Positions 1-64,000 of a stretch of 64,000 nt of DNA are shown in pieces. This stretch comes from Natrinema sp. CBA1119 (GTDB lineage: Archaea; Halobacteriota; Halobacteria; Halobacteriales; Natrialbaceae): NCBI RefSeq assembly GCF_002572525.1, contig NZ_PDBS01000006.1:1-64000 (forward strand), in the 5' to 3' direction. The notes below the pieces were generated by a model. It had not been told where the DNA came from. It saw only the letters and a program-made list of their open reading frames with translations, and made no database searches. The first letter of the stretch is position 1; each line of letters opens with the position of its first letter. A program made the translations under genes and the position numbers.

Positions 1-264
1 TTGGACCTCGCGGACGCCCGTAAGGATGTCGAGTACTACAAGAACGAACTCCAAGGCGCTCGCGAACAACTCGAGCGGGCACCCAACCGGCAGGAACTCA
101 AGCGAGCGATCAAGGACCTCGAGCAGGCCTGCGAACGCGGCGACGGCAACGGCGTCGAGGTCGCGGTCGGGCGGCTGAAAGAGTCTGCGGGAAGCTATTC
201 TCCTGCCTCATCAGAGGCCAGAACGGGAGTCCACGCTGAATCCCACGACTTTAGTCGTGGGTAG
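1..264 (+). CDS. C-terminal fragment of a coiled-coil hypothetical protein running into an IS200/IS605 end
   Basis: The frame is open at the window edge, so the true start may lie outside. The first ~60 residues are rich in Glu, Lys and Arg with heptad-like spacing and look like a coiled coil. The last ~25 residues, from about base 186, change composition and run into the hairpin at 242-261, which resembles the right end of haloarchaeal IS200/IS605 (TnpB-type) elements. I infer that the original gene was truncated and its stop is supplied by element sequence. No function is recognised. Confidence 0.4.
   Translation: MDLADARKDVEYYKNELQGAREQLERAPNRQELKRAIKDLEQACERGDGNGVEVAVGRLKESAGSYSPASSEARTGVHAESHDFSRG
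242..261. repeat. IS200/IS605-type terminal hairpin remnant
   Basis: CCCACGACT-TT-AGTCGTGGG is a perfect 9-bp stem with a 2-nt spacer. Hairpins of this form mark the ends of haloarchaeal IS200/IS605 elements. A sister copy with one compensatory pair change lies at 18901-18920. No TnpA or complete TnpB is present, so this is an end remnant. Confidence 0.65.
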
Positions 265-387
265 TTCAACTCTCATTACATCGCCGACGGAATGCTGTCA
301 AACGTTTCCGGTTAGGAACCACGCTCAACGAAGTAGATCACACTCAGGACAACGAGGTCGGAAGTGGGACTACATTGGCGGCAGATA

Positions 388-421
388 TGTATTAAAGGAT
401 AGAGATACACGTAGGATAATG
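388..421 (+). promoter_or_regulatory. TATA promoter for the 421 metallopeptidase gene
   Basis: TATTAAAG at about 390-397 is roughly 25-28 bases before the GTG at 421, the spacing expected for a leaderless haloarchaeal transcript. An ATG two bases upstream (419) opens only an 18-codon Lys-rich frame, so GTG is preferred. Confidence 0.5.
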
Positions 422-3400
422 TGTCCCAAAAAGAAGAAAGTAGTTCAAAAGAGAAAAGGGCAAAGAAAAGCCTGAGTAGACGGATAGGGGGACTGGTAGT
501 CCTCATTGCAGCAATTAGTCTAGTTAGTGCTGGGTCTCTTGCAGGAGTAGTCCCTGATGCATCATCGGATACTACTCTATCGGGAACTGATGAGGGAGGT
601 CTTGAAACACATACCCGCCAAGCAGACAACACTATTGGGAGTAAGGAGGAAAAGGCTCGAAACGGAGATTACACCCGCCAATACGCATCACATAACTCAC
701 CTAGAAAAGAACGACTGATTGAGTCATCGTTTAAATTTAACGAGACTCCTTCTGTCGGAGAATCTACAAAGGTAACAGTAACAATCCAGGCACTCAGACC
801 CTTGGAGAATGTGTCGGCCAAAATGAGTGACCATATCTATATCAATGCAGATGAGCATCATCGCACATTTGGTGAAATGTCCTCCGGTGATACAAGGGAG
901 ATTACAACCACGATCACTCCGACGAAAGAAATCAAGTACCAAATTCCATATATAGTAACGGGAACGGCATACAACAGCCAGTTCACACGCACCGCTATAG
1001 TGAAGTTCAATCTTGCCGATGAACATACCGTGAATACTGCAACTACATCGGGTACCCTTTCAGAGCAAGCAGCGACGTCGTCTCTTGCTACGGCAACTAC
1101 AAGCAGTACCATCTATTCTACCGCCTCAGGACAATCGTCTGAGAACTCATCCGTCATCGGCCAGTCAAAGTACTTAGCAAACGGCCAGCTACATCCTATG
1201 CGACAGGTGACTGTCGAACTATATGATAATGACACCAGTACTGATGAATTGGTCGCATCAACAACGACGGATGATCAAGGGAACTTCTCATTTGAGTTCG
1301 ACCCGGCCCAAGATGTCTCTTCAAATGCAGATATCTACGTGAAAGTCACTGCAGAAAACCCTGCTGCATATGGAACAACTGCCAATAGGGATCAGTACTC
1401 GACATTTACTAATACAACAAACAATGTAAGCACTGGGAGTAAGATAAACTACGGCGTAGTCCACCCAGTTGAGAACAATTCAGTTTGGGAAGCAATTGAT
1501 CATACGCTTGATGAACGGCGATACATCCACGAAAACACCGACGGATGGGAACGCTCTCCTGTTCGTATTGAGTGGCCGAACGGAGACTGGCCGCATCTTT
1601 CCTACCGTTACTCTCTTTTGACGGGTGAAATAGCCAAAGGTACAGAGGCAATTCGACTCCCGGAGAAGACTGTCGCTTCATGGGATAGAAGGACGGTCCT
1701 CCACGAATACGCACACGCAGTAATGATAGCTGGCTACGATTGGGATCGGGATAATTTCCCGGATACTGGCACGTATAACTGCCATGTTCCCTATAGCGAA
1801 ACCGACCCCGGATATGCGCTTCGGGAAGGGTGGGCTGAGTTTATGCCAGCGGCTGTCGACGATAATCCCCAGACACTTCGCCATCGGGGAATGAATATCG
1901 AAACGAACCACTGGTACAACGTAGATGCTTCCCCTCCCTGTTATGGACCCGGTGGTGATACTGGCGATATGGATGGGAATAGCGTTGAGGGGAGTTATGC
2001 AAGTATCTGGTTTGACATAGTTGATACTGGCCATGCTGAGGACGAATCACTAGAAAAATCCTATAATACGGTTTTCAACACCGTGATGGATAACAACGCA
2101 CAGGATATGTATGACTTCTGGGCTCAGTGGGAACATGGTAACCGGGAGGAACTTCGTCAAACGTATTCTCGATATGGAATTCCCGTTACTCCGGCTACTT
2201 TCGATGTCTCGATCGCGGAGACAAATTCTCCGGTCGTAGCCGGTGAAACAGTTGAGATTACGGCAGAAGTCGGTAATATCGGCGATGCCCCTGGAAAGAA
2301 GAGTATCGCACTTGATGTCGGTAGTAAAACGAATGTTGATACGCAGACAGCCTCACTCGCTAGTGGCGAGAGTGAAAAAGTAACTCTCACATATGAAACA
2401 GAAGAGAATGATATCGGCAAGCAGGAGGTTGTTGTCCACAGTGCAAACGGTTCAGCTTCAACGACGATCAACGTGACCGAGCCGTCGACGCCAGCATCCT
2501 TCGACGTGACAATCGACGATACTACCAGTCCCGTCATTGCCGGTAACTCCCTTGATATGACGGTAACCGTCACTAACACCGGCGATCTTCAGGGTGTCAA
2601 AGATATTAAGTTGCTGGTTAATGGTAGCGTCGTTACCGTTGAGGAGGACGTGACGTTGGCCGGTGGAGCCAACACAACGCTCACGTTCAACTACGATACT
2701 AGTGACATAGACCCAGGAAAGTACGATGTTGAAGTTCGCAGTATAAACGATTCAGCTTCAACGACGATCAACGTGACCGAACCGCCGACGCCAGCAACCT
2801 TCAACGTGACAGTCGACGATACCATCAGCCCAGTCACTGCCGGTAACTCCCTTGATGTGACGGCAACCGTCACTAACACTGGCGATCTTCAAGGCGTCCA
2901 GGATATTGAATTCTTATTCAATGGTAGTATCGACACTATCGAAAAGAATGTGACGCTGGCTGATGGAGCTAACACAACGCTCACGTTCACCTACGATACT
3001 AGTGACATAGATCCAGGAAAGTACGATGTTGAAATTCGCAGCGCGAATGATTCAACTTCTACGACGATTAACGTGACTGAGTCGCCGACGCCAGCAGCCT
3101 TCGATGTGACAGTCGTTGACACTACCAGTCCCGTCACTACTGGAGACGCTCTCAATGTGACAACAACCGTCACTAACACCGGCGATCTCGAAGACATCCA
3201 GGATATCAAGTTGCTATTCAATGGTAGCGTTGTTACCGTTGAAGAGAATGTGACATTGGCCGGTGGATCCCATACAACATTCACATTGACTCACACCACC
3301 GGTGGCGTAGACCTAGGAAAGTACGAGATTGTCGTCCGCAGCGCTAATGATTCCGCTTCAACGGCGATCAACGTAATTGACGATGGACCAAGTGTTGCTG

Positions 3401-3549
3401 ATTACGCCAACGAGAACGGTGTGGTCAACATGGATGGTCTTCGAAGCGCCATCGACGATTGGCGTACTGACGATACCTCAATCAACCTGCTGCGCAATGT
3501 CATCGACCACTGGCGCACTGGCGAACCGGTAGAGCTAATTGATCCCTGA
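421..3549 (+). CDS. Secreted HExxH metallopeptidase with four CARDB-like domains and C-terminal dockerin-like module
   Basis: This 1042-aa exported protein has a Lys/Arg-rich N-terminus and one hydrophobic signal segment (residues ~24-45). A carboxypeptidase-regulatory-like beta domain follows (~240-310). The zinc-peptidase core has HEYAH at 428-432 and REGWAE about 37 residues later, whose Glu suits the third ligand of a gluzincin. Four ~100-residue CARDB-like repeats rich in N-glycosylation sequons follow (~590-985). It ends with the module GLRSAIDDWR...LLRNVIDHWRTGEPV that recurs in four other exported proteins here. Cleavage of an extracellular protein or peptide is inferred; the substrate is unknown. 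Its 3' end overlaps the convergent gene at 3535-5337 by 15 bases. No sorting signal other than the module is visible. Confidence 0.85.
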   Translation: MSQKEESSSKEKRAKKSLSRRIGGLVVLIAAISLVSAGSLAGVVPDASSDTTLSGTDEGGLETHTRQADNTIGSKEEKARNGDYTRQYASHNSPRKERLIESSFKFNETPSVGESTKVTVTIQALRPLENVSAKMSDHIYINADEHHRTFGEMSSGDTREITTTITPTKEIKYQIPYIVTGTAYNSQFTRTAIVKFNLADEHTVNTATTSGTLSEQAATSSLATATTSSTIYSTASGQSSENSSVIGQSKYLANGQLHPMRQVTVELYDNDTSTDELVASTTTDDQGNFSFEFDPAQDVSSNADIYVKVTAENPAAYGTTANRDQYSTFTNTTNNVSTGSKINYGVVHPVENNSVWEAIDHTLDERRYIHENTDGWERSPVRIEWPNGDWPHLSYRYSLLTGEIAKGTEAIRLPEKTVASWDRRTVLHEYAHAVMIAGYDWDRDNFPDTGTYNCHVPYSETDPGYALREGWAEFMPAAVDDNPQTLRHRGMNIETNHWYNVDASPPCYGPGGDTGDMDGNSVEGSYASIWFDIVDTGHAEDESLEKSYNTVFNTVMDNNAQDMYDFWAQWEHGNREELRQTYSRYGIPVTPATFDVSIAETNSPVVAGETVEITAEVGNIGDAPGKKSIALDVGSKTNVDTQTASLASGESEKVTLTYETEENDIGKQEVVVHSANGSASTTINVTEPSTPASFDVTIDDTTSPVIAGNSLDMTVTVTNTGDLQGVKDIKLLVNGSVVTVEEDVTLAGGANTTLTFNYDTSDIDPGKYDVEVRSINDSASTTINVTEPPTPATFNVTVDDTISPVTAGNSLDVTATVTNTGDLQGVQDIEFLFNGSIDTIEKNVTLADGANTTLTFTYDTSDIDPGKYDVEIRSANDSTSTTINVTESPTPAAFDVTVVDTTSPVTTGDALNVTTTVTNTGDLEDIQDIKLLFNGSVVTVEENVTLAGGSHTTFTLTHTTGGVDLGKYEIVVRSANDSASTAINVIDDGPSVADYANENGVVNMDGLRSAIDDWRTDDTSINLLRNVIDHWRTGEPVELIDP

Positions 3550-3560
3550 ACCGGTTCGCC
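3520..3560. terminator. Inverted repeat at the 3' overlap of two convergent genes
   Basis: GGCGAACCGGT (3520-3530) is perfectly inverted at 3550-3560 with a 19-base spacer spanning both stop codons. Read in either direction an arm encodes part of the WRTG motif of that gene's dockerin-like tail. It could fold in both transcripts and serve as a bidirectional terminator or stabilising hairpin. Confidence 0.5.
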
Positions 3561-5337
3561 AAGCCCCAATAACCGCTCTCAACTTGGTGGTTGATACCGT
3601 TCCTGCCCGCCAGTCGTCAATTCCTGCTTGAAGCCCAGGAGTGTCAACGATTCCTTCCTCATTCTCGTACTCACTGCTATTTTCTGTGACGTTGATCGTA
3701 ACCGTCGCAGTGGCAGTACCACCATTACCATCACTCACCTCATACGTGAAGGAGTCTGTCCCAGAATAGCCTGATTCGGGCGTGTAGGTGAATGAGTCAC
3801 CATTTGTCGAGACCGTCCCGTGGTTTGGGCCACTTGTTACAGCATATGATAGCGAGTCACCATTCGGATCGCGTGCATCGAACGTTCCCGTCACTGGCGT
3901 CCCTTCACTTGCTAAGACTGAGACATCATTAGCACTTGGACCACTGCCTGCTTCTCTGACAGTGACCGTCCATGGGAAGTCCTCGCCAGTACCGGACTCA
4001 CCTTCAATATCAACATAGACAAAGCCGTCTTCTTCGACGGTCACCTGTGTCGAGTCACTAGATCCCTCCTCATTGCTGAGGTAGCTACTTCCGCCCGGAT
4101 ATCTGATGTCTGCGTGTACGTCTTGGCCACTATTTTTCGACAGGCCAATATCTAGTTCTGTACTGCCTGAAACGGGAATTTGGAACGCGTCCAAGTCATC
4201 GTTGGAGTTGATCTCTCCTGTGTGTGACCCGAGACTAACCTGATTATCTGCCTCGTCGTTCCACTGATCACGGACACCTGTATCGTTTACCAAGACTTCC
4301 CATGAGAAGTCATCGCTAGCACCAGGTTCCCCTTCAACATCAACATAGACAAATCCATCTTCTTCGACGGTTACCTGGTCTGAGTCTCCTGTCCCACCAT
4401 CGTTCCGGAGATAACTACTTCCACCCGGATAACTAATATCCGCATAGACTTCTTGACCGATCTGTTTTGACAGACTTAGATCAATCACGCTATTGGCTGA
4501 GACTGGCACCTGGAACGTGTCCAGATCATCGTTAGAGTTGATCTCTCCTGTGTGTGACCCGAGGCCAACCTGATTATCTGCCTCGTCATTCCACTGATCA
4601 CGGGCACCTGTATCGTTTACCGAGACTTCCCATGAGAAGTCATCGCTAGTACCAGGTTCCCCTTCAACATCAACATAGACAAATCCATCCTCTTCGACGG
4701 TTACCTGGTCTGAGTCTCCTGTCCCACCATCGTTCCGGAGATAACTGCTTCCACCCGGATAACTAATATCCGCATAGACTTCTTGACCGATCTGTTTTGA
4801 CAGACTCAGATCAATCACGCTATTGGCTGAGACTGGCACTTGGAACGTGTCCAGATCATCGTTAGAGTTGATCTCTCCTGTGTGTGACCCGAGGCCAACC
4901 TGATTATCTGCCTCGTCATTCCATTGATCACGGACACCTGTATCATTTACTGAGACTCCCCAGGAGAAGTCCTCGCTAGTACCGGGTTGTCCTTCGACAT
5001 CAACATAGACGAACCCGTCTTCCTCGATAGTTACTTGAGTTGATTCTCCAGTCCCACCATCGTTCCGGAGGTAGCTGCTTCCACCCGGATAACTAATATC
5101 CGCATAGACCTCTTGACCCGCTTCTTTTGACAGGCTGAGATCGATTACACTATTTGATGAAACTGGAACCTGAAACTGATCGCTGTCATCATTGGAGGTA
5201 ATCAACCCTGTGTGTGAACCACTGGTCGTCTCCTTGTGACTGTCGTCAGGCCAGTCATCTGTCTGTGCCACTGTGGGTGCTACACTGATCGATAGCAGCA
5301 CTACAACTGCTATCGATATGATAATCAGTTTCCTCAT
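3535..5337 (-). CDS. Secreted four-repeat beta-sandwich protein with cadherin-like domain and dockerin-like module
   Basis: The 600-aa product starts with a clear signal peptide (MRKLIIISIAVVVLLSIS, ending near VAQ). Four ~105-residue tandem repeats follow, each beginning SHTG.I.SNDD..FQVPVS and containing YPGGSSYL and EEDGFVYVDVEG. The pattern resembles the pre-peptidase C-terminal (PPC) beta-sandwich fold. The middle repeats are almost identical in DNA, so recent internal duplication is likely. An Ig/cadherin-like domain (~445-535) with YTPESGYSGTDSFTYEVSDGNGGTA precedes the C-terminal module GLQAGIDDWR...KLRAVIGAWRTG. No catalytic motif is seen; an adhesive or structural surface role is inferred. 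Confidence 0.8.
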   Translation of the reverse strand: MRKLIIISIAVVVLLSISVAPTVAQTDDWPDDSHKETTSGSHTGLITSNDDSDQFQVPVSSNSVIDLSLSKEAGQEVYADISYPGGSSYLRNDGGTGESTQVTIEEDGFVYVDVEGQPGTSEDFSWGVSVNDTGVRDQWNDEADNQVGLGSHTGEINSNDDLDTFQVPVSANSVIDLSLSKQIGQEVYADISYPGGSSYLRNDGGTGDSDQVTVEEDGFVYVDVEGEPGTSDDFSWEVSVNDTGARDQWNDEADNQVGLGSHTGEINSNDDLDTFQVPVSANSVIDLSLSKQIGQEVYADISYPGGSSYLRNDGGTGDSDQVTVEEDGFVYVDVEGEPGASDDFSWEVLVNDTGVRDQWNDEADNQVSLGSHTGEINSNDDLDAFQIPVSGSTELDIGLSKNSGQDVHADIRYPGGSSYLSNEEGSSDSTQVTVEEDGFVYVDIEGESGTGEDFPWTVTVREAGSGPSANDVSVLASEGTPVTGTFDARDPNGDSLSYAVTSGPNHGTVSTNGDSFTYTPESGYSGTDSFTYEVSDGNGGTATATVTINVTENSSEYENEEGIVDTPGLQAGIDDWRAGTVSTTKLRAVIGAWRTGSGIN

Positions 5338-5418
5338 ATTTGAAACAGAGAAGCTAAAATCATATTAGTTTTATCTTACTACACTATTTTCACATCTAAA
5401 GCAGTGTTTATACTCGGT

Positions 5419-5484
5419 GACGATCCCGACCGGGAGGAGTACGTCCGGATCCAGAAGGCGAATGAAGCGATGCTCGAGGAGTAA
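5419..5484 (+). pseudogene. 3' remnant of a small conserved protein gene
   Basis: Twenty-one codons (DDPDREEYVRIQKANEAMLEE) end in TAA. The same ending, ADPKLAEHKQIQKAKDAM, closes the small gene at 9293-9433, and both are followed by similar DNA (GAGTAACTCCG). The 5' part is missing, cut near 5410. Confidence 0.45.
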
Positions 5485-5512
5485 CTCCGAATGTCTACAC
5501 GGGAACAAACGC

Positions 5513-5825
5513 TTACTCGATCTCTGTCTCGGCTGGCAGGGGCTTGGCTGCTATTGTCGCTAGTTCAGGCTTCAAGACTGCCTTGAGTTTAAGGGCCCCC
5601 TCAGGGAAGGCACGATAGATCGCAATCGCCACACCCATTAGAAGAGCCTGTCCTGCGCGGCCCACATAGTCTATAACCTGCTGTGTTAGATCGAGGAGGT
5701 TTTCGATACCTATCCCACCAATGCTGAGTTCTCCTTTATTTACGTTCTTGTACACCCGATACAGGAACTTTGCTGGAAGACCGCTGGCAAGTCCCGTGCC
5801 GTCATTCGGTGAGATAGGTGGTCAT
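5513..5825 (-). pseudogene. Small membrane-associated hypothetical protein, probable frameshift near its start
   Basis: The open frame 5755-5513 (80 aa, GTG start) contains a long amphipathic-to-hydrophobic stretch, QVIDYVGRAGQALLMGVAIAI. The better promoter lies further up. A TATA-like TTTATTTA at ~5845-5852 sits ~25 bases before an ATG at 5825 that reads MTTYLTE and then stops. Removing one T at that stop joins it in frame through DGTGLASGLPAKFLYRVYKNV to the open frame. I infer a one-base insertion in a ~104-codon gene. It is last in the minus-strand cluster after the metallo-beta-lactamase and DUF3006 genes. Confidence 0.4.
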
Positions 5826-5948
5826 ACCAATTGTTGTGGAGTTGTAAATAAAAGCGTTCCGTGAGGTACAGGCGACTCGTCTCGAGTGTTTTCACACGCC
5901 GATCACCTCCTCAAGCACAACGTCGGGCCCGCCAAGGCCGTTAATAGC

Positions 5949-6224
5949 TCACTCTTCATCCAACCGCTTTGAGAGACGGTCGAACTTCGCCTCAAGTCGG
6001 GCACGGCGTTTCTGTTCGCGTTCTGGCTGATACTCGAGATCGGCAAGCCCACCACCTTCGAGGCGAACGGTGAAGAGCGCCCCCTCGTGCTGCCCCTCTT
6101 CTGGCAACGTCTCGATATCGACATCCAACTGCTCAACGACACCGCCCTCATCCTCGAGGAGGATGACTGCCGTGTCGCCGTCGACGACCCGGTCCACGAC
6201 GCCGGTAAACGTGCCGTCCATCAT
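5949..6224 (-). CDS. DUF3006 family protein
   Basis: This 91-aa protein has the DUF3006 pattern: GVVDRVVDGDTAVILLEDEGGVVEQLDVDI followed by LPEEGQHEGALF, a small beta-barrel-like fold, then a charged C-terminal helix (REQKRRARLEAKFDRLSKRL). In bacteria and haloarchaea DUF3006 genes often lie next to secreted ComEC-like metallo-beta-lactamases, as here. Its ATGATG start overlaps the TGA of the upstream enzyme gene, so translation was probably coupled. With that enzyme broken, expression may now be reduced. Molecular function is unknown. Confidence 0.8.
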   Translation of the reverse strand: MMDGTFTGVVDRVVDGDTAVILLEDEGGVVEQLDVDIETLPEEGQHEGALFTVRLEGGGLADLEYQPEREQKRRARLEAKFDRLSKRLDEE

Positions 6225-6430
6225 CCTACGACTGGCGCTGCAGCCCCATCAATTGTGGCAGGATCGATGGTAGGCGAACTCCCCTGTGTGGCTGTGGGCT
6301 TGGCATCGATCAGGTCGGCTGGATTGGTCGAGAACGTCTCAGCGGACTCAACGGTTATATTGGTGCCATCAGTCATCACGACAACATCACTATGGACGCC
6401 GGTCCAGTATGTCCCAATGCCCATCTCACC

Positions 6431-6610
6431 GGCTCTGGTGAATCACTAGGCGGCGTCGACTTCCGGAAATCAGACCCGGCAACTTGAGGCGATACTCTGG
6501 GACAATTTGGTCACTATTCCGTCGGGAACTGTGATAGCAGTGTGATTGGGTTCCGTCACAGGTCCGCTAAAACCACTCAACATAACGCAGTATGGCGATT
6601 CACCAAAGCC
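6431..6610. mobile_element. 180-bp MITE with 16-bp terminal inverted repeats
   Basis: The left end GGCTCTGGTGAATCAC and the inverted right end GGCTTTGGTGAATCGC match at 14 of 16 positions. The element is flanked by an 8-bp target duplication, ATCTCACC (6423-6430 and 6611-6618), and has no coding capacity. The 8-bp duplication and GGCTCTG-type end would suit mobilisation by an IS6-type transposase, but I cannot assign the parent. It interrupts the metallo-beta-lactamase gene. Confidence 0.75.
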
Positions 6611-6660
6611 ATCTCACCAAAGCCATCTCACCAAAGCCATCTCACCAAAGCCATCTCACC
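6605..6660. repeat. Four tandem 14-bp units at the MITE border
   Basis: AAAGCCATCTCACC occurs four times in a row. The unit equals the last six bases of the MITE plus the 8-bp target duplication. Fourteen is not a multiple of three, so any gain or loss of a unit shifts the reading frame on the gene strand. Confidence 0.85.
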
Positions 6661-7789
6661 AAACCGTTGGAGTACCTCGTCATGCGGGTGGTCATACTGA
6701 CTATCGTAGCCACTCGAGATCACTGCGGTCTTCGGATCAACGATATCTATGAACGGCTGCGTCGAGCTGGTGGACGAGCCGTGATGGCCCGCCTGGTAGA
6801 TGTCGGCATCTAGTTGGTCACCCCATTTTGCAACCATCCGTTCTTCAACGGCCGCCTCTGCATCACCAGTCGTCAAATAGGTTGTCTCGCCATACTCGAT
6901 GGTGAACGCGAGACTGTTATCGTTGAGGTCGTCATTGGACTTGTTCTCAGGCGGGTTGAGGAATTGAACGGTAGCATCCCCGAACGCGATCGAATCGCCC
7001 TCGGCAACCTCATACAGGTCAACGTTGTGTTCGTCGATCGCGGTGAGATAGTCCTCGTACGTCTGTGAGGTAGCCGGGACACCTGGATCATATACGGCAC
7101 CGACGCCGTCGCCGTTCGTTTCGAAGTGGTTGATCACTTCCGCGTGTCCGCCAATGTGATCGGCATGTGCATGTGTCGTGACCAGATGGTCGATCCGCGT
7201 GATACCTTGCTCCTCGAGGTACGCGATGACACCCGAGCCGTCTTGTCGCCAATAGCCCGAATCGATGAGCATCGTCTCACCGGAGGGGGCGACTACCAGC
7301 GTCGAATCGGCTTGCCCAACGTCGATATGGTGGATTTCAAGGTCGCCGTCGGAGCCAACTGGCTCACCGCTTCGCCAATAGGAGATTACCTCGCGTAGCA
7401 AACCGGTATCGATTTCCCCATTTCGCCAATCGCCAATCGCATCACGCAGCCCGTCTGTTTCGACGGTATTGGTTTCTGTGTCAGCGTAATCGTCTACTGC
7501 CAGTTCCGTTGCGTTCGTGCTCTCCGCCGCAACAACACCAGGTCCGCAGATGGATCCAAGGAGTACCACTAAGACGACTATCGTGGCCTGCTGGCGCTGT
7601 CGTCTACTCCCACGCTGAACTGTAATTGATCGTAACTCTCCATTCAGGACATCATATCAAGGCTATTGGTTGTTGAAGGTTCTCGTCCCGGTACTAGATT
7701 CCACAATGAACACCGCCGCCGATCGCTCCTCGAGCACGACACTGAGACACGCGAGGCCGCTGGCACACTCCAGATCGACATCTCCCGGT

Positions 7790-8047
7790 CTACGGCTCCC
7801 CAGCTACTTCGAGACGCGCTTCGAGTTCTTGGATCCGACACTCCTGTGCTAACAACACGGAGATGAGAAACGGCTCCATTACTGTCATCTCGTTTTGGAT
7901 CCCGGCGGCATCCGCAAACTGTCGCGTGTCGTCGAATAGCTGATCAAACCCGTCGCGATACTGCACCCGCAGTGCCCGCCGGAACGGCTGCCAGTCCTCC
8001 TCGAGGTGACGCAACTGGTCACGATAGGTGGGGTTCGTCTTCCCCAT
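7790..8047 (-). CDS. Small haloarchaeal helical protein (DUF8156-like)
   Basis: The 85-aa protein MGKTNPTYRDQLRHLEEDWQ... has a conserved N-terminal GKTNPTYRDxL motif, a central helical region and a C-terminal coiled coil (LLAQECRIQELEARLE). It resembles short haloarchaeal proteins of the DUF8156 type that recur beside genes like its upstream neighbour. Its ATG directly follows that neighbour's TAG with no spacer, so the two were one transcription unit. Function is unknown. Confidence 0.65.
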   Translation of the reverse strand: MGKTNPTYRDQLRHLEEDWQPFRRALRVQYRDGFDQLFDDTRQFADAAGIQNEMTVMEPFLISVLLAQECRIQELEARLEVAGEP

Positions 8048-8764
8048 CTATGCCACCTCCTGAATCGAGTCCCCGGTGATCGGCGTCGGATACGCCGGCT
8101 CACGTACTTCGAGGATCTGCTTCCAGAAGGTGAGCGTGGTTTGGAGCATTCCATTCCCGACCGGGTAGACCAATGACTCGAACTCCTTTCCGATAAACCG
8201 CGCCCCCTCATCGGTCTCCAGTCACTCGATCCGCTCGTCGACGAGGTTGTCGATCGGCGCCGCGAACTCATCATCCCGGGCCTTCGAAACCAGAACCGGA
8301 CACTCATATCGACGAGCCGCAGCTGCCAGCCGGGCGAGCGCCGACACGACCATCCGCTCGGACTCGTCTTCACCGAGATCGTCGTCGCGGTAGAGGCCGT
8401 CCACCGCCGGCGCCACGATCAGGCCGACGTCGTCCCGGTCGACGGTTGCGAGTGTCCCGTAGTCAGGATCCTCGAGCAGCCTCGAACATAGCGTGTGGTG
8501 CTGGTAGGCAGTGAATGCACGGGCGGTCTGGATCTTCTTGAGAACGCGGCGGCTCGGTGCAACATCTGCGAGTGGCTTTGTCTGTGCGTGGCCGAACGTA
8601 TCGATCCACCACGCAGTTCCTGGCCATTCGAGGAGGAGATGGTCGACGGCGAGTGCGTGAAACGCGCCGGGAGACGATGACTCCAGGAGCGTGATGCCAT
8701 TCTCGAGGGACGGTAGGTTGGGAATTTGGTCTATCGACGATGCGACGTCTCTGTTTGTACCCAT
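8048..8764 (-). pseudogene. RecA/KaiC-fold-like haloarchaeal protein with premature TGA
   Basis: From ATG 8764 the frame reads MGTNRDVASSIDQIPNLPSL and carries LALAVDH-like and DDVGLIVAPAVDGLYRDDDL segments, then SERMVVSALARLAAAARRYECPVLVS. This alternates beta strands and helices in a way that suggests a degenerate RecA-like core without a Walker A motif. It stops at TGA 8224-8222. The same frame continues without another stop for ~57 codons (LETDEGARFIGKEFESLVYP...) to TAG at 8048, abutting the next ATG. A single nonsense change is the simplest explanation. The start was chosen because upstream residues are low-complexity. Confidence 0.65.
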
Positions 8765-9292
8765 ACCTCCAACTGGATTGTCTCGATGGTTAACTGTTCG
8801 AGGGCGGTTTCCGAAAGTTCCGATTATCCGATTTCGTGCATAGGAGTGGGGAGAGCCTCGCTGAATAGCCATCATCGAGCCGGTTCCGATTCTTCCGATA
8901 TCGCCATGAAAACGGAATGGGGATGGAGTCTGCCTCCGGATGGGGTGGAGGAGAGGGGGAGTGGAGGCGTCCTATTGTTTGTGGTGATGATCATTAACTA
9001 TTTGTGACAGCATCAACAAGCCAATAAATTGATAACAATATACTCACAAGGGACAGACGGCGGGGGAGAGGATTCAGTCGTTGCCTGACAAGATCCGCCC
9101 GACCCGAGACAGACGGTCCCTCGCTATTCGAGATCGAATCACGTTTCGACGTGAAGCCAATTGTCACGCACATCGGTCTCGGTCCCTCCCCTGGCGACAG
9201 ATCACCTCCAGGGGATGGGGGCTCAACGCTGGCCTCTGGCCGGCGTTTCTGTGACGCGAGAGTTTATATACGGAGCCGTGGCAACGCCGGTG
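8765..9292. other. Intergenic region without a supported gene
   Basis: No convincing coding frame is seen. The section around 8985-9050 is AT-rich. A TATA-like TTTATATA at ~9263-9270 lies ~25 bases before the ATG at 9293 and fits a promoter for the small broken gene there. Confidence 0.5.
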
Positions 9293-9433
9293 ATGTCTCT
9301 CACCAATCGACAGGAGGATCTCCTGATCGCCGTCGCACTGACCGAGTTCAGCGTCCACTAAGAGCAGGCCGATCCCAAACTCGCCGAGCACAAGCAGATC
9401 CAGAAGGCGAAAGACGCGATGATGAGGGAGTAA
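9293..9433 (+). pseudogene. Small conserved helical protein with in-frame stop
   Basis: The sequence reads MSLTNRQEDLLIAVALTEFSVH, then TAA (9359-9361), then EQADPKLAEHKQIQKAKDAMMRE and a normal stop, 46 codons in all. The well-spaced TATA box and the related 3' remnant at 5419-5484 argue that this was a real gene. The internal TAA probably replaces a Tyr or Gln codon. Confidence 0.45.
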
Positions 9434-9443
9434 CTCCGTGTGT

Positions 9444-10763
9444 CTATTCTTCCACGCCAGCGAGTTCGAAGGCTTCCGACAACGAGTCAAAGTGGCGATA
9501 ATAGTTGTCGTGCTATGGTTTCCATGTTCGCGAATATCCGTCGTTCGAACAGGCTTCCCATGCTCGTCCGCCAACCGCTGGAGATCGGCTAACAGCTCGT
9601 CGCGTGTTGTCGGCCCTTCGGACACAGAAGCAGGGTCATAGCCGGCGGCCTCGAGCGCCGCTGTCCACGATCCAAACCGATCTCGGTAGGGTGACGCCGA
9701 GTACTGCCCATGTTCGGTGATGTCGGCGATCGTGGGACGACCATCAACCGTGTCGGCGACCCGCTCGAATTCAGCCAGGAGCGTCTCTGTATCGATATCG
9801 CCGGTTGCACGTTCCTGACCAGAGTCGAGTCCTGCCGCCTCACGGGCTGTTGCGAGTGACTCGAAGGTCCGGAAATATGTCGAGATGCTATATTGGCCGT
9901 GTGTGTCGATAACCGATGTGGTTACCGGCTCGCCATGTTCGTCGGCGAGTCGTTGGAGGTCGGCGAGTAATTGGTCACGGGTCACTGGCGCAGATGGTCG
10001 GTCACAATCGAAGCCAGCAGCCTCGAGCGCATCGTACCAGGAGTCAAACCGAGCCTGATATGTCGACGGCGAGTGCTGGCCGTGGTCGATCATATCTGAC
10101 ATCGATGGTGGTTGACCAACCTCATCACCAAGCTGCTGGAGTTCGGCGAGCAACTCCTCGGTCTCGATCTCGGGTGTGCCGGCCTCGGGGCCACGCTCGA
10201 GCCCGGCCGCCTCGCGCGCATCTGCTAGTGAGTCGAAGAGCGAGTAATAGTGGTTCGTATGATATTTGCCATGGTTGATGATATCGCTCGCAGCGACTGG
10301 CTCGCCATGGTCGTCGGCAAGCCGTCGAAGGTCGGCCAGTAGGTCCTCACGGTCTGGGTCCTGCTGTACGTCTTGCTCATCGTCGAGTCCGGCCGCTTCA
10401 AGGGCAGGTCCCAGGATCCGAAGCGATCCCGATATGTCGGCGCGGAATATGAACCGTATTCGGTGACATCCGTCTGTGAGGGTGCGCCATCGACCTGCTC
10501 ACTCACATCGCGAAGATCGGCCAGCAATGCCTCGGTCTCGATCCGTGCTTCGTGTCGGTCTCGATCCGTGCTTCGTGTCGGTCCAGCCCGCGCTCAAGGC
10601 CCGCCTCCTTGCGCGCCTCGAAGAGTGAGTCGAACTCCCGATGGTACGGCGTTGGACTGTACTGCCCGTGCTCTTTGATGTCTTCGCGCGTCACTGGCTC
10701 GCCATGTTCGTCGGCAAGCCGCTGGAGTTCGCTGAGATACTCATCGTCTGTTCGTGTACCCAT
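9444..10763 (-). pseudogene. Seven-repeat homing-endonuclease-associated (HNH_repeat) DNA-binding protein, frameshifted
   Basis: From MGTRTDDEYLSELQRLADEHG the conceptual protein (~430 aa) is seven ~52-residue repeats of the homing-endonuclease-associated type: helix, G.P....I..HG.YS...Y...F.S, helix ending AGL. Two subtypes alternate A-B-A-B-A-B-A. A has DEHGEPV and FDSL..AREAAGLERG; B has DGxPT and FGSW..ALEAAGYD. No HNH or GIY-YIG nuclease domain is visible. The frame is broken by the 23-bp duplication at 10535-10580, by an indel near 10405 (FGSWD) and by one near 9515. In the restored last frame it ends ...SLSEAFELAGVEE at 9444. Sequence-specific DNA binding is inferred from the family. 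Confidence 0.75.
10535..10580. repeat. Perfect 23-bp tandem duplication
   Basis: Two identical 23-base units (10535-10557 and 10558-10580, starting GTCTCGATCC) lie inside the repeat-protein gene. Twenty-three is not divisible by three, so the duplication itself shifts the frame. Confidence 0.9.
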
Positions 10764-11175
10764 TGTCGCCCCATTTGAAATCTCACAAGAAAGGTGTTTC
10801 TGTGGGCCACCAAGCCCCAAGTTGATCAATTTCTCCGAGATTCCTCCGTTCGCATACCCGTGAAATGATATTTGCGTCATTAGGAATTGGGTACACATAC
10901 TCAGTACAGAGACTATTTCTAGTTGTACGCACGCGTATCACCCCCGCTCCGTCGGGTGGTATGATCTAGTTAAAGACTGTTCTTTACTGCTAATGGTCTA
11001 GTGGGGTAGTATGCAACAACAATTAAGTTCCAGTAGTGTAGTAGAGTTATCTGAGGCAGAAGGTAAACGAAAATGACCAGACAACTGTGGCGGAAGTATA
11101 GCTTCGCAAGTACACTGCACGACACCTGCCCGACATGATGCGGGTACCCAATGCCGACTGGTGGTTGTCAAATCC
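10764..11175. other. Divergent intergenic region
   Basis: This separates the minus-strand repeat gene from the plus-strand ribbon-helix-helix gene and must hold promoters for both. A 21-codon frame (MQQQLSSSSVVEL...) begins at ~11010 but has no supporting context. I see no RNA gene or mobile-element end. Confidence 0.4.
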
Positions 11176-11349
11176 ATGAGCGCTGAAATGACGGAGTCAG
11201 ATGACGGGGACAATATCACCCGTACGACGATCAAGATTGACGATAAGATTTGGCGACGTGTCCGGTCGCAGGCCATCCGCGAAGACAGGCGGGTCTCGGA
11301 GGAACTCGAGCAGATCCTCCGGGAGTACTTCGACGAAGAGGAGCCATGA
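11176..11349 (+). CDS. Ribbon-helix-helix (CopG/Arc-type) DNA-binding protein
   Basis: From ATG 11176 the 57-aa product has an acidic tail of ~15 residues, a beta strand NITRTTIKID, then two helices (KIWRRVRSQAIREDR, VSEELEQILREYFDEEE). This is the standard ribbon-helix-helix layout of small dimeric repressors. A GTG at 11161 would add five residues. It ends 43 bases before the large glycoprotein gene on the same strand and could be its regulator or an orphan antitoxin; no partner toxin is adjacent. Confidence 0.7.
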   Translation: MSAEMTESDDGDNITRTTIKIDDKIWRRVRSQAIREDRRVSEELEQILREYFDEEEP

Positions 11350-11392
11350 TGTATCGACTAATGAGTAACACACAACCCTATATTAACAATCA

Positions 11393-14300
11393 ATGACAGG
11401 CGATAATACGACAGAGAAGTTGCGCGCAGTACTTCTCGCGACCATGATGGTCATCTCGGTCGTCGCGATGACCACCGCGTTCGCAGGCAGTGCGGCCGCA
11501 GCGACAAATGTCAGCTCAGGCAATCAGGATGTGGTGTTGGGTGCCGAAGCCCAATCTCTAGGGACGAGTACAACATCGTTCACCATTTCCGAAACTACTG
11601 ATGATTTCGGAGGATCTGGCTCCGGTGAAATCACCGTTCCGGACGGAGTAACATTCAATCAGACTCAGTCTGACTTGACAGTACGGCAGACCAGCAGCGG
11701 GTCGCTCAGCAATGTCCGGTTTACCGACTCCCAGACGATCAAGTTCGACTATAGTGGGTTCAGTTCCACTAGTGCTGATTCTATCAGCTTCGGACAGCTC
11801 TATATGGATGTGAGTCAGGACGCCGGATCATCCTTCAAGGTTGACACCCGCGTGGGGGTTAATTCTCAATCACTAACGATCACCACCCATCAGGCATCTA
11901 TCTCTGGCCCCAGCGGGAGCTTCGGAGCGGCATCGACCGGGAATAATATTGGAACTGTCACGGTCAGTACCGCAACCGTCGATGGTCAGATCGGTAACCA
12001 GACGGACCTGATCATCTACGCGAATCAATCGAACGGAGTTACGCTCGATACGAGTGTCGATGTTGCATCGACGATTACGGACAATAATGATAACGTGAAT
12101 GAGTCGGCAGCGACGATCTCGGAAGAGAAAATCGTCGTGCCGGTCACGAGTGACTTTGCGGCCGGTGACTCGGTGGATCTAGATGGCTTGGCCGTCAACC
12201 TGACTGCCGATGCCAGTGATTCCGCGCTGACCGTGGAAGCAACCCCTGCCAGTGATACTGGAGGATCACTCACCTCGACTACTGGCAATCAGATCGCGGT
12301 CACAAAACCAGGTGTTAGCCTTGGGTCTTCGTTCGACCTTGCGGTTGGACAGGAGGGTCAGGCTACTGGTGATACGATCACGGTCACCTCGTCTGCAAAT
12401 GGTGACATCGGTGATGGGACGAATGTGACTGTGATGCTGAATGACAGTGACGTCACGTTCGATACCTCCGGTACAGTCACTGCTACGGTTAACAATGTGA
12501 CTGGACCGAATGGGGAGACTGCTGAAAGCAAGAATGCACCAGCAGTCGTTAACGAAAACAACCTGACTGTGAACGTCTCTGGTGACTTTGAAGCCACTGA
12601 CAATGTTGTGTTCAGTGGCTTCTCGCTGAACGTCACGAACCAGCCTGCTGACGGCACTGATGTCAAGGTCAGTGCTCAGACACAGTCTTCACCGAATGGC
12701 GCTGTAATCACGAGTGAAGACACTGGGACGTTCATCACCCTTCAGCGTCCTGACTATACCTACAACGGTGATACCGTTGACGTGGACAACGACGGTGAAG
12801 ACCAGAACGCTCTGAAGGATATTACCGTCGCATCGGCGACTGACAGTGATATTGCCGATAACACTAATATCACTATCAGCATTGCAGACGGTTCTGGAGT
12901 GACGTTCGACCAAAGTGATAGTAATACTCTGACTCTTGGCTTTGATGACACTGCAACACAGGTTAACCCTGCGGTCATCAACGAACAGAACGTCACCGTA
13001 GAAGTCAAGAACTTCGACAGTTCTGGAGAAGCCGTTGTCTTCCAGAACATCGGTGTCAACGTCACGGCGGACGCGACGAACACCACGCTCGCGGTGACGA
13101 CGAACACCAGTGATTCGGAGGTCACGACCGTCCTCTCGAATAATGTCGTCGTCGTCAACGAGGTCTCACCGACCCAGATCGCGGCTGACCCGGATGTCTC
13201 TGATGGTGATGACTTCACCAACGGCAACGATGTCAGTGCGACCAAGCCGCAGGTCACAAACACGATCACCGGGCAGGTGCGTCTTCAGGATGACACCGGC
13301 GCCAACTTCGGCGCTGGAGACATGAACCTTGAGATCGTCTCGACGCCTGAAGGATCGAGTGGTGCGTCGCTCAACACGAGCACTGTCACCACGGCTTCTG
13401 ACGGCACTGCCGACTTCAACTTCACGGCTGGTGACAAAACTGGTGACTACGTGGTCAACGCCACGATCGCTGGTACGTCCACGGGCGTGAACATCACGTA
13501 TACTTCCCAGTCGGGTCCCGTTGCTGACATCACTGTCACCAATGTCGAGGATGCGATCAAAGGAACTGCGACGAATGACAAGCAGACCGCAGTCCTGAAA
13601 GTTCAGGCGCTGGACGCACAAGGTAACCCTGTCAGCAGTTCCGTTGACACGTCATTCACGATTAGCAGTCCTGATGCAGAAAACTTCGCCGTGGATAACT
13701 GGGTCAACAGTACCGGTCAGTTAGCCGATGGGACGGCAACCGGTGAAAGTATCGACGCCAGTACTGGCAACTTGAAGCTGGCAGATAATGGTACTGCGTA
13801 TGTCAGCTTCACAGATCCGGCCGCGGAAGACGTGACGATGGAAGTCGAATATGGCTCGAGTAGTGACTCTGGCACGGTGACCATCTACGACAACATCGGT
13901 CAGGTCTCGCTTGAGCTCAACGAATCGTCGGTCATCCGTGGCGATACCGTCCAGGCGGACGCCACGATCAAGCAGTCCGACGGGACGGTCATTACGGTCC
14001 CGGACATCACGGTCAACTTCGACGATAACAGTAACAGCAACACGACGGTCAACAGTGCAAGCGCTGACACGAACGGCGATGGCGTCGCAAGCGTCACCGT
14101 CTCCGCTGACAGTGCTGGCACGTCGACCATCGACGCTGTTACCAACCTCAAGAAGGGCAGTGCAACCCTCACGATCGAAGACCCGACACTCACCGTCTCG
14201 ACTGACGTTGATTCGGTGACGGTCGGCGAGGAGACCACGGTCAACACCACGGTCACCTACGAGAACAACGGGAGTGCCGTTGAAGGTGCCACGCTGAACG

Positions 14301-15175
14301 TGACTGGTGCCGGCGTCGACGTTGCCGACCAGACCACGGACGCGAACGGCACTGCACAGTTCACGGTGAACGCTAGCGAAGCTGGTGACATCACGGTGAA
14401 CGCAACGCTCGCCGGCACGAACATGGGTCAGGCGACAATCACGGCTGAACCCGCCGCACAGCCTGACATCTCCGTTGACTACGACGTCGACAGTGAGACC
14501 GTCGAAGTCGGCGAGAACGTGACTGTCACGGCGACGGTCACCAACGCAGGCGACGCAGCTGGCTCGGCTGACGTGACGTTCAACGCGGACGGCACGGAAG
14601 TTGAGAACCAGTCTGTTGACGTTGACGCGAACAACAGCACCACCGTCGAGTTCACCACGAGCTTCGACAGTGCTGGCTCGCACAACGTCTCGATCAACGA
14701 CCTCAACGCGACTGAGATCACGGTGCAGGCACCTGCATCGTTTGACGTCAGCTACGACGTTGACAAAGAGAACATTACGGTCGGCGAGACGCTCAACGTG
14801 ACCGCCACTGTTGAGAACACCGGCGACCTCAGCGGCGAGACGACAGTGTACTTCCACGCGGCTGGCGACGAGTACACCAACACGACCGTCTCCGTCGATG
14901 CGGGTAACTCCACGGAAATCGTCCAGGAGATCTACCTGCCCGAGGAGGCCGGCTCCTACAACGTCTCGGTCAACGACCTCGAACCGACGGAGATCACCGT
15001 CGAAGAGGCCGCGAGTGACGAACCGACTGTCTCCGACTACGCCAACGAGAACGGCGTCGTCGAGCTCTCGGGTCTCAGCACCGCCATCGACGACTGGCGC
15101 AGCAGTGAGATCGGTCTCGGTCTGCTGAGCGACGTCATCGATGCCTGGCGTAGCGGTGAATCCGTCGACTCGTAA
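11393..15175 (+). CDS. Large S-layer-type surface glycoprotein with CARDB domains and dockerin-like C-terminus
   Basis: The 1260-aa protein begins with the haloarchaeal surface-glycoprotein signal peptide (KLRAVLLATMMVISVVAMTTAFAGSAAA), shared with the 19456 S-layer gene. The body is Asp/Thr/Ser-rich beta-sandwich sequence with dozens of N-x-S/T sequons. Big_1/Ig-like invasin-type domains lie at ~580-1010, followed by two CARDB domains (~1030-1205). There is no PGF-CTERM tripartite tail. It ends with GLSTAIDDWR...LLSDVIDAWRSGESVDS. A surface protein held by a module interaction rather than by archaeosortase anchoring is inferred. A CCCTATATTA box lies just upstream of ATG. Confidence 0.85.
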   Translation: MTGDNTTEKLRAVLLATMMVISVVAMTTAFAGSAAAATNVSSGNQDVVLGAEAQSLGTSTTSFTISETTDDFGGSGSGEITVPDGVTFNQTQSDLTVRQTSSGSLSNVRFTDSQTIKFDYSGFSSTSADSISFGQLYMDVSQDAGSSFKVDTRVGVNSQSLTITTHQASISGPSGSFGAASTGNNIGTVTVSTATVDGQIGNQTDLIIYANQSNGVTLDTSVDVASTITDNNDNVNESAATISEEKIVVPVTSDFAAGDSVDLDGLAVNLTADASDSALTVEATPASDTGGSLTSTTGNQIAVTKPGVSLGSSFDLAVGQEGQATGDTITVTSSANGDIGDGTNVTVMLNDSDVTFDTSGTVTATVNNVTGPNGETAESKNAPAVVNENNLTVNVSGDFEATDNVVFSGFSLNVTNQPADGTDVKVSAQTQSSPNGAVITSEDTGTFITLQRPDYTYNGDTVDVDNDGEDQNALKDITVASATDSDIADNTNITISIADGSGVTFDQSDSNTLTLGFDDTATQVNPAVINEQNVTVEVKNFDSSGEAVVFQNIGVNVTADATNTTLAVTTNTSDSEVTTVLSNNVVVVNEVSPTQIAADPDVSDGDDFTNGNDVSATKPQVTNTITGQVRLQDDTGANFGAGDMNLEIVSTPEGSSGASLNTSTVTTASDGTADFNFTAGDKTGDYVVNATIAGTSTGVNITYTSQSGPVADITVTNVEDAIKGTATNDKQTAVLKVQALDAQGNPVSSSVDTSFTISSPDAENFAVDNWVNSTGQLADGTATGESIDASTGNLKLADNGTAYVSFTDPAAEDVTMEVEYGSSSDSGTVTIYDNIGQVSLELNESSVIRGDTVQADATIKQSDGTVITVPDITVNFDDNSNSNTTVNSASADTNGDGVASVTVSADSAGTSTIDAVTNLKKGSATLTIEDPTLTVSTDVDSVTVGEETTVNTTVTYENNGSAVEGATLNVTGAGVDVADQTTDANGTAQFTVNASEAGDITVNATLAGTNMGQATITAEPAAQPDISVDYDVDSETVEVGENVTVTATVTNAGDAAGSADVTFNADGTEVENQSVDVDANNSTTVEFTTSFDSAGSHNVSINDLNATEITVQAPASFDVSYDVDKENITVGETLNVTATVENTGDLSGETTVYFHAAGDEYTNTTVSVDAGNSTEIVQEIYLPEEAGSYNVSVNDLEPTEITVEEAASDEPTVSDYANENGVVELSGLSTAIDDWRSSEIGLGLLSDVIDAWRSGESVDS

Positions 15176-15260
15176 TCACACCTAACTACTGCTCCACCGC
15201 GGATCAGTCCCTATCCGATTGCAGTTGCGGTTCCATTTTTTCGACGTGCGCTACGCTCCA
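15176..15260 (+). terminator. 3' UTR hairpin and T-run after the 11393 gene
   Basis: CGGAT (15200-15204) pairs with ATCCG (15213-15217) and is followed by GCAGTTGCGG and six Ts at 15236-15241, an archaeal intrinsic-type terminator. The whole ~75-base stretch resembles the region after 18605. Confidence 0.6.
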
Positions 15261-15395
15261 GAGCGATAGCGTCGGGTATCGCATAGACAGTTCTCTCACA
15301 TCAGTTGGACACCGCGCTCTCCCAGCCGAGTAGGCCAAGCGTCACGGTGTTGCTCGAAAGACCGAGATCTTCCCTCTACTTATGGAATAATATGC

Positions 15396-15411
15396 AGAAA
15401 TATTTATTATC
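15396..15411 (+). promoter_or_regulatory. TATA box for the 15439 gene
   Basis: AAATATTTATTATC ends about 28 bases before ATG 15439, correct spacing for a short-leader or leaderless transcript. Confidence 0.55.
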
Positions 15412-15438
15412 ACAACTGATAGCCTATGTAGTATATCC

Positions 15439-18400
15439 ATGGACGGAATCAGCGAGTCGAGTACGCAGGCCAGAAAACAGCGACAACCATGTTTCCGAGG
15501 GGTTCGTATTGGCCTTTTCATCGGATTACTAACGATAGTTCTTCTTGGCACTGCCGCAGCCGGAGCTGCTGTACCTGCAACCAATGCGACAGCGATAGAC
15601 ACACAGATAGTCGACGATCCAGCGGCGTGGCCTAACACGGGATACGATGAACGGAATAGTCGTGTCAGCGACGGAACGCCGCCTGCGGAGGCGCCTGATA
15701 GAGCATGGTCATTTGACCTAGTTGAGAACGACACGGAGCGGCTGACTGATCCGATTATTGTCGAAGACACGGTTCTATTTGGAACAGAGTGGTCAAGTTC
15801 GGACACAGAACACGGATCACTCACTGCAGTTAACCTTACAACAGGTGATCAACGATGGTCGTTCGGTGTCAATACCGAACAGAAGTTTACCTATGATATT
15901 GCGACCGACGGAGAGACGGTCATAATCGGTGAGAACGATGCGCTCTATGGCGTTGATCTCAAAACTGGGACTCGAGAGTGGCAGAAGGACCACTCACGGT
16001 TTACGGGATATGGAATTACTTCTCACGAGGGGGTCGTATATACGCGACTCGGAGATCGAGGGAGCGTGCACGCGCTTGATCCGACTAATGGGACTTCTCA
16101 CTGGAACACGCCACTCCCCAATATCGATGAGCAGACTGGCGAAACGAATGCACCGGCTGTCGGAAATGGGTCCGTCTACGTTGCCGGTTCGTGTTCCGTC
16201 TCCGATAGCGAGCGAAAATTCCTCTGTATTACTGCGCTGGACCGCGATACTGGGAACGTCAAGTGGCAGACTGTCAGTGATTCCGTAGAGTCAACTGGCA
16301 GCATCAGTGATCCAGTACTCGCGGACGGGACGCTCTATGTTCGCCTTGAGAAAGACTACCTCCGGGAATCGCCACAGCTGGTAGCGTTTAATATCTCGAC
16401 TCGATCTGTCACTGACAGCCGCTCCGTCGAGTCGGGGGCACCGATAGCAGTCACCGAAGAGACGATCTTCACGACCGATTCTAATGGAATCGTTGCCATC
16501 GATCGTGAAACGACTGCGACCAGATGGACGAACGAAGGAACAACATCCGTCGTCGTTGGTGAGCAGGTACTCACGGTTGACGGAACTCAGCTTCGTGCAC
16601 TGTCGTCGTCTTCAGGTGACGAGCAGTGGTCCACGTCGGTCTCGACCTCGAACATCGATGCGCTCAGTGCAGGCATGGCTGCCTCGAACGGAACAATCGT
16701 TGTGCTTGGGGAGATATCAGTGACGAGTATCGTGGCACTGCGGTCGCATTCACAGGGACAACAACTCCATCTGAGGAAATCCTGGTCGAGCCCGAGAATC
16801 CACAAGTCGGAACACCGGCCCGCTTCAACGCAAGTAGGATCACTGGGACGAACTACAGGTGGGACTTCGACGAAAATGGAACGACCGACGCTCGTGGTGC
16901 CGTTGTCGATCATCAGTTCGACACGTCTGGTAGGTTCAACGTGACGGTTACCGTCGAGACTGACGGTGGAGCGAGGCGGTTCGAACGGAGCGTTCGTGTC
17001 ATCGAACCGTTGAACGTCGATCTGTCCGTGGAAAACAGGCACCCACAGCCCTACACGGATGTCGATCTCTCTGCCGCAAACAGTACTGGAACGGGGACAC
17101 TCACCTACAAGTGGTCTAAAAACGGGGATTCGCTTCATCGCTGTGAGGAAATGGAGTGTACAGTTCCTTTGGGAGGTGATCCCGTCACTGTTACTCTCGA
17201 GGTTCGAGACGAAGCGGGGCAAGTGACGACGGAGTCCGTTCGGATCGAACCTATTGCGCTCGATCTGAACACGTCTATCGATGGAACAGCTACATCGAAT
17301 CTCCATTATGACGAAACAGTACTTCTGAACGAATCATTCCAGATACGACCGGATACAAGTCAGCTATCTGGGGATATTTCCGTTCATAACCTCTCGGTTG
17401 TTGGACCAGCAACCGCAACAGGGACGATACCAGCGGAGATGACTGCAACTGAGGCTGGGCGAATTGAGATGACGATCGCATACGATGTTGACTCGGTCGA
17501 TGAGCCAGTCAACCGAACGGTTGAACTCACCGCGGTTGAGTTGCGGGAGTCCGACAAAATGTTCGAGTATTCGTTCGAACCAGGTGCAGATACACGGCAG
17601 GCACGTGCCTCTTTCGCCCGCTTGCAAAGCGATCTCGTGGAGAATGACCTGCGAGACGTCTATCGACAGATCGAGCAGCGACAGGACGGACTTCCCGAGA
17701 CAATCGTGTTCACTGCAGCGGATCCAGACCGACTCGATGACAGGAAGGAGGGATTAAACGGGTATGCGAGCTATCCAAACGAGATCTATTTAGATATGGA
17801 AGCCCACGAGAGGAGCGCCTTCTCGACGTACCGTCTCGAGGAAACCGCACGCCACGAGATTGCCCACATTGGTCAGAGCTATTTAGATGCTGAGAATCGA
17901 GATGACTGGAACTTCCTCATCGAAGGACATGCGGAGTTCGAGTCGAGTCTGACAGCTGAGACGATCGAGAACAAGCCCCCGAAAGAGGAGTTCCTGGACT
18001 GGTCATGGGAGCGTGACAAATATATGCAGAGCGCTGCGTTCGTCGATGCCTACTTCGCGGAGTATGGTCGGCAAACGTTCCTCGAGATGATGCGCAACTC
18101 ACAGGGAACAGATATGCGAACAGAATTCAAGGAAGCCACTGGCGAATCATTCGACAGTTTCTACGACCGATGGATGTCGGGAGGCCCGAACGATCCCGCG
18201 ACCCGCCGCGGCGATCTCCCCAAGGTCGCGTTCACCTATGTGGATGGTCAACTCCATGCTGAGGGACTCAGTTACACCACCGCAAATGTGATTGGAAATT
18301 GGGACCTTGACGGAGACGGTGAGACCGATGCTCGTGGAGAGACTGTCGACTGGCAACCGTCGGAGGCCGGACAGTATCCAATTACGCTGACGCTTGACGA

Positions 18401-18605
18401 CGGGAACACCGAGCTCAGTCAAACGCAGGTCTTGCAAATAGCTACTACAGACACTAACCCCCTTGCGGAGTACGCGAATGACGAGGGCATTGTCGAGACT
18501 GGAGGGCTCCGTGACGCGATCAGCGATTGGCGGCGAGACAACGCTCAAACAGACCTGTTACAAAAGATTATCGACGCCTGGCGCACTGAAGAACCTATCA
18601 GCTAG
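15439..18605 (+). pseudogene. Secreted PQQ-propeller / PKD / HExxH metallopeptidase / dockerin-like protein, split by one frameshift
   Basis: Two overlapping frames form one ~1055-aa protein. The first (from 15439) has a signal segment (IGLFIGLLTIVLLGTAAAGAA) and PQQ-type beta-propeller blades with repeated LT..NLTTGDQRWSF, DLKTGTREW and ALDRDTGNVKW. Near 16700-16760 the frame shifts by one base. The second continues through a PKD domain (NYRWDFDENGTTDARG), more Ig-like sequence and a zinc-peptidase core with HEIAH (17853-17867) and IEGHAEFE downstream. A second PKD-like domain (GNWDLDGDGETDARG) leads to the tail GLRDAISDWRR...LLQKIIDAWRTEEP. Translation should end early unless the frameshift is a sequencing error. 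Peptidase type differs from the 421 gene, yet both carry the same tail. Confidence 0.8.
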
Positions 18606-18685
18606 TCTGCTACACTAACTACCGATCTATTGCGGATCGGCCCCATTTAGCCTCCGCTTGCGGTTGCGGACTCATTTTTTGACGC
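18606..18685 (+). terminator. 3' UTR hairpin and T-run after the 18605 stop
   Basis: GCGGA (18632-18636) pairs with TCCGC (18653-18657), followed by GCGGTTGCGGACTC and a six-T run at 18675-18680. Order and wording parallel the terminator at 15176-15260. Confidence 0.6.
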
Positions 18686-18716
18686 GCACTACATGCCGGA
18701 GCTATGTACTCGTCTG

Positions 18717-18815
18717 TGGATCGGCGAGGCGATGTACACTTGCAATGACAACGCGGAGACGGCCTCGCAGGAGTTCACCGTCGAAGAGCGCACTCTCGAG
18801 ATCACTACAGCGTGG
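18717..18815 (+). pseudogene. Fragment of an S-layer glycoprotein gene
   Basis: WIGEAMYTCNDNAETASQ then EFTVEERTLEI matches in kind the segment GETWESMFEVTEDNPYVADE...GEFSVEERSMEI of the intact S-layer gene at 19456. It has no start and no long frame around it, so it is an internal scrap of a second csg-like gene, followed by an IS200/IS605 end. Confidence 0.6.
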
Positions 18816-18900
18816 AACGTCCTATTTCAGGGCCTTCCCAACAGAGGCGTAGTTCACTGGTTTGTGGTGGCACACACAGAACACTCTTCATAGTCAGCTA

Positions 18901-18920
18901 CCCACGGCTTTAGCCGTGGG
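18901..18920. repeat. IS200/IS605-type terminal hairpin remnant
   Basis: CCCACGGCT-TT-AGCCGTGGG is a 9-bp perfect stem equivalent to 242-261. It lies ~85 bases after the S-layer gene scrap and suggests a former element there. Confidence 0.65.
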
Positions 18921-19339
18921 CTTGTCAGTGGACATCCACTCCATTGCGGAAAACCGCACACCATTACTACTGCCGAAGACTATGACTGGCTCATCTGCAG
19001 ATCTATTATCCGGCATTTCTGGTATCCTTAAGGGGTGTGCCCCTCAAAGTCGTCGATACTCCGCTGGAACGACGTGAGGAACAGAGATAAAATGTGAATT
19101 GACATGAGTAATAAGTATATACTGCTTCTGTATCTGTCTCCGTTTTCTCAGAAGAGGCAAAGACGGAGCTGACAAGACTGTCTCCAATTTGTCTTTGGAA
19201 CACCGGCGCGTGCGCGTAGAGGAGAGATGGGTGCTGTTTGCATAACTATCTGGGGATTTTCACCAGAGATTTACAGATATTAACCATATCGTTGGAAAGC
19301 CCCTTGTCCTAACTATTCTTCCCACTCCACTGTCACCAC

Positions 19340-19360
19340 AAAGCATATATAACACTCCCC
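19340..19360 (+). promoter_or_regulatory. Strong TATA promoter of the S-layer gene
   Basis: CATATATAAC at 19344-19353 is a near-consensus box. Transcription would start near 19375-19380, leaving a ~75-80-base leader before ATG 19456. Bases 18921-19340 upstream hold no supported gene. Confidence 0.6.
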
Positions 19361-19402
19361 GTAAGAGTCGATTACCCCTACCCACCCTAACCAGACTGAG
19401 TA

Positions 19403-19422
19403 CCGCCGTGATGTCACGGCGG
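19403..19422 (+). promoter_or_regulatory. Perfect hairpin in the S-layer mRNA leader
   Basis: CCGCCGTGA-TG-TCACGGCGG is a perfect inverted repeat ~33 bases before the chosen ATG. It lies in the predicted 5' UTR. An upstream ATG (19408) falls inside the stem, which argues against that start. Confidence 0.6.
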
Positions 19423-19455
19423 GAAAAGAATGGTTACCAAGAGATCAAGATAACT

Positions 19456-22269
19456 ATGACAGGAAACCCATCATATCGCGAAAAGGGACGTGCCGTGTTC
19501 CTGGCCGCGCTTATGGTACTTTCCGTTGTCGCCATGTCCGCAGCGTTTGCGGGCGGCGCGGCAGCGCAAGTTAGTAGCGCTGACCGCACTGTCGAGGACA
19601 CCGAACTCGCACCTGGTGAATCCACGACAGTGACGGTTGATGTACAGTTAGACCAAGAACAGAGCCTCTTCGTCGCTGAGAAGTTCGGTCCGGCTGTCAG
19701 TGCAGCCTCGATCAACAGCTCCGCAACGAACCCGTCCCCAGACTTTGATGGCGTTAACAACGCGAACACTGAACTGTTCGCTGACTGGGGCAGCGTCTCC
19801 GAAGTGACCCTCGTCTACGAGGTGACCATCTCGGAAAACGCTACCGTTGGTGAAGAGTACACCATCAGTTCCGCTAACGCGAGCGACGCCCAGCTGGGTA
19901 CTGACACCATTACGGTCGTTTCCGACGACAACAACGGTGACGACGGCAACAATGGTGACGACGGCAACAACGGTGACGACGGCAACAACGGTGACGACGG
20001 CAACACCGACGCCGACGCCACGGTTGACCGCAGTAACCTCGATGGCCAAATCTACTTCGCTGGTCAGCAAATCGCTATTGAAGGCTTCAACGCTGGCGAC
20101 CAGGTTCAGCTCCGGGAAGGTGACAGGGAAAGCAGCAGTCACCAGGAGAATATCAACGCAGACGACAGCGGTGTCGTCCATGTTGACACCTCCGGCTTCG
20201 ATGGCGACTACCTCATCCGCGGTCCGGACGGGACGAACTACGGACCGTTCGAAGTGACCGAGCAGGATGTCGGGTTTGCATTCGACAGTGACGAAGTCAA
20301 CACTGGATCGACCGCGAACCTCGTCTTCGAGGACGACAACCGTGGCGACACAGTTGACCTCTTGATCAGTACCGAAAACGATCTCGATGCTGACGAGCTC
20401 GCGTCCATCTTCGAGGATGCGAGTGTCCACGACGAGGATGACGATGTTGTCCGCGTCGAGGACGTCTCCGAGGACGACGAGATCGAAGCTAACTTCTCCG
20501 ATGTTAATGCGGGCAACTACACGTTCACTGTTGAGGTCTCCGACACGACGGCCTCGGACAGTGCATCCATGAGCGTCACTGACGTTGATCGCACGCTCGA
20601 ATTCAGTCAGGACACCTTCGAGGACGATCAGGGTGACATTGTCGAGATCTCCACTGATGTCCAAGGTCACGACAACTTCTGGATGACTCTCGAGGAAGAG
20701 GGCGTTGAGGATCCGTACGGACTCAACCTCTCGGTCTCCGACATTGATCACGAAGCACTTGACGGTGACTCGCTCACTATCGAGTTCAACACCTACGAAG
20801 CTGGTAACTCCGACAACGCAGTTGTTGCGAGTTCCGACAACGCGACGGTGACGGTTGAAGACGAAGAACTGCCGGCCGGCTTCGACTACTCCGAGAACCG
20901 TATCGCAAGTGGCGACTTCGAACTGGAGCTCTACGATGAGAACCCGTTCGATAGTAGTGACGCTGAAGCGATTGACATTGCGTTCGTTGCGCTCAACGAG
21001 CGGAGTACCAGTGGCCTGACCCACTGGATCGCACCTGGCGACGCTGAGTACGAGGACATGTCTGAGCGCCTCGACGCTGCCACCGAGCGCAGCACTGTTG
21101 CTCAGGAAGATCTGCTCATCGCCCAGGTGGAAGCCAGTGGCCTCGAAGGCTCCATCCAGGATGACAGTGACTTCGGCGCCAACGGCGTCCACTTCAGCAT
21201 CAGTGACACCGAGTCCGCGCGCTACGGTGGAACTGACACCTACCAGATCCAGAACAGCGACGACCTGACGTTCGTCTCTGACCTCGAGAACGACCGGTTC
21301 TACGTCCTGATCGACGAGAGCAACCTCGACGAACTCGAGGCTGGCGAGACCTGGGAGTCCATGTTCGAGGTTACGGAAGACAACCCATACGTCGCTGACG
21401 AAGAGAGCGAAGAACTGGTCTCCGGCGAGTTCTCCGTCGAGGAGCGCTCCATGGAGATCGTCGGTGACTTCGCTGAAAACGAAGATGGCGACGAAATCCT
21501 GCAGGTTTCGCACTCCGAGAACGCGGAACTGACCGCAGAGACCAACATCGCGCCCGGTACTGACGTGCAGTTCCGCCTGCGCCACGACACCGAGATCAGC
21601 TTCGAAACGGCTGAAGTCGGTGAGGACAACACGGTCTCGCAGACTGTGAACCTCTCCGAACGTGTGGCTGGCGATGAATTCGACCTCCGCGTCCGCGACC
21701 AGGCTAACCAGAACAACGTCGACAACACCGGCGCTGTAATCGTCGCTGCATCCCAACCTAACATCACCGTCGAAGGTGACGCACCCTCTGAGGTCCAGGT
21801 TGGTGAAGACGCCACGCTCGACGTGACCGTCACGAACGACGGCGACGCCGCTGGTACTGTCGACTTCCACATCGACATCGACGGCGAGACCGTCCACCAG
21901 GAAGAGGTCACTGTTGAAGCTGGCAGCACGTACGACGCCAGTGCAGACTTCAACACCAGCTCCGAAGGCGACATCAGCTGGGAGACCCACGCTGGCGACG
22001 ACGCCAGCGACTCCGGTACGCTGACCGTCACGAAGGGCGACGGCTCCGACGGTAGTGACGGCTCCGACGGTTCCGACGGTAGTGACGGATCTGACGGCTC
22101 CGACGGTTCCGACGGCTCCGACGGTGACGACGGCTCCGACGGTAGTGACGGATCCGACGGCTCCGATGGTTCCGACGGCAGTGACGATGGCACGCCCGGC
22201 TTCGGTGTCGGCGTCGCTCTCGTCGCACTCCTCGGCGCTGCCATGCTGGCACTCCGCCGTCAGAACTAA
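19456..22269 (+). CDS. csg: S-layer glycoprotein with PGF-CTERM anchor
   Basis: This is a 937-aa major surface-layer glycoprotein of haloarchaeal type. The start MTGNPSYREKGRAVFLAALM begins the S-layer signal peptide, cleaved after GGAAA. An N-terminal beta domain is followed by a (NNGDDG)4 linker at ~155-180. The core begins DRSNLDGQIYFAGQQIAIEGFNAGDQVQLR and is very Asp/Glu-rich with N-glycosylation sequons. A late CARDB-like domain leads to a ~50-residue Ser-Asp-Gly run and the tail TPGFGVGVALVALLGAAMLALRRQ. That is a PGF-CTERM signal, known to be processed by archaeosortase A with lipid attachment. It forms, or contributes to, the cell envelope lattice. A strong promoter and leader hairpin fit high expression. 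The gene symbol is assigned by family likeness. Confidence 0.88.
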   Translation: MTGNPSYREKGRAVFLAALMVLSVVAMSAAFAGGAAAQVSSADRTVEDTELAPGESTTVTVDVQLDQEQSLFVAEKFGPAVSAASINSSATNPSPDFDGVNNANTELFADWGSVSEVTLVYEVTISENATVGEEYTISSANASDAQLGTDTITVVSDDNNGDDGNNGDDGNNGDDGNNGDDGNTDADATVDRSNLDGQIYFAGQQIAIEGFNAGDQVQLREGDRESSSHQENINADDSGVVHVDTSGFDGDYLIRGPDGTNYGPFEVTEQDVGFAFDSDEVNTGSTANLVFEDDNRGDTVDLLISTENDLDADELASIFEDASVHDEDDDVVRVEDVSEDDEIEANFSDVNAGNYTFTVEVSDTTASDSASMSVTDVDRTLEFSQDTFEDDQGDIVEISTDVQGHDNFWMTLEEEGVEDPYGLNLSVSDIDHEALDGDSLTIEFNTYEAGNSDNAVVASSDNATVTVEDEELPAGFDYSENRIASGDFELELYDENPFDSSDAEAIDIAFVALNERSTSGLTHWIAPGDAEYEDMSERLDAATERSTVAQEDLLIAQVEASGLEGSIQDDSDFGANGVHFSISDTESARYGGTDTYQIQNSDDLTFVSDLENDRFYVLIDESNLDELEAGETWESMFEVTEDNPYVADEESEELVSGEFSVEERSMEIVGDFAENEDGDEILQVSHSENAELTAETNIAPGTDVQFRLRHDTEISFETAEVGEDNTVSQTVNLSERVAGDEFDLRVRDQANQNNVDNTGAVIVAASQPNITVEGDAPSEVQVGEDATLDVTVTNDGDAAGTVDFHIDIDGETVHQEEVTVEAGSTYDASADFNTSSEGDISWETHAGDDASDSGTLTVTKGDGSDGSDGSDGSDGSDGSDGSDGSDGSDGDDGSDGSDGSDGSDGSDGSDDGTPGFGVGVALVALLGAAMLALRRQN

Positions 22270-22279
22270 GCTGTAGAAC

Positions 22280-22320
22280 TACCGGCTTCCGCCGGCCCCA
22301 ATCTCCACGGTTTTCTTTTA
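22280..22320 (+). terminator. Terminator of the S-layer gene
   Basis: CCGGC-TTCC-GCCGG (22282-22295) is followed by a T-rich run at 22311-22319, a hairpin plus U-tract just after the TAA. Confidence 0.65.
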
Positions 22321-22402
22321 TAAGAAACCATACCTACCAGCGTTAGCTCTACCATCAACAGCGGAAAGCAGAAAAGCTTCCTGCCATAGTTCCTATACCT
22401 AT

Positions 22403-22540
22403 ATGACGAAATTATACGATCAGCTTGTTGAGAAACCTCGGACCAAGATCAGTCATAGTGACCTCAATTACGACGAACGAACAGAGCTACGACAGATCAA
22501 GATATTAATGTCTACTTTGCTTACCTCTTTAAAAATTTAG
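22403..22540 (+). CDS. Possible 45-aa small protein
   Basis: ATG follows a TATA-like CCTATACCTATATG. The product MTKLYDQLVEKPRTKISHSD... is charged and mostly helical, ending KILMSTLLTSLKI. Codon use is more AT-rich than its neighbours. It matches nothing I recognise and could be a chance frame. Confidence 0.3.
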   Translation: MTKLYDQLVEKPRTKISHSDLNYDERTELRQIKILMSTLLTSLKI

Positions 22541-22601
22541 CACTGCAGTTAGAAGACAGGCTTTTCGCGACCATCACGGAATTCGCTGATCAGGTGGTTG
22601 A

Positions 22602-22877
22602 TCAGAGGTCAACGTATTGACCTTCCCACTCTCGCCGGGCCTCAATCTCTCGTCGGCCTCGACTGGTGACGTTGTAGATGTTCGTTCGCTGGTCCTTTTC
22701 ACTCTTATCGACCAGACCTTTGTCGACAAGGGTATCCAGGTTGGGATACAGTCGGCCGTGATGAATCTCTTTCTCGTAGTAGTTCTCCAGTTCGTCTTTG
22801 ATCGCGAGGCCGTGAGGCTCGTCGAACCCGGTAATCGCGTACAGCAGGTCTCGCTGGAACCCGGTTAAATCGTACAT
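22602..22877 (-). CDS. PadR-family winged-helix transcriptional regulator
   Basis: The 91-aa protein starts MYDLTGFQRDLLYAITGFDEPHGL, the typical haloarchaeal PadR opening. HHGRLYPNLDTLVDKGLVDK follows as recognition helix and wing, then a short tail. It lacks the long PadR C-terminal dimerisation domain, as usual for this haloarchaeal subgroup. It is likely a local repressor; its target is not evident. A truncated relative is at 61694-61870. Confidence 0.85.
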   Translation of the reverse strand: MYDLTGFQRDLLYAITGFDEPHGLAIKDELENYYEKEIHHGRLYPNLDTLVDKGLVDKSEKDQRTNIYNVTSRGRREIEARREWEGQYVDL

Positions 22878-22918
22878 GATATTTGTTCTGTTAGGATCCT
22901 TATCCAATAATAGCTCCG

Positions 22919-23434
22919 CTATCCCATAATCGTGCTCTTCGGGGCGACGGCTTCGAGCCGTCGGCGATGAAGATGGTGTGCGAGTTCGCACGTGAACTCG
23001 TGGAGGCGGTTGAAGTCGGCGTTGAAGTCATAGCGGCCGTTGTCTGTGCCGACGAGACCACAGTCGCGAAACCGCTTGAGGACTCGGTTAACCGTGTTAC
23101 GGTAGTTGTCGCTCCGGTCGGCAATCTCGGAGACCGTCCGTGGCTGGTCGATGTAGTACAGCACCTCGAGTGCCTTGCCGGTAAGCAGCTCGTGGAAGTC
23201 GATATGGGAGTGCTGACGGACGAGGTCCTTGTAGAGTTCGACGGCACGAGCATCCGACGGGACGACCCATTTTCGGCGGCCGTCGCGTTCCGTGTAGACG
23301 AGCCCCTTCTCGACGAGGTCGGCGACGGCACGGGAGAGGGAGCTCTTGCTGTGGTCGAGCTTCGCCGCCAGCTCGGAGATCGTGTCGCCGCGGTCGACCG
23401 TGGCGAGGACCTCGAGTTTGATACGCCGGAGCAC
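22919..23434 (-). CDS. Winged-helix regulator (MarR/ArsR-like)
   Basis: From GTG 23434 the 171-aa product reads VLRRIKLEVLATVDRGDTISELAAKLDHSKSSLSRAVADL, a winged helix. A DGRRKWV wing follows, and a second HTH-like block (LEVLYYIDQPRTVSEIADRSDNYRNTVNRVLKRF) comes at ~95-135, so the protein has two DNA-binding units. The frame stays open upstream to 23536, but that part reads through an IS1595 end and is not native. The IS insertion at 23495 sits ~60 bases before the start and has separated the gene from its upstream promoter region, now near 24541-24595. Confidence 0.7.
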   Translation of the reverse strand: MLRRIKLEVLATVDRGDTISELAAKLDHSKSSLSRAVADLVEKGLVYTERDGRRKWVVPSDARAVELYKDLVRQHSHIDFHELLTGKALEVLYYIDQPRTVSEIADRSDNYRNTVNRVLKRFRDCGLVGTDNGRYDFNADFNRLHEFTCELAHHLHRRRLEAVAPKSTIMG

Positions 23435-23494
23435 AGTGTCACATATTTCGAGTAATGTTACAGTCAGCAGGCACGGGAGCCGTCTCCATCCTCT

Positions 23495-24540
23495 CGCTCT
23501 TATGTAAAGCTGTGGAATGCCCCGATAACGAGACAATCAATGGCTGACTCGACAGATTCGCCAGCCAGAGTGAGTGAGCGAACGATACCGAAGGTGTGAG
23601 CGGCCTGTCCAAGCAGGGCTTGGAACAGGCCGCGGAACTTCCGTAGCCACGGTTGAACAAGCGAAAAGAGGCACTCAGCCTGGTTAATGTGGACGCCGTC
23701 GGGCGATACGTATCTCTCTTTGTGTACGACTGTTCGGTGGTCACGCTCCATTTCTCTGTAGGCTTGGAGTCCGTCGGTCCAGACCTCTCCCAGCGGCTGG
23801 GAGAGGTCTTCAACCTCCTGAATCACTGGTTCCAGATCACCGCCGAAGTCGATACCGAGCTGGCCGCGGATCACGCGAAGCGAGTCGCTGCACGCCGCGA
23901 CGAGCGTCAACTGATCACCATGGCGGCCCCGCCAGCGTGAGCGGCCAGATTGGGACGAGCCGCCGCGAGAACGGCTGTTCCGCGGCGGCTCTTAGCCTTT
24001 GTAGCCCGAGCAGACTGTGCCAGATCCGTCGACTTGCGTCGGTCCATCGATGGTCTGGTCAAGGAGGCCCCAGACGACGGGGAAGCCGCGATCCATCGCG
24101 GCTTCCACCTCCCGAATCGCCGTGTGAACGGTTTTGTAGGTCCGACCGAGCAAGGGCGCGATCTGGTTGATACTGAGCAATGTATCGGCGTAGAGCGTGA
24201 ACACGAGAAGCACCTCTCCAGTGGCGAGGTGCTTCTCGTGAAACGGCGTTCCGTAGGTGTAGACCGGCTTGAAATTGCAGTCACGGCACCACACGCGGTC
24301 GAGATGCGGCCACGTTTGAACGGAGGTGTGCCCGCACCGTGGACAGGACGTATTCTCCCAGAATTCCTTGAGTCGCCGCTCGATGCCCGCATCGAGCGGC
24401 TCCGTGTCAATCTCGACGACGCCCAGCTCGATCAGCTCTCGAAACAACGCGCCGAACGCCGGCTGAGCAGAAGATATACTCTCAGATTATGGCTGGCTCA
24501 GTGTAACTACAGGGTCTTTCCGTAGCTCTACACAAGAGCG
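23495..24540 (-). mobile_element. IS1595-type insertion sequence copy A (decayed)
   Basis: The element is 1046 bp. Its end CGCTCTTATGTAAAGC is inverted at the other end as CGCTCTTGTGTAGAGC. It is flanked by a perfect 8-bp target duplication CATCCTCT (23487-23494 and 24541-24548), the size expected for IS1595. The transposase inside is dead, so transposition in trans by copy B is plausible. The left end of the 15.58-kb duplication falls inside it at 23681. Confidence 0.85.
23500..24477 (-). pseudogene. IS1595-family transposase, inactivated
   Basis: It is colinear with the intact copy at 24601-25578. The start codon is ATA where that copy has ATG. The codon after SGYKG is TAA where that copy has CAA (Gln). 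The zinc-ribbon (CPRCGHTS...CRDCNF) and ISXO2-like DDE domain (VWTDGLQAY, HINQAECLFSLVQPWLRKFRG) are still readable. Two lesions make it non-autonomous. Confidence 0.85.
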
Positions 24541-24547
24541 CATCCTC

Positions 24548-24588
24548 TTAACCAACAAACGTATGGATTCGCGGATTGTGTTGGTTAA
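24548..24588. promoter_or_regulatory. 10-bp perfect palindrome between the two IS1595 copies
   Basis: TTAACCAACA (24548-24557) is inverted as TGTTGGTTAA (24579-24588), 21 bases apart, about two to three helical turns centre to centre. It sits in the 55-bp remnant of host DNA between the two IS. This was the upstream region of the regulator gene at 22919-23434 before IS insertion, so an operator is likely. Confidence 0.5.
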
Positions 24589-24595
24589 CACGAGA

Positions 24596-25641
24596 CGCTC
24601 TTATGTAGAACTGCGGAAAGCCCCGATAACGATACAATCAATGGTTGAATCGACGGATTCACCAGCCAAGTTGAGCGACCGAACGATGCCGAAGGTATGA
24701 GCGGCCTGTCCCAAGCCCTGCTTGGACAGGCCGCGGAACTTCCGTAGCCACGGTTGAACAAGTGAAAAGAGGCACTCAGCTTGGTTAATGTGGACGCCGT
24801 CGGGCGATACGTATCTCTCTTTGTGTACGACTGTTCGGTGGTCACGCTCCATTTCTCTGTAGGCTTGGAGTCCGTCAGTCCAGACCTCTCCCAGTGGCTG
24901 GGAGAGGTCTTCAGCCTCCTGAATGACTGGCTCAAGATCACCGCTGAAGTCGATACCGAATTTGCCGCGGATCACGCGAAGCGAGTCGCGGCACGCCGCG
25001 ACGAGCGTCAGCTGATCACCGTGGCGGCCCCGCCAGCGTGAGCGGCCAGTTTGGGACGAGCCGCCGCGAGAACGGCTGCTTCGCGGCGGCTCTTGTCCCT
25101 TGTAGCCCGAACAGACTGTGCCAGACTCGTCAACTTGCGTCGGGCCATCGATGGTCTGGTCGAGGAGGTCCCAGACGACGGGGAAGCCGCGATGGATCAC
25201 GGCTTCTACCTCCCGAATAGCTGTGTGAACGGTTTTGTAGGCCCGCCCGAGCAAAGGCGCGATCTGGTTGATACTAAGCAATGTATCGGCGTAGAACGTG
25301 AACGCAAGAAGTACCTCGCCGCAGGTGAGGTGCTTCTCGTGAAAGGGCGTTCCGTAGGTATAGACCGGCTTGAAGTTGCAGTCACGGCACCACACGCGGT
25401 CGAGATGGGGCCACGTTTGAACGGAAGTGTGCCCGCACCGTGGACAGGACGTATTCTCCCAGAATTCCTTGAGTCGCCGCTCGATGCGGGCATCGAGCGG
25501 CTCCGTGTCAATCTCGACGACGCCCAGCTCAATCAGCTCTCGAAACATCGCGCCGAACGCCGGCTGAGCAGAAGACATATCGCCAAATTAGGGCTGGCTC
25601 AGTGTAACTACAGGGTCTTTCCGTAGCTCTACACAAGAGCG
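24596..25641 (-). mobile_element. IS1595-type insertion sequence copy B (intact transposase)
   Basis: The element is 1046 bp with ends CGCTCTTATGTAGAAC / CGCTCTTGTGTAGAGC. Flanks ACACGAGA and ATACGCCG do not match, so no target duplication remains. Recombination between IS copies, or deletion beside it, has probably replaced one flank. Confidence 0.85.
24601..25578 (-). CDS. IS1595-family transposase (ISXO2-like DDE)
   Basis: The 325-aa protein has an N-terminal zinc ribbon (CPRCGHTSVQTWPHLDRVWCRDC, ~40-62). A helical segment with KTVHTAIREVE follows. The ISXO2-like catalytic domain has Asp in PTQVDES, Asp in VWTDGLQAY and the acidic residue in HINQAECLFSL. It is full length for the family with no lesion. 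It could mobilise copy A and the short relatives in this window. Confidence 0.9.
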   Translation of the reverse strand: MSSAQPAFGAMFRELIELGVVEIDTEPLDARIERRLKEFWENTSCPRCGHTSVQTWPHLDRVWCRDCNFKPVYTYGTPFHEKHLTCGEVLLAFTFYADTLLSINQIAPLLGRAYKTVHTAIREVEAVIHRGFPVVWDLLDQTIDGPTQVDESGTVCSGYKGQEPPRSSRSRGGSSQTGRSRWRGRHGDQLTLVAACRDSLRVIRGKFGIDFSGDLEPVIQEAEDLSQPLGEVWTDGLQAYREMERDHRTVVHKERYVSPDGVHINQAECLFSLVQPWLRKFRGLSKQGLGQAAHTFGIVRSLNLAGESVDSTIDCIVIGAFRSST

Positions 25642-25655
25642 ATACGCCGTGACCC

Positions 25656-25979
25656 ATGTCTTACTCGCCACCATCCCCACCGCAAGAAATCCCCGACGAC
25701 GTCGTGGAGATGCTCAATGAGCAATCACCAGAGGTGCTCAAGCATATCGCCCAGTACGCCGAGGAGCTTGCCGAACATCGCGAACGCGAAGCCCGACTAG
25801 CCGAACAGGACGAGGAAGAACAGATCGAGGACCGACCGGAGGATCGTCCGGACGACGTCCCCTCGAAGGCTACAATCACGATCAAGGAGATCAACGACAA
25901 CCGCTACTACTACTGGCAGTGGCGGGAAGGCGAGAAGGTGCGCTCAAAGTATAAAGGACCGGTCAGTCCAGACGATTAG
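25656..25979 (+). CDS. DUF6788-type small haloarchaeal protein
   Basis: The 107-aa acidic protein has three parts. An N-terminal helix reads EIPDDVVEMLNEQSPEVLKHIAQYAEELAEH. An acidic linker follows. The C-terminal beta segment ATITIKEINDNRYYYWQWREG.KVRSKYKGPV is the conserved core of DUF6788-type proteins on haloarchaeal mobile DNA. It lies 15 bases after IS1595-B, so the native promoter is probably lost or replaced. Function is unknown. A degraded relative of the N-terminal part is at 63592-63744. Confidence 0.7.
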   Translation: MSYSPPSPPQEIPDDVVEMLNEQSPEVLKHIAQYAEELAEHREREARLAEQDEEEQIEDRPEDRPDDVPSKATITIKEINDNRYYYWQWREGEKVRSKYKGPVSPDD

Positions 25980-26003
25980 CTAGTCTGGTTCTCTCGTGAA
26001 CAA

Positions 26004-26068
26004 CCCCCCTGATTCGAAGTGAGCTTAATCGCTTCTCAGAAGATTTGACACCCCTGATTCGGAATGAG
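26004..26068. repeat. Two origin-type 18-bp repeats downstream of orc1
   Basis: CCCCTGATTCGGAATGAG is exact at 26051-26068. A near copy (CCCCTGATTCGAAGTGAG) is at 26006-26023. They match the repeats in the origin on the other side of the orc1 gene and have the same orientation as the upstream set. Confidence 0.75.
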
Positions 26069-26113
26069 CTTCAGTAGAAGGGTTCTAGGTAGAACGAACC
26101 TCATGATGCTTGA

Positions 26114-27508
26114 TTAAATCTCGTAGGTCCCGTTGTGAAGTTCTGAAAGCCGTTCATCGCTCTCTACAACTGCCTTCATTACTACATCTTTGTCCTTGAT
26201 AAGCTGGTGTTCCAGATAGACACCCTGTTTGTGTCCGCCACCGACCTGGTGAGACTCAGAGATTCCCATTAGCGCGAACGTGCTGAGAATCTGGCTCACT
26301 CGATCATATGAGAGAGGATCAGCACCGACGTCACCACAGGTCGTCTCGTATTGACTGTAGATACCAGAGGTGCGGAAGCGGCGATTATTCGAGCCAGTCA
26401 AGCGACCGAGAGTGTAGAGAACGAGTTTAGACTGTGGTGAGGTGCTCTCGATCGTCTCCTTGACTCGATTAACCTCTGCACGCTTGACTGCTTTGTCGAC
26501 ATGTTTTGGACTAACGACCTCGGCATCGGCGTCGTCAGCGATGTCACCAGCAATTCGTAGGACGTCGACTGCCTTTCTCGCATCACCGTGTTCATCCGCC
26601 GACCGGTCGGCAGTCTCGGTTATGACGCCGTCTTGAACGACACCATCATGGAACGCGTCTCGTCGATATTCCAGGATCTGCTCGATCTGATCGCTTTGGT
26701 ATGGTTCAAAGACGAAGTCCGTCGTCCGCATTGAACTCTGAACGCGTGCGTTGAGTTTTTGTCCGAAATCGATATCGTTGCTGATAGCAATGATTCCGAT
26801 ATATGCATCGGTGTGACCAGCTTCTCGAGCCCGCGAGAGTTCATGGAGGAGCCCCTCAGCGTTATCAACCATGTCGATCTCGTCAAGGATGACAATGAGC
26901 CCATCGTAGTACTCGTCGATAATGTCGTAGGCGTAATCGTAGTACTCGGCGGAACCTAAACCGATACGAGGGATATCTATATCAGAATCAGATTTGTCGC
27001 TTAGCGCACGAGCGATTGTTCGGGCCACTCGTGTTTCGGTATTATTCTTCTTGCACTCAACGTAGACGCTTGCAGCGGGAACGTTACGTGCCGTGGCAGT
27101 ATCAACGAGACGGTCGGACACGTGACGGCTGACAAGTGATTTTCCAGTTCCGGTTTCGCCATAAATGACGACGTGGTTTGGTTGTGATTCGTGAATGAGG
27201 TGTCGGATTTCTCCAGCTACCGATTGGATTTCCGTGTCACGACCGACGATGCGATCAGGGCCAGGAACTGTTCCAATTGAGAGTAAATCTCGATCTGCCC
27301 AGATCTGAGTTGAAGAACCGTCTTCATCGCCCTCCCGAACGAACAACGGGTCATTTGCCGGATCGTCCGAGTCTTGTCGTTGGATTTCCTCCGAGGCCGA
27401 CGAGATTTCAGAAGCAGAACTGCCCTCCCTGTTTGTATCGAAATCATCCAGCTGCTGGTCCGTGATAGACGAATCACCTCCACCATCTGGTTCTTCATTG
27501 TCTGTCAT
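26114..27508 (-). CDS. orc1: Orc1/Cdc6 replication initiator
   Basis: The 464-aa AAA+ initiator has a disordered acidic N-terminus (~75 aa), VGRDTEI, Walker A GETGTGKS (117-124) and Walker B ILDEIDMVD (207-215). Sensor regions and HGDARKAVDVLRIAGDIAD (sensor 2) follow. The C-terminal winged-helix domain includes SKLVLYTLGRL and DRVSQILSTFALMGI. It binds origin repeats and loads the MCM helicase. Repeats of one 18-bp type lie on both sides and are presumably its specific sites. It is transcribed away from the origin at 27546-28247. Confidence 0.93.
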   Translation of the reverse strand: MTDNEEPDGGGDSSITDQQLDDFDTNREGSSASEISSASEEIQRQDSDDPANDPLFVREGDEDGSSTQIWADRDLLSIGTVPGPDRIVGRDTEIQSVAGEIRHLIHESQPNHVVIYGETGTGKSLVSRHVSDRLVDTATARNVPAASVYVECKKNNTETRVARTIARALSDKSDSDIDIPRIGLGSAEYYDYAYDIIDEYYDGLIVILDEIDMVDNAEGLLHELSRAREAGHTDAYIGIIAISNDIDFGQKLNARVQSSMRTTDFVFEPYQSDQIEQILEYRRDAFHDGVVQDGVITETADRSADEHGDARKAVDVLRIAGDIADDADAEVVSPKHVDKAVKRAEVNRVKETIESTSPQSKLVLYTLGRLTGSNNRRFRTSGIYSQYETTCGDVGADPLSYDRVSQILSTFALMGISESHQVGGGHKQGVYLEHQLIKDKDVVMKAVVESDERLSELHNGTYEI

Positions 27509-27545
27509 AGATTCATCCTGGGAAGGAACCTACTTAGTCGTTACT

Positions 27546-28247
27546 CCCCTCGTTCGGAATGAGATTCGTTGGATATCGGTACTAAACAGCGGAAAATCGA
27601 TAGGTGCCATCACCATACCTGATGATACCCGATTCAGAGTGAGCTATTTCCTAGAACGAGAGGATTGCCAGCAGCTCAAATGATCAGCGGGTTCAGATCA
27701 ACCCCCTCGTTCGGAATGAGGTAGTACAAGTTGGTCCATCATCCAAGGATTGGCAATGCTGTAGAGACCCCCTGATTCGGAGTGAGCTACCACCGAACTA
27801 ATGGACGATATTGATGCCAGCTTAATCAAGATGGATGTAGATTGGAGTTGGAAGGACACACCCCCCTGATTCGGAATGAGATCCCGTAAGACTAACCATA
27901 TGGGCGCGATCTTCTAATAACCAACTAGGCGGTCCTTAACTAGGACGAGTCATTCTCTCCAAATCGAAAGACAGCGTAGACTTTCAAGATTAACCGTCTA
28001 GTTATAACCCTAGCTTTATTACCTAGCCAGACTAAAATTCCACTAAGTGAGATACAGCATTAGTTAGGAGTATTCGTGAATACACCTAACACTGGAAGTA
28101 CAGCTCTTCTATCCCTTGAATTGAAGCAGTAAATTATACGTCGAGAGCGTATATCCGATCAATCCATTACTGAAACCTTCTCATCGGGTGGAAATTCACC
28201 TTCTAATCAGGCGGTATATAGGGTATCATCTCATTCCGAACGAGGGG
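27546..28247. other. Replication origin: inverted 18-bp repeats flanking an AT-rich tract
   Basis: Upstream of orc1 lie forward copies of CCCCTsrTTCGGAATGAG at 27546-27563, 27703-27720, 27769-27786 and 27864-27881, plus a degenerate one at 27628-27643. One inverted copy (CTCATTCCGAACGAGGGG) is at 28230-28247. Between the last forward and the inverted copy is ~345 bases of AT-rich, gene-free DNA, a likely unwinding element. This matches the haloarchaeal layout of an origin beside its orc1 gene. Two subtypes occur, with GA or CG at positions 6-7. Confidence 0.85.
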
Positions 28248-28317
28248 GGTGTGTGGTTCCACTCGTATCTTGTTGTAACTACAGGGGTAGAATGAGGTGA
28301 TCTTAGTCGTTCGTGTC

Positions 28318-28545
28318 TTAGCCAACCTTCGTCGAGTATCCGACCGATCCCATCCCAGAAATGATACTCTCGACAGCTTGGACCAGTTCCACCTCATAAT
28401 ACGATGAATCATACTGGTTCATATCTTCGTGAGCAAGGGCGACACGTTCTCGTGACGCCTTCTCGTCGTCGACGCCTACGAGATTTCGACGCGGGTCAAC
28501 AATCCCGGAAACGACAATCCGCAGGTTATCGGGCCGCTGGACCAC
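28318..28545 (-). CDS. Hypothetical small protein beside the origin
   Basis: The 75-aa product reads MVQRPDNLRIVVSGIVDPRRNLVGVDDEKASRERVALAHED, then YYEVELVQAVESII. Strong beta pattern and high-quality codon use suggest a real protein. The reading frame is open some way upstream (LPRTEFTESGLLV), so this may be the C-terminal part of a longer gene. I do not recognise the family. Confidence 0.45.
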   Translation of the reverse strand: MVQRPDNLRIVVSGIVDPRRNLVGVDDEKASRERVALAHEDMNQYDSSYYEVELVQAVESIISGMGSVGYSTKVG

Positions 28546-28599
28546 GAGCAGTCCGGACTCGGTGAATTCAGTTCGGGGTAGCTGTCGAGTTCCTCGTCG

Positions 28600-28983
28600 T
28601 TACTGCATTGGCGATGCAGCTGCCGAATCGACGAGTGAATACTCTCGATCTCGACTCGTGCCTTCCGCTTTGAGGAGGTTGTACTGAGCCATCTTGGAGA
28701 GGTACGTCCGGACGGTCCGTTTCGTTCGAGGGTCATCGACGTCCTCGGAATAGCGCTCGTGGATCTCGCTCGGCCCGACCGGGCCGTGCTCGCGCACGAT
28801 GTCGTAGACGACGCGCTGGTGCGGAGTGAGTGAGTCGAGGCTTTTCTGCTTAATCTGGGCGCGGGCATCCTCGGCGGCGTCCAGGAGGATGTCGTCGGTG
28901 ATGCGCTCGTGGTTTTCGCGATCGGCCTTGCTGGCGGCCGTTCGAAGGATGCCGATAGCGAGGCCCTCGGCAACGGACGGTTC
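28600..28983 (-). pseudogene. C-terminal fragment of a second Orc1/Cdc6
   Basis: VAEGLAIGILRTAASKADRENHERITDDILLDAAEDARAQIK is an Orc1 sensor-2 region. It leads to LTPHQRVVYDIVREHGPVGPSEIHERY and RTVRTYLSKMAQYNLLKAEG, the winged-helix domain. The AAA+ ATPase is missing. The frame runs on upstream to 29091 only as antisense of the AddB fragment, so the junction is near 28975-28990. This relic initiator is unlike the intact one at 26114. Confidence 0.75.
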
Positions 28984-28989
28984 CACACG

Positions 28990-29166
28990 ACGCTTCTGTC
29001 GGCCAGCGGAGCGAACTGCCGATACTGTGACTATCGTCGGGCGTGCGATGTCCGCCATCACCGCAAGCGGGAGTTCGTCGACGAGGTTCACAAGGACGAC
29101 GCAGCGTACGTTCCGCTCCGTGTTCGCGACGACGAGGACATCGAGGCGGTGATGAGCGATGACTGA
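28990..29166 (+). pseudogene. C-terminal fragment of AddB-like nuclease
   Basis: GANCRYCDYRRACDVRHHRKREFVDEV is the Cys-rich C-terminal end of PD-(D/E)XK AddB/Cas4-type nucleases, where cysteines hold an iron-sulfur cluster. Everything before it has been lost and replaced by the Orc1 fragment. Its TGA overlaps the ATG of the AddA-like gene by 8 bases (29159-29166), the relic of an addB-addA operon. Confidence 0.7.
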
Positions 29167-32100
29167 GGACCCCGAGGAGATTCAGCTCACAGAGGAACAG
29201 GAGGACGCGCTCGTCCAGGGCCGGAACGTCGCGATCACTGCCGGCGCCGGGACAGGGAAGACGACAACGCTCACCGAGCGGTACGTGACGATACTGGCCG
29301 AGAACCCGTCACTCACGCCCGAGAACATTGTCACGATCACCTTCACGCGAAAGGCTGCTGCCGAACTGACTGAGCGCGTTCGGGAGGAGGTGTACGACCG
29401 GCTCGAGGCTGTTGACTCACCAGAGGCCTACCACCGCTGGCGAAACGTTCTCGACGACCTGGAAGACGGCTACGTCCACACCATTCACGCGTTCTGTACG
29501 CGGCTCTTGCGAGAACGGGCCGTCGAGGCTCCGGTCCCGCTCGGCTTCGACGTGCTCGACGAAGACGGCGCCGCGACACTCCAACGCGAAGTCGTGACGG
29601 AGTTCCTCGAACGCAACCAGGACGATGACGACGTGGAGCTCCTTGCTCAGCTTTGGAGTCGTGACCAGCTGGTCGATGTACTCACTGGACTACTCGATGA
29701 GCGCCCACAGAGCGAGTCCGTCCTCAAGGAGTGGCGTGACGCCGAGGTCGACGACTACGTCGATATCTGCTGGGAGGTCGTTTGTGATCTCGACGTCGTC
29801 GACGCCCGACAGACGCTGTATGCGGACGGACTCCTTGAGCGGCTACGCACAGTCGCGGGCCGCGTCGACCGCGAGGCCGCTATCGGCGACGAGGACGGTT
29901 TTCGGGCCTACCGGACCTTCACCGAGGTCGCGGCGACACTCTCGGACGACCAAGAGGAAAGCGATCCCCGCGACTGTCAGCGGGCAATTCTCGAGCTGTA
30001 CGAGGCCTGTGAGAAGAAGAACGGTGGCCTGTACAGCAGTTCGGGGTACGTCGTCGGTGACCGGGACGAGTGGAATGAGTACGGTGACGTCTACGACGAC
30101 CTGAAGGACGCTATCGACGCGGTCATCGCGGCCGTCGAACCGCACGCGGATGCAGTCGAGACGACACCCGGTGAGCTCGAAGCAAACAGCGCCCATTACG
30201 CGCTGGCTCTGATGCGGGTCTTCGATGACGTCCTCGCCGCCTATGCCGACGAGAAAGAGCGTCGCGATACGCTCGACTTCCCCGACGTGATCGAGACGAC
30301 GCTCAAGTTCTTGCGAGCTAACGATGCGGTCACGGAGCGGCTTCAAGACCAGTTTGCGGCCGTGATGGTCGACGAGTTCCAAGACACGGACCCGCGCCAG
30401 TGGGAGCTGGTCAGGCTCCTCACGGGCGTCGACGAGCAGACGGCGTCGAACGTCTTCCTGGTCGGCGACGAGAAACAGAGTATCTACGGATTCCGTGGGG
30501 CCGACGTGACGACGTTCGGGGCGGCGAGAGCGGAACTCCAGACTGTCAACGAAGCCCGTGGGGTCGACGACGTCCCTGACAGCGAGGCCGAGAGTCCGAC
30601 CGCGCTCGAACTCTCTGGGAACTTCCGGACGCTGGACGAGCCGCTGTCGTTCCTGAATGAGCTCTTCGAGTACCTGTTCCAACCGGAGGGGGACACCCAC
30701 AAACCCTACGAAGCGCCACCACAGACGCTGACCACACAGCGCGACCGAGTCGAAGACATCGAGGGACTCACCGGCAGCGTCGAGTATCTCGCTGTGCCCG
30801 ACGACGCCGACACGGCGGCGGAACTCTTCGGCGGTGACCATCCGGTTGCTGAAGGTGCGCTCGACCACACCATCGAGGCCGAGGCGCAAGCGCTCGCTGT
30901 TCGACTGACCAACCTGTTCGACGATCCACCGACAGTCCAAGACCCCGACACGGGTGTTCATCGCGACGCTACGCCGGACGACACGGCAATCCTCCTCCGC
31001 CGGCGAACCCATCTGGATCGGTATCAGCGGGCCCTTGAGGAGTACGACATTCCCTATACTGTCGTCGGTGGCGTCGGATTCTATGATACGCCCGAGGTCC
31101 AGGCGCTGACGAACCTACTTCGGGTACTTGGTGATCCGCAGGACGACGTCTCTCTCTATGGGGTGCTTCGGTCCCCGCTGTTTGGCTTCACCGATGACCG
31201 CCTCGCTCCGGCAGTTGCCGAGGCTGATTCAGTGTGGGATGCACTCGCCGAGACGGACGATCCACAGCTCGCGGATGCTTTCGACCTCCTCACGACATGG
31301 CGGACCCTTAGTGGCTGCGCGACGCCGTCTGAAGATGGCGTCCTCCCGTGGAACCGTCTGTTGTCCCGAGTGATCGACGACACGGGGTATCTGGCGAGCG
31401 TGAGTGCTGACGAACGCGGTTACCAGGCCGTCGCGAACGTCGAGAAGTTCCGCGACCAGGTCCGTACTTGGAGCGAGAACGGTGTTCACACAGCTGCTGG
31501 GTTGCTCCACCGGATCGACCGCCAAGCAGAGATCGACCCCCGAGAAGGGGAGGCTGACATCCCCGGCGATGTGGAGGGCGTCCGGATAATGACGATTCAC
31601 GCCGCGAAGGGACTCGAGTTCCCAATCGTCACTGTTCCCGATCTCGGAAGTGACCTCAATTTCGGGCGGTCCGTCGATGACCACGGCTATGTCCGCCTCG
31701 TCGAGGGGACGACTGATGCTCCACCGATTCCTGCCGTGGGTGGTCCCCACCCCAACGATGCGTTCTCAATCGAGAAGACGGCAGTCCACGAATATGCTGA
31801 TCGTCGCTCGCTCCCGCAAGAGCGTGCGGAGTCCAAACGACTGCTCTACGTGGCCTGTACCCGAACCCGGGACCACCTGCTGCTGTGTGGAACACACGAC
31901 ATCGATATCGATGAGTCTGGCCACATCGAACTCGGTGAGCCAGATGATTTCGACGAGGCCAGTCGATGGCGGGATTGGCTCCAGCCCATTCTGTTTGACG
32001 ACCATGAGCTAGTCGCTGAGGCTTTCCACGATGGAGCTACAGACGCTCGAATTGGTGATGCCCCATACACCATTCAGGCGCCACCTCGGCCGGTTGAATG

Positions 32101-32797
32101 GCAATCTGAGGCTCCGACTGAAGAGTTAGACCCTGCGATTACTGTCCCTTCCCCGCCGGAACGTCAGGCTGCCGTTCGCGTTGCCGCGACGACCCTCGTC
32201 AGTGCTGTTGCGGATGCCTCCGAAGACGGACACAGCTACACGTCGGGGGATGGGACAGTCGGATTGAGTCCCACCACCTTTGGAACTGTTGTCCATCGGC
32301 TCAATGAGCTCCGTCCCCCACGAAAAGAGTGGCCCTCGTTTATTCGTCAATTGAGTCGTATGGGGAGCGAGGAACCGACGGATGACGATCTCCAAGCGGC
32401 CGTGAGCCATGCCCAGGATGCGATCCGGTTCGTCGATGAAACTGAGGCGGACCTCCCACTCGAAGCGACCTATGACGAGTACTCAGTTGTCGCTCGTCTT
32501 GATGATTCCCGCATAGTGGGTGATATTGACCGTCTTCTGGTCACTCCTGATGCGTATCATATCATCGACTACAAGACGAACGATCTGTCGTCGACGACGA
32601 CTGATACCCTCGCTGACCACTATCGGCCGCAAATGCTTGCCTACGCTCTCGCGCTCTTCCAGCACGATCCCGCCCGGCAGGTACGTGCTTCACTCCGGTT
32701 TACCGATGTTGGGGTGGAAGAACGGTTTGAGTGGCAACGGAGTGAACTGGCTGATATCGAATCTGAACTTCGCTCTATGTTGGAGCTCGTCTCCTGA
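29159..32797 (+). CDS. addA: AddA/UvrD-type ATP-dependent helicase-nuclease
   Basis: The 1212-aa superfamily 1 helicase is fused to a C-terminal PD-(D/E)XK nuclease. Walker A AGAGTGKT is at 28-35 and FTRKAAAEL is motif Ia. Motif II VDEFQDTD is near 404-411, motif III GDEKQSIYGFR near 436-446, TIHAAKGLEFP near 812 and VACTRTRDHL is motif VI. The nuclease motifs are GDIDRLL and IIDYKTN near 1120-1145. It would process double-strand DNA ends for recombination. Its normal AddB partner survives only as a short fragment just upstream, so it may act alone or with a chromosomal partner. The copy at 44741 is frameshifted. Confidence 0.9.
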   Translation: MTEDPEEIQLTEEQEDALVQGRNVAITAGAGTGKTTTLTERYVTILAENPSLTPENIVTITFTRKAAAELTERVREEVYDRLEAVDSPEAYHRWRNVLDDLEDGYVHTIHAFCTRLLRERAVEAPVPLGFDVLDEDGAATLQREVVTEFLERNQDDDDVELLAQLWSRDQLVDVLTGLLDERPQSESVLKEWRDAEVDDYVDICWEVVCDLDVVDARQTLYADGLLERLRTVAGRVDREAAIGDEDGFRAYRTFTEVAATLSDDQEESDPRDCQRAILELYEACEKKNGGLYSSSGYVVGDRDEWNEYGDVYDDLKDAIDAVIAAVEPHADAVETTPGELEANSAHYALALMRVFDDVLAAYADEKERRDTLDFPDVIETTLKFLRANDAVTERLQDQFAAVMVDEFQDTDPRQWELVRLLTGVDEQTASNVFLVGDEKQSIYGFRGADVTTFGAARAELQTVNEARGVDDVPDSEAESPTALELSGNFRTLDEPLSFLNELFEYLFQPEGDTHKPYEAPPQTLTTQRDRVEDIEGLTGSVEYLAVPDDADTAAELFGGDHPVAEGALDHTIEAEAQALAVRLTNLFDDPPTVQDPDTGVHRDATPDDTAILLRRRTHLDRYQRALEEYDIPYTVVGGVGFYDTPEVQALTNLLRVLGDPQDDVSLYGVLRSPLFGFTDDRLAPAVAEADSVWDALAETDDPQLADAFDLLTTWRTLSGCATPSEDGVLPWNRLLSRVIDDTGYLASVSADERGYQAVANVEKFRDQVRTWSENGVHTAAGLLHRIDRQAEIDPREGEADIPGDVEGVRIMTIHAAKGLEFPIVTVPDLGSDLNFGRSVDDHGYVRLVEGTTDAPPIPAVGGPHPNDAFSIEKTAVHEYADRRSLPQERAESKRLLYVACTRTRDHLLLCGTHDIDIDESGHIELGEPDDFDEASRWRDWLQPILFDDHELVAEAFHDGATDARIGDAPYTIQAPPRPVEWQSEAPTEELDPAITVPSPPERQAAVRVAATTLVSAVADASEDGHSYTSGDGTVGLSPTTFGTVVHRLNELRPPRKEWPSFIRQLSRMGSEEPTDDDLQAAVSHAQDAIRFVDETEADLPLEATYDEYSVVARLDDSRIVGDIDRLLVTPDAYHIIDYKTNDLSSTTTDTLADHYRPQMLAYALALFQHDPARQVRASLRFTDVGVEERFEWQRSELADIESELRSMLELVS

Positions 32798-32822
32798 GCC
32801 ACATTTACTGATTCTATCAAAA

Positions 32823-32977
32823 CTATTCTAGAGTAGTGAACTATTCTGGAATAGCGTGTAGCTTTGGAATAGAATACTATTCGGACTATTCACCACAGAG
32901 TTAAGTTGAGAGGGGTTGATACTGCTGAATAGTATGAGTGGCTCAGATAGCAAGAATAGCATAGATAGAACGAATAG
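32823..32977. repeat. GAATAG/CTATTC iterons upstream of and inside parA (candidate centromere)
   Basis: Nine exact hexamers occur in 155 bases. CTATTC starts at 32823, 32841, 32877 and 32886; GAATAG starts at 32849, 32867, 32927, 32954 and 32972. AAATAG and GATAG variants lie between. The last ones lie in codons 7-17 of parA and give its Asn-Ser-rich start. Four more follow the operon (34261-34324). A partition site or autoregulatory operator is inferred. Confidence 0.75.
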
Positions 32978-33872
32978 CCCAAATAGCCCATATGATTCGG
33001 TACAGACCGATGGGAACTCTCGGGCTGTTTCGGTGTGTATGCTGAAGGGAGGCGTCGGCAAATCGACGATTGCGGTCAACCTCGCCCGACAACTGGCCGC
33101 ACACGAACACGATGTCCTCCTCATCGATCTTGACCCGAACGGCCACGCGTCCGTGGGGCTGGGGTTTAACGACCAATACCACAACACCGAGGAAACCATC
33201 GGCGACGTCTTCTTCAACGATGCTGACCCGACTTCAGTTGTCTACGATACCAGCTATGGGTTCGATATCCTCCCGTCCAGCGAAGACTTAGAACAGGTCG
33301 AGCGGGAGATCGTCGTCGGCGACGTATTCCAACCCTCTGCGCTGCTCAAACGGGAAGTCGTCGACCCACTCCTTGGGGACACGTACGATTATATCGTCAC
33401 AGATTCGCCGGCGTACCGTTCCCGACTCACGGACAACGCGCTCGTCGCGACGGCGAACTTGGTGCTTCCGCTCGCCCCGGGGAACGAGGCGATGGCCGGC
33501 TTGGAGCGAACCATCGAGCGACAGATCTCACCGCTTCGGCAGCATATGGACGTCGACGTTCTGTCACTGGTTCCGAACATGTTGAGCGGCCGTATCGACC
33601 AGCAGACTCAAGATCGACAGCTCCTCGAACGTCTCAACTCGCACGATAACCTCCAGGACCGCATCCCGAACTTTGCGCGGATTACGGACTGGGAGGCTGT
33701 CGACGCCGGCGATCTCAAACCCTCACCGGGCATCCGTGACCGTACCAGCATCACAAAGGCCTATGGCGAGCGCAAACCCCTGCTGGACTACGACCCTGAC
33801 TGTGACCAGTTGCAGTGTTTCGACGAGTTGGCGCACATCGTCGAGGCAGGTGAGGTGGTCCGCCATGTCTGA
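32934..33872 (+). CDS. parA: ParA/Soj-family partition ATPase
   Basis: The 312-aa protein has deviant Walker A KGGVGKST (38-45), LLIDLDPNGHAS, and YDYIVTDSPA as Walker B. It drives segregation of the replicon by ATP-dependent DNA binding with a partner. ATG 32934 is chosen over a TTG at 32916 because it follows the iteron block and a purine-rich stretch. The first 20 residues (SDSKNSIDRTNSPNSP) are encoded by iteron repeats and are probably unstructured. The 3' end overlaps the next gene by 8 bases. Confidence 0.9.
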   Translation: MSGSDSKNSIDRTNSPNSPYDSVQTDGNSRAVSVCMLKGGVGKSTIAVNLARQLAAHEHDVLLIDLDPNGHASVGLGFNDQYHNTEETIGDVFFNDADPTSVVYDTSYGFDILPSSEDLEQVEREIVVGDVFQPSALLKREVVDPLLGDTYDYIVTDSPAYRSRLTDNALVATANLVLPLAPGNEAMAGLERTIERQISPLRQHMDVDVLSLVPNMLSGRIDQQTQDRQLLERLNSHDNLQDRIPNFARITDWEAVDAGDLKPSPGIRDRTSITKAYGERKPLLDYDPDCDQLQCFDELAHIVEAGEVVRHV

Positions 33873-34266
33873 CGACGATCCGTTTGCCGACCTCGGGGAG
33901 ACACTCGAAGATGAACCGGACGACGAACCCCAGGATACGGATGACGCATCTGAATCGGGAGGCGACGAGGAGACGCCCTCTCAGGAACCCGTCGAACGAC
34001 AAAACCCGATGACCGATTCAGCGTTCAGCTATGAGGCCGCTAAACAGCGGCCTTTCTACGCCCGGGAGGCTACGATCGAGGACTTCGATTCCTGGCTGAA
34101 GTATGAACTGGAACGCGAGCTCAACCAGCAGGGCTACCAGAACATCGTCGTTCGGGAAATGACTGATGCTCTTCTCCGAACCGTCGTGGAGGAAGATCTC
34201 GTAGACGAAGTGGCCGAACGATTCGAACAAGCTCGCGAATCTGCTTCTTCAGAATCGACTGAATAG
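33865..34266 (+). CDS. Probable partition partner of ParA
   Basis: The 133-aa product has an acidic disordered N-terminal half (DDDPFADLGETLEDEPDDEPQD...). A folded C-terminal part includes AKQRPFYAREATIEDFDSWLKYELERELNQQGYQNIVVREMTDALL. Its ATG lies inside the end of parA (8-base overlap), so the two are translationally coupled. No ParB HTH is visible. The C-terminal helices could bind the flanking iterons. Its role is inferred from position, and the family is unnamed to me. Confidence 0.7.
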   Translation: MSDDDPFADLGETLEDEPDDEPQDTDDASESGGDEETPSQEPVERQNPMTDSAFSYEAAKQRPFYAREATIEDFDSWLKYELERELNQQGYQNIVVREMTDALLRTVVEEDLVDEVAERFEQARESASSESTE

Positions 34267-34324
34267 CGTACTATTCCAAAATAGAAAGCTATTCTACAAT
34301 ACCCCAACAGCAACCTCAGAATAG
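34261..34324. repeat. GAATAG/CTATTC iterons downstream of the par operon
   Basis: Hexamers start at 34261 (overlapping the stop codon of the partner gene), 34271, 34289 and 34319, with AAATAG between. The motif is the same as at 32823-32977, so the operon is bracketed. Confidence 0.7.
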
Positions 34325-34671
34325 TCTGATTCCGCCTCTATACGGTGAACTCAGTTGAGACCGCCGGCTCAGTTTTGATATAGCGATATATAATTTATAA
34401 ATCCGGTTTCTTGGCTATTAACACTACTACCGCCAGAATTCGGAACTTTAGGCAAATACGCGTCTGGGCGTGATTACACTGGTAATCACGACCACTTTGA
34501 AGTACCCCGACGCCGTCGGTGAAGCACGAATGCTGCAACCGCCTCATGACGCCGCTTCCCCCAGGGTAGAGTCGCTGAGAGAGGGTGTCTTTCTGCAATT
34601 ATCGAGTGGGTTCCGAATTCATCTTCTCAGCCGGAAGCCCTATCACGAATTATCTATAATTCGTAACCGAG
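34325..34671. promoter_or_regulatory. AT-rich intergenic region with two palindromes before the HTH-PIN pair
   Basis: Bases ~34375-34400 are very AT-rich. GTGATTAC-ACTG-GTAATCAC is perfect at 34470-34489. ACGAATTAT-CT-ATAATTCGT is perfect at 34645-34664, 7 bases before the ATG of the HTH gene, an obvious place for an autorepressor operator. No gene is supported between 34325 and 34671. Confidence 0.6.
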
Positions 34672-35208
34672 ATGTCGCACTCACCTCCCCGGTCGGGCCA
34701 GCCACCCATTCAGCAGCTTCAGACGGTCGTCGATCTTCTCGAGACGCCGGCACTCGCTCAGATTTACGCCCATATTTTGCAGCACGGTCCCATCACCGTT
34801 TCCGAGATCGTCGACGAACTCGATATCCCACAGGGGACCGCCTACGACTACGTCCAGAACCTCGAAACGGCTGCCTTAGTGGAGAAAACTCGTGAGCAGC
34901 GCCCGTACGAATATGACGCCGAGTCGATTGCACTCACGCTCTCGACGGATGGTGAAACCCAAACGATCACGCCGGCACTTATCGCTGCGGTTGCCCGCCG
35001 TGATGAGGATGAAGACATTGATGTCTACATCGAGCGCCATAGCCTCGACGGTCTTGCTGTCGCCCTCGAGTACGCCTCCGAGTACGTTGATGGCACGGTT
35101 AACCACCGGATTGCAGCCCGGGAACTTGACCTCTCACCGCTTGAAGCCGAGATCATCCTCCAGGCGCTGGAACCGGTTGCTACCGAATACGCCGACGCAA
35201 CTGCATGA
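34672..35208 (+). CDS. Winged-helix protein (antitoxin-like), DUF7437-type
   Basis: The 178-aa protein has a winged helix at ~18-75 (LAQIYAHILQHGPITVSEIVDELDIPQGTAYDYVQNLETAALVEK). A helical C-terminal half follows with DLSPLEAEIILQALEPVATEYADA. The TGA overlaps the ATG of the PIN gene (ATGA). A palindrome lies directly before its start. By analogy with VapBC-type modules it would be the DNA-binding partner that neutralises and represses the PIN protein. This is inferred; the HTH is far larger than usual VapB antitoxins. Confidence 0.7.
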   Translation: MSHSPPRSGQPPIQQLQTVVDLLETPALAQIYAHILQHGPITVSEIVDELDIPQGTAYDYVQNLETAALVEKTREQRPYEYDAESIALTLSTDGETQTITPALIAAVARRDEDEDIDVYIERHSLDGLAVALEYASEYVDGTVNHRIAARELDLSPLEAEIILQALEPVATEYADATA

Positions 35209-35732
35209 CGACGGTCTATATCGCCGATACTGGTGTCTTTGTGCGGTGTGGCGGTCCGGGCAAGGACAAATTCCAACGGCTTCGTCGGGCGCTCCGACAG
35301 GTGAATGTCTCGTTACGTATTCCGCAGCGTGTTTACGAAGAGCTCGGGGGCGATCCTGCAGCAGACGCGTATCCCTCGGGGAACATTCCCTATCCCGATG
35401 GATTCGAGGAGGGCTGGATCGTCGTCGCCGACGAGCTCGACTACACCAATCCACTCGTTTCGACAGTGATGGACGAGGCGCGCCGGTTCATCGCGAACGA
35501 GACCGACCGCGACGAGGATATCACCGAGAAAGCGGATACGGCGCTCGTTGGGCTCGCTGCGCAACTGCTCGATGCCGGGGAGGCAGCCAACGTTGTTCTC
35601 TTGACAACCGACAAACCGGCGGGACGGGCAGCCGAGGCGCTCCTCCCTCAACACGGCTTCAGCGACCGTATCGAATTTCGGTACATCAGCGTCGAATATC
35701 TCGAGACGATCACAGCCAACGGATTTCGGTGA
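35205..35732 (+). CDS. PIN-domain-like ribonuclease
   Basis: The 175-aa protein begins VYIADTGVFVRCG, where the first PIN acidic residue is Asp8. A conserved Glu lies in RVYEELGG. EKADTALVGLAAQLLDAG and VVLLTTDKPAGRAAE contribute further acidic residues of the Mg-binding pocket. PIN proteins cleave RNA. Paired by a 4-base overlap with an HTH gene, it looks like a replicon-stabilising toxin. It is followed 22 bases later by the integrase gene on the same strand. Confidence 0.7.
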   Translation: MTTVYIADTGVFVRCGGPGKDKFQRLRRALRQVNVSLRIPQRVYEELGGDPAADAYPSGNIPYPDGFEEGWIVVADELDYTNPLVSTVMDEARRFIANETDRDEDITEKADTALVGLAAQLLDAGEAANVVLLTTDKPAGRAAEALLPQHGFSDRIEFRYISVEYLETITANGFR

Positions 35733-35754
35733 CGCAGCTCCGAGGTAAGGGCCG

Positions 35755-36987
35755 ATGATCGACGATCGTTCGTTCCGTCCTAAAAGCGCTCTCGATGACA
35801 GCTTCGAGCGCTATCTTCAGGACAAGGGGAAAGGCCGCGGTGGGGACGGCGGGAACTACCGACGCAACGCAGGGCGCGAACTCGAACGGTTCGCCGAGTG
35901 GGCCGACGGCGACCGCGGCGACGACTGGACCGGGATCGTTCCCGACAACGTCGACCGAGAGCCGACCTTCGAGGACCTTGACGAACGCGTCTTTCGAGAG
36001 TACGCCCGACACCTCGTCGGTGATCGAGGGCTCAAACAGAACACTGTACAAACCTATTACCGTTATCTCTCTGCGTGGTGTGGCTGGTGCGTCAATGAGG
36101 GCTACCTTGAGGCACACTATGCCCAGCGGGCAAGCGCGATGGCACCGCTCCCCGAGGATGACGGCCGCAAGCCCGGCGACCAGCAGGCCTGGACGTCCGA
36201 GCAGCGTCACGCCCTCACCCAGCACGCCGACGAGCGAGCCCGCGACGCCATTGAGGCGTACACGGCACTCCCCGATGATACTGACCCTCTCGACAGGCAA
36301 CGAGCCCGATATACGGCACTGAAAGCCGCTCGTGACCGTGCCCTCGTATTCGTCCTTGCGTACACAGCTGTCCGTGTCGGAGAACTGCTCCGGGACCCGA
36401 ACGACCCGCGCCGGCGAGGGGTCCAGTGGGAGGAGATTTCTATCGACGACGGGAGTATGGACGTCTATCGGAAGAAACAACAGTGGGATGCCGCGAGCCT
36501 ACCCGATCCCGTGATCTCTCCACTTCGGAGCTATCACCAGCTTACGGACCCACCGACGGAGCAGTGGCCGGTGTTCCCAACGTTCGACCAGCGGACGCTT
36601 GCGACGCTCGTGCAGGACGAGCTGGCTGATCGAGGGGAACGCCCAGATGCAATCGACGAGCGACGTGGCGAGTATGCTCGTGACCTGTTGCTGGCTCTCG
36701 ACGAGGACGTTCGACCGCCATCGATCACGACGGATGGCGCACGGTCGATTCTCCAGCAACTCTCGGAAGACTTCGATATCAACATTGACCATCCAAAGCA
36801 TAATTATCTCGCACCTCACGGCGGTCGACGTGGGATGGGCGAGGTTCTTGTCCGCGCGTTTGGATACACGGTTGCAGCCCGATATCTCGACAATTCAGAG
36901 GAGATGGTGCGGGAGCGGTACTCACATATTGAGGCCGGAGAACTCGGAGACGTTGCCACAGAAGCGCTCTCAGAGATTGATGGTTAG
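35755..36987 (+). CDS. Tyrosine recombinase/integrase
   Basis: The 410-aa site-specific recombinase has a SAM-like N-terminal DNA-binding domain (~15-125: REYARHLVGDRGLKQNTVQTYYRYLSAW). The catalytic domain has Arg in AYTAVRVGELL, Lys in YRKKQQWD, HGGRRG as the H-x-x-R box, then RYLDNSEEMVRERYSH with the nucleophilic Tyr. Its place in the Orc1-ParA-PIN block suggests resolution of replicon multimers or integration. Confidence 0.88.
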   Translation: MIDDRSFRPKSALDDSFERYLQDKGKGRGGDGGNYRRNAGRELERFAEWADGDRGDDWTGIVPDNVDREPTFEDLDERVFREYARHLVGDRGLKQNTVQTYYRYLSAWCGWCVNEGYLEAHYAQRASAMAPLPEDDGRKPGDQQAWTSEQRHALTQHADERARDAIEAYTALPDDTDPLDRQRARYTALKAARDRALVFVLAYTAVRVGELLRDPNDPRRRGVQWEEISIDDGSMDVYRKKQQWDAASLPDPVISPLRSYHQLTDPPTEQWPVFPTFDQRTLATLVQDELADRGERPDAIDERRGEYARDLLLALDEDVRPPSITTDGARSILQQLSEDFDINIDHPKHNYLAPHGGRRGMGEVLVRAFGYTVAARYLDNSEEMVRERYSHIEAGELGDVATEALSEIDG

Positions 36988-37158
36988 TTGAACAGGTAAC
37001 GAGTAACCGACTGGTCTCAGTTCGCTATCACTGGACCGTAAAACGGTTGGGGGACATACTGACTTCACGGGCCTTCAGATCTAGCCAGTCGCCGACGGGA
37101 TCTATCGTGAAGAGGCCGTTCGTATCGACGTTCCCAAACCGACTGACCGAGTTCTCCC
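36988..37158 (+). other. Spacer with a second short trace of recombinase-like sequence
   Basis: No intact gene is present. The plus-strand frame 'SRAFRSSQSPTGSIVKRPF' near 37060-37130 lies antisense to a stretch that resembles the start of the 56597 integrase (VADWLELKD). It may be a scrap of another recombinase gene. Confidence 0.3.
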
Positions 37159-37449
37159 TCATTGTTTCACCAGCCTTCCTTTGGTCGGAAGATATTCAAT
37201 TCGGCCCTCTTCCAGTAGATCCTCAAACTGATCGGAGAACTGCTGTTCGAGATCTTTCGTGATCAACTCGAGTAGTTCACCTTCGCTGATTCCTTTTGGT
37301 GTTGAGAGGTTCTGTACGATCACGTCCTCGAAAATACCTTGAACATCTTCGGTTGGGCCTTTCGCGCTTTTCTCCAACGAAGTCGGTCCAGGACCTTGCT
37401 GGTCATCGGTGATTCCCTCGGACGATGCAGATTGTCGTCTTCCCGATCA
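37159..37449 (-). pseudogene. DUF5805-type protein, 5'-truncated
   Basis: The frame from a point just after a stop reads SGRRQSASSEGITDDQQGPG, then GIFEDVIVQNLSTPKGISEGELLELIT and EGRIEYLPTKGRLV. This aligns with residues ~40-127 of the intact protein at 56594-56974 (AGRRQ..., IQDTIVRNLSSRDGISEDELGELIT, EYSPTNGGW). The N-terminal ribbon-helix-helix-like half is missing, and the remnant overlaps the end of the DUF7344 gene. Confidence 0.65.
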
Positions 37450-37836
37450 TGACGCATTCTCCTGTGGGTCGTAGCAGGCAGTCTGCATCCGGCGGATCTG
37501 GCAGGACAGTGGCTCCGTTGCGTCAGTGTCCGCAACACGTTTGGCCCGCTCATCGTAGTTGATCGCACCAAGATCATCCAGCGTCTCCAGATGGCCCTGA
37601 ATCAACGCGACATAGACGCGTGTGCGCTGCTGGCTGGTCACCTGGCTGGGATCGATCAGGTTCTCGATCGCTGCGATTTCGACGGCGAGATCGCCGGCTG
37701 TGACGGCCCCGTCAGAACGTGAGGCCGATAGGATAACGCGCCGTCGACGGCTGTTCGACACGGCAGTGAAGGCGTCGTCTGGATCCATCGGGATCGACGA
37801 CCAGTCCGCTTCGTCGATCTCGTCGGTTGCGCTCAC
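37447..37836 (-). CDS. DUF7344-type winged-helix protein
   Basis: The 129-aa protein has DDAFTAVSNSRRRRVILSASRSDGAVTAGDLAVEIAAIEN as an ArsR-like winged helix. RTRVYVALIQGHLETLDDLGAINYDERAKRV follows as the wing and last helix of DUF7344. It is translationally coupled (ATGA) to the upstream winged-helix gene. The same two-gene pair recurs at 58613-59285. It is a probable DNA-binding regulator; the target is unknown. Confidence 0.75.
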   Translation of the reverse strand: MSATDEIDEADWSSIPMDPDDAFTAVSNSRRRRVILSASRSDGAVTAGDLAVEIAAIENLIDPSQVTSQQRTRVYVALIQGHLETLDDLGAINYDERAKRVADTDATEPLSCQIRRMQTACYDPQENAS

Positions 37837-38135
37837 AGCTCACCACGAGCGAGGCGCTCTCCTCGTTCGGTCAGGAGTAGGATGCGGGCTCCTTCTCCGA
37901 TGGTCTGGACGAGGTTCTCTTCTTCGAGCCGGCGGGCGTGGACACGTGTTTCTTCGAGGGTCCAGCCAGTGCGATTGGCGATGTCCTTCGCGGTGGTTGT
38001 GCCGGCGTAGCTGTCTGCGAATTCAACGATTCGTCGGGTTCGTGGGTCCCGGGTGACGGTAACCGCCTCGGCCTCGATCGGGAGGCGAGAGACAGAGTTA
38101 TCACTCGGGACGCTGTTAGTCTTGTTTGCTGTCAT
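37833..38135 (-). CDS. Small winged-helix DNA-binding protein
   Basis: From ATG 38135 the 100-aa product has DPRTRRIVEFADSYAGTTTAKDIANRTGWTLEETRVHARRLEEENLV, a winged helix, and a short C-terminal strand. A longer start at 38189 would add a Cys-containing leader (RPRCDCTGNQGCR) and is less likely. It overlaps the DUF7344 gene by 4 bases. TATA-like TTATAAAGTATATT lies at ~38206-38220. Confidence 0.7.
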   Translation of the reverse strand: MTANKTNSVPSDNSVSRLPIEAEAVTVTRDPRTRRIVEFADSYAGTTTAKDIANRTGWTLEETRVHARRLEEENLVQTIGEGARILLLTERGERLARGEL

Positions 38136-38313
38136 TCGGCAGCCTTGGTTCCCGGTGCAGTCACACCGGGGACGCTTTTCATGCGTCAACCGGACTTACT
38201 GGATGGATTATAAAGTATATTTGTATAGTTAGTCAGTGGAGAGTGAGACGGACCGTTGAGAACCTGTTGCTGGCGTTCACGAGCGGCCGTTTAGGGAGAT
38301 CTTATTCTGATCC

Positions 38314-39262
38314 CATTCGTCTTTAGCTAAGACTCACACCTCGGTTGCGTAGCGGTAGCGAGCGTCTCTTGTAAGATCGGTCGTTGCTGGTGGATCTTCT
38401 GTGCATCCTCAATCAACCGCTCCAGCAACGGCGGTGGCGAGTAGCCGAGGTACTCACCGAGTTCGTGGAGGATGAGCTGGGCGTGCGACCGGAAGGTCGC
38501 CGCCCAGCGTTCTGGCGGAAACACGATCTCATCATCGGCTTGCTCGGTGACCAGACCCAACAGATCACGACTCACCAGCAGTGACAGCAACGCCGCATAC
38601 AGCAGAATCTCCACAACAGCCGGGTTGCTTGTGTCGAACTCATCCAGTTCGTACTGCGTCTTCAGTTCACGAAACAACGTCTCTACCTCCCACCGACACC
38701 GATACAGCGTTGCTAGATCAGCCGGGAGGAACTCCTCTCTCGGTAGATTCGTGATGTAGAGATGGTAGTCGTCGGCGTCCGCAACGAGGACGCCGACGAC
38801 GCGGAACCGCTTCGTGTCCAGCGACCGTGTTCCGTTGTACGGCCCACGTTTGAACTCCGCTTCGACCTCAACGTCGATGTACTTCCGCGAGAGATCATCG
38901 ACCACTTCGTGGAGCTGCTTGCCCTCCAAGGGAATGGCGCGGCCGCGCCATTCCCGTAATTCTGCCGTTATCACCGGATTCGAGTTCGCTTTCAGCCGAC
39001 TCACGAAGTAGCCGTCGTTCTCATCGATCAACGCGAAGCGGCGGTACTTGAAGTACGCCAGATCGAGTAGAACCAGCCGTCCGTCCAGCCACGAACCTGT
39101 CTTGAACAGAGTGCTGTCGTGTGTTTTCTCGTCCGTCACGTCGATCCGTTCAATCGTCTTGTCGGTGGCATTGTGGAGCAGGTGGAGCTTCGCTCCAGCC
39201 TGCTCCTCGTGACGGGCTTGGAACTCATCAGAGAGGAACTCGTGCAACCGCAACACCGTTCC
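38314..39262 (-). mobile_element. ISH8-type element truncated at the duplication junction
   Basis: Left terminal repeat CATTCGTCTTTAGCTAAG and half of the 10-bp target duplication ATTCTGATCC (38304-38313) are present. The element stops abruptly at 39262, where sequence switches to the interior of IS1595-A. The complete form is at 53895-55297. Confidence 0.9.
38327..39262 (-). pseudogene. ISH8-type (IS4 family) transposase, N-terminus removed
   Basis: Residues from about 125 onward of the intact 434-aa protein are retained, including the catalytic core and FRELKTQYELDEFD. The missing start was replaced by the duplication junction, so no native promoter or start exists. Confidence 0.9.
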
Positions 39263-40059
39263 TGGTTAATGTGGACGCCGTCGGGCGATACGTATCTCTC
39301 TTTGTGTACGACTGTTCGGTGGTCACGCTCCATTTCTCTGTAGGCTTGGAGTCCGTCGGTCCAGACCTCTCCCAGCGGCTGGGAGAGGTCTTCAACCTCC
39401 TGAATCACTGGTTCCAGATCACCGCCGAAGTCGATACCGAGCTGGCCGCGGATCACGCGAAGCGAGTCGCTGCACGCCGCGACGAGCGTCAACTGATCAC
39501 CATGGCGGCCCCGCCAGCGTGAGCGGCCAGATTGGGACGAGCCGCCGCGAGAACGGCTGTTCCGCGGCGGCTCTTAGCCTTTGTAGCCCGAGCAGACTGT
39601 GCCAGATCCGTCGACTTGCGTCGGTCCATCGATGGTCTGGTCAAGGAGGCCCCAGACGACGGGGAAGCCGCGATCCATCGCGGCTTCCACCTCCCGAATC
39701 GCCGTGTGAACGGTTTTGTAGGTCCGACCGAGCAAGGGCGCGATCTGGTTGATACTGAGCAATGTATCGGCGTAGAGCGTGAACACGAGAAGCACCTCTC
39801 CAGTGGCGAGGTGCTTCTCGTGAAACGGCGTTCCGTAGGTGTAGACCGGCTTGAAATTGCAGTCACGGCACCACACGCGGTCGAGATGCGGCCACGTTTG
39901 AACGGAGGTGTGCCCGCACCGTGGACAGGACGTATTCTCCCAGAATTCCTTGAGTCGCCGCTCGATGCCCGCATCGAGCGGCTCCGTGTCAATCTCGACG
40001 ACGCCCAGCTCGATCAGCTCTCGAAACAACGCGCCGAACGCCGGCTGAGCAGAAGATAT
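39263..40059 (-). pseudogene. IS1595-family transposase relic, second unit
   Basis: It has the same ATA start and TAA nonsense codon as 23500-24477, and additionally lacks the last ~60 codons, replaced by antisense ISH8 sequence. Confidence 0.85.
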
Positions 40060-40122
40060 ACTCTCAGATTATGGCTGGCTCAGTGTAACTACAGGGTCTT
40101 TCCGTAGCTCTACACAAGAGCG
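39263..40122 (-). mobile_element. IS1595-type copy A, second unit, truncated at the junction
   Basis: It begins inside the element at the base equivalent to 23681 and keeps the right terminal repeat (ending 40122) and the right target duplication CATCCTCT (40123-40130). The other end is missing. Confidence 0.9.
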
Positions 40123-40129
40123 CATCCTC

Positions 40130-40170
40130 TTAACCAACAAACGTATGGATTCGCGGATTGTGTTGGTTAA
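40130..40170. promoter_or_regulatory. TTAACCAACA palindrome, second unit
   Basis: Same inverted repeat as 24548-24588, now separated from the regulator gene it once preceded and so orphaned. Confidence 0.5.
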
Positions 40171-40177
40171 CACGAGA

Positions 40178-41223
40178 CGCTCTTATGTAGAACTGCGGAA
40201 AGCCCCGATAACGATACAATCAATGGTTGAATCGACGGATTCACCAGCCAAGTTGAGCGACCGAACGATGCCGAAGGTATGAGCGGCCTGTCCCAAGCCC
40301 TGCTTGGACAGGCCGCGGAACTTCCGTAGCCACGGTTGAACAAGTGAAAAGAGGCACTCAGCTTGGTTAATGTGGACGCCGTCGGGCGATACGTATCTCT
40401 CTTTGTGTACGACTGTTCGGTGGTCACGCTCCATTTCTCTGTAGGCTTGGAGTCCGTCAGTCCAGACCTCTCCCAGTGGCTGGGAGAGGTCTTCAGCCTC
40501 CTGAATGACTGGCTCAAGATCACCGCTGAAGTCGATACCGAATTTGCCGCGGATCACGCGAAGCGAGTCGCGGCACGCCGCGACGAGCGTCAGCTGATCA
40601 CCGTGGCGGCCCCGCCAGCGTGAGCGGCCAGTTTGGGACGAGCCGCCGCGAGAACGGCTGCTTCGCGGCGGCTCTTGTCCCTTGTAGCCCGAACAGACTG
40701 TGCCAGACTCGTCAACTTGCGTCGGGCCATCGATGGTCTGGTCGAGGAGGTCCCAGACGACGGGGAAGCCGCGATGGATCACGGCTTCTACCTCCCGAAT
40801 AGCTGTGTGAACGGTTTTGTAGGCCCGCCCGAGCAAAGGCGCGATCTGGTTGATACTAAGCAATGTATCGGCGTAGAACGTGAACGCAAGAAGTACCTCG
40901 CCGCAGGTGAGGTGCTTCTCGTGAAAGGGCGTTCCGTAGGTATAGACCGGCTTGAAGTTGCAGTCACGGCACCACACGCGGTCGAGATGGGGCCACGTTT
41001 GAACGGAAGTGTGCCCGCACCGTGGACAGGACGTATTCTCCCAGAATTCCTTGAGTCGCCGCTCGATGCGGGCATCGAGCGGCTCCGTGTCAATCTCGAC
41101 GACGCCCAGCTCAATCAGCTCTCGAAACATCGCGCCGAACGCCGGCTGAGCAGAAGACATATCGCCAAATTAGGGCTGGCTCAGTGTAACTACAGGGTCT
41201 TTCCGTAGCTCTACACAAGAGCG
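40178..41223 (-). mobile_element. IS1595-type copy B, second unit
   Basis: Complete 1046-bp element, identical in layout to 24596-25641, carried along by the duplication. Confidence 0.9.
40183..41160 (-). CDS. IS1595-family transposase, second unit
   Basis: Full-length 325-aa transposase with zinc ribbon and ISXO2-like DDE domain, the same protein as 24601-25578. Two intact sources of transposase therefore exist in the window. Confidence 0.9.
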   Translation of the reverse strand: MSSAQPAFGAMFRELIELGVVEIDTEPLDARIERRLKEFWENTSCPRCGHTSVQTWPHLDRVWCRDCNFKPVYTYGTPFHEKHLTCGEVLLAFTFYADTLLSINQIAPLLGRAYKTVHTAIREVEAVIHRGFPVVWDLLDQTIDGPTQVDESGTVCSGYKGQEPPRSSRSRGGSSQTGRSRWRGRHGDQLTLVAACRDSLRVIRGKFGIDFSGDLEPVIQEAEDLSQPLGEVWTDGLQAYREMERDHRTVVHKERYVSPDGVHINQAECLFSLVQPWLRKFRGLSKQGLGQAAHTFGIVRSLNLAGESVDSTIDCIVIGAFRSST

Positions 41224-41237
41224 ATACGCCGTGACCC

Positions 41238-41561
41238 ATGTCTTACTCGCCACCATCCCCACCGCAAGAAATCCCCGACGACGTCGTGGAGATGCTCAAT
41301 GAGCAATCACCAGAGGTGCTCAAGCATATCGCCCAGTACGCCGAGGAGCTTGCCGAACATCGCGAACGCGAAGCCCGACTAGCCGAACAGGACGAGGAAG
41401 AACAGATCGAGGACCGACCGGAGGATCGTCCGGACGACGTCCCCTCGAAGGCTACAATCACGATCAAGGAGATCAACGACAACCGCTACTACTACTGGCA
41501 GTGGCGGGAAGGCGAGAAGGTGCGCTCAAAGTATAAAGGACCGGTCAGTCCAGACGATTAG
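41238..41561 (+). CDS. DUF6788-type small protein, second unit
   Basis: Identical 107-aa product to 25656-25979, with the conserved NRYYYWQWREG segment; same 15-base distance from the IS end. Confidence 0.7.
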   Translation: MSYSPPSPPQEIPDDVVEMLNEQSPEVLKHIAQYAEELAEHREREARLAEQDEEEQIEDRPEDRPDDVPSKATITIKEINDNRYYYWQWREGEKVRSKYKGPVSPDD

Positions 41562-41585
41562 CTAGTCTGGTTCTCTCGTGAACAA

Positions 41586-41650
41586 CCCCCCTGATTCGAA
41601 GTGAGCTTAATCGCTTCTCAGAAGATTTGACACCCCTGATTCGGAATGAG
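41586..41650. repeat. Origin-type repeats downstream of second orc1
   Basis: Second-unit copies of the two 18-bp repeats, exact one at 41633-41650. Confidence 0.75.
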
Positions 41651-41695
41651 CTTCAGTAGAAGGGTTCTAGGTAGAACGAACCTCATGATGCTTGA

Positions 41696-43090
41696 TTAAA
41701 TCTCGTAGGTCCCGTTGTGAAGTTCTGAAAGCCGTTCATCGCTCTCTACAACTGCCTTCATTACTACATCTTTGTCCTTGATAAGCTGGTGTTCCAGATA
41801 GACACCCTGTTTGTGTCCGCCACCGACCTGGTGAGACTCAGAGATTCCCATTAGCGCGAACGTGCTGAGAATCTGGCTCACTCGATCATATGAGAGAGGA
41901 TCAGCACCGACGTCACCACAGGTCGTCTCGTATTGACTGTAGATACCAGAGGTGCGGAAGCGGCGATTATTCGAGCCAGTCAAGCGACCGAGAGTGTAGA
42001 GAACGAGTTTAGACTGTGGTGAGGTGCTCTCGATCGTCTCCTTGACTCGATTAACCTCTGCACGCTTGACTGCTTTGTCGACATGTTTTGGACTAACGAC
42101 CTCGGCATCGGCGTCGTCAGCGATGTCACCAGCAATTCGTAGGACGTCGACTGCCTTTCTCGCATCACCGTGTTCATCCGCCGACCGGTCGGCAGTCTCG
42201 GTTATGACGCCGTCTTGAACGACACCATCATGGAACGCGTCTCGTCGATATTCCAGGATCTGCTCGATCTGATCGCTTTGGTATGGTTCAAAGACGAAGT
42301 CCGTCGTCCGCATTGAACTCTGAACGCGTGCGTTGAGTTTTTGTCCGAAATCGATATCGTTGCTGATAGCAATGATTCCGATATATGCATCGGTGTGACC
42401 AGCTTCTCGAGCCCGCGAGAGTTCATGGAGGAGCCCCTCAGCGTTATCAACCATGTCGATCTCGTCAAGGATGACAATGAGCCCATCGTAGTACTCGTCG
42501 ATAATGTCGTAGGCGTAATCGTAGTACTCGGCGGAACCTAAACCGATACGAGGGATATCTATATCAGAATCAGATTTGTCGCTTAGCGCACGAGCGATTG
42601 TTCGGGCCACTCGTGTTTCGGTATTATTCTTCTTGCACTCAACGTAGACGCTTGCAGCGGGAACGTTACGTGCCGTGGCAGTATCAACGAGACGGTCGGA
42701 CACGTGACGGCTGACAAGTGATTTTCCAGTTCCGGTTTCGCCATAAATGACGACGTGGTTTGGTTGTGATTCGTGAATGAGGTGTCGGATTTCTCCAGCT
42801 ACCGATTGGATTTCCGTGTCACGACCGACGATGCGATCAGGGCCAGGAACTGTTCCAATTGAGAGTAAATCTCGATCTGCCCAGATCTGAGTTGAAGAAC
42901 CGTCTTCATCGCCCTCCCGAACGAACAACGGGTCATTTGCCGGATCGTCCGAGTCTTGTCGTTGGATTTCCTCCGAGGCCGACGAGATTTCAGAAGCAGA
43001 ACTGCCCTCCCTGTTTGTATCGAAATCATCCAGCTGCTGGTCCGTGATAGACGAATCACCTCCACCATCTGGTTCTTCATTGTCTGTCAT
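41696..43090 (-). CDS. orc1: Orc1/Cdc6 replication initiator, second unit
   Basis: Same 464-aa protein as 26114-27508, with intact Walker A and B and winged-helix domain. The replicon thus carries two identical initiator genes, each next to its own origin copy, which doubles initiator dosage and binding sites. Confidence 0.93.
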   Translation of the reverse strand: MTDNEEPDGGGDSSITDQQLDDFDTNREGSSASEISSASEEIQRQDSDDPANDPLFVREGDEDGSSTQIWADRDLLSIGTVPGPDRIVGRDTEIQSVAGEIRHLIHESQPNHVVIYGETGTGKSLVSRHVSDRLVDTATARNVPAASVYVECKKNNTETRVARTIARALSDKSDSDIDIPRIGLGSAEYYDYAYDIIDEYYDGLIVILDEIDMVDNAEGLLHELSRAREAGHTDAYIGIIAISNDIDFGQKLNARVQSSMRTTDFVFEPYQSDQIEQILEYRRDAFHDGVVQDGVITETADRSADEHGDARKAVDVLRIAGDIADDADAEVVSPKHVDKAVKRAEVNRVKETIESTSPQSKLVLYTLGRLTGSNNRRFRTSGIYSQYETTCGDVGADPLSYDRVSQILSTFALMGISESHQVGGGHKQGVYLEHQLIKDKDVVMKAVVESDERLSELHNGTYEI

Positions 43091-43127
43091 AGATTCATCC
43101 TGGGAAGGAACCTACTTAGTCGTTACT

Positions 43128-43829
43128 CCCCTCGTTCGGAATGAGATTCGTTGGATATCGGTACTAAACAGCGGAAAATCGATAGGTGCCATCACCATAC
43201 CTGATGATACCCGATTCAGAGTGAGCTATTTCCTAGAACGAGAGGATTGCCAGCAGCTCAAATGATCAGCGGGTTCAGATCAACCCCCTCGTTCGGAATG
43301 AGGTAGTACAAGTTGGTCCATCATCCAAGGATTGGCAATGCTGTAGAGACCCCCTGATTCGGAGTGAGCTACCACCGAACTAATGGACGATATTGATGCC
43401 AGCTTAATCAAGATGGATGTAGATTGGAGTTGGAAGGACACACCCCCCTGATTCGGAATGAGATCCCGTAAGACTAACCATATGGGCGCGATCTTCTAAT
43501 AACCAACTAGGCGGTCCTTAACTAGGACGAGTCATTCTCTCCAAATCGAAAGACAGCGTAGACTTTCAAGATTAACCGTCTAGTTATAACCCTAGCTTTA
43601 TTACCTAGCCAGACTAAAATTCCACTAAGTGAGATACAGCATTAGTTAGGAGTATTCGTGAATACACCTAACACTGGAAGTACAGCTCTTCTATCCCTTG
43701 AATTGAAGCAGTAAATTATACGTCGAGAGCGTATATCCGATCAATCCATTACTGAAACCTTCTCATCGGGTGGAAATTCACCTTCTAATCAGGCGGTATA
43801 TAGGGTATCATCTCATTCCGAACGAGGGG
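43128..43829. other. Replication origin, second unit
   Basis: Same forward repeats (43128, 43285, 43351 and 43446) and inverted repeat (43812-43829) around the AT-rich tract, 15,582 bases from the first origin. Confidence 0.85.
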
Positions 43830-43899
43830 GGTGTGTGGTTCCACTCGTATCTTGTTGTAACTACAGGGGTAGAATGAGGTGATCTTAGTCGTTCGTGTC

Positions 43900-44127
43900 T
43901 TAGCCAACCTTCGTCGAGTATCCGACCGATCCCATCCCAGAAATGATACTCTCGACAGCTTGGACCAGTTCCACCTCATAATACGATGAATCATACTGGT
44001 TCATATCTTCGTGAGCAAGGGCGACACGTTCTCGTGACGCCTTCTCGTCGTCGACGCCTACGAGATTTCGACGCGGGTCAACAATCCCGGAAACGACAAT
44101 CCGCAGGTTATCGGGCCGCTGGACCAC
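43900..44127 (-). CDS. Hypothetical small protein beside the origin, second unit
   Basis: Identical to 28318-28545; 75 aa, beta-rich, family not recognised. Confidence 0.45.
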   Translation of the reverse strand: MVQRPDNLRIVVSGIVDPRRNLVGVDDEKASRERVALAHEDMNQYDSSYYEVELVQAVESIISGMGSVGYSTKVG

Positions 44128-44181
44128 GAGCAGTCCGGACTCGGTGAATTCAGTTCGGGGTAGCTGTCGAGTTCCTCGTCG

Positions 44182-44565
44182 TTACTGCATTGGCGATGCA
44201 GCTGCCGAATCGACGAGTGAATACTCTCGATCTCGACTCGTGCCTTCCGCTTTGAGGAGGTTGTACTGAGCCATCTTGGAGAGGTACGTCCGGACGGTCC
44301 GTTTCGTTCGAGGGTCATCGACGTCCTCGGAATAGCGCTCGTGGATCTCGCTCGGCCCGACCGGGCCGTGCTCGCGCACGATGTCGTAGACGACGCGCTG
44401 GTGCGGAGTGAGTGAGTCGAGGCTTTTCTGCTTAATCTGGGCGCGGGCATCCTCGGCGGCGTCCAGGAGGATGTCGTCGGTGATGCGCTCGTGGTTTTCG
44501 CGATCGGCCTTGCTGGCGGCCGTTCGAAGGATGCCGATAGCGAGGCCCTCGGCAACGGACGGTTC
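44182..44565 (-). pseudogene. Orc1/Cdc6 C-terminal fragment, second unit
   Basis: Same sensor-2 and winged-helix relic as 28600-28983. Confidence 0.75.
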
Positions 44566-44571
44566 CACACG

Positions 44572-44748
44572 ACGCTTCTGTCGGCCAGCGGAGCGAACTG
44601 CCGATACTGTGACTATCGTCGGGCGTGCGATGTCCGCCATCACCGCAAGCGGGAGTTCGTCGACGAGGTTCACAAGGACGACGCAGCGTACGTTCCGCTC
44701 CGTGTTCGCGACGACGAGGACATCGAGGCGGTGATGAGCGATGACTGA
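44572..44748 (+). pseudogene. AddB C-terminal fragment, second unit
   Basis: Same Cys-rich ending (GANCRYCDYRRACDV) overlapping the helicase ATG by 8 bases. Confidence 0.7.
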
Positions 44749-47700
44749 GGACCCCGAGGAGATTCAGCTCACAGAGGAACAGGAGGACGCGCTCGTCCAG
44801 GGCCGGAACGTCGCGATCACTGCCGGCGCCGGGACAGGGAAGACGACAACGCTCACCGAGCGGTACGTGACGATACTGGCCGAGAACCCGTCACTCACGC
44901 CCGAGAACATTGTCACGATCACCTTCACGCGAAAGGCTGCTGCCGAACTGACTGAGCGCGTTCGGGAGGAGGTGTACGACCGGCTCGAGGCTGTTGACTC
45001 ACCAGAGGCCTACCACCGCTGGCGAAACGTTCTCGACGACCTGGAAGACGGCTACGTCCACACCATTCACGCGTTCTGTACGCGGCTCTTGCGAGAACGG
45101 GCCGTCGAGGCTCCGGTCCCGCTCGGCTTCGACGTGCTCGACGAAGACGGCGCCGCGACACTCCAACGCGAAGTCGTGACGGAGTTCCTCGAACGCAACC
45201 AGGACGATGACGACGTGGAGCTCCTTGCTCAGCTTTGGAGTCGTGACCAGCTGGTCGATGTACTCACTGGACTACTCGATGAGCGCCCACAGAGCGAGTC
45301 CGTCCTCAAGGAGTGGCGTGACGCCGAGGTCGACGACTACGTCGATATCTGCTGGGAGGTCGTTTGTGATCTCGACGTCGTCGACGCCCGACAGACGCTG
45401 TATGCGGACGGACTCCTTGAGCGGCTACGCACAGTCGCGGGCCGCGTCGACCGCGAGGCCGCTATCGGCGACGAGGACGGTTTTCGGGCCTACCGGACCT
45501 TCACCGAGGTCGCGGCGACACTCTCGGACGACCAAGAGGAAAGCGATCCCCGCGACTGTCAGCGGGCAATTCTCGAGCTGTACGAGGCCTGTGAGAAGAA
45601 GAACGGTGGCCTGTACAGCAGTTCGGGGTACGTCGTCGGTGACCGGGACGAGTGGAATGAGTACGGTGACGTCTACGACGACCTGAAGGACGCTATCGAC
45701 GCGGTCATCGCGGCCGTCGAACCGCACGCGGATGCAGTCGAGACGACACCCGGTGAGCTCGAAGCAAACAGCGCCCATTACGCGCTGGCTCTGATGCGGG
45801 TCTTCGATGACGTCCTCGCCGCCTATGCCGACGAGAAAGAGCGTCGCGATACGCTCGACTTCCCCGACGTGATCGAGACGACGCTCAAGTTCTTGCGAGC
45901 TAACGATGCGGTCACGGAGCGGCTTCAAGACCAGTTTGCGGCCGTGATGGTCGACGAGTTCCAAGACACGGACCCGCGCCAGTGGGAGCTGGTCAGGCTC
46001 CTCACGGGCGTCGACGAGCAGACGGCGTCGAACGTCTTCCTGGTCGGCGACGAGAAACAGAGTATCTACGGATTCCGTGGGGCCGACGTGACGACGTTCG
46101 GGGCGGCGAGAGCGGAACTCCAGACTGTCAACGAAGCCCGTGGGGTCGACGACGTCCCTGACAGCGAGGCCGAGAGTCCGACCGCGCTCGAACTCTCTGG
46201 GAACTTCCGGACGCTGGACGAGCCGCTGTCGTTCCTGAATGAGCTCTTCGAGTACCTGTTCCAACCGGAGGGGGACACCCACAAACCCTACGAAGCGCCA
46301 CCACAGACGCTGACCACACAGCGCGACCGAGTCGAAGACATCGAGGGACTCACCGGCAGCGTCGAGTATCTCGCTGTGCCCGACGACGCCGACACGGCGG
46401 CGGAACTCTTCGGCGGTGACCATCCGGTTGCTGAAGGTGCGCTCGACCACACCATCGAGGCCGAGGCGCAAGCGCTCGCTGTTCGACTGACCAACCTGTT
46501 CGACGATCCACCGACAGTCCAAGACCCCGACACGGGTGTTCATCGCGACGCTACGCCGGACGACACGGCAATCCTCCTCCGCCGGCGAACCCATCTGGAT
46601 CGGTATCAGCGGGCCCTTGAGGAGTACGACATTCCCTATACTGTCGTCGGTGGCGTCGGATTCTATGATACGCCCGAGGTCCAGGCGCTGACGAACCTAC
46701 TTCGGGTACTTGGTGATCCGCAGGACGACGTCTCTCTCTATGGGGTGCTTCGGTCCCCGCTGTTTGGCTTCACCGATGACCGCCTCGCTCCGGCAGTTGC
46801 CGAGGCTGATTCAGTGTGGGATGCACTCGCCGAGACGGACGATCCACAGCTCGCGGATGCTTTCGACCTCCTCACGACATGGCGGACCCTTAGTGGCTGC
46901 GCGACGCCGTCTGAAGATGGCGTCCTCCCGTGGAACCGTCTGTTGTCCCGAGTGATCGACGACACGGGGTATCTGGCGAGCGTGAGTGCTGACGAACGCG
47001 GTTACCAGGCCGTCGCGAACGTCGAGAAGTTCCGCGACCAGGTCCGTACTTGGAGCGAGAACGGTGTTCACACAGCTGCTGGGTTGCTCCACCGGATCGA
47101 CCGCCAAGCAGAGATCGACCCCGAGAAGGGGAGGCTGACATCCCCGGCGATGTGGAGGGCGTCCGGATAATGACGATTCACGCCGCGAAGGGACTCGAGT
47201 TCCCAATCGTCACTGTTCCCGATCTCGGAAGTGACCTCAATTTCGGGCGGTCCGTCGATGACCACGGCTATGTCCGCCTCGTCGAGGGGACGACTGATGC
47301 TCCACCGATTCCTGCCGTGGGTGGTCCCCACCCCAACGATGCGTTCTCAATCGAGAAGACGGCAGTCCACGAATATGCTGATCGTCGCTCGCTCCCGCAA
47401 GAGCGTGCGGAGTCCAAACGACTGCTCTACGTGGCCTGTACCCGAACCCGGGACCACCTGCTGCTGTGTGGAACACACGACATCGATATCGATGAGTCTG
47501 GCCACATCGAACTCGGTGAGCCAGATGATTTCGACGAGGCCAGTCGATGGCGGGATTGGCTCCAGCCCATTCTGTTTGACGACCATGAGCTAGTCGCTGA
47601 GGCTTTCCACGATGGAGCTACAGACGCTCGAATTGGTGATGCCCCATACACCATTCAGGCGCCACCTCGGCCGGTTGAATGGCAATCTGAGGCTCCGACT

Positions 47701-48378
47701 GAAGAGTTAGACCCTGCGATTACTGTCCCTTCCCCGCCGGAACGTCAGGCTGCCGTTCGCGTTGCCGCGACGACCCTCGTCAGTGCTGTTGCGGATGCCT
47801 CCGAAGACGGACACAGCTACACGTCGGGGGATGGGACAGTCGGATTGAGTCCCACCACCTTTGGAACTGTTGTCCATCGGCTCAATGAGCTCCGTCCCCC
47901 ACGAAAAGAGTGGCCCTCGTTTATTCGTCAATTGAGTCGTATGGGGAGCGAGGAACCGACGGATGACGATCTCCAAGCGGCCGTGAGCCATGCCCAGGAT
48001 GCGATCCGGTTCGTCGATGAAACTGAGGCGGACCTCCCACTCGAAGCGACCTATGACGAGTACTCAGTTGTCGCTCGTCTTGATGATTCCCGCATAGTGG
48101 GTGATATTGACCGTCTTCTGGTCACTCCTGATGCGTATCATATCATCGACTACAAGACGAACGATCTGTCGTCGACGACGACTGATACCCTCGCTGACCA
48201 CTATCGGCCGCAAATGCTTGCCTACGCTCTCGCGCTCTTCCAGCACGATCCCGCCCGGCAGGTACGTGCTTCACTCCGGTTTACCGATGTTGGGGTGGAA
48301 GAACGGTTTGAGTGGCAACGGAGTGAACTGGCTGATATCGAATCTGAACTTCGCTCTATGTTGGAGCTCGTCTCCTGA
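44741..48378 (+). pseudogene. AddA/UvrD-type helicase-nuclease, frameshifted copy
   Basis: Colinear with 29159-32797, but the C-run at 47119-47122 has four Cs where the first copy has five (31537-31541). The frame is lost at about residue 793 and ends at 47170 after 809 aa. The truncated product keeps Walker A and B but lacks TIHAAKGLEF, the last helicase motifs and the whole nuclease. The remainder is readable in another frame up to 48378. Confidence 0.9.
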
Positions 48379-48403
48379 GCCACATTTACTGATTCTATCA
48401 AAA

Positions 48404-48558
48404 CTATTCTAGAGTAGTGAACTATTCTGGAATAGCGTGTAGCTTTGGAATAGAATACTATTCGGACTATTCACCACAGAGTTAAGTTGAGAGGGGTTGA
48501 TACTGCTGAATAGTATGAGTGGCTCAGATAGCAAGAATAGCATAGATAGAACGAATAG
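48404..48558. repeat. GAATAG/CTATTC iterons at second parA
   Basis: Second-unit copy of the nine-hexamer block at 32823-32977. Confidence 0.75.
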
Positions 48559-49453
48559 CCCAAATAGCCCATATGATTCGGTACAGACCGATGGGAACTC
48601 TCGGGCTGTTTCGGTGTGTATGCTGAAGGGAGGCGTCGGCAAATCGACGATTGCGGTCAACCTCGCCCGACAACTGGCCGCACACGAACACGATGTCCTC
48701 CTCATCGATCTTGACCCGAACGGCCACGCGTCCGTGGGGCTGGGGTTTAACGACCAATACCACAACACCGAGGAAACCATCGGCGACGTCTTCTTCAACG
48801 ATGCTGACCCGACTTCAGTTGTCTACGATACCAGCTATGGGTTCGATATCCTCCCGTCCAGCGAAGACTTAGAACAGGTCGAGCGGGAGATCGTCGTCGG
48901 CGACGTATTCCAACCCTCTGCGCTGCTCAAACGGGAAGTCGTCGACCCACTCCTTGGGGACACGTACGATTATATCGTCACAGATTCGCCGGCGTACCGT
49001 TCCCGACTCACGGACAACGCGCTCGTCGCGACGGCGAACTTGGTGCTTCCGCTCGCCCCGGGGAACGAGGCGATGGCCGGCTTGGAGCGAACCATCGAGC
49101 GACAGATCTCACCGCTTCGGCAGCATATGGACGTCGACGTTCTGTCACTGGTTCCGAACATGTTGAGCGGCCGTATCGACCAGCAGACTCAAGATCGACA
49201 GCTCCTCGAACGTCTCAACTCGCACGATAACCTCCAGGACCGCATCCCGAACTTTGCGCGGATTACGGACTGGGAGGCTGTCGACGCCGGCGATCTCAAA
49301 CCCTCACCGGGCATCCGTGACCGTACCAGCATCACAAAGGCCTATGGCGAGCGCAAACCCCTGCTGGACTACGACCCTGACTGTGACCAGTTGCAGTGTT
49401 TCGACGAGTTGGCGCACATCGTCGAGGCAGGTGAGGTGGTCCGCCATGTCTGA
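48515..49453 (+). CDS. parA: ParA/Soj-family partition ATPase, second unit
   Basis: Same 312-aa protein as 32934-33872 with KGGVGKST. Two centromere-like blocks and two ParA genes on one molecule could interfere with or reinforce segregation. Confidence 0.9.
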   Translation: MSGSDSKNSIDRTNSPNSPYDSVQTDGNSRAVSVCMLKGGVGKSTIAVNLARQLAAHEHDVLLIDLDPNGHASVGLGFNDQYHNTEETIGDVFFNDADPTSVVYDTSYGFDILPSSEDLEQVEREIVVGDVFQPSALLKREVVDPLLGDTYDYIVTDSPAYRSRLTDNALVATANLVLPLAPGNEAMAGLERTIERQISPLRQHMDVDVLSLVPNMLSGRIDQQTQDRQLLERLNSHDNLQDRIPNFARITDWEAVDAGDLKPSPGIRDRTSITKAYGERKPLLDYDPDCDQLQCFDELAHIVEAGEVVRHV

Positions 49454-49847
49454 CGACGATCCGTTTGCCGACCTCGGGGAGACACTCGAAGATGAACCGG
49501 ACGACGAACCCCAGGATACGGATGACGCATCTGAATCGGGAGGCGACGAGGAGACGCCCTCTCAGGAACCCGTCGAACGACAAAACCCGATGACCGATTC
49601 AGCGTTCAGCTATGAGGCCGCTAAACAGCGGCCTTTCTACGCCCGGGAGGCTACGATCGAGGACTTCGATTCCTGGCTGAAGTATGAACTGGAACGCGAG
49701 CTCAACCAGCAGGGCTACCAGAACATCGTCGTTCGGGAAATGACTGATGCTCTTCTCCGAACCGTCGTGGAGGAAGATCTCGTAGACGAAGTGGCCGAAC
49801 GATTCGAACAAGCTCGCGAATCTGCTTCTTCAGAATCGACTGAATAG
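49446..49847 (+). CDS. Probable partition partner of ParA, second unit
   Basis: Same acidic 133-aa protein as 33865-34266, with the 8-base overlap with parA. Confidence 0.7.
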   Translation: MSDDDPFADLGETLEDEPDDEPQDTDDASESGGDEETPSQEPVERQNPMTDSAFSYEAAKQRPFYAREATIEDFDSWLKYELERELNQQGYQNIVVREMTDALLRTVVEEDLVDEVAERFEQARESASSESTE

Positions 49848-49905
49848 CGTACTATTCCAAAATAGAAAGCTATTCTACAATACCCCAACAGCAACCTCAG
49901 AATAG
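49842..49905. repeat. GAATAG/CTATTC iterons after second par operon
   Basis: Second-unit copy of 34261-34324, four exact hexamers. Confidence 0.7.
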
Positions 49906-50252
49906 TCTGATTCCGCCTCTATACGGTGAACTCAGTTGAGACCGCCGGCTCAGTTTTGATATAGCGATATATAATTTATAAATCCGGTTTCTTGGCTATT
50001 AACACTACTACCGCCAGAATTCGGAACTTTAGGCAAATACGCGTCTGGGCGTGATTACACTGGTAATCACGACCACTTTGAAGTACCCCGACGCCGTCGG
50101 TGAAGCACGAATGCTGCAACCGCCTCATGACGCCGCTTCCCCCAGGGTAGAGTCGCTGAGAGAGGGTGTCTTTCTGCAATTATCGAGTGGGTTCCGAATT
50201 CATCTTCTCAGCCGGAAGCCCTATCACGAATTATCTATAATTCGTAACCGAG
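49906..50252. promoter_or_regulatory. AT-rich region with two palindromes, second unit
   Basis: Perfect palindromes at 50051-50070 (GTGATTAC/GTAATCAC) and 50226-50245 (ACGAATTAT/ATAATTCGT), the latter 7 bases before ATG 50253. No gene is supported. Confidence 0.6.
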
Positions 50253-50789
50253 ATGTCGCACTCACCTCCCCGGTCGGGCCAGCCACCCATTCAGCAGCTT
50301 CAGACGGTCGTCGATCTTCTCGAGACGCCGGCACTCGCTCAGATTTACGCCCATATTTTGCAGCACGGTCCCATCACCGTTTCCGAGATCGTCGACGAAC
50401 TCGATATCCCACAGGGGACCGCCTACGACTACGTCCAGAACCTCGAAACGGCTGCCTTAGTGGAGAAAACTCGTGAGCAGCGCCCGTACGAATATGACGC
50501 CGAGTCGATTGCACTCACGCTCTCGACGGATGGTGAAACCCAAACGATCACGCCGGCACTTATCGCTGCGGTTGCCCGCCGTGATGAGGATGAAGACATT
50601 GATGTCTACATCGAGCGCCATAGCCTCGACGGTCTTGCTGTCGCCCTCGAGTACGCCTCCGAGTACGTTGATGGCACGGTTAACCACCGGATTGCAGCCC
50701 GGGAACTTGACCTCTCACCGCTTGAAGCCGAGATCATCCTCCAGGCGCTGGAACCGGTTGCTACCGAATACGCCGACGCAACTGCATGA
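50253..50789 (+). CDS. Winged-helix antitoxin-like protein, second unit
   Basis: Same 178-aa protein as 34672-35208; ATGA overlap with the PIN gene. Confidence 0.7.
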   Translation: MSHSPPRSGQPPIQQLQTVVDLLETPALAQIYAHILQHGPITVSEIVDELDIPQGTAYDYVQNLETAALVEKTREQRPYEYDAESIALTLSTDGETQTITPALIAAVARRDEDEDIDVYIERHSLDGLAVALEYASEYVDGTVNHRIAARELDLSPLEAEIILQALEPVATEYADATA

Positions 50790-51313
50790 CGACGGTCTAT
50801 ATCGCCGATACTGGTGTCTTTGTGCGGTGTGGCGGTCCGGGCAAGGACAAATTCCAACGGCTTCGTCGGGCGCTCCGACAGGTGAATGTCTCGTTACGTA
50901 TTCCGCAGCGTGTTTACGAAGAGCTCGGGGGCGATCCTGCAGCAGACGCGTATCCCTCGGGGAACATTCCCTATCCCGATGGATTCGAGGAGGGCTGGAT
51001 CGTCGTCGCCGACGAGCTCGACTACACCAATCCACTCGTTTCGACAGTGATGGACGAGGCGCGCCGGTTCATCGCGAACGAGACCGACCGCGACGAGGAT
51101 ATCACCGAGAAAGCGGATACGGCGCTCGTTGGGCTCGCTGCGCAACTGCTCGATGCCGGGGAGGCAGCCAACGTTGTTCTCTTGACAACCGACAAACCGG
51201 CGGGACGGGCAGCCGAGGCGCTCCTCCCTCAACACGGCTTCAGCGACCGTATCGAATTTCGGTACATCAGCGTCGAATATCTCGAGACGATCACAGCCAA
51301 CGGATTTCGGTGA
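50786..51313 (+). CDS. PIN-domain-like ribonuclease, second unit
   Basis: Same 175-aa protein as 35205-35732, with ADTGVF and the later acidic residues. Confidence 0.7.
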   Translation: MTTVYIADTGVFVRCGGPGKDKFQRLRRALRQVNVSLRIPQRVYEELGGDPAADAYPSGNIPYPDGFEEGWIVVADELDYTNPLVSTVMDEARRFIANETDRDEDITEKADTALVGLAAQLLDAGEAANVVLLTTDKPAGRAAEALLPQHGFSDRIEFRYISVEYLETITANGFR

Positions 51314-51335
51314 CGCAGCTCCGAGGTAAGGGCCG

Positions 51336-52568
51336 ATGATCGACGATCGTTCGTTCCGTCCTAAAAGCGCTCTCGATGACAGCTTCGAGCGCTATCTTCA
51401 GGACAAGGGGAAAGGCCGCGGTGGGGACGGCGGGAACTACCGACGCAACGCAGGGCGCGAACTCGAACGGTTCGCCGAGTGGGCCGACGGCGACCGCGGC
51501 GACGACTGGACCGGGATCGTTCCCGACAACGTCGACCGAGAGCCGACCTTCGAGGACCTTGACGAACGCGTCTTTCGAGAGTACGCCCGACACCTCGTCG
51601 GTGATCGAGGGCTCAAACAGAACACTGTACAAACCTATTACCGTTATCTCTCTGCGTGGTGTGGCTGGTGCGTCAATGAGGGCTACCTTGAGGCACACTA
51701 TGCCCAGCGGGCAAGCGCGATGGCACCGCTCCCCGAGGATGACGGCCGCAAGCCCGGCGACCAGCAGGCCTGGACGTCCGAGCAGCGTCACGCCCTCACC
51801 CAGCACGCCGACGAGCGAGCCCGCGACGCCATTGAGGCGTACACGGCACTCCCCGATGATACTGACCCTCTCGACAGGCAACGAGCCCGATATACGGCAC
51901 TGAAAGCCGCTCGTGACCGTGCCCTCGTATTCGTCCTTGCGTACACAGCTGTCCGTGTCGGAGAACTGCTCCGGGACCCGAACGACCCGCGCCGGCGAGG
52001 GGTCCAGTGGGAGGAGATTTCTATCGACGACGGGAGTATGGACGTCTATCGGAAGAAACAACAGTGGGATGCCGCGAGCCTACCCGATCCCGTGATCTCT
52101 CCACTTCGGAGCTATCACCAGCTTACGGACCCACCGACGGAGCAGTGGCCGGTGTTCCCAACGTTCGACCAGCGGACGCTTGCGACGCTCGTGCAGGACG
52201 AGCTGGCTGATCGAGGGGAACGCCCAGATGCAATCGACGAGCGACGTGGCGAGTATGCTCGTGACCTGTTGCTGGCTCTCGACGAGGACGTTCGACCGCC
52301 ATCGATCACGACGGATGGCGCACGGTCGATTCTCCAGCAACTCTCGGAAGACTTCGATATCAACATTGACCATCCAAAGCATAATTATCTCGCACCTCAC
52401 GGCGGTCGACGTGGGATGGGCGAGGTTCTTGTCCGCGCGTTTGGATACACGGTTGCAGCCCGATATCTCGACAATTCAGAGGAGATGGTGCGGGAGCGGT
52501 ACTCACATATTGAGGCCGGAGAACTCGGAGACGTTGCCACAGAAGCGCTCTCAGAGATTGATGGTTAG
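51336..52568 (+). CDS. Tyrosine recombinase/integrase, second unit
   Basis: Same 410-aa recombinase as 35755-36987, catalytic residues intact. If it acts on sites inside the unit it could in principle resolve the tandem array. Confidence 0.88.
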   Translation: MIDDRSFRPKSALDDSFERYLQDKGKGRGGDGGNYRRNAGRELERFAEWADGDRGDDWTGIVPDNVDREPTFEDLDERVFREYARHLVGDRGLKQNTVQTYYRYLSAWCGWCVNEGYLEAHYAQRASAMAPLPEDDGRKPGDQQAWTSEQRHALTQHADERARDAIEAYTALPDDTDPLDRQRARYTALKAARDRALVFVLAYTAVRVGELLRDPNDPRRRGVQWEEISIDDGSMDVYRKKQQWDAASLPDPVISPLRSYHQLTDPPTEQWPVFPTFDQRTLATLVQDELADRGERPDAIDERRGEYARDLLLALDEDVRPPSITTDGARSILQQLSEDFDINIDHPKHNYLAPHGGRRGMGEVLVRAFGYTVAARYLDNSEEMVRERYSHIEAGELGDVATEALSEIDG

Positions 52569-52739
52569 TTGAACAGGTAACGAGTAACCGACTGGTCTCA
52601 GTTCGCTATCACTGGACCGTAAAACGGTTGGGGGACATACTGACTTCACGGGCCTTCAGATCTAGCCAGTCGCCGACGGGATCTATCGTGAAGAGGCCGT
52701 TCGTATCGACGTTCCCAAACCGACTGACCGAGTTCTCCC

Positions 52740-53030
52740 TCATTGTTTCACCAGCCTTCCTTTGGTCGGAAGATATTCAATTCGGCCCTCTTCCAGTAGA
52801 TCCTCAAACTGATCGGAGAACTGCTGTTCGAGATCTTTCGTGATCAACTCGAGTAGTTCACCTTCGCTGATTCCTTTTGGTGTTGAGAGGTTCTGTACGA
52901 TCACGTCCTCGAAAATACCTTGAACATCTTCGGTTGGGCCTTTCGCGCTTTTCTCCAACGAAGTCGGTCCAGGACCTTGCTGGTCATCGGTGATTCCCTC
53001 GGACGATGCAGATTGTCGTCTTCCCGATCA
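52740..53030 (-). pseudogene. DUF5805-type protein, 5'-truncated, second unit
   Basis: Same truncated frame as 37159-37449. Confidence 0.65.
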
Positions 53031-53417
53031 TGACGCATTCTCCTGTGGGTCGTAGCAGGCAGTCTGCATCCGGCGGATCTGGCAGGACAGTGGCTCCGTT
53101 GCGTCAGTGTCCGCAACACGTTTGGCCCGCTCATCGTAGTTGATCGCACCAAGATCATCCAGCGTCTCCAGATGGCCCTGAATCAACGCGACATAGACGC
53201 GTGTGCGCTGCTGGCTGGTCACCTGGCTGGGATCGATCAGGTTCTCGATCGCTGCGATTTCGACGGCGAGATCGCCGGCTGTGACGGCCCCGTCAGAACG
53301 TGAGGCCGATAGGATAACGCGCCGTCGACGGCTGTTCGACACGGCAGTGAAGGCGTCGTCTGGATCCATCGGGATCGACGACCAGTCCGCTTCGTCGATC
53401 TCGTCGGTTGCGCTCAC
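53028..53417 (-). CDS. DUF7344-type winged-helix protein, second unit
   Basis: Same 129-aa protein as 37447-37836, ATGA-coupled to its upstream partner. Confidence 0.75.
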   Translation of the reverse strand: MSATDEIDEADWSSIPMDPDDAFTAVSNSRRRRVILSASRSDGAVTAGDLAVEIAAIENLIDPSQVTSQQRTRVYVALIQGHLETLDDLGAINYDERAKRVADTDATEPLSCQIRRMQTACYDPQENAS

Positions 53418-53716
53418 AGCTCACCACGAGCGAGGCGCTCTCCTCGTTCGGTCAGGAGTAGGATGCGGGCTCCTTCTCCGATGGTCTGGACGAGGTTCTC
53501 TTCTTCGAGCCGGCGGGCGTGGACACGTGTTTCTTCGAGGGTCCAGCCAGTGCGATTGGCGATGTCCTTCGCGGTGGTTGTGCCGGCGTAGCTGTCTGCG
53601 AATTCAACGATTCGTCGGGTTCGTGGGTCCCGGGTGACGGTAACCGCCTCGGCCTCGATCGGGAGGCGAGAGACAGAGTTATCACTCGGGACGCTGTTAG
53701 TCTTGTTTGCTGTCAT
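53414..53716 (-). CDS. Small winged-helix DNA-binding protein, second unit
   Basis: Same 100-aa protein as 37833-38135. Confidence 0.7.
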   Translation of the reverse strand: MTANKTNSVPSDNSVSRLPIEAEAVTVTRDPRTRRIVEFADSYAGTTTAKDIANRTGWTLEETRVHARRLEEENLVQTIGEGARILLLTERGERLARGEL

Positions 53717-53894
53717 TCGGCAGCCTTGGTTCCCGGTGCAGTCACACCGGGGACGCTTTTCATGCGTCAACCGGACTTACTGGATGGATTATAAAGTATA
53801 TTTGTATAGTTAGTCAGTGGAGAGTGAGACGGACCGTTGAGAACCTGTTGCTGGCGTTCACGAGCGGCCGTTTAGGGAGATCTTATTCTGATCC

Positions 53895-55297
53895 CATTCG
53901 TCTTTAGCTAAGACTCACACCTCGGTTGCGTAGCGGTAGCGAGCGTCTCTTGTAAGATCGGTCGTTGCTGGTGGATCTTCTGTGCATCCTCAATCAACCG
54001 CTCCAGCAACGGCGGTGGCGAGTAGCCGAGGTACTCACCGAGTTCGTGGAGGATGAGCTGGGCGTGCGACCGGAAGGTCGCCGCCCAGCGTTCTGGCGGA
54101 AACACGATCTCATCATCGGCTTGCTCGGTGACCAGACCCAACAGATCACGACTCACCAGCAGTGACAGCAACGCCGCATACAGCAGAATCTCCACAACAG
54201 CCGGGTTGCTTGTGTCGAACTCATCCAGTTCGTACTGCGTCTTCAGTTCACGAAACAACGTCTCTACCTCCCACCGACACCGATACAGCGTTGCTAGATC
54301 AGCCGGGAGGAACTCCTCTCTCGGTAGATTCGTGATGTAGAGATGGTAGTCGTCGGCGTCCGCAACGAGGACGCCGACGACGCGGAACCGCTTCGTGTCC
54401 AGCGACCGTGTTCCGTTGTACGGCCCACGTTTGAACTCCGCTTCGACCTCAACGTCGATGTACTTCCGCGAGAGATCATCGACCACTTCGTGGAGCTGCT
54501 TGCCCTCCAAGGGAATGGCGCGGCCGCGCCATTCCCGTAATTCTGCCGTTATCACCGGATTCGAGTTCGCTTTCAGCCGACTCACGAAGTAGCCGTCGTT
54601 CTCATCGATCAACGCGAAGCGGCGGTACTTGAAGTACGCCAGATCGAGTAGAACCAGCCGTCCGTCCAGCCACGAACCTGTCTTGAACAGAGTGCTGTCG
54701 TGTGTTTTCTCGTCCGTCACGTCGATCCGTTCAATCGTCTTGTCGGTGGCATTGTGGAGCAGGTGGAGCTTCGCTCCAGCCTGCTCCTCGTGACGGGCTT
54801 GGAACTCATCAGAGAGGAACTCGTGCAACCGCAACACCGTTCCATCAGCGATCATTACGTCTCTGAATCGGTCGATATCAGCGTCAACAGCGTCGGGTAC
54901 AGCGACCTCGTCGAGCGCGGCCTCGACGAGGTCGCGGAGATACTCCGCGAGTGTCGGCGTCAGCCGGTGATAGAACCCGCCAGAAGAGATTGGTTCGTCA
55001 GCTGTGGCGTTGTAGCAGCGTCTGAACCCAGCGAGTGTTCGGCTTTCGCCTGCGGCGAAGCCGAACACGAGCGCCCACACGAGGACAGGAATCTGGAGCT
55101 TACCCTCTCGCTCGACCACGCCGAGTTCCTCGGCGTGCTCTTCGAGGAACTCGGAGGGAAACAGTGTAGTGAGCCGACGCATAATTCTCGATGAGGAGGT
55201 GTCGTTGTACATACTCGTCGCCTCCTCATTCCTCTCGAAAAGTAGCCTCGATAAGCCGTCGCTGTCACGTGGTTCTCCCCTTAGCTAAAGACGGATG
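53895..55297 (-). mobile_element. Complete ISH8-type insertion sequence (IS4 family)
   Basis: It is 1403 bp. Terminal repeats CATTCGTCTTTAGCTAAG and CATCCGTCTTTAGCTAAG are 17/18 identical, with a perfect 10-bp target duplication ATTCTGATCC (53885-53894 and 55298-55307). Length, ends and duplication size all fit the ISH8 group. The right end of the tandem duplication lies inside it, at 54843. Confidence 0.92.
53908..55212 (-). CDS. ISH8-type transposase (IS4 family)
   Basis: The 434-aa DDE transposase MYNDTSSSRIMRRLTTLFPSEF... has the first Asp in FRDVMIADGTVLRLHEFL. The central Asp lies in GRLVLLDLAYFKYRRF, and the Y-(2)-R-(3)-E-(6)-K signature is in LYRCRWEVETLFRELK. It is full length and undamaged. 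Confidence 0.92.
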   Translation of the reverse strand: MYNDTSSSRIMRRLTTLFPSEFLEEHAEELGVVEREGKLQIPVLVWALVFGFAAGESRTLAGFRRCYNATADEPISSGGFYHRLTPTLAEYLRDLVEAALDEVAVPDAVDADIDRFRDVMIADGTVLRLHEFLSDEFQARHEEQAGAKLHLLHNATDKTIERIDVTDEKTHDSTLFKTGSWLDGRLVLLDLAYFKYRRFALIDENDGYFVSRLKANSNPVITAELREWRGRAIPLEGKQLHEVVDDLSRKYIDVEVEAEFKRGPYNGTRSLDTKRFRVVGVLVADADDYHLYITNLPREEFLPADLATLYRCRWEVETLFRELKTQYELDEFDTSNPAVVEILLYAALLSLLVSRDLLGLVTEQADDEIVFPPERWAATFRSHAQLILHELGEYLGYSPPPLLERLIEDAQKIHQQRPILQETLATATQPRCES

Positions 55298-55475
55298 ATT
55301 CTGATCCTGACTTTCACCGTGAGTGAGAGCTAAGTGGGTCCGGTGAGAACGGGGAATGCTGTCCTTCTGGGACAGCGGTGCTCACCAAAGAGCTCTCTCG
55401 GTCACAACCTCGGGGCCCGGCCCACCACAATAGCTGGGCTCTCTAGGCGTGACTTCTGAGGAAAGAGAATCGCTG
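55298..55475. terminator. Nested hairpin downstream of the 55476 integrase gene
   Basis: GGTGAG (55342-55347) pairs with CTCACC (55381-55386) around an inner stem GCTGTCC (55358-55364) / GGACAGC (55370-55376). It may be a terminator of the convergent integrase operon or part of its attachment site. No coding sequence is supported here. Confidence 0.45.
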
Positions 55476-56597
55476 TTAGTCGAAGAGATCGAAGGTGTAG
55501 ATGTTGTCGAGGTACTCGTCGCGGATGTTAACGCCCCAGCTGTCGTGCCTGTAGACCGCATCGAGGACATCCTGCTGTTTGTCGTCCATCTTGTCGCCGC
55601 GGATGTATTTGATCAGGGCGTCGTCGAGCGAGCCGTCGTGATCGCCGCGGAACCGTGACATCTGCGTCGAAAAGAAGTGCCTGAAGTAGTGCAGATCAAC
55701 GTCTTCTCGACTGTCTTCACCGGTGATTCCGTAGCGTTTTCCGTACTTCTGGATGATCTGCTGATACATCGCCGAGCCACTCATCCGTCCGTACGTCCCG
55801 CCGATCGGTTTGAGGCCTGTGAAGAGTGGATGTGGTGGCTCGGTCTCTGGCCGGATCGTGAGGTACTGGAGCAACGCTTGCTTCAGTTCGGCGTCGATCG
55901 GGACGATCGCAGGATTCTCTCGCTTATTGCCGTTCGTTCGTTTCTCGCCCTCAACAACGTCGCCCTCGCTGAAGTTCCCGTAGACGTAGATCGAGTCTGG
56001 TTTGTCTCTGATTTCCTCTTTGAGCTCGATACCCTGCTCGTCGAGCCACTCGAGGTAGGAAGGGTGATCGATGTGAACGCACTTCAGGTCCGTGTTCACG
56101 CAGGCACCTCGTCGAAACCCATACTTCAAGCTGTACAGGGCGAGTAATTGGATCTGTGGTTGCGGGATCGATTTCAGGAATCCCGATATCTCTGCAACGG
56201 TGTGATGGACGCGATCAGGCGAGCTCGTGTCTAGGTCTGTTCGGGAGAGGACGTAGCCCGCGGGGTTGGACTCGGTCTGGTTCATCGTCATCAGTTCTTT
56301 ATAGAATGCCGACGATTCGGCCAGCTTGTTGTGGATGCCGCGATCATTCGCGCCTTTCTCTTCGAGGTAGTCCTTGTAGTCGAAGAGGTCCTGGACCGAG
56401 GCATCTAGGACACCCATTCCGCGATCGCCCAGGAACTGCTGGAGTGCCGTTTCGTTCTCGTTTTGCTGGAGAACCTGCCTGAGTCCTTCGGTCGTTCCTG
56501 GTGCGAGGTCTTCGTGGTCTTTGAGCTCCAACCAGTCGGCGACCGGGTCTGACGACGTGAAGATGTCCTCGACGTCGATCTCACCGTAGTCTGTCAT
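55476..56597 (-). CDS. Tyrosine recombinase/integrase (DUF5805-linked)
   Basis: The 373-aa recombinase starts at MTDYGEIDVEDIFTSSDPVADWLELKD. The catalytic domain has Arg in SLKYGFRRGACVN, Lys/basic residues near KRTNGNKRENP, HYFRHFFSTQ (H-x-x-R) and a C-terminal Tyr-rich segment AVYRHDSWG.NIRDEYLDNIY. Its ATG overlaps the TGA of the upstream DUF5805 gene by 4 bases (ATGA), a conserved haloarchaeal pairing. It probably mediates integration of the element that begins right of the ISH8. Confidence 0.85.
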   Translation of the reverse strand: MTDYGEIDVEDIFTSSDPVADWLELKDHEDLAPGTTEGLRQVLQQNENETALQQFLGDRGMGVLDASVQDLFDYKDYLEEKGANDRGIHNKLAESSAFYKELMTMNQTESNPAGYVLSRTDLDTSSPDRVHHTVAEISGFLKSIPQPQIQLLALYSLKYGFRRGACVNTDLKCVHIDHPSYLEWLDEQGIELKEEIRDKPDSIYVYGNFSEGDVVEGEKRTNGNKRENPAIVPIDAELKQALLQYLTIRPETEPPHPLFTGLKPIGGTYGRMSGSAMYQQIIQKYGKRYGITGEDSREDVDLHYFRHFFSTQMSRFRGDHDGSLDDALIKYIRGDKMDDKQQDVLDAVYRHDSWGVNIRDEYLDNIYTFDLFD

Positions 56598-56974
56598 TCG
56601 GTCAACACCCACCCGCCGTTTGTTGGGCTGTACTCGACGGTGCCTTCTCGCATGAGTTCCTCCAGTTGGTTGCTGACTTCCTCGGCGATGTCGCCAGTGA
56701 TCAGTTCGCCGAGTTCGTCTTCACTGATCCCGTCCCTCGAGGAGAGGTTGCGGACGATCGTGTCTTGGATGATGGTGGCGATTTCCTCATCGGGAGACGA
56801 CCGACCTTCTTCGAACTGGACGTGCGGTTCGTCTGCTTCTTCGTTGTGCTCGTAGCCCCACTGGCGTCGGCCAGCGCGAGCCATGCGACGGACGTACTCC
56901 GAGAAGGAGACGCCCATCTCGTCTGCATCGGCCGCCCACTCTTCAGGGACGGTGGCTTGCTTCGTATCTACCAT
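56594..56974 (-). CDS. DUF5805-type protein with ribbon-helix-helix-like start
   Basis: From MVDTKQATVPEEWAADADEMGVSFSEYVRRMARAGRRQWG the 126-aa product has an RHH-like N-terminus. An acidic linker follows, then IATIIQDTIVRNLSSRDGISEDELGELITGDIAEEVSNQLEELMREGTVEY, a helical C-terminal domain. It is likely a DNA-binding accessory or directionality factor for the coupled integrase (inferred from the operon). A truncated paralogue lies at 37159-37449. Confidence 0.75.
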   Translation of the reverse strand: MVDTKQATVPEEWAADADEMGVSFSEYVRRMARAGRRQWGYEHNEEADEPHVQFEEGRSSPDEEIATIIQDTIVRNLSSRDGISEDELGELITGDIAEEVSNQLEELMREGTVEYSPTNGGWVLTE

Positions 56975-57202
56975 GGCGCAAAACATTTTATGGGTTGTAT
57001 CATACTTAATACCTTTACGTTCAGCAATTTCATATACGGCGATAAGACCGATGTATATTTATGTACTAATTCCATGCGGAAGGAGTGGGAAAAAGAGTCT
57101 GATAGAATAGGTATTTAGTGTGATAGTGAGACGGCGTCGGGGTCGCCTCTAATCGCATGCAGACGGTTCGAATCCGGCCGCGTAGGATTGGGAAAGTCCG
57201 GA

Positions 57203-57292
57203 CTGTCAGTCGGTTCGACCGACTGAGAGCGCGACCATACTACTTGAATCACGATATGGTCGCGCTGTCAGTCCGCGATCCACGCTGTCAGT
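57203..57292. repeat. Att-like structured region next to the minimal integrase gene
   Basis: CTGTCAGT occurs three times (57203, 57265, 57285). CAGTCGGT-TCG-ACCGACTG is a perfect hairpin at 57207-57225. AGCGCGACCATA (57228-57239) is perfectly inverted at 57255-57266. A T-arm-like GGTTCGAATCC lies just before, at 57165-57175. Clustered direct and inverted repeats beside an integrase suggest a recombination site. Confidence 0.55.
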
Positions 57293-57381
57293 ATTCCGGT
57301 AGATAGCCGAAACTGCGCGAGATATTATCGAGACTCTGAGATAGATCAATGAAATATTCAGAAGTCGGTGGTTGCGCTGGG

Positions 57382-57984
57382 TTAAATAGTCTCGAAATGG
57401 TCGTAGGCCCGCTCCGTCGTGAGCACAGTCCGGTGCCGAAGGCGATTTCGAACGTCGTACAGTGTATTTCCATCTTCCACCTGGAGCATCCGCCAGGGAA
57501 CGCTGTGGCGGAGCGTGTGGGCGGAGACGTCGGAGGCGGTTCCACGGCCCTCGAAGGAGAAGGGGCGAACGTCAGCTCTCTTCGCGCAGCGCTGGACGAC
57601 ATCGTTGATGGCCTTCGGTGAGAGTCGGGAACTCTTCTGCGACGGGAACAGCGCGATGTGTTCGTCGTCTCGAGTCTCAAGATACGCGGTCAACGTGCTG
57701 ATTGTCCCGAGACCCCCAGTCTGATCGAGTTCGAACATGGCCGGTCGTGGGCTTCGGTCGGTGGGGTAGTCCTTCTGGATCCGTCCAGGTATCCGCAACT
57801 TCTCTTCCTCGAGGTCGAGCATGGCGCGATTCACACTCGACAGTTCAGCGCGTCGGAGCGCTGTGTCGTAGAGGATGGTCACGATCGCGTCGTCACGGGT
57901 AGGGTGGCGGCCGTCGTGAGCTGCATCGCGGAGGCGATCGACTTGGTCTGGCTTCAGCCAGTGGACCTCGTCGTCGACAGTCAT
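57382..57984 (-). CDS. Minimal tyrosine recombinase (catalytic domain only)
   Basis: This 200-aa recombinase consists almost only of the catalytic domain. Arg lies in YDTALRRAELSSV, Lys in GRIQKDYP, SAHTLRHS is the H-x-x-R box, RLRHRTVLTTERAYDHF contains the second His and the Tyr nucleophile. The N-terminal core-binding domain is absent, and the N-terminus HWLKPDQVDRLRDAAH begins as catalytic domains do. All catalytic residues are present, so this is probably a true short family and not a fragment. Strong repeats lie ~90-180 bases beyond its 3' end. Confidence 0.8.
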   Translation of the reverse strand: MTVDDEVHWLKPDQVDRLRDAAHDGRHPTRDDAIVTILYDTALRRAELSSVNRAMLDLEEEKLRIPGRIQKDYPTDRSPRPAMFELDQTGGLGTISTLTAYLETRDDEHIALFPSQKSSRLSPKAINDVVQRCAKRADVRPFSFEGRGTASDVSAHTLRHSVPWRMLQVEDGNTLYDVRNRLRHRTVLTTERAYDHFETI

Positions 57985-58612
57985 GGTACACCCCGTTTCG
58001 AAACAGAAATAAAGTAACTTCCGATTCCATTATAAAATAGAACGATTCTCGAGAACCAGATCAGAGAATGCCGCGCAGCACAGTGATTCTGCTACGAGAA
58101 AGGTGGTTCTGACATCGTCTACCCTCGTGGTGCGTCGGGCCGCCCCCGCAAACCGGCCATCTGACGACCGGTTCCACCGGTAGTCACCGGTCAAGCGCGC
58201 CTCTTTGTGAGTGGCTACGCTGTCGTGTCGGCAGCTGATCGCCGCCAGCGACAGCACCCTCCTCGCTCAGCGTAGCTCACTTGTTACCAACGACACATCA
58301 GGACAGAATCGGAGACTTAGATTGGGTTAGCTGCCGACGCTTTGTGAGGTACTGTCCCTTGGATTTTGTGGATCGGGTGCTCAGAGACACAAATGATGGC
58401 ATAATGACTCTGGCCAAGCGATTAGACATGAACGAGAAGAATGAACAACGTAGTCAGACAAGTCGCTGGATTCGAGTTTGGGAGGGCCTAATGACGAAAG
58501 CAGTTGCCGTCCGCAAGTGAGAATACAAATCTATTTTTAAGTAGGTGAACAACGGCTACGTGGCCTGAAAGCGGCCCCCGGTGATAGGACACCGGGCACC
58601 AACGCTGCCCAA
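57985..58612. other. Intergenic region without a supported gene
   Basis: An 80-codon plus-strand frame at 58281-58520 has mixed composition and no recognisable pattern; I do not call it. A-rich/T-rich sequence at ~58527-58545 (CTATTTTTAAGT) may be a promoter for the 58613 gene. GC-rich inverted segments occur at ~58150-58200. Confidence 0.4.
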
Positions 58613-58921
58613 ATGACAGCACCAGACACTACACGGTCACGGAGTGATAACTCTGTCCGTCACCCGAACGGGGATGGTGAGAGTGCCTCCACTCCAGAAT
58701 GTGACCCACGACTCAGACGAATCGTTCAATACGCAAGTGATAACGGTGGTTCCACTACGCGTAGGGACATAGCCGTTAGAAGCGACTGGGAAATCCAGAC
58801 GGTAAATCAACTCCTCGCCAGTCTTGAGAAGCACTACTTTGTCCATCTAATTGAATACGAAGTCCATTGCATCGTCTTGCTGATGCTGAGAGGAGAGTTC
58901 CTCATACAGGAGGGACTCTGA
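58613..58921 (+). CDS. Small winged-helix DNA-binding protein (paralogue of 37833 gene)
   Basis: The 102-aa product has DPRLRRIVQYASDNGGSTTRRDIAVRSDWEIQTVNQLLASLEKHYFV. It matches the 37833-38135 protein in design (DPRTRRIVEFADSYAG.TTAKDIANRTGW). It is followed after one base by a DUF7344 gene, so the pair is conserved as a unit. Confidence 0.7.
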   Translation: MTAPDTTRSRSDNSVRHPNGDGESASTPECDPRLRRIVQYASDNGGSTTRRDIAVRSDWEIQTVNQLLASLEKHYFVHLIEYEVHCIVLLMLRGEFLIQEGL

Positions 58922-58922
58922 G

Positions 58923-59285
58923 ATGAAAGAGTTGCAGAAAATTTCATTATCACTAAATGACTCATTCGAGGCACTATCAAATAGCCGACGACGACGGGTG
59001 ATCCTCTTGATTTCGCGTTCGAAGGAACCGATCCCTGCCAGCGATCTTGCACGCGAAATTGCAGCCAATGAGAATCAAATCGATCCCAATCAAGTCACAG
59101 GGAAACAACGTTCGAGAGTCTATATCGCCCTCATTCAATCGCATTTGGGTCTTCTCGATGGACTTGGTGTCGTCGAATTCGACGAGCGAGCGAAACTAGT
59201 GGCTGAGACAGACAACACCCAGCCTCTTGCTAACTACATCGAGCTACTGAGGAGAAACTGCAACGTTGAACGAGGGGGCACATGA
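58923..59285 (+). CDS. DUF7344-type winged-helix protein
   Basis: The 120-aa product has DSFEALSNSRRRRVILLISRSKEPIPASDLAREIAANEN and RSRVYIALIQSHLGLLDGLGVVEFDERAKLV. It closely parallels 37447-37836 residue by residue in the core. It probably dimerises or cooperates with its partner gene product to control local genes. A third, divergent DUF7344 protein follows. Confidence 0.78.
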   Translation: MKELQKISLSLNDSFEALSNSRRRRVILLISRSKEPIPASDLAREIAANENQIDPNQVTGKQRSRVYIALIQSHLGLLDGLGVVEFDERAKLVAETDNTQPLANYIELLRRNCNVERGGT

Positions 59286-59351
59286 CGGTTAGTTCGTCCG
59301 TTGTGATGAGTGTCGTTACTGCCAGCATAGTTGGGAACAGCGAGGTGTGGA

Positions 59352-59765
59352 ATGAGTAACGATCCACCACCATGGCTTGGAACCATCTCCACCTTTGTAG
59401 CAGTTAAGGCAAATCAAGAGGAAGTGATCACGATGTGCTCGTTGCTGGCGAACCGTCGTCGCCAACTCGTGATTCTCTACCTACTCAATCGTGACCCGGA
59501 TGAGTGGATATCAATGGAAGAGATTGCACGTTGGGTTACAGCAGTTAGATACGAATACTCCCTCGAAGAGGCCAAAGGTGCAGATTACCGGAATATCCGC
59601 GAGTCACTCCGACATACGCATCTCAGGACTTTAGCTGATGCTGGGGTCATTAAGTACGATGCTCAGCAGACACGTGTTACACCTGATGCTCGCTTACCGG
59701 AAGTGGGTCGAGTCTTCTTGCATCTCCTCCTCTTGTCATCAGATGTCGATGGTATGATGTCCTGA
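59352..59765 (+). CDS. Third, divergent DUF7344-like winged-helix protein
   Basis: The 137-aa product has MCSLLANRRRQLVILYLLNRDPDEWISMEEIARWVTAVRYEY. The LANRRRQLVILYLL start equals the SNSRRRRVILS motif of the others. RESLRHTHLRTLADAGVIKYDAQQTRV follows, and a hydrophobic end, VFLHLLLLSS. ATG 59352 is preferred over GTG 59331. Confidence 0.7.
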   Translation: MSNDPPPWLGTISTFVAVKANQEEVITMCSLLANRRRQLVILYLLNRDPDEWISMEEIARWVTAVRYEYSLEEAKGADYRNIRESLRHTHLRTLADAGVIKYDAQQTRVTPDARLPEVGRVFLHLLLLSSDVDGMMS

Positions 59766-60006
59766 GAGGGGAATCGCCCCCCGTTTCTCAGGGCGAACCA
59801 CAATAGTACCGTTGAACAACCTCAATGACCGGATTATATCGGGAGGCACGGATATTCTGCTCTTGTCAGTCCTGTACTTATAATCATCCATTGCGTCTTT
59901 CGAAGCGGCTGTGCGTAGACCATGCCGAAGAGGGTGAATATCGGACGGCTAGCTAAAATCGTACAATCAGCCATTGTTGATATGGCCTCTTCCCCTTCTA
60001 GTTACT

Positions 60007-60411
60007 GTGAAAGAACACAACCAGAGACCAACGCACAAAGATAGCCGGGATGACCAGTTATACCCCCAGACAGATCAAGGGTCTTCTAAGGAGAGATCGA
60101 GGATACAAAATATTGACGAAACATCAGATAAGGTGGGGGATCTTAATCAGCCTGAATTACCCGTCGAAGGGCGTGTCATTTGCTGGCTAACTCGCAAAGA
60201 GGATGGCGCAATTGTCATGGGTGATCTCTGTCCTCCAGGAAATTATACACTCATCCCCTGTCCGGAAGAGAGTAAGCCTAACGAATTGCGAGGCGAAAAT
60301 ATCGCAGGCAACCACGCGGGGTGGTTTAGTACTTCAGGAGATATGTCGCTCGAACACACAGTTCCAAACACCGCTGGAGTGTACCTTCTCGTAAAATCGA
60401 CCCAAGAATAA
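60007..60411 (+). CDS. Hypothetical protein, first gene of a two-gene unit
   Basis: From GTG 60007 (or TTG 59974) the 134-aa protein has a polar, disordered first half. The beta-rich second half reads EGRVICWLTRKEDGAIVMGDLCPPGNYTLIPCPEE, then GWFSTSGDMSLEHTVPNTAGVYLLVKS. It contains two Cys near PxNY. Its TAA overlaps the next ATG by one base. No family is recognised. Confidence 0.5.
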   Translation: MKEHNQRPTHKDSRDDQLYPQTDQGSSKERSRIQNIDETSDKVGDLNQPELPVEGRVICWLTRKEDGAIVMGDLCPPGNYTLIPCPEESKPNELRGENIAGNHAGWFSTSGDMSLEHTVPNTAGVYLLVKSTQE

Positions 60412-60611
60412 TGTCACTTGAAATAGTTGAGATTACCTTAGATTGTCCGTCTTGTGGATCAAGGGTTTCTTGGACATATGATGAGGAAAACGGGATATAC
60501 CGTGACCTGAAGGGCTGTCCAGGAGCACAGTGCATGTTGACTTTCAACCTCGGCATCCATGAAATATCCATAGAAAGGGCAAACGAGATCAGAGAAAATC
60601 AGTCTCCCTGA
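60411..60611 (+). CDS. Small zinc-ribbon-like protein
   Basis: The 66-aa product reads EIVEITLDCPSCGSRVSWTYDEENGIYRDLKGCPGAQCMLTF. CPSC and CPGAQC could together bind one zinc. It is coupled to the upstream gene through TAATG. Such mini-ribbons act as DNA, RNA or protein adaptors, but its role is unknown. Confidence 0.55.
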   Translation: MSLEIVEITLDCPSCGSRVSWTYDEENGIYRDLKGCPGAQCMLTFNLGIHEISIERANEIRENQSP

Positions 60612-60662
60612 GACGCACAACTCGTCGATAACTCTCAGCACCTATACAGACACTCAATATCT

Positions 60663-60938
60663 TCACTCCGCCGCTGGGAGAGTGACGCGGAGTTCACCGT
60701 CGACTTCGTAGAAATACCCCCGCTCAAGGAGCCTTGTAATTGCATGGTTTGCATCTCCTGGCTCAAGTGTCAGGCGGTCAGTTGCGCAGAGAATGTCGAC
60801 CGCACGGTCTTGATCGATTGACGGGGCCTGCTGGTTACTGTCCTCGGTGTCTGAGTCGGATATCTCAGCAGAAAGGACAACGTATGCCTCGGTGATCCAC
60901 TCGGGGAGCGGGGGACGAGGGTTATCGGCCAGATGCAT
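60663..60938 (-). CDS. Hypothetical haloarchaeal protein with winged-helix-like end
   Basis: The 91-aa product is MHLADNPRPPLPEWITEAYVVLSAEISD..., then DRAVDILCATDRLTLEPGDANHAITRLLERGYFYEVDGELRVT. The second half looks like a winged helix (helices followed by an EVDGELRVT wing). It is convergent with the zinc-ribbon unit. A possible divergent promoter is shared with the DNA upstream of the IS6 element. Confidence 0.55.
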   Translation of the reverse strand: MHLADNPRPPLPEWITEAYVVLSAEISDSDTEDSNQQAPSIDQDRAVDILCATDRLTLEPGDANHAITRLLERGYFYEVDGELRVTLPAAE

Positions 60939-61001
60939 GTATCACTTCACCTGCACATCTGATGCTCAGTGCGATGCTGCTTAACTGTATTCCCTATTGG
61001 A

Positions 61002-61694
61002 GGGGCCGTGTTAAGTTAGGAATGAGGCGGTCGAAGTTCTGGATGCCTATGGCCAAAACTGACCGCCTCGCCGTCTCTACTGGATGGATCGACTTGGAGT
61101 TTGTGGAGCGAGAGCGGACACCCCGCGAGATCATTGAAAAGGGTATTCGCCATCATCTTGCGGGAGTCTCGCTTTCGAATACAGTTACGCTGCTTGAGGA
61201 TTTGGGTGTCGAACGGAGTCGAACAGCGGTCCACAATTGGGTGCAGAAGGCCGATCTACAGCCGGCGGACGGCGCAAGCCCGGATCGCGTCGCGGTTGAT
61301 CAGAAGGCGATCCGAATCAACGACCAGCAGTACTGGCTGTACGCCGCAGTCGATCCAGAAACGAACAGAATCCTTCATTTACGGCTGTTTCCGACGTATA
61401 CGATCCCGATTGCACGGGAGTTTCTCACCGGGCTAACCGAGAAACACGACGTCGAAGACGCCCTGTTTCTCGTCGACGACGCCGACGATCTGATCGGCGG
61501 GCTCCGCCGAGAAGGCCTCAGCTACCGCGTTCAATTACACGGCGACAGAAACCAGATCGAACGTGTCTTTAGAGAGGTACAACGACGAACATCATCGTTT
61601 TCAAACTGCTTCAGCCACGTCGATCCAGTCACCGCAGAAACCTGGCTTCAAGCCCATGCCGTCTGGTGGAATCATGCTTAAGTTAACACGACCC
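61002..61694 (+). mobile_element. IS6-type insertion sequence
   Basis: About 690 bp. The left end GGGGCCGTGTTAAGTTAGG and the inverted right end GGGTCGTGTTAACTTAAG form imperfect terminal repeats. Flanks CTATTGGA and TGTATCCG do not match, so the 8-bp target duplication expected for IS6 is absent and recombination or deletion at one side is likely. It abuts a PadR gene fragment. Confidence 0.75.
61049..61681 (+). CDS. IS6-family transposase
   Basis: From MAKTDRLAVSTGWIDLEFVERERTP the ~210-aa product shows the haloarchaeal IS6 pattern. LSNTVTLLEDLGVERSRTAVHNWVQKADLQP is the HTH region. Catalytic Asp is in RVAVDQKAIRI, second Asp in LFLVDDADDL, Glu in DRNQIERVFREVQRRT. It appears complete. An ATG at 61022 would add nine residues. 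Confidence 0.85.
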   Translation: MAKTDRLAVSTGWIDLEFVERERTPREIIEKGIRHHLAGVSLSNTVTLLEDLGVERSRTAVHNWVQKADLQPADGASPDRVAVDQKAIRINDQQYWLYAAVDPETNRILHLRLFPTYTIPIAREFLTGLTEKHDVEDALFLVDDADDLIGGLRREGLSYRVQLHGDRNQIERVFREVQRRTSSFSNCFSHVDPVTAETWLQAHAVWWNHA

Positions 61695-61870
61695 TGTATC
61701 CGAATCTTGATACCGTCGTCAATAAGGACCTCGTCGAAAAAGGGCAGCTCGATAGGCGGACAAACTACTACGCAATCACAGAAAACGGCGAAGACGATAT
61801 CTTTAAGCAGAGAGAGAGAATCCCGCCGTTCACAGTAGACGCCGAACCTAATTTGCAGCGTTGCTGGTAG
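61694..61870 (+). pseudogene. PadR-family regulator, 3' fragment
   Basis: LYPNLDTVVNKDLVEKGQLDRRTNYYAITENGEDDIFKQRERIP aligns with LYPNLDTLVDKGLVDKSEKDQRTNIYNVTSRGRREIEARRE of the PadR protein at 22602-22877. The N-terminal half has been removed at the right border of the IS6 element. Confidence 0.8.
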
Positions 61871-61877
61871 GGTGTCC

Positions 61878-62989
61878 ATGGTCAAGACGACCGAAGCTAA
61901 GCAAGTCTGTCGCGCCGCCTCCACCGTTGTTTATCCAGCGCTCGATTTCGACATCAAACCCTGTGGGAGCTATACGAGAGAGGACTTCTTGGATGTCCTC
62001 TCTCGTGTCGCCTTTGAGCAGGAGTTCGCCAATACAGTCGGGAAAACGTACCAGCTTACTCACGGCGAGCCGTTGACGTCACGTCGACGGCTCGCAATGG
62101 ACTCGCAAAATCATTGCTCTACCACCTCCGAAACTTGGAGACGGACGCCATCGACGATCAGTTCGATGGCGTCCGCGACGATCTCTTCGATATTCTCCGG
62201 AAACAACGGCTGCTACCCGACTGTGTTGATGTTGCGATCGATCTCCACGAGTGGCGGTTTTACGGCGACGCAGACACTGACCACGCCCTACTCACCTATC
62301 CCGATCAGGGAACAAATCGAACGTACTGTTTTGCGATGATCTGTATCGTCGCACCAGGAACGCGATTCACGCTTGACGTGCTGGCGCTGGAGGCGAACGG
62401 CTTTCGCGCCAAGCGCGAAGCCGTTCGCTCGCTACTCGAAACGGCACATGAATACGTCTTGATCAGACACGTCTACCTCGATAGAGGGTTCTATCAAGTT
62501 CACGTCGTTGCGGAACTTGAACAATTCGACGTCGATTATATCGTCCGTGCACGCCCGAGTAAAGGGGTGAAAGCCCGTCTCAGCGCCGACGCTGAGATGG
62601 TCGTGGATGAGTATCTCATGCAACGAAAGCGTGACCCGACTGCCTCAGTTGCAGTGACTGTGTTTGCCGTTCCACATCGGACAACCGAGGACGAGCACGT
62701 CTGGTTCGTTACGAATCTCGACCTCGAAGCTGAGGCAGCGAACGCGTACGCGGCGGCGTTCCGCCGCCGCTGGGGGATCGAAACCTCCTATCGCCAGATC
62801 GGTGACTTTCTCCCGAGAACGTCGTCACCGACGTTCTCGGTACGGCTGTTCTACTTCCTGTTCGCGGTTTCGATGTACAATCTGTGGATCCTTGCAAATG
62901 TGCTCGTATCAGCTGGAGATGTGTCGGATAAACCGCCGATCTCGACGCGTATCTTCCGGGAATTCGTCGTTGTAATCGACTACGGATAG
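61878..62989 (+). pseudogene. ISH3-type transposase, frameshifted
   Basis: Two frames join near 62095-62110. The first (MVKTTEAKQVCRAASTVVYPALDFD...) should continue as LAKSLLYHLRNLETDAIDDQF. The second carries VDVAIDLHEWRFYGD, VYLDRGFYQVHVVAEL and RRRWGIETSYRQIGDFLPRT, the DDE and Y-(2)-R-(3)-E-like motifs of ISH3-type transposases, to a normal end at 62989. I did not find both terminal repeats. Confidence 0.75.
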
Positions 62990-63591
62990 GGGGAGATCAG
63001 TCCGACCGAGTTAATCGGTCAGAACGCCGTAATCGAGTGGATACGCTCAGAAACGCCACTGTTGGCGGCGTTTCTTCTCTCCCCTCCTCTCTGTTTCGCC
63101 CAGATTATCGGAGCGCCGCAATCCAAGTCGTTTGATCGACCAGCTTCACTCGGTCATCCGCGTTGAATCGGCAACTACTGTTTACGGCGAGGAGGATGTC
63201 ACCACGGCAGTTGTATGCCCGCCCGCCTTGGATTCACCCGTGTCAACCGGACCTGGTTCAATACGACTGGTCGCTACCGGGATACTCTTGGGGCGGTCGA
63301 TCGAAAACGCACCTGACGACGCGCATCTTCGAAGATGGTCCCGAGCAGGAGTCGGCGAAGACTGCTGTGCTACGCGAGCCAACAAGAGTTACCGTCGGTG
63401 CAAACTCGGCTTCTGCGGCGAGAATTTCGTCCGTCAAATCGCCTTGGCGGACCGCGGTCTGCGTCTTGATCTCTCACTCCTCGAGTCAGCTCGTCCGCGT
63501 CCCGCGAGTCGTGCCTCAGAATCGGAACCCTCCGGAAGTGCCGGATCCGTCGGCGTCTCGACGTGGACCAGCGTCGCTTCCCGTGTTGCGT
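62990..63591. other. Degenerate region without a supported intact gene
   Basis: A hairpin-like GACCGAGTTAATCGGTC lies at ~63004-63020. A plus-strand frame (63163 on) contains QYDWSLPGYSWGGRSKTHLTTRIFEDGPEQ, which reads like protein but is surrounded by low-quality sequence. It may be a gene relic of unknown family. Confidence 0.35.
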
Positions 63592-63744
63592 GACGAAGGT
63601 ACGACAACTCCGCCAGCTGACCTCTCCATGGAGATCGTCAACAAACTTAATGAGACATCACTAGACCGGCTTCGGGACATCGCCAGCTACGCCGACGCGT
63701 TGGCCGAACACAAGGAGCGCAAAACTCGTCTCGAGGAGGAGTCA
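63592..63744 (+). pseudogene. Fragment of a DUF6788-type gene
   Basis: PPADLSMEIVNKLNETSLDRLRDIASYADALAEHKERKTRLEEES parallels PPQEIPDDVVEMLNEQSPEVLKHIAQYAEELAEHREREARLAEQ of the intact gene at 25656. The conserved NRYYYWQW half is missing. Confidence 0.65.
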
Positions 63745-63923
63745 GTGGTTCGGGCGATCTGGTCGTTGCGTTCCGCGACCCGCTCTGCTTCGTCACAGCA
63801 AATCTGTTGCAGGAGATTCGCTGGCGTGACGGTGTCATCGCAGATTTTATACTAGAAAAATACAACAGATAAATTATATTAATGGCCAGTAGATTCATAT
63901 GATATCTTTATTATTTACAAATA

Positions 63924-64000
63924 ATGGAATATAAAGACTCACAGAAAGTTGGCAACGAGGATAGTAACATCGACCAGTCAAGTAGACTTACAGCGAATCG
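63924..64000 (+). CDS. Start of a gene running off the window
   Basis: An ATG follows an AT-rich stretch with TTTATTATTTA at ~63907-63917. The frame MEYKDSQKVGNEDSNIDQ stays open to the window edge. Too little is visible to assign a family. Confidence 0.35.
   Translation, partial: MEYKDSQKVGNEDSNIDQSSRLTAN

Follow-up and report, generated by a model that had tools for sequence, protein, structure and literature searches.

A broken gene for seven alternating PF18780 repeats in Natrinema sp. CBA1119 and its nuclease-free relatives

The stretch of DNA analysed here, hereafter the window, comprises 64,000 nucleotides of Natrinema sp. CBA1119 (contig NZ_PDBS01000006.1, positions 1 to 64,000). It carries a broken gene for a protein of seven tandem repeats of ~54 aa, which the original prediction, made from the DNA letters, took for a possible modular DNA reader. 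What would such an array do, and does the order of its repeats mean anything?

Seven repeats of two types

The features of the locus are collected in Table 1. The span first proposed for the gene proved exact by its start codon and stop, and mapping of the frames confirmed the three frameshifts, including the perfect 23-bp duplication. R1 is read in a first frame and most of R2 in a second; a third takes over within R2 and continues until two thirds of the way into R7, whose end returns to the first. In a Pfam scan of all window pieces, PF18780 was the only family above its curated cut-off, with the R4-R7 piece matching at E 4.1e-65 and the other three at E 9.6e-13, 4.9e-10, and 4.3e-16; the bit scores of the four pieces (216.4, 40.1, 59.4, and 48.7) all exceed the gathering cut-off of 26. 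The predicted lack of a nuclease domain was borne out, as the same scan detected no HNH or other nuclease domain and no PLD nuclease, SF2 ATPase, and SRA as in SauUSI-like enzymes in these pieces, and the frame stops right after R7.

Table 1. Features of the repeat array and its lesions (window coordinates).
Feature	Position	Strand	Basis or remark
Broken gene, seven-repeat PF18780 protein, (AB)3A	9444..10763	minus	start codon 10763-10761; last pre-stop codon ends 9447
R1, A-type repeat	10587..10748	minus	PF18780 match, repeat comparison, A profile
R2, B-type repeat, split across two frames	10376..10536	minus	PF18780 match, repeat comparison
R3, A-type repeat	10190..10351	minus	PF18780 match, repeat comparison, A profile
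R4, B-type repeat	10001..10162	minus	PF18780 match, repeat comparison
R5, A-type repeat	9818..9979	minus	PF18780 match, repeat comparison, A profile
R6, B-type repeat	9629..9790	minus	PF18780 match, repeat comparison; model superposes on SauUSI (7clg) residues 616-669
R7, A-type repeat, split across two frames	9447..9604	minus	PF18780 match, repeat comparison
Perfect 23-bp tandem duplication, R1/R2 interval, frame-shifting	10532..10577 (copies 10532-10554/10555-10577)	minus	
Single-base frame change inside R2	about 10405..10408	minus	
Single-base frame change inside R7	about 9510..9514	minus	

The strict A-B-A-B-A-B-A order that had been proposed for the seven repeats is clearly recovered. Repeats of the same parity share on average 56.2% identity (47.2-61.1), against 38.7% (26.4-48.1) for those of different parity, and the observed parity split is reached by 144 of 5040 repeat orders, the minimum possible for 4+3. 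Repeats of one type differ mainly at third codon positions (e.g., 15, 14, and 34 of 54), which indicates that the window repeats diverged under selection on the protein. The linkers between the 50-column cores measure 11-12 aa before the measurable A repeats and 13 aa before R4 and R6.

A profile built from nine A rows, three of them window A repeats, gives R1, R3, and R5 scores of 97.5-102.7 bits, the best window B repeat reaching 68.8. Over 391 haloarchaeal genomes it finds 11 places with at least 97 bits, the next place scoring 70.7. Six of the 11 are R1, R3, and R5 in two copies of the array, and the remaining five lie in plasmid proteins of the form B-A-B or A-B. When about 400 repeats were compared, the seven nearest to R1, R3, and R5 were the A repeats of seven plasmid proteins, six of them B-A-B with frames of 180-191 aa and the seventh (L040) a 135-aa A-B form; B repeats resembled the generic repeats of many arrays. 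As judged from sequence, A is a discrete, real subtype. At the blastn level, matches of plasmid DNA to the window array were limited to two B-A-B genes, of Halomontanus rarus. The simplest history, as we infer it, would be that a B-A-B-like gene, a relative of the intact plasmid genes, was expanded by multiplication of the A-B pair to (AB)3A and then broke.

Order of this kind is found in other arrays too. Among 48 arrays with at least four repeats, the period-2 signal was strongest in the window array (15.9 points), followed by a bacterial locus, L170 (15.7), with single p values of 0.029 and 0.020, respectively, uncorrected for the 48 tests. L170 (L170:3203-6937, CAIOYH010000092.1, Kiruna_bin-04925) consists of two adjacent nuclease-free ORFs of 8 and 11 repeats, ordered cap-Y-X-Y-X-Y-X-X and cap-Y-X-Y-X-Y-X-X-X-Y-X, that is, in alternation with some breaks. 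Its X and Y repeats share only about 28-47% identity, its linkers are type-specific (7-9 aa before Y, 15-16 aa before X), and it alternates independently of the window array. A haloarchaeal gene pair with 8 + 4 repeats (L073:895-3324) looks like three copies of a four-repeat unit, the four-repeat period occurring twice within one ORF with a further four-repeat ORF alongside, and in some giant ORFs the PF18780 repeats are paired by linkers of 3-4 aa. Because of these three cases, we consider ordered subtypes a habit of the PF18780 family, of which two-type alternation is one form. The building blocks of two repeats that had been suggested for the window array do recur, in L170 through its type-specific linkers and in the giant ORFs through their paired repeats. 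We also considered a shared role of positions 14 and 18 in both alternating arrays and rejected it, as the overlap of distinguishing columns was at chance level.

It could be argued that the alternation has no functional meaning and simply records how a two-repeat unit was duplicated in tandem. This is a real possibility, given that strict alternation is rare (the window array and L170 are the clearest of the 48 arrays, at uncorrected p values) and that the L170 linkers travel with the repeat type, as they would in a copied unit. However, the A and B types have not been homogenised although the copies have diverged to about 56% identity, and A has kept its own residue set in two gene families and is flanked by B in intact three-repeat proteins, so that we are inclined to see more than a footprint in it.

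Frame changes and duplicated DNA

Contig C3 has the array once more, at 100% identity across 1317 bases and with the same lesions. C3 and the window contig (C6) share about 22 kb at 99.96-99.99% identity, involving window positions 1-16962. As the shared block runs across the ends of C6, this contig is probably circular; the block may be a real duplication or an assembly effect. The window also contains a 15.6-kb tandem duplication (23679-54843) at 99.994% identity. The duplicated copies differ solely by single-base gaps, four in total, three of them in the about 22 kb common to C3 and C6 and one in the 15.6-kb repeat. The gap at 16707 coincides with the break of a long ORF into two overlapping frames, and of the two copies of the 15.6-kb repeat one has the longest helicase-like ORF entire, the other in pieces. 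Given such gaps, the single-base lesions of the window array call for caution, and we treat both as candidates that need reads to be certified.

The gaps and split ORFs of the duplicated regions are what would be expected if the single-base frame changes were assembly errors and the gene were intact save for the 23-bp duplication. We find this unlikely, as both copies of the array have the same lesions, three lesions in 1.3 kb are far above the observed gap rate, and a 23-bp duplication is atypical of read error. Going by its sequence, the window copy should no longer yield the complete protein.

Predicted fold and variable residues

An AlphaFold model of R3-R6, built on a 52-sequence alignment, reached a pLDDT of 81.5 and a pTM of 0.39, with four helices per repeat and with poorly placed linker stretches of pLDDT under 50 (a run without alignment, at pLDDT 42.9, was discarded). 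With such a pTM and such linkers, the modelled repeats look like beads on a flexible string, not a rigid superhelix. The idea that successive repeats contact successive half-turns of DNA is not favoured by this loose-linker model.

The best solved match to one repeat is SauUSI residues 616-669 (7clg; Z 8.3, rmsd 1.4, 54 residues, 15% identity), and nearly all the others among the 50 matches listed are TetR DNA-binding domains (Z 4.2-6.5), with the proviso, noted by the structure-alignment tool itself, that Z below about 13 may reflect mere shared helical arrangement. Foldseek gave no solved-structure match at E 0.001 or better, and sequence searches of solved structures with three profiles returned no homologue of the repeats or of phrog_14115, the gene partner of the plasmid proteins described below. 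A locus of Saccharibacteria (L174:2720-4561) encodes an SF2 helicase, with SauUSI as its best solved match (E 7.2e-43), fused to three PF18780 repeats, which sit C-terminal to the helicase, where SauUSI carries its four-helix subdomain. The SauUSI paper assigns this subdomain to a coupler and gives it a possible allosteric role, without describing it as a DNA reader (PMC7913695). Going by the models, we consider the fold link between the PF18780 repeat and the SauUSI coupler likely, not proven. This link and the nuclease-free ordered arrays appear undescribed in the open-licence literature searched, which also yielded no experimental account of PF18780 and no DNA-binding experiment with it. 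What we found in print is a table entry in a modelling study (PMC8078820).

Which residues vary among the repeats? Among about 400 of them, the most variable columns are 20, 35, 31, 28, 32, 21, 26, 42, 17, and 24, which fall mainly in what the model shows as helix 2 (columns 20-26) and helix 3 (columns 31-38). The window sequence and 51 of 58 four-repeat stretches went into a four-repeat alignment. Among 11 four-repeat arrays, selected for the resemblance of their same-position repeats, the variable columns best conserved by array position are 20, 24, 31, 32, 35, and 42; their mean excess, for six columns named after ranking, is 0.22, compared to 0.061 for all columns, and 60 shuffles of the repeat order gave no more than 0.041. 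Tested as a block, the variable columns 20-38 were not significantly more position-specific than the other variable columns (1570 of 20000 swaps). In helix-turn-helix proteins, positions 1, 2, and 5-6 of the recognition helix are the classic places of base contact. Variation between positions with constancy at each of them fits what a position-by-position DNA reader would show. The original suggestion of a modular DNA reader is thereby upheld in part: a predicted HTH-like fold and position-specific variable residues fit it, on the strength of model and sequence.

The repeat might also read no DNA and serve, as in SauUSI, for structural or allosteric coupling or for contacts between proteins. 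The best solved match, the joining of a SauUSI-like helicase to three repeats in L174, and the giant repeat proteins in PbeA/PbeC gene clusters (see below) all point in this direction. However, the pairing of the repeats with DNA-acting domains (HNH, SF2 helicases, and zinc fingers), their TetR-like HTH similarity, and their array-position-specific residues agree better with contact to DNA, along which SauUSI itself moves (PMC7913695). We therefore regard the pure coupler as doubtful.

Nuclease-free arrays, their neighbours, and known systems

PF18780 is widespread. It was matched in 100 of the 125 genomes of the taxonomic family of the window (Natrialbaceae), and relatives of the R3-R6 stretch were found in 198 of the 391 genomes of the class Halobacteria; of 72,556 plasmid records, 61 had one, always below 60% identity. 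Further loci, 57 in genome contigs and 13 in viral contigs (confirmed out of 88 and 35 pattern matches, respectively), belong to haloarchaea, other archaea, and many bacterial groups. The phage collection contained no match to the window array; a six-repeat relative matched five phage records weakly (Bacillus, Geobacillus, Parageobacillus, and Alicyclobacillus).

ORFs were collected from a set of 215 loci, of which 20 were skipped (repeats of the window region or contained loci). The 109 non-redundant ORFs with at least two repeats were split by the tail after the last repeat into 54 with at most 60 aa and 50 with longer tails, leaving out five open-ended ORFs. None of the 54 short-tailed arrays, which include pieces of broken genes (e.g., both L067 pieces and two L080 pieces), matched an HNH model, nor did any have an HNH ORF just downstream. 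Among the 50 long-tailed ORFs, which include the other copy of the window array (L085) with no real tail, 26 matched PF01844 HNH, 14 HNH_5, and 37 a tail model. Nuclease-free arrays have 2-11 repeats, commonly 3-4, and the long-tailed forms 2-6, commonly 2-3. In other words, about half of the complete non-redundant ORFs (54 of 104) are without nuclease and, since none of the 54 matches HNH, its absence is a common form and not an oddity of a broken gene. As for intact homologues, those bearing A repeats agree with the original prediction, being nuclease-free and B-A-B or A-B in order; the wider family goes half way against it, as about half of it is fused to HNH and strict A/B order is rare.

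Some architectures deserve separate mention. L034 and L037 combine C2H2 zinc fingers, PF18780 repeats, and an HNH-like tail in one chain, and L076:1321-2853 has five repeats followed by a tail of ~210 aa with a sub-threshold phage-integrase match only (E 0.02). Three giant proteins (L216:3073-8628, L219:5816-9931, and L217:4534-9255) are 1372-1852 aa long with 2-14 PF18780 repeats; two of them adjoin PbeA and PbeC genes, and in the third the chain itself includes a PbeA-like helicase. The published PbeB and PbeD have a mere 66 and 152 aa (PMC6459918), so that the giants do not belong to the named Pbe genes.

In four annotated plasmids (L078, L079, L081, and L082) the B-A-B gene overlaps the 3' end of an upstream gene of ~264 aa, and a type IV pilin gene faces away from this two-gene unit. 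The protein encoded upstream is phrog_14115, whose sole match in phage records is gp09 of the pleolipovirus SNJ2, adjoining an Orc1/Cdc6 gene. A divergent pilin-like gene together with a phrog_14115 gene is common to these plasmids and SNJ2 (L090:3694-5271). All seven phrog_14115 places scoring 194-209 bits in the 125 genomes are followed, at most about 80 nt downstream and in the same orientation, by PF18780 repeats, and the best-scoring homologue of the window array elsewhere, with four repeats (G302), also follows such a gene. Beside the window array itself there is no phrog_14115 gene, the nearest relative in the genome being on another contig (C1:1338770). By look phrog_14115 might be a degenerate LAGLIDADG protein, an idea that was dropped; Pfam gave no match for the protein. 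From the neighbourhoods, the A-type proteins would belong to plasmid or virus biology, although this context does not give their function.

The array might finally be what remains of an HNH homing or free-standing endonuclease after loss of its nuclease, a DNA-binding half without a function of its own, as the name of the family, the HNH and tail matches of the long-tailed ORFs, and the annotation of some plasmid relatives as HNH endonucleases would have it, but we find this quite improbable given that the 54 short-tailed arrays, archaeal and bacterial, are free of HNH and richer in repeats than the nuclease forms, and that A was found, over the 391 genomes, solely in nuclease-free proteins encoded by intact genes in a conserved two-gene unit.

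The explanation that we favour, and consider probable, is that the window holds a decayed nuclease-free PF18780 array, a relative of the plasmid B-A-B proteins and a putative modular DNA binder. Each repeat would fold as four helices, with helices 2 and 3 forming a TetR-like helix-turn-helix and helix 3 acting as the recognition helix, as predicted by the model. Each repeat might then dock on DNA on its own and read bases through columns 20 and 24 (helix 2), 31, 32, and 35 (helix 3), and 42, while flexible linkers of 11-13 aa would string the repeats along a composite DNA site. A and B would differ in contact surface and packing, which could be why the A-B pair was the unit copied. Having no nuclease, the protein would not cut; as a regulator or a replicon-binding factor, it may bind to a long site on a plasmid and occupy or bridge it.

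More speculatively, the PF18780 arrays of archaea and bacteria might be DNA readers of a modular, nuclease-free class that has so far escaped recognition, the order of the repeats spelling the DNA site as it does in programmable arrays of other kinds. The subtypes would come in definite order (A/B here, X/Y in the bacterium, four positions in the haloarchaeal family) and a few variable residues of helices 2 and 3 would let each repeat read a DNA segment of its own; taken together, this is a proposal that we put forward with little confidence. If nuclease-free PF18780 arrays do read DNA repeat by repeat, they would make up a natural family of modular DNA-binding proteins that is new, compact, and possibly open to programming; those of haloarchaea would presumably tolerate salt. 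In any case, the name "homing endonuclease associated" hides the nuclease-free half of the family, and the SauUSI fold link and the giants beside PbeA/PbeC speak for an involvement in anti-virus and restriction systems. The window copy, being a decayed gene, is of value mainly as a lead.

How does the array compare with what is known? The plasmid B-A-B proteins (e.g., WP_226043310.1 of Natrinema sp. DC36, annotated as "hypothetical protein") have the only other A-type repeats found, and like the window array they flank A with B and have no nuclease; they differ in being intact, with three repeats and a phrog_14115 gene upstream, whereas the window array is broken, has seven, and is without that neighbour. 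With PF18780 HNH_repeat (homing endonuclease associated repeat) the array agrees in length, motif, and passing of the curated cut-off, but the name implies an HNH nuclease, which the array does not have, and the array has two alternating subtypes. In an HNH homing endonuclease the HNH would be on the same chain. The coupler subdomain of SauUSI (residues 618-669, PDB 7clg) has four short helices, as modelled for one PF18780 repeat, but is present as a single copy in an ATP-dependent restriction enzyme, while the window repeats are in tandem. The helix-turn-helix of the TetR DNA-binding domain has an order of helices similar to that of the modelled repeat (Z up to 6.5 over about 54 residues), but TetR is a homodimer with a ligand-binding dimer domain, which PF18780 arrays do not have, their repeats being in tandem in one chain. 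Finally, TALE-like, Myb, and zinc-finger arrays are tandem modules that contact DNA and would work alike, although they differ in repeat length and fold. TALE-like repeats have 33-35 aa and a two-residue code, and the window repeats are about 54 aa long, their 50-column cores being spaced by 11-13 aa; we know of no code for PF18780.
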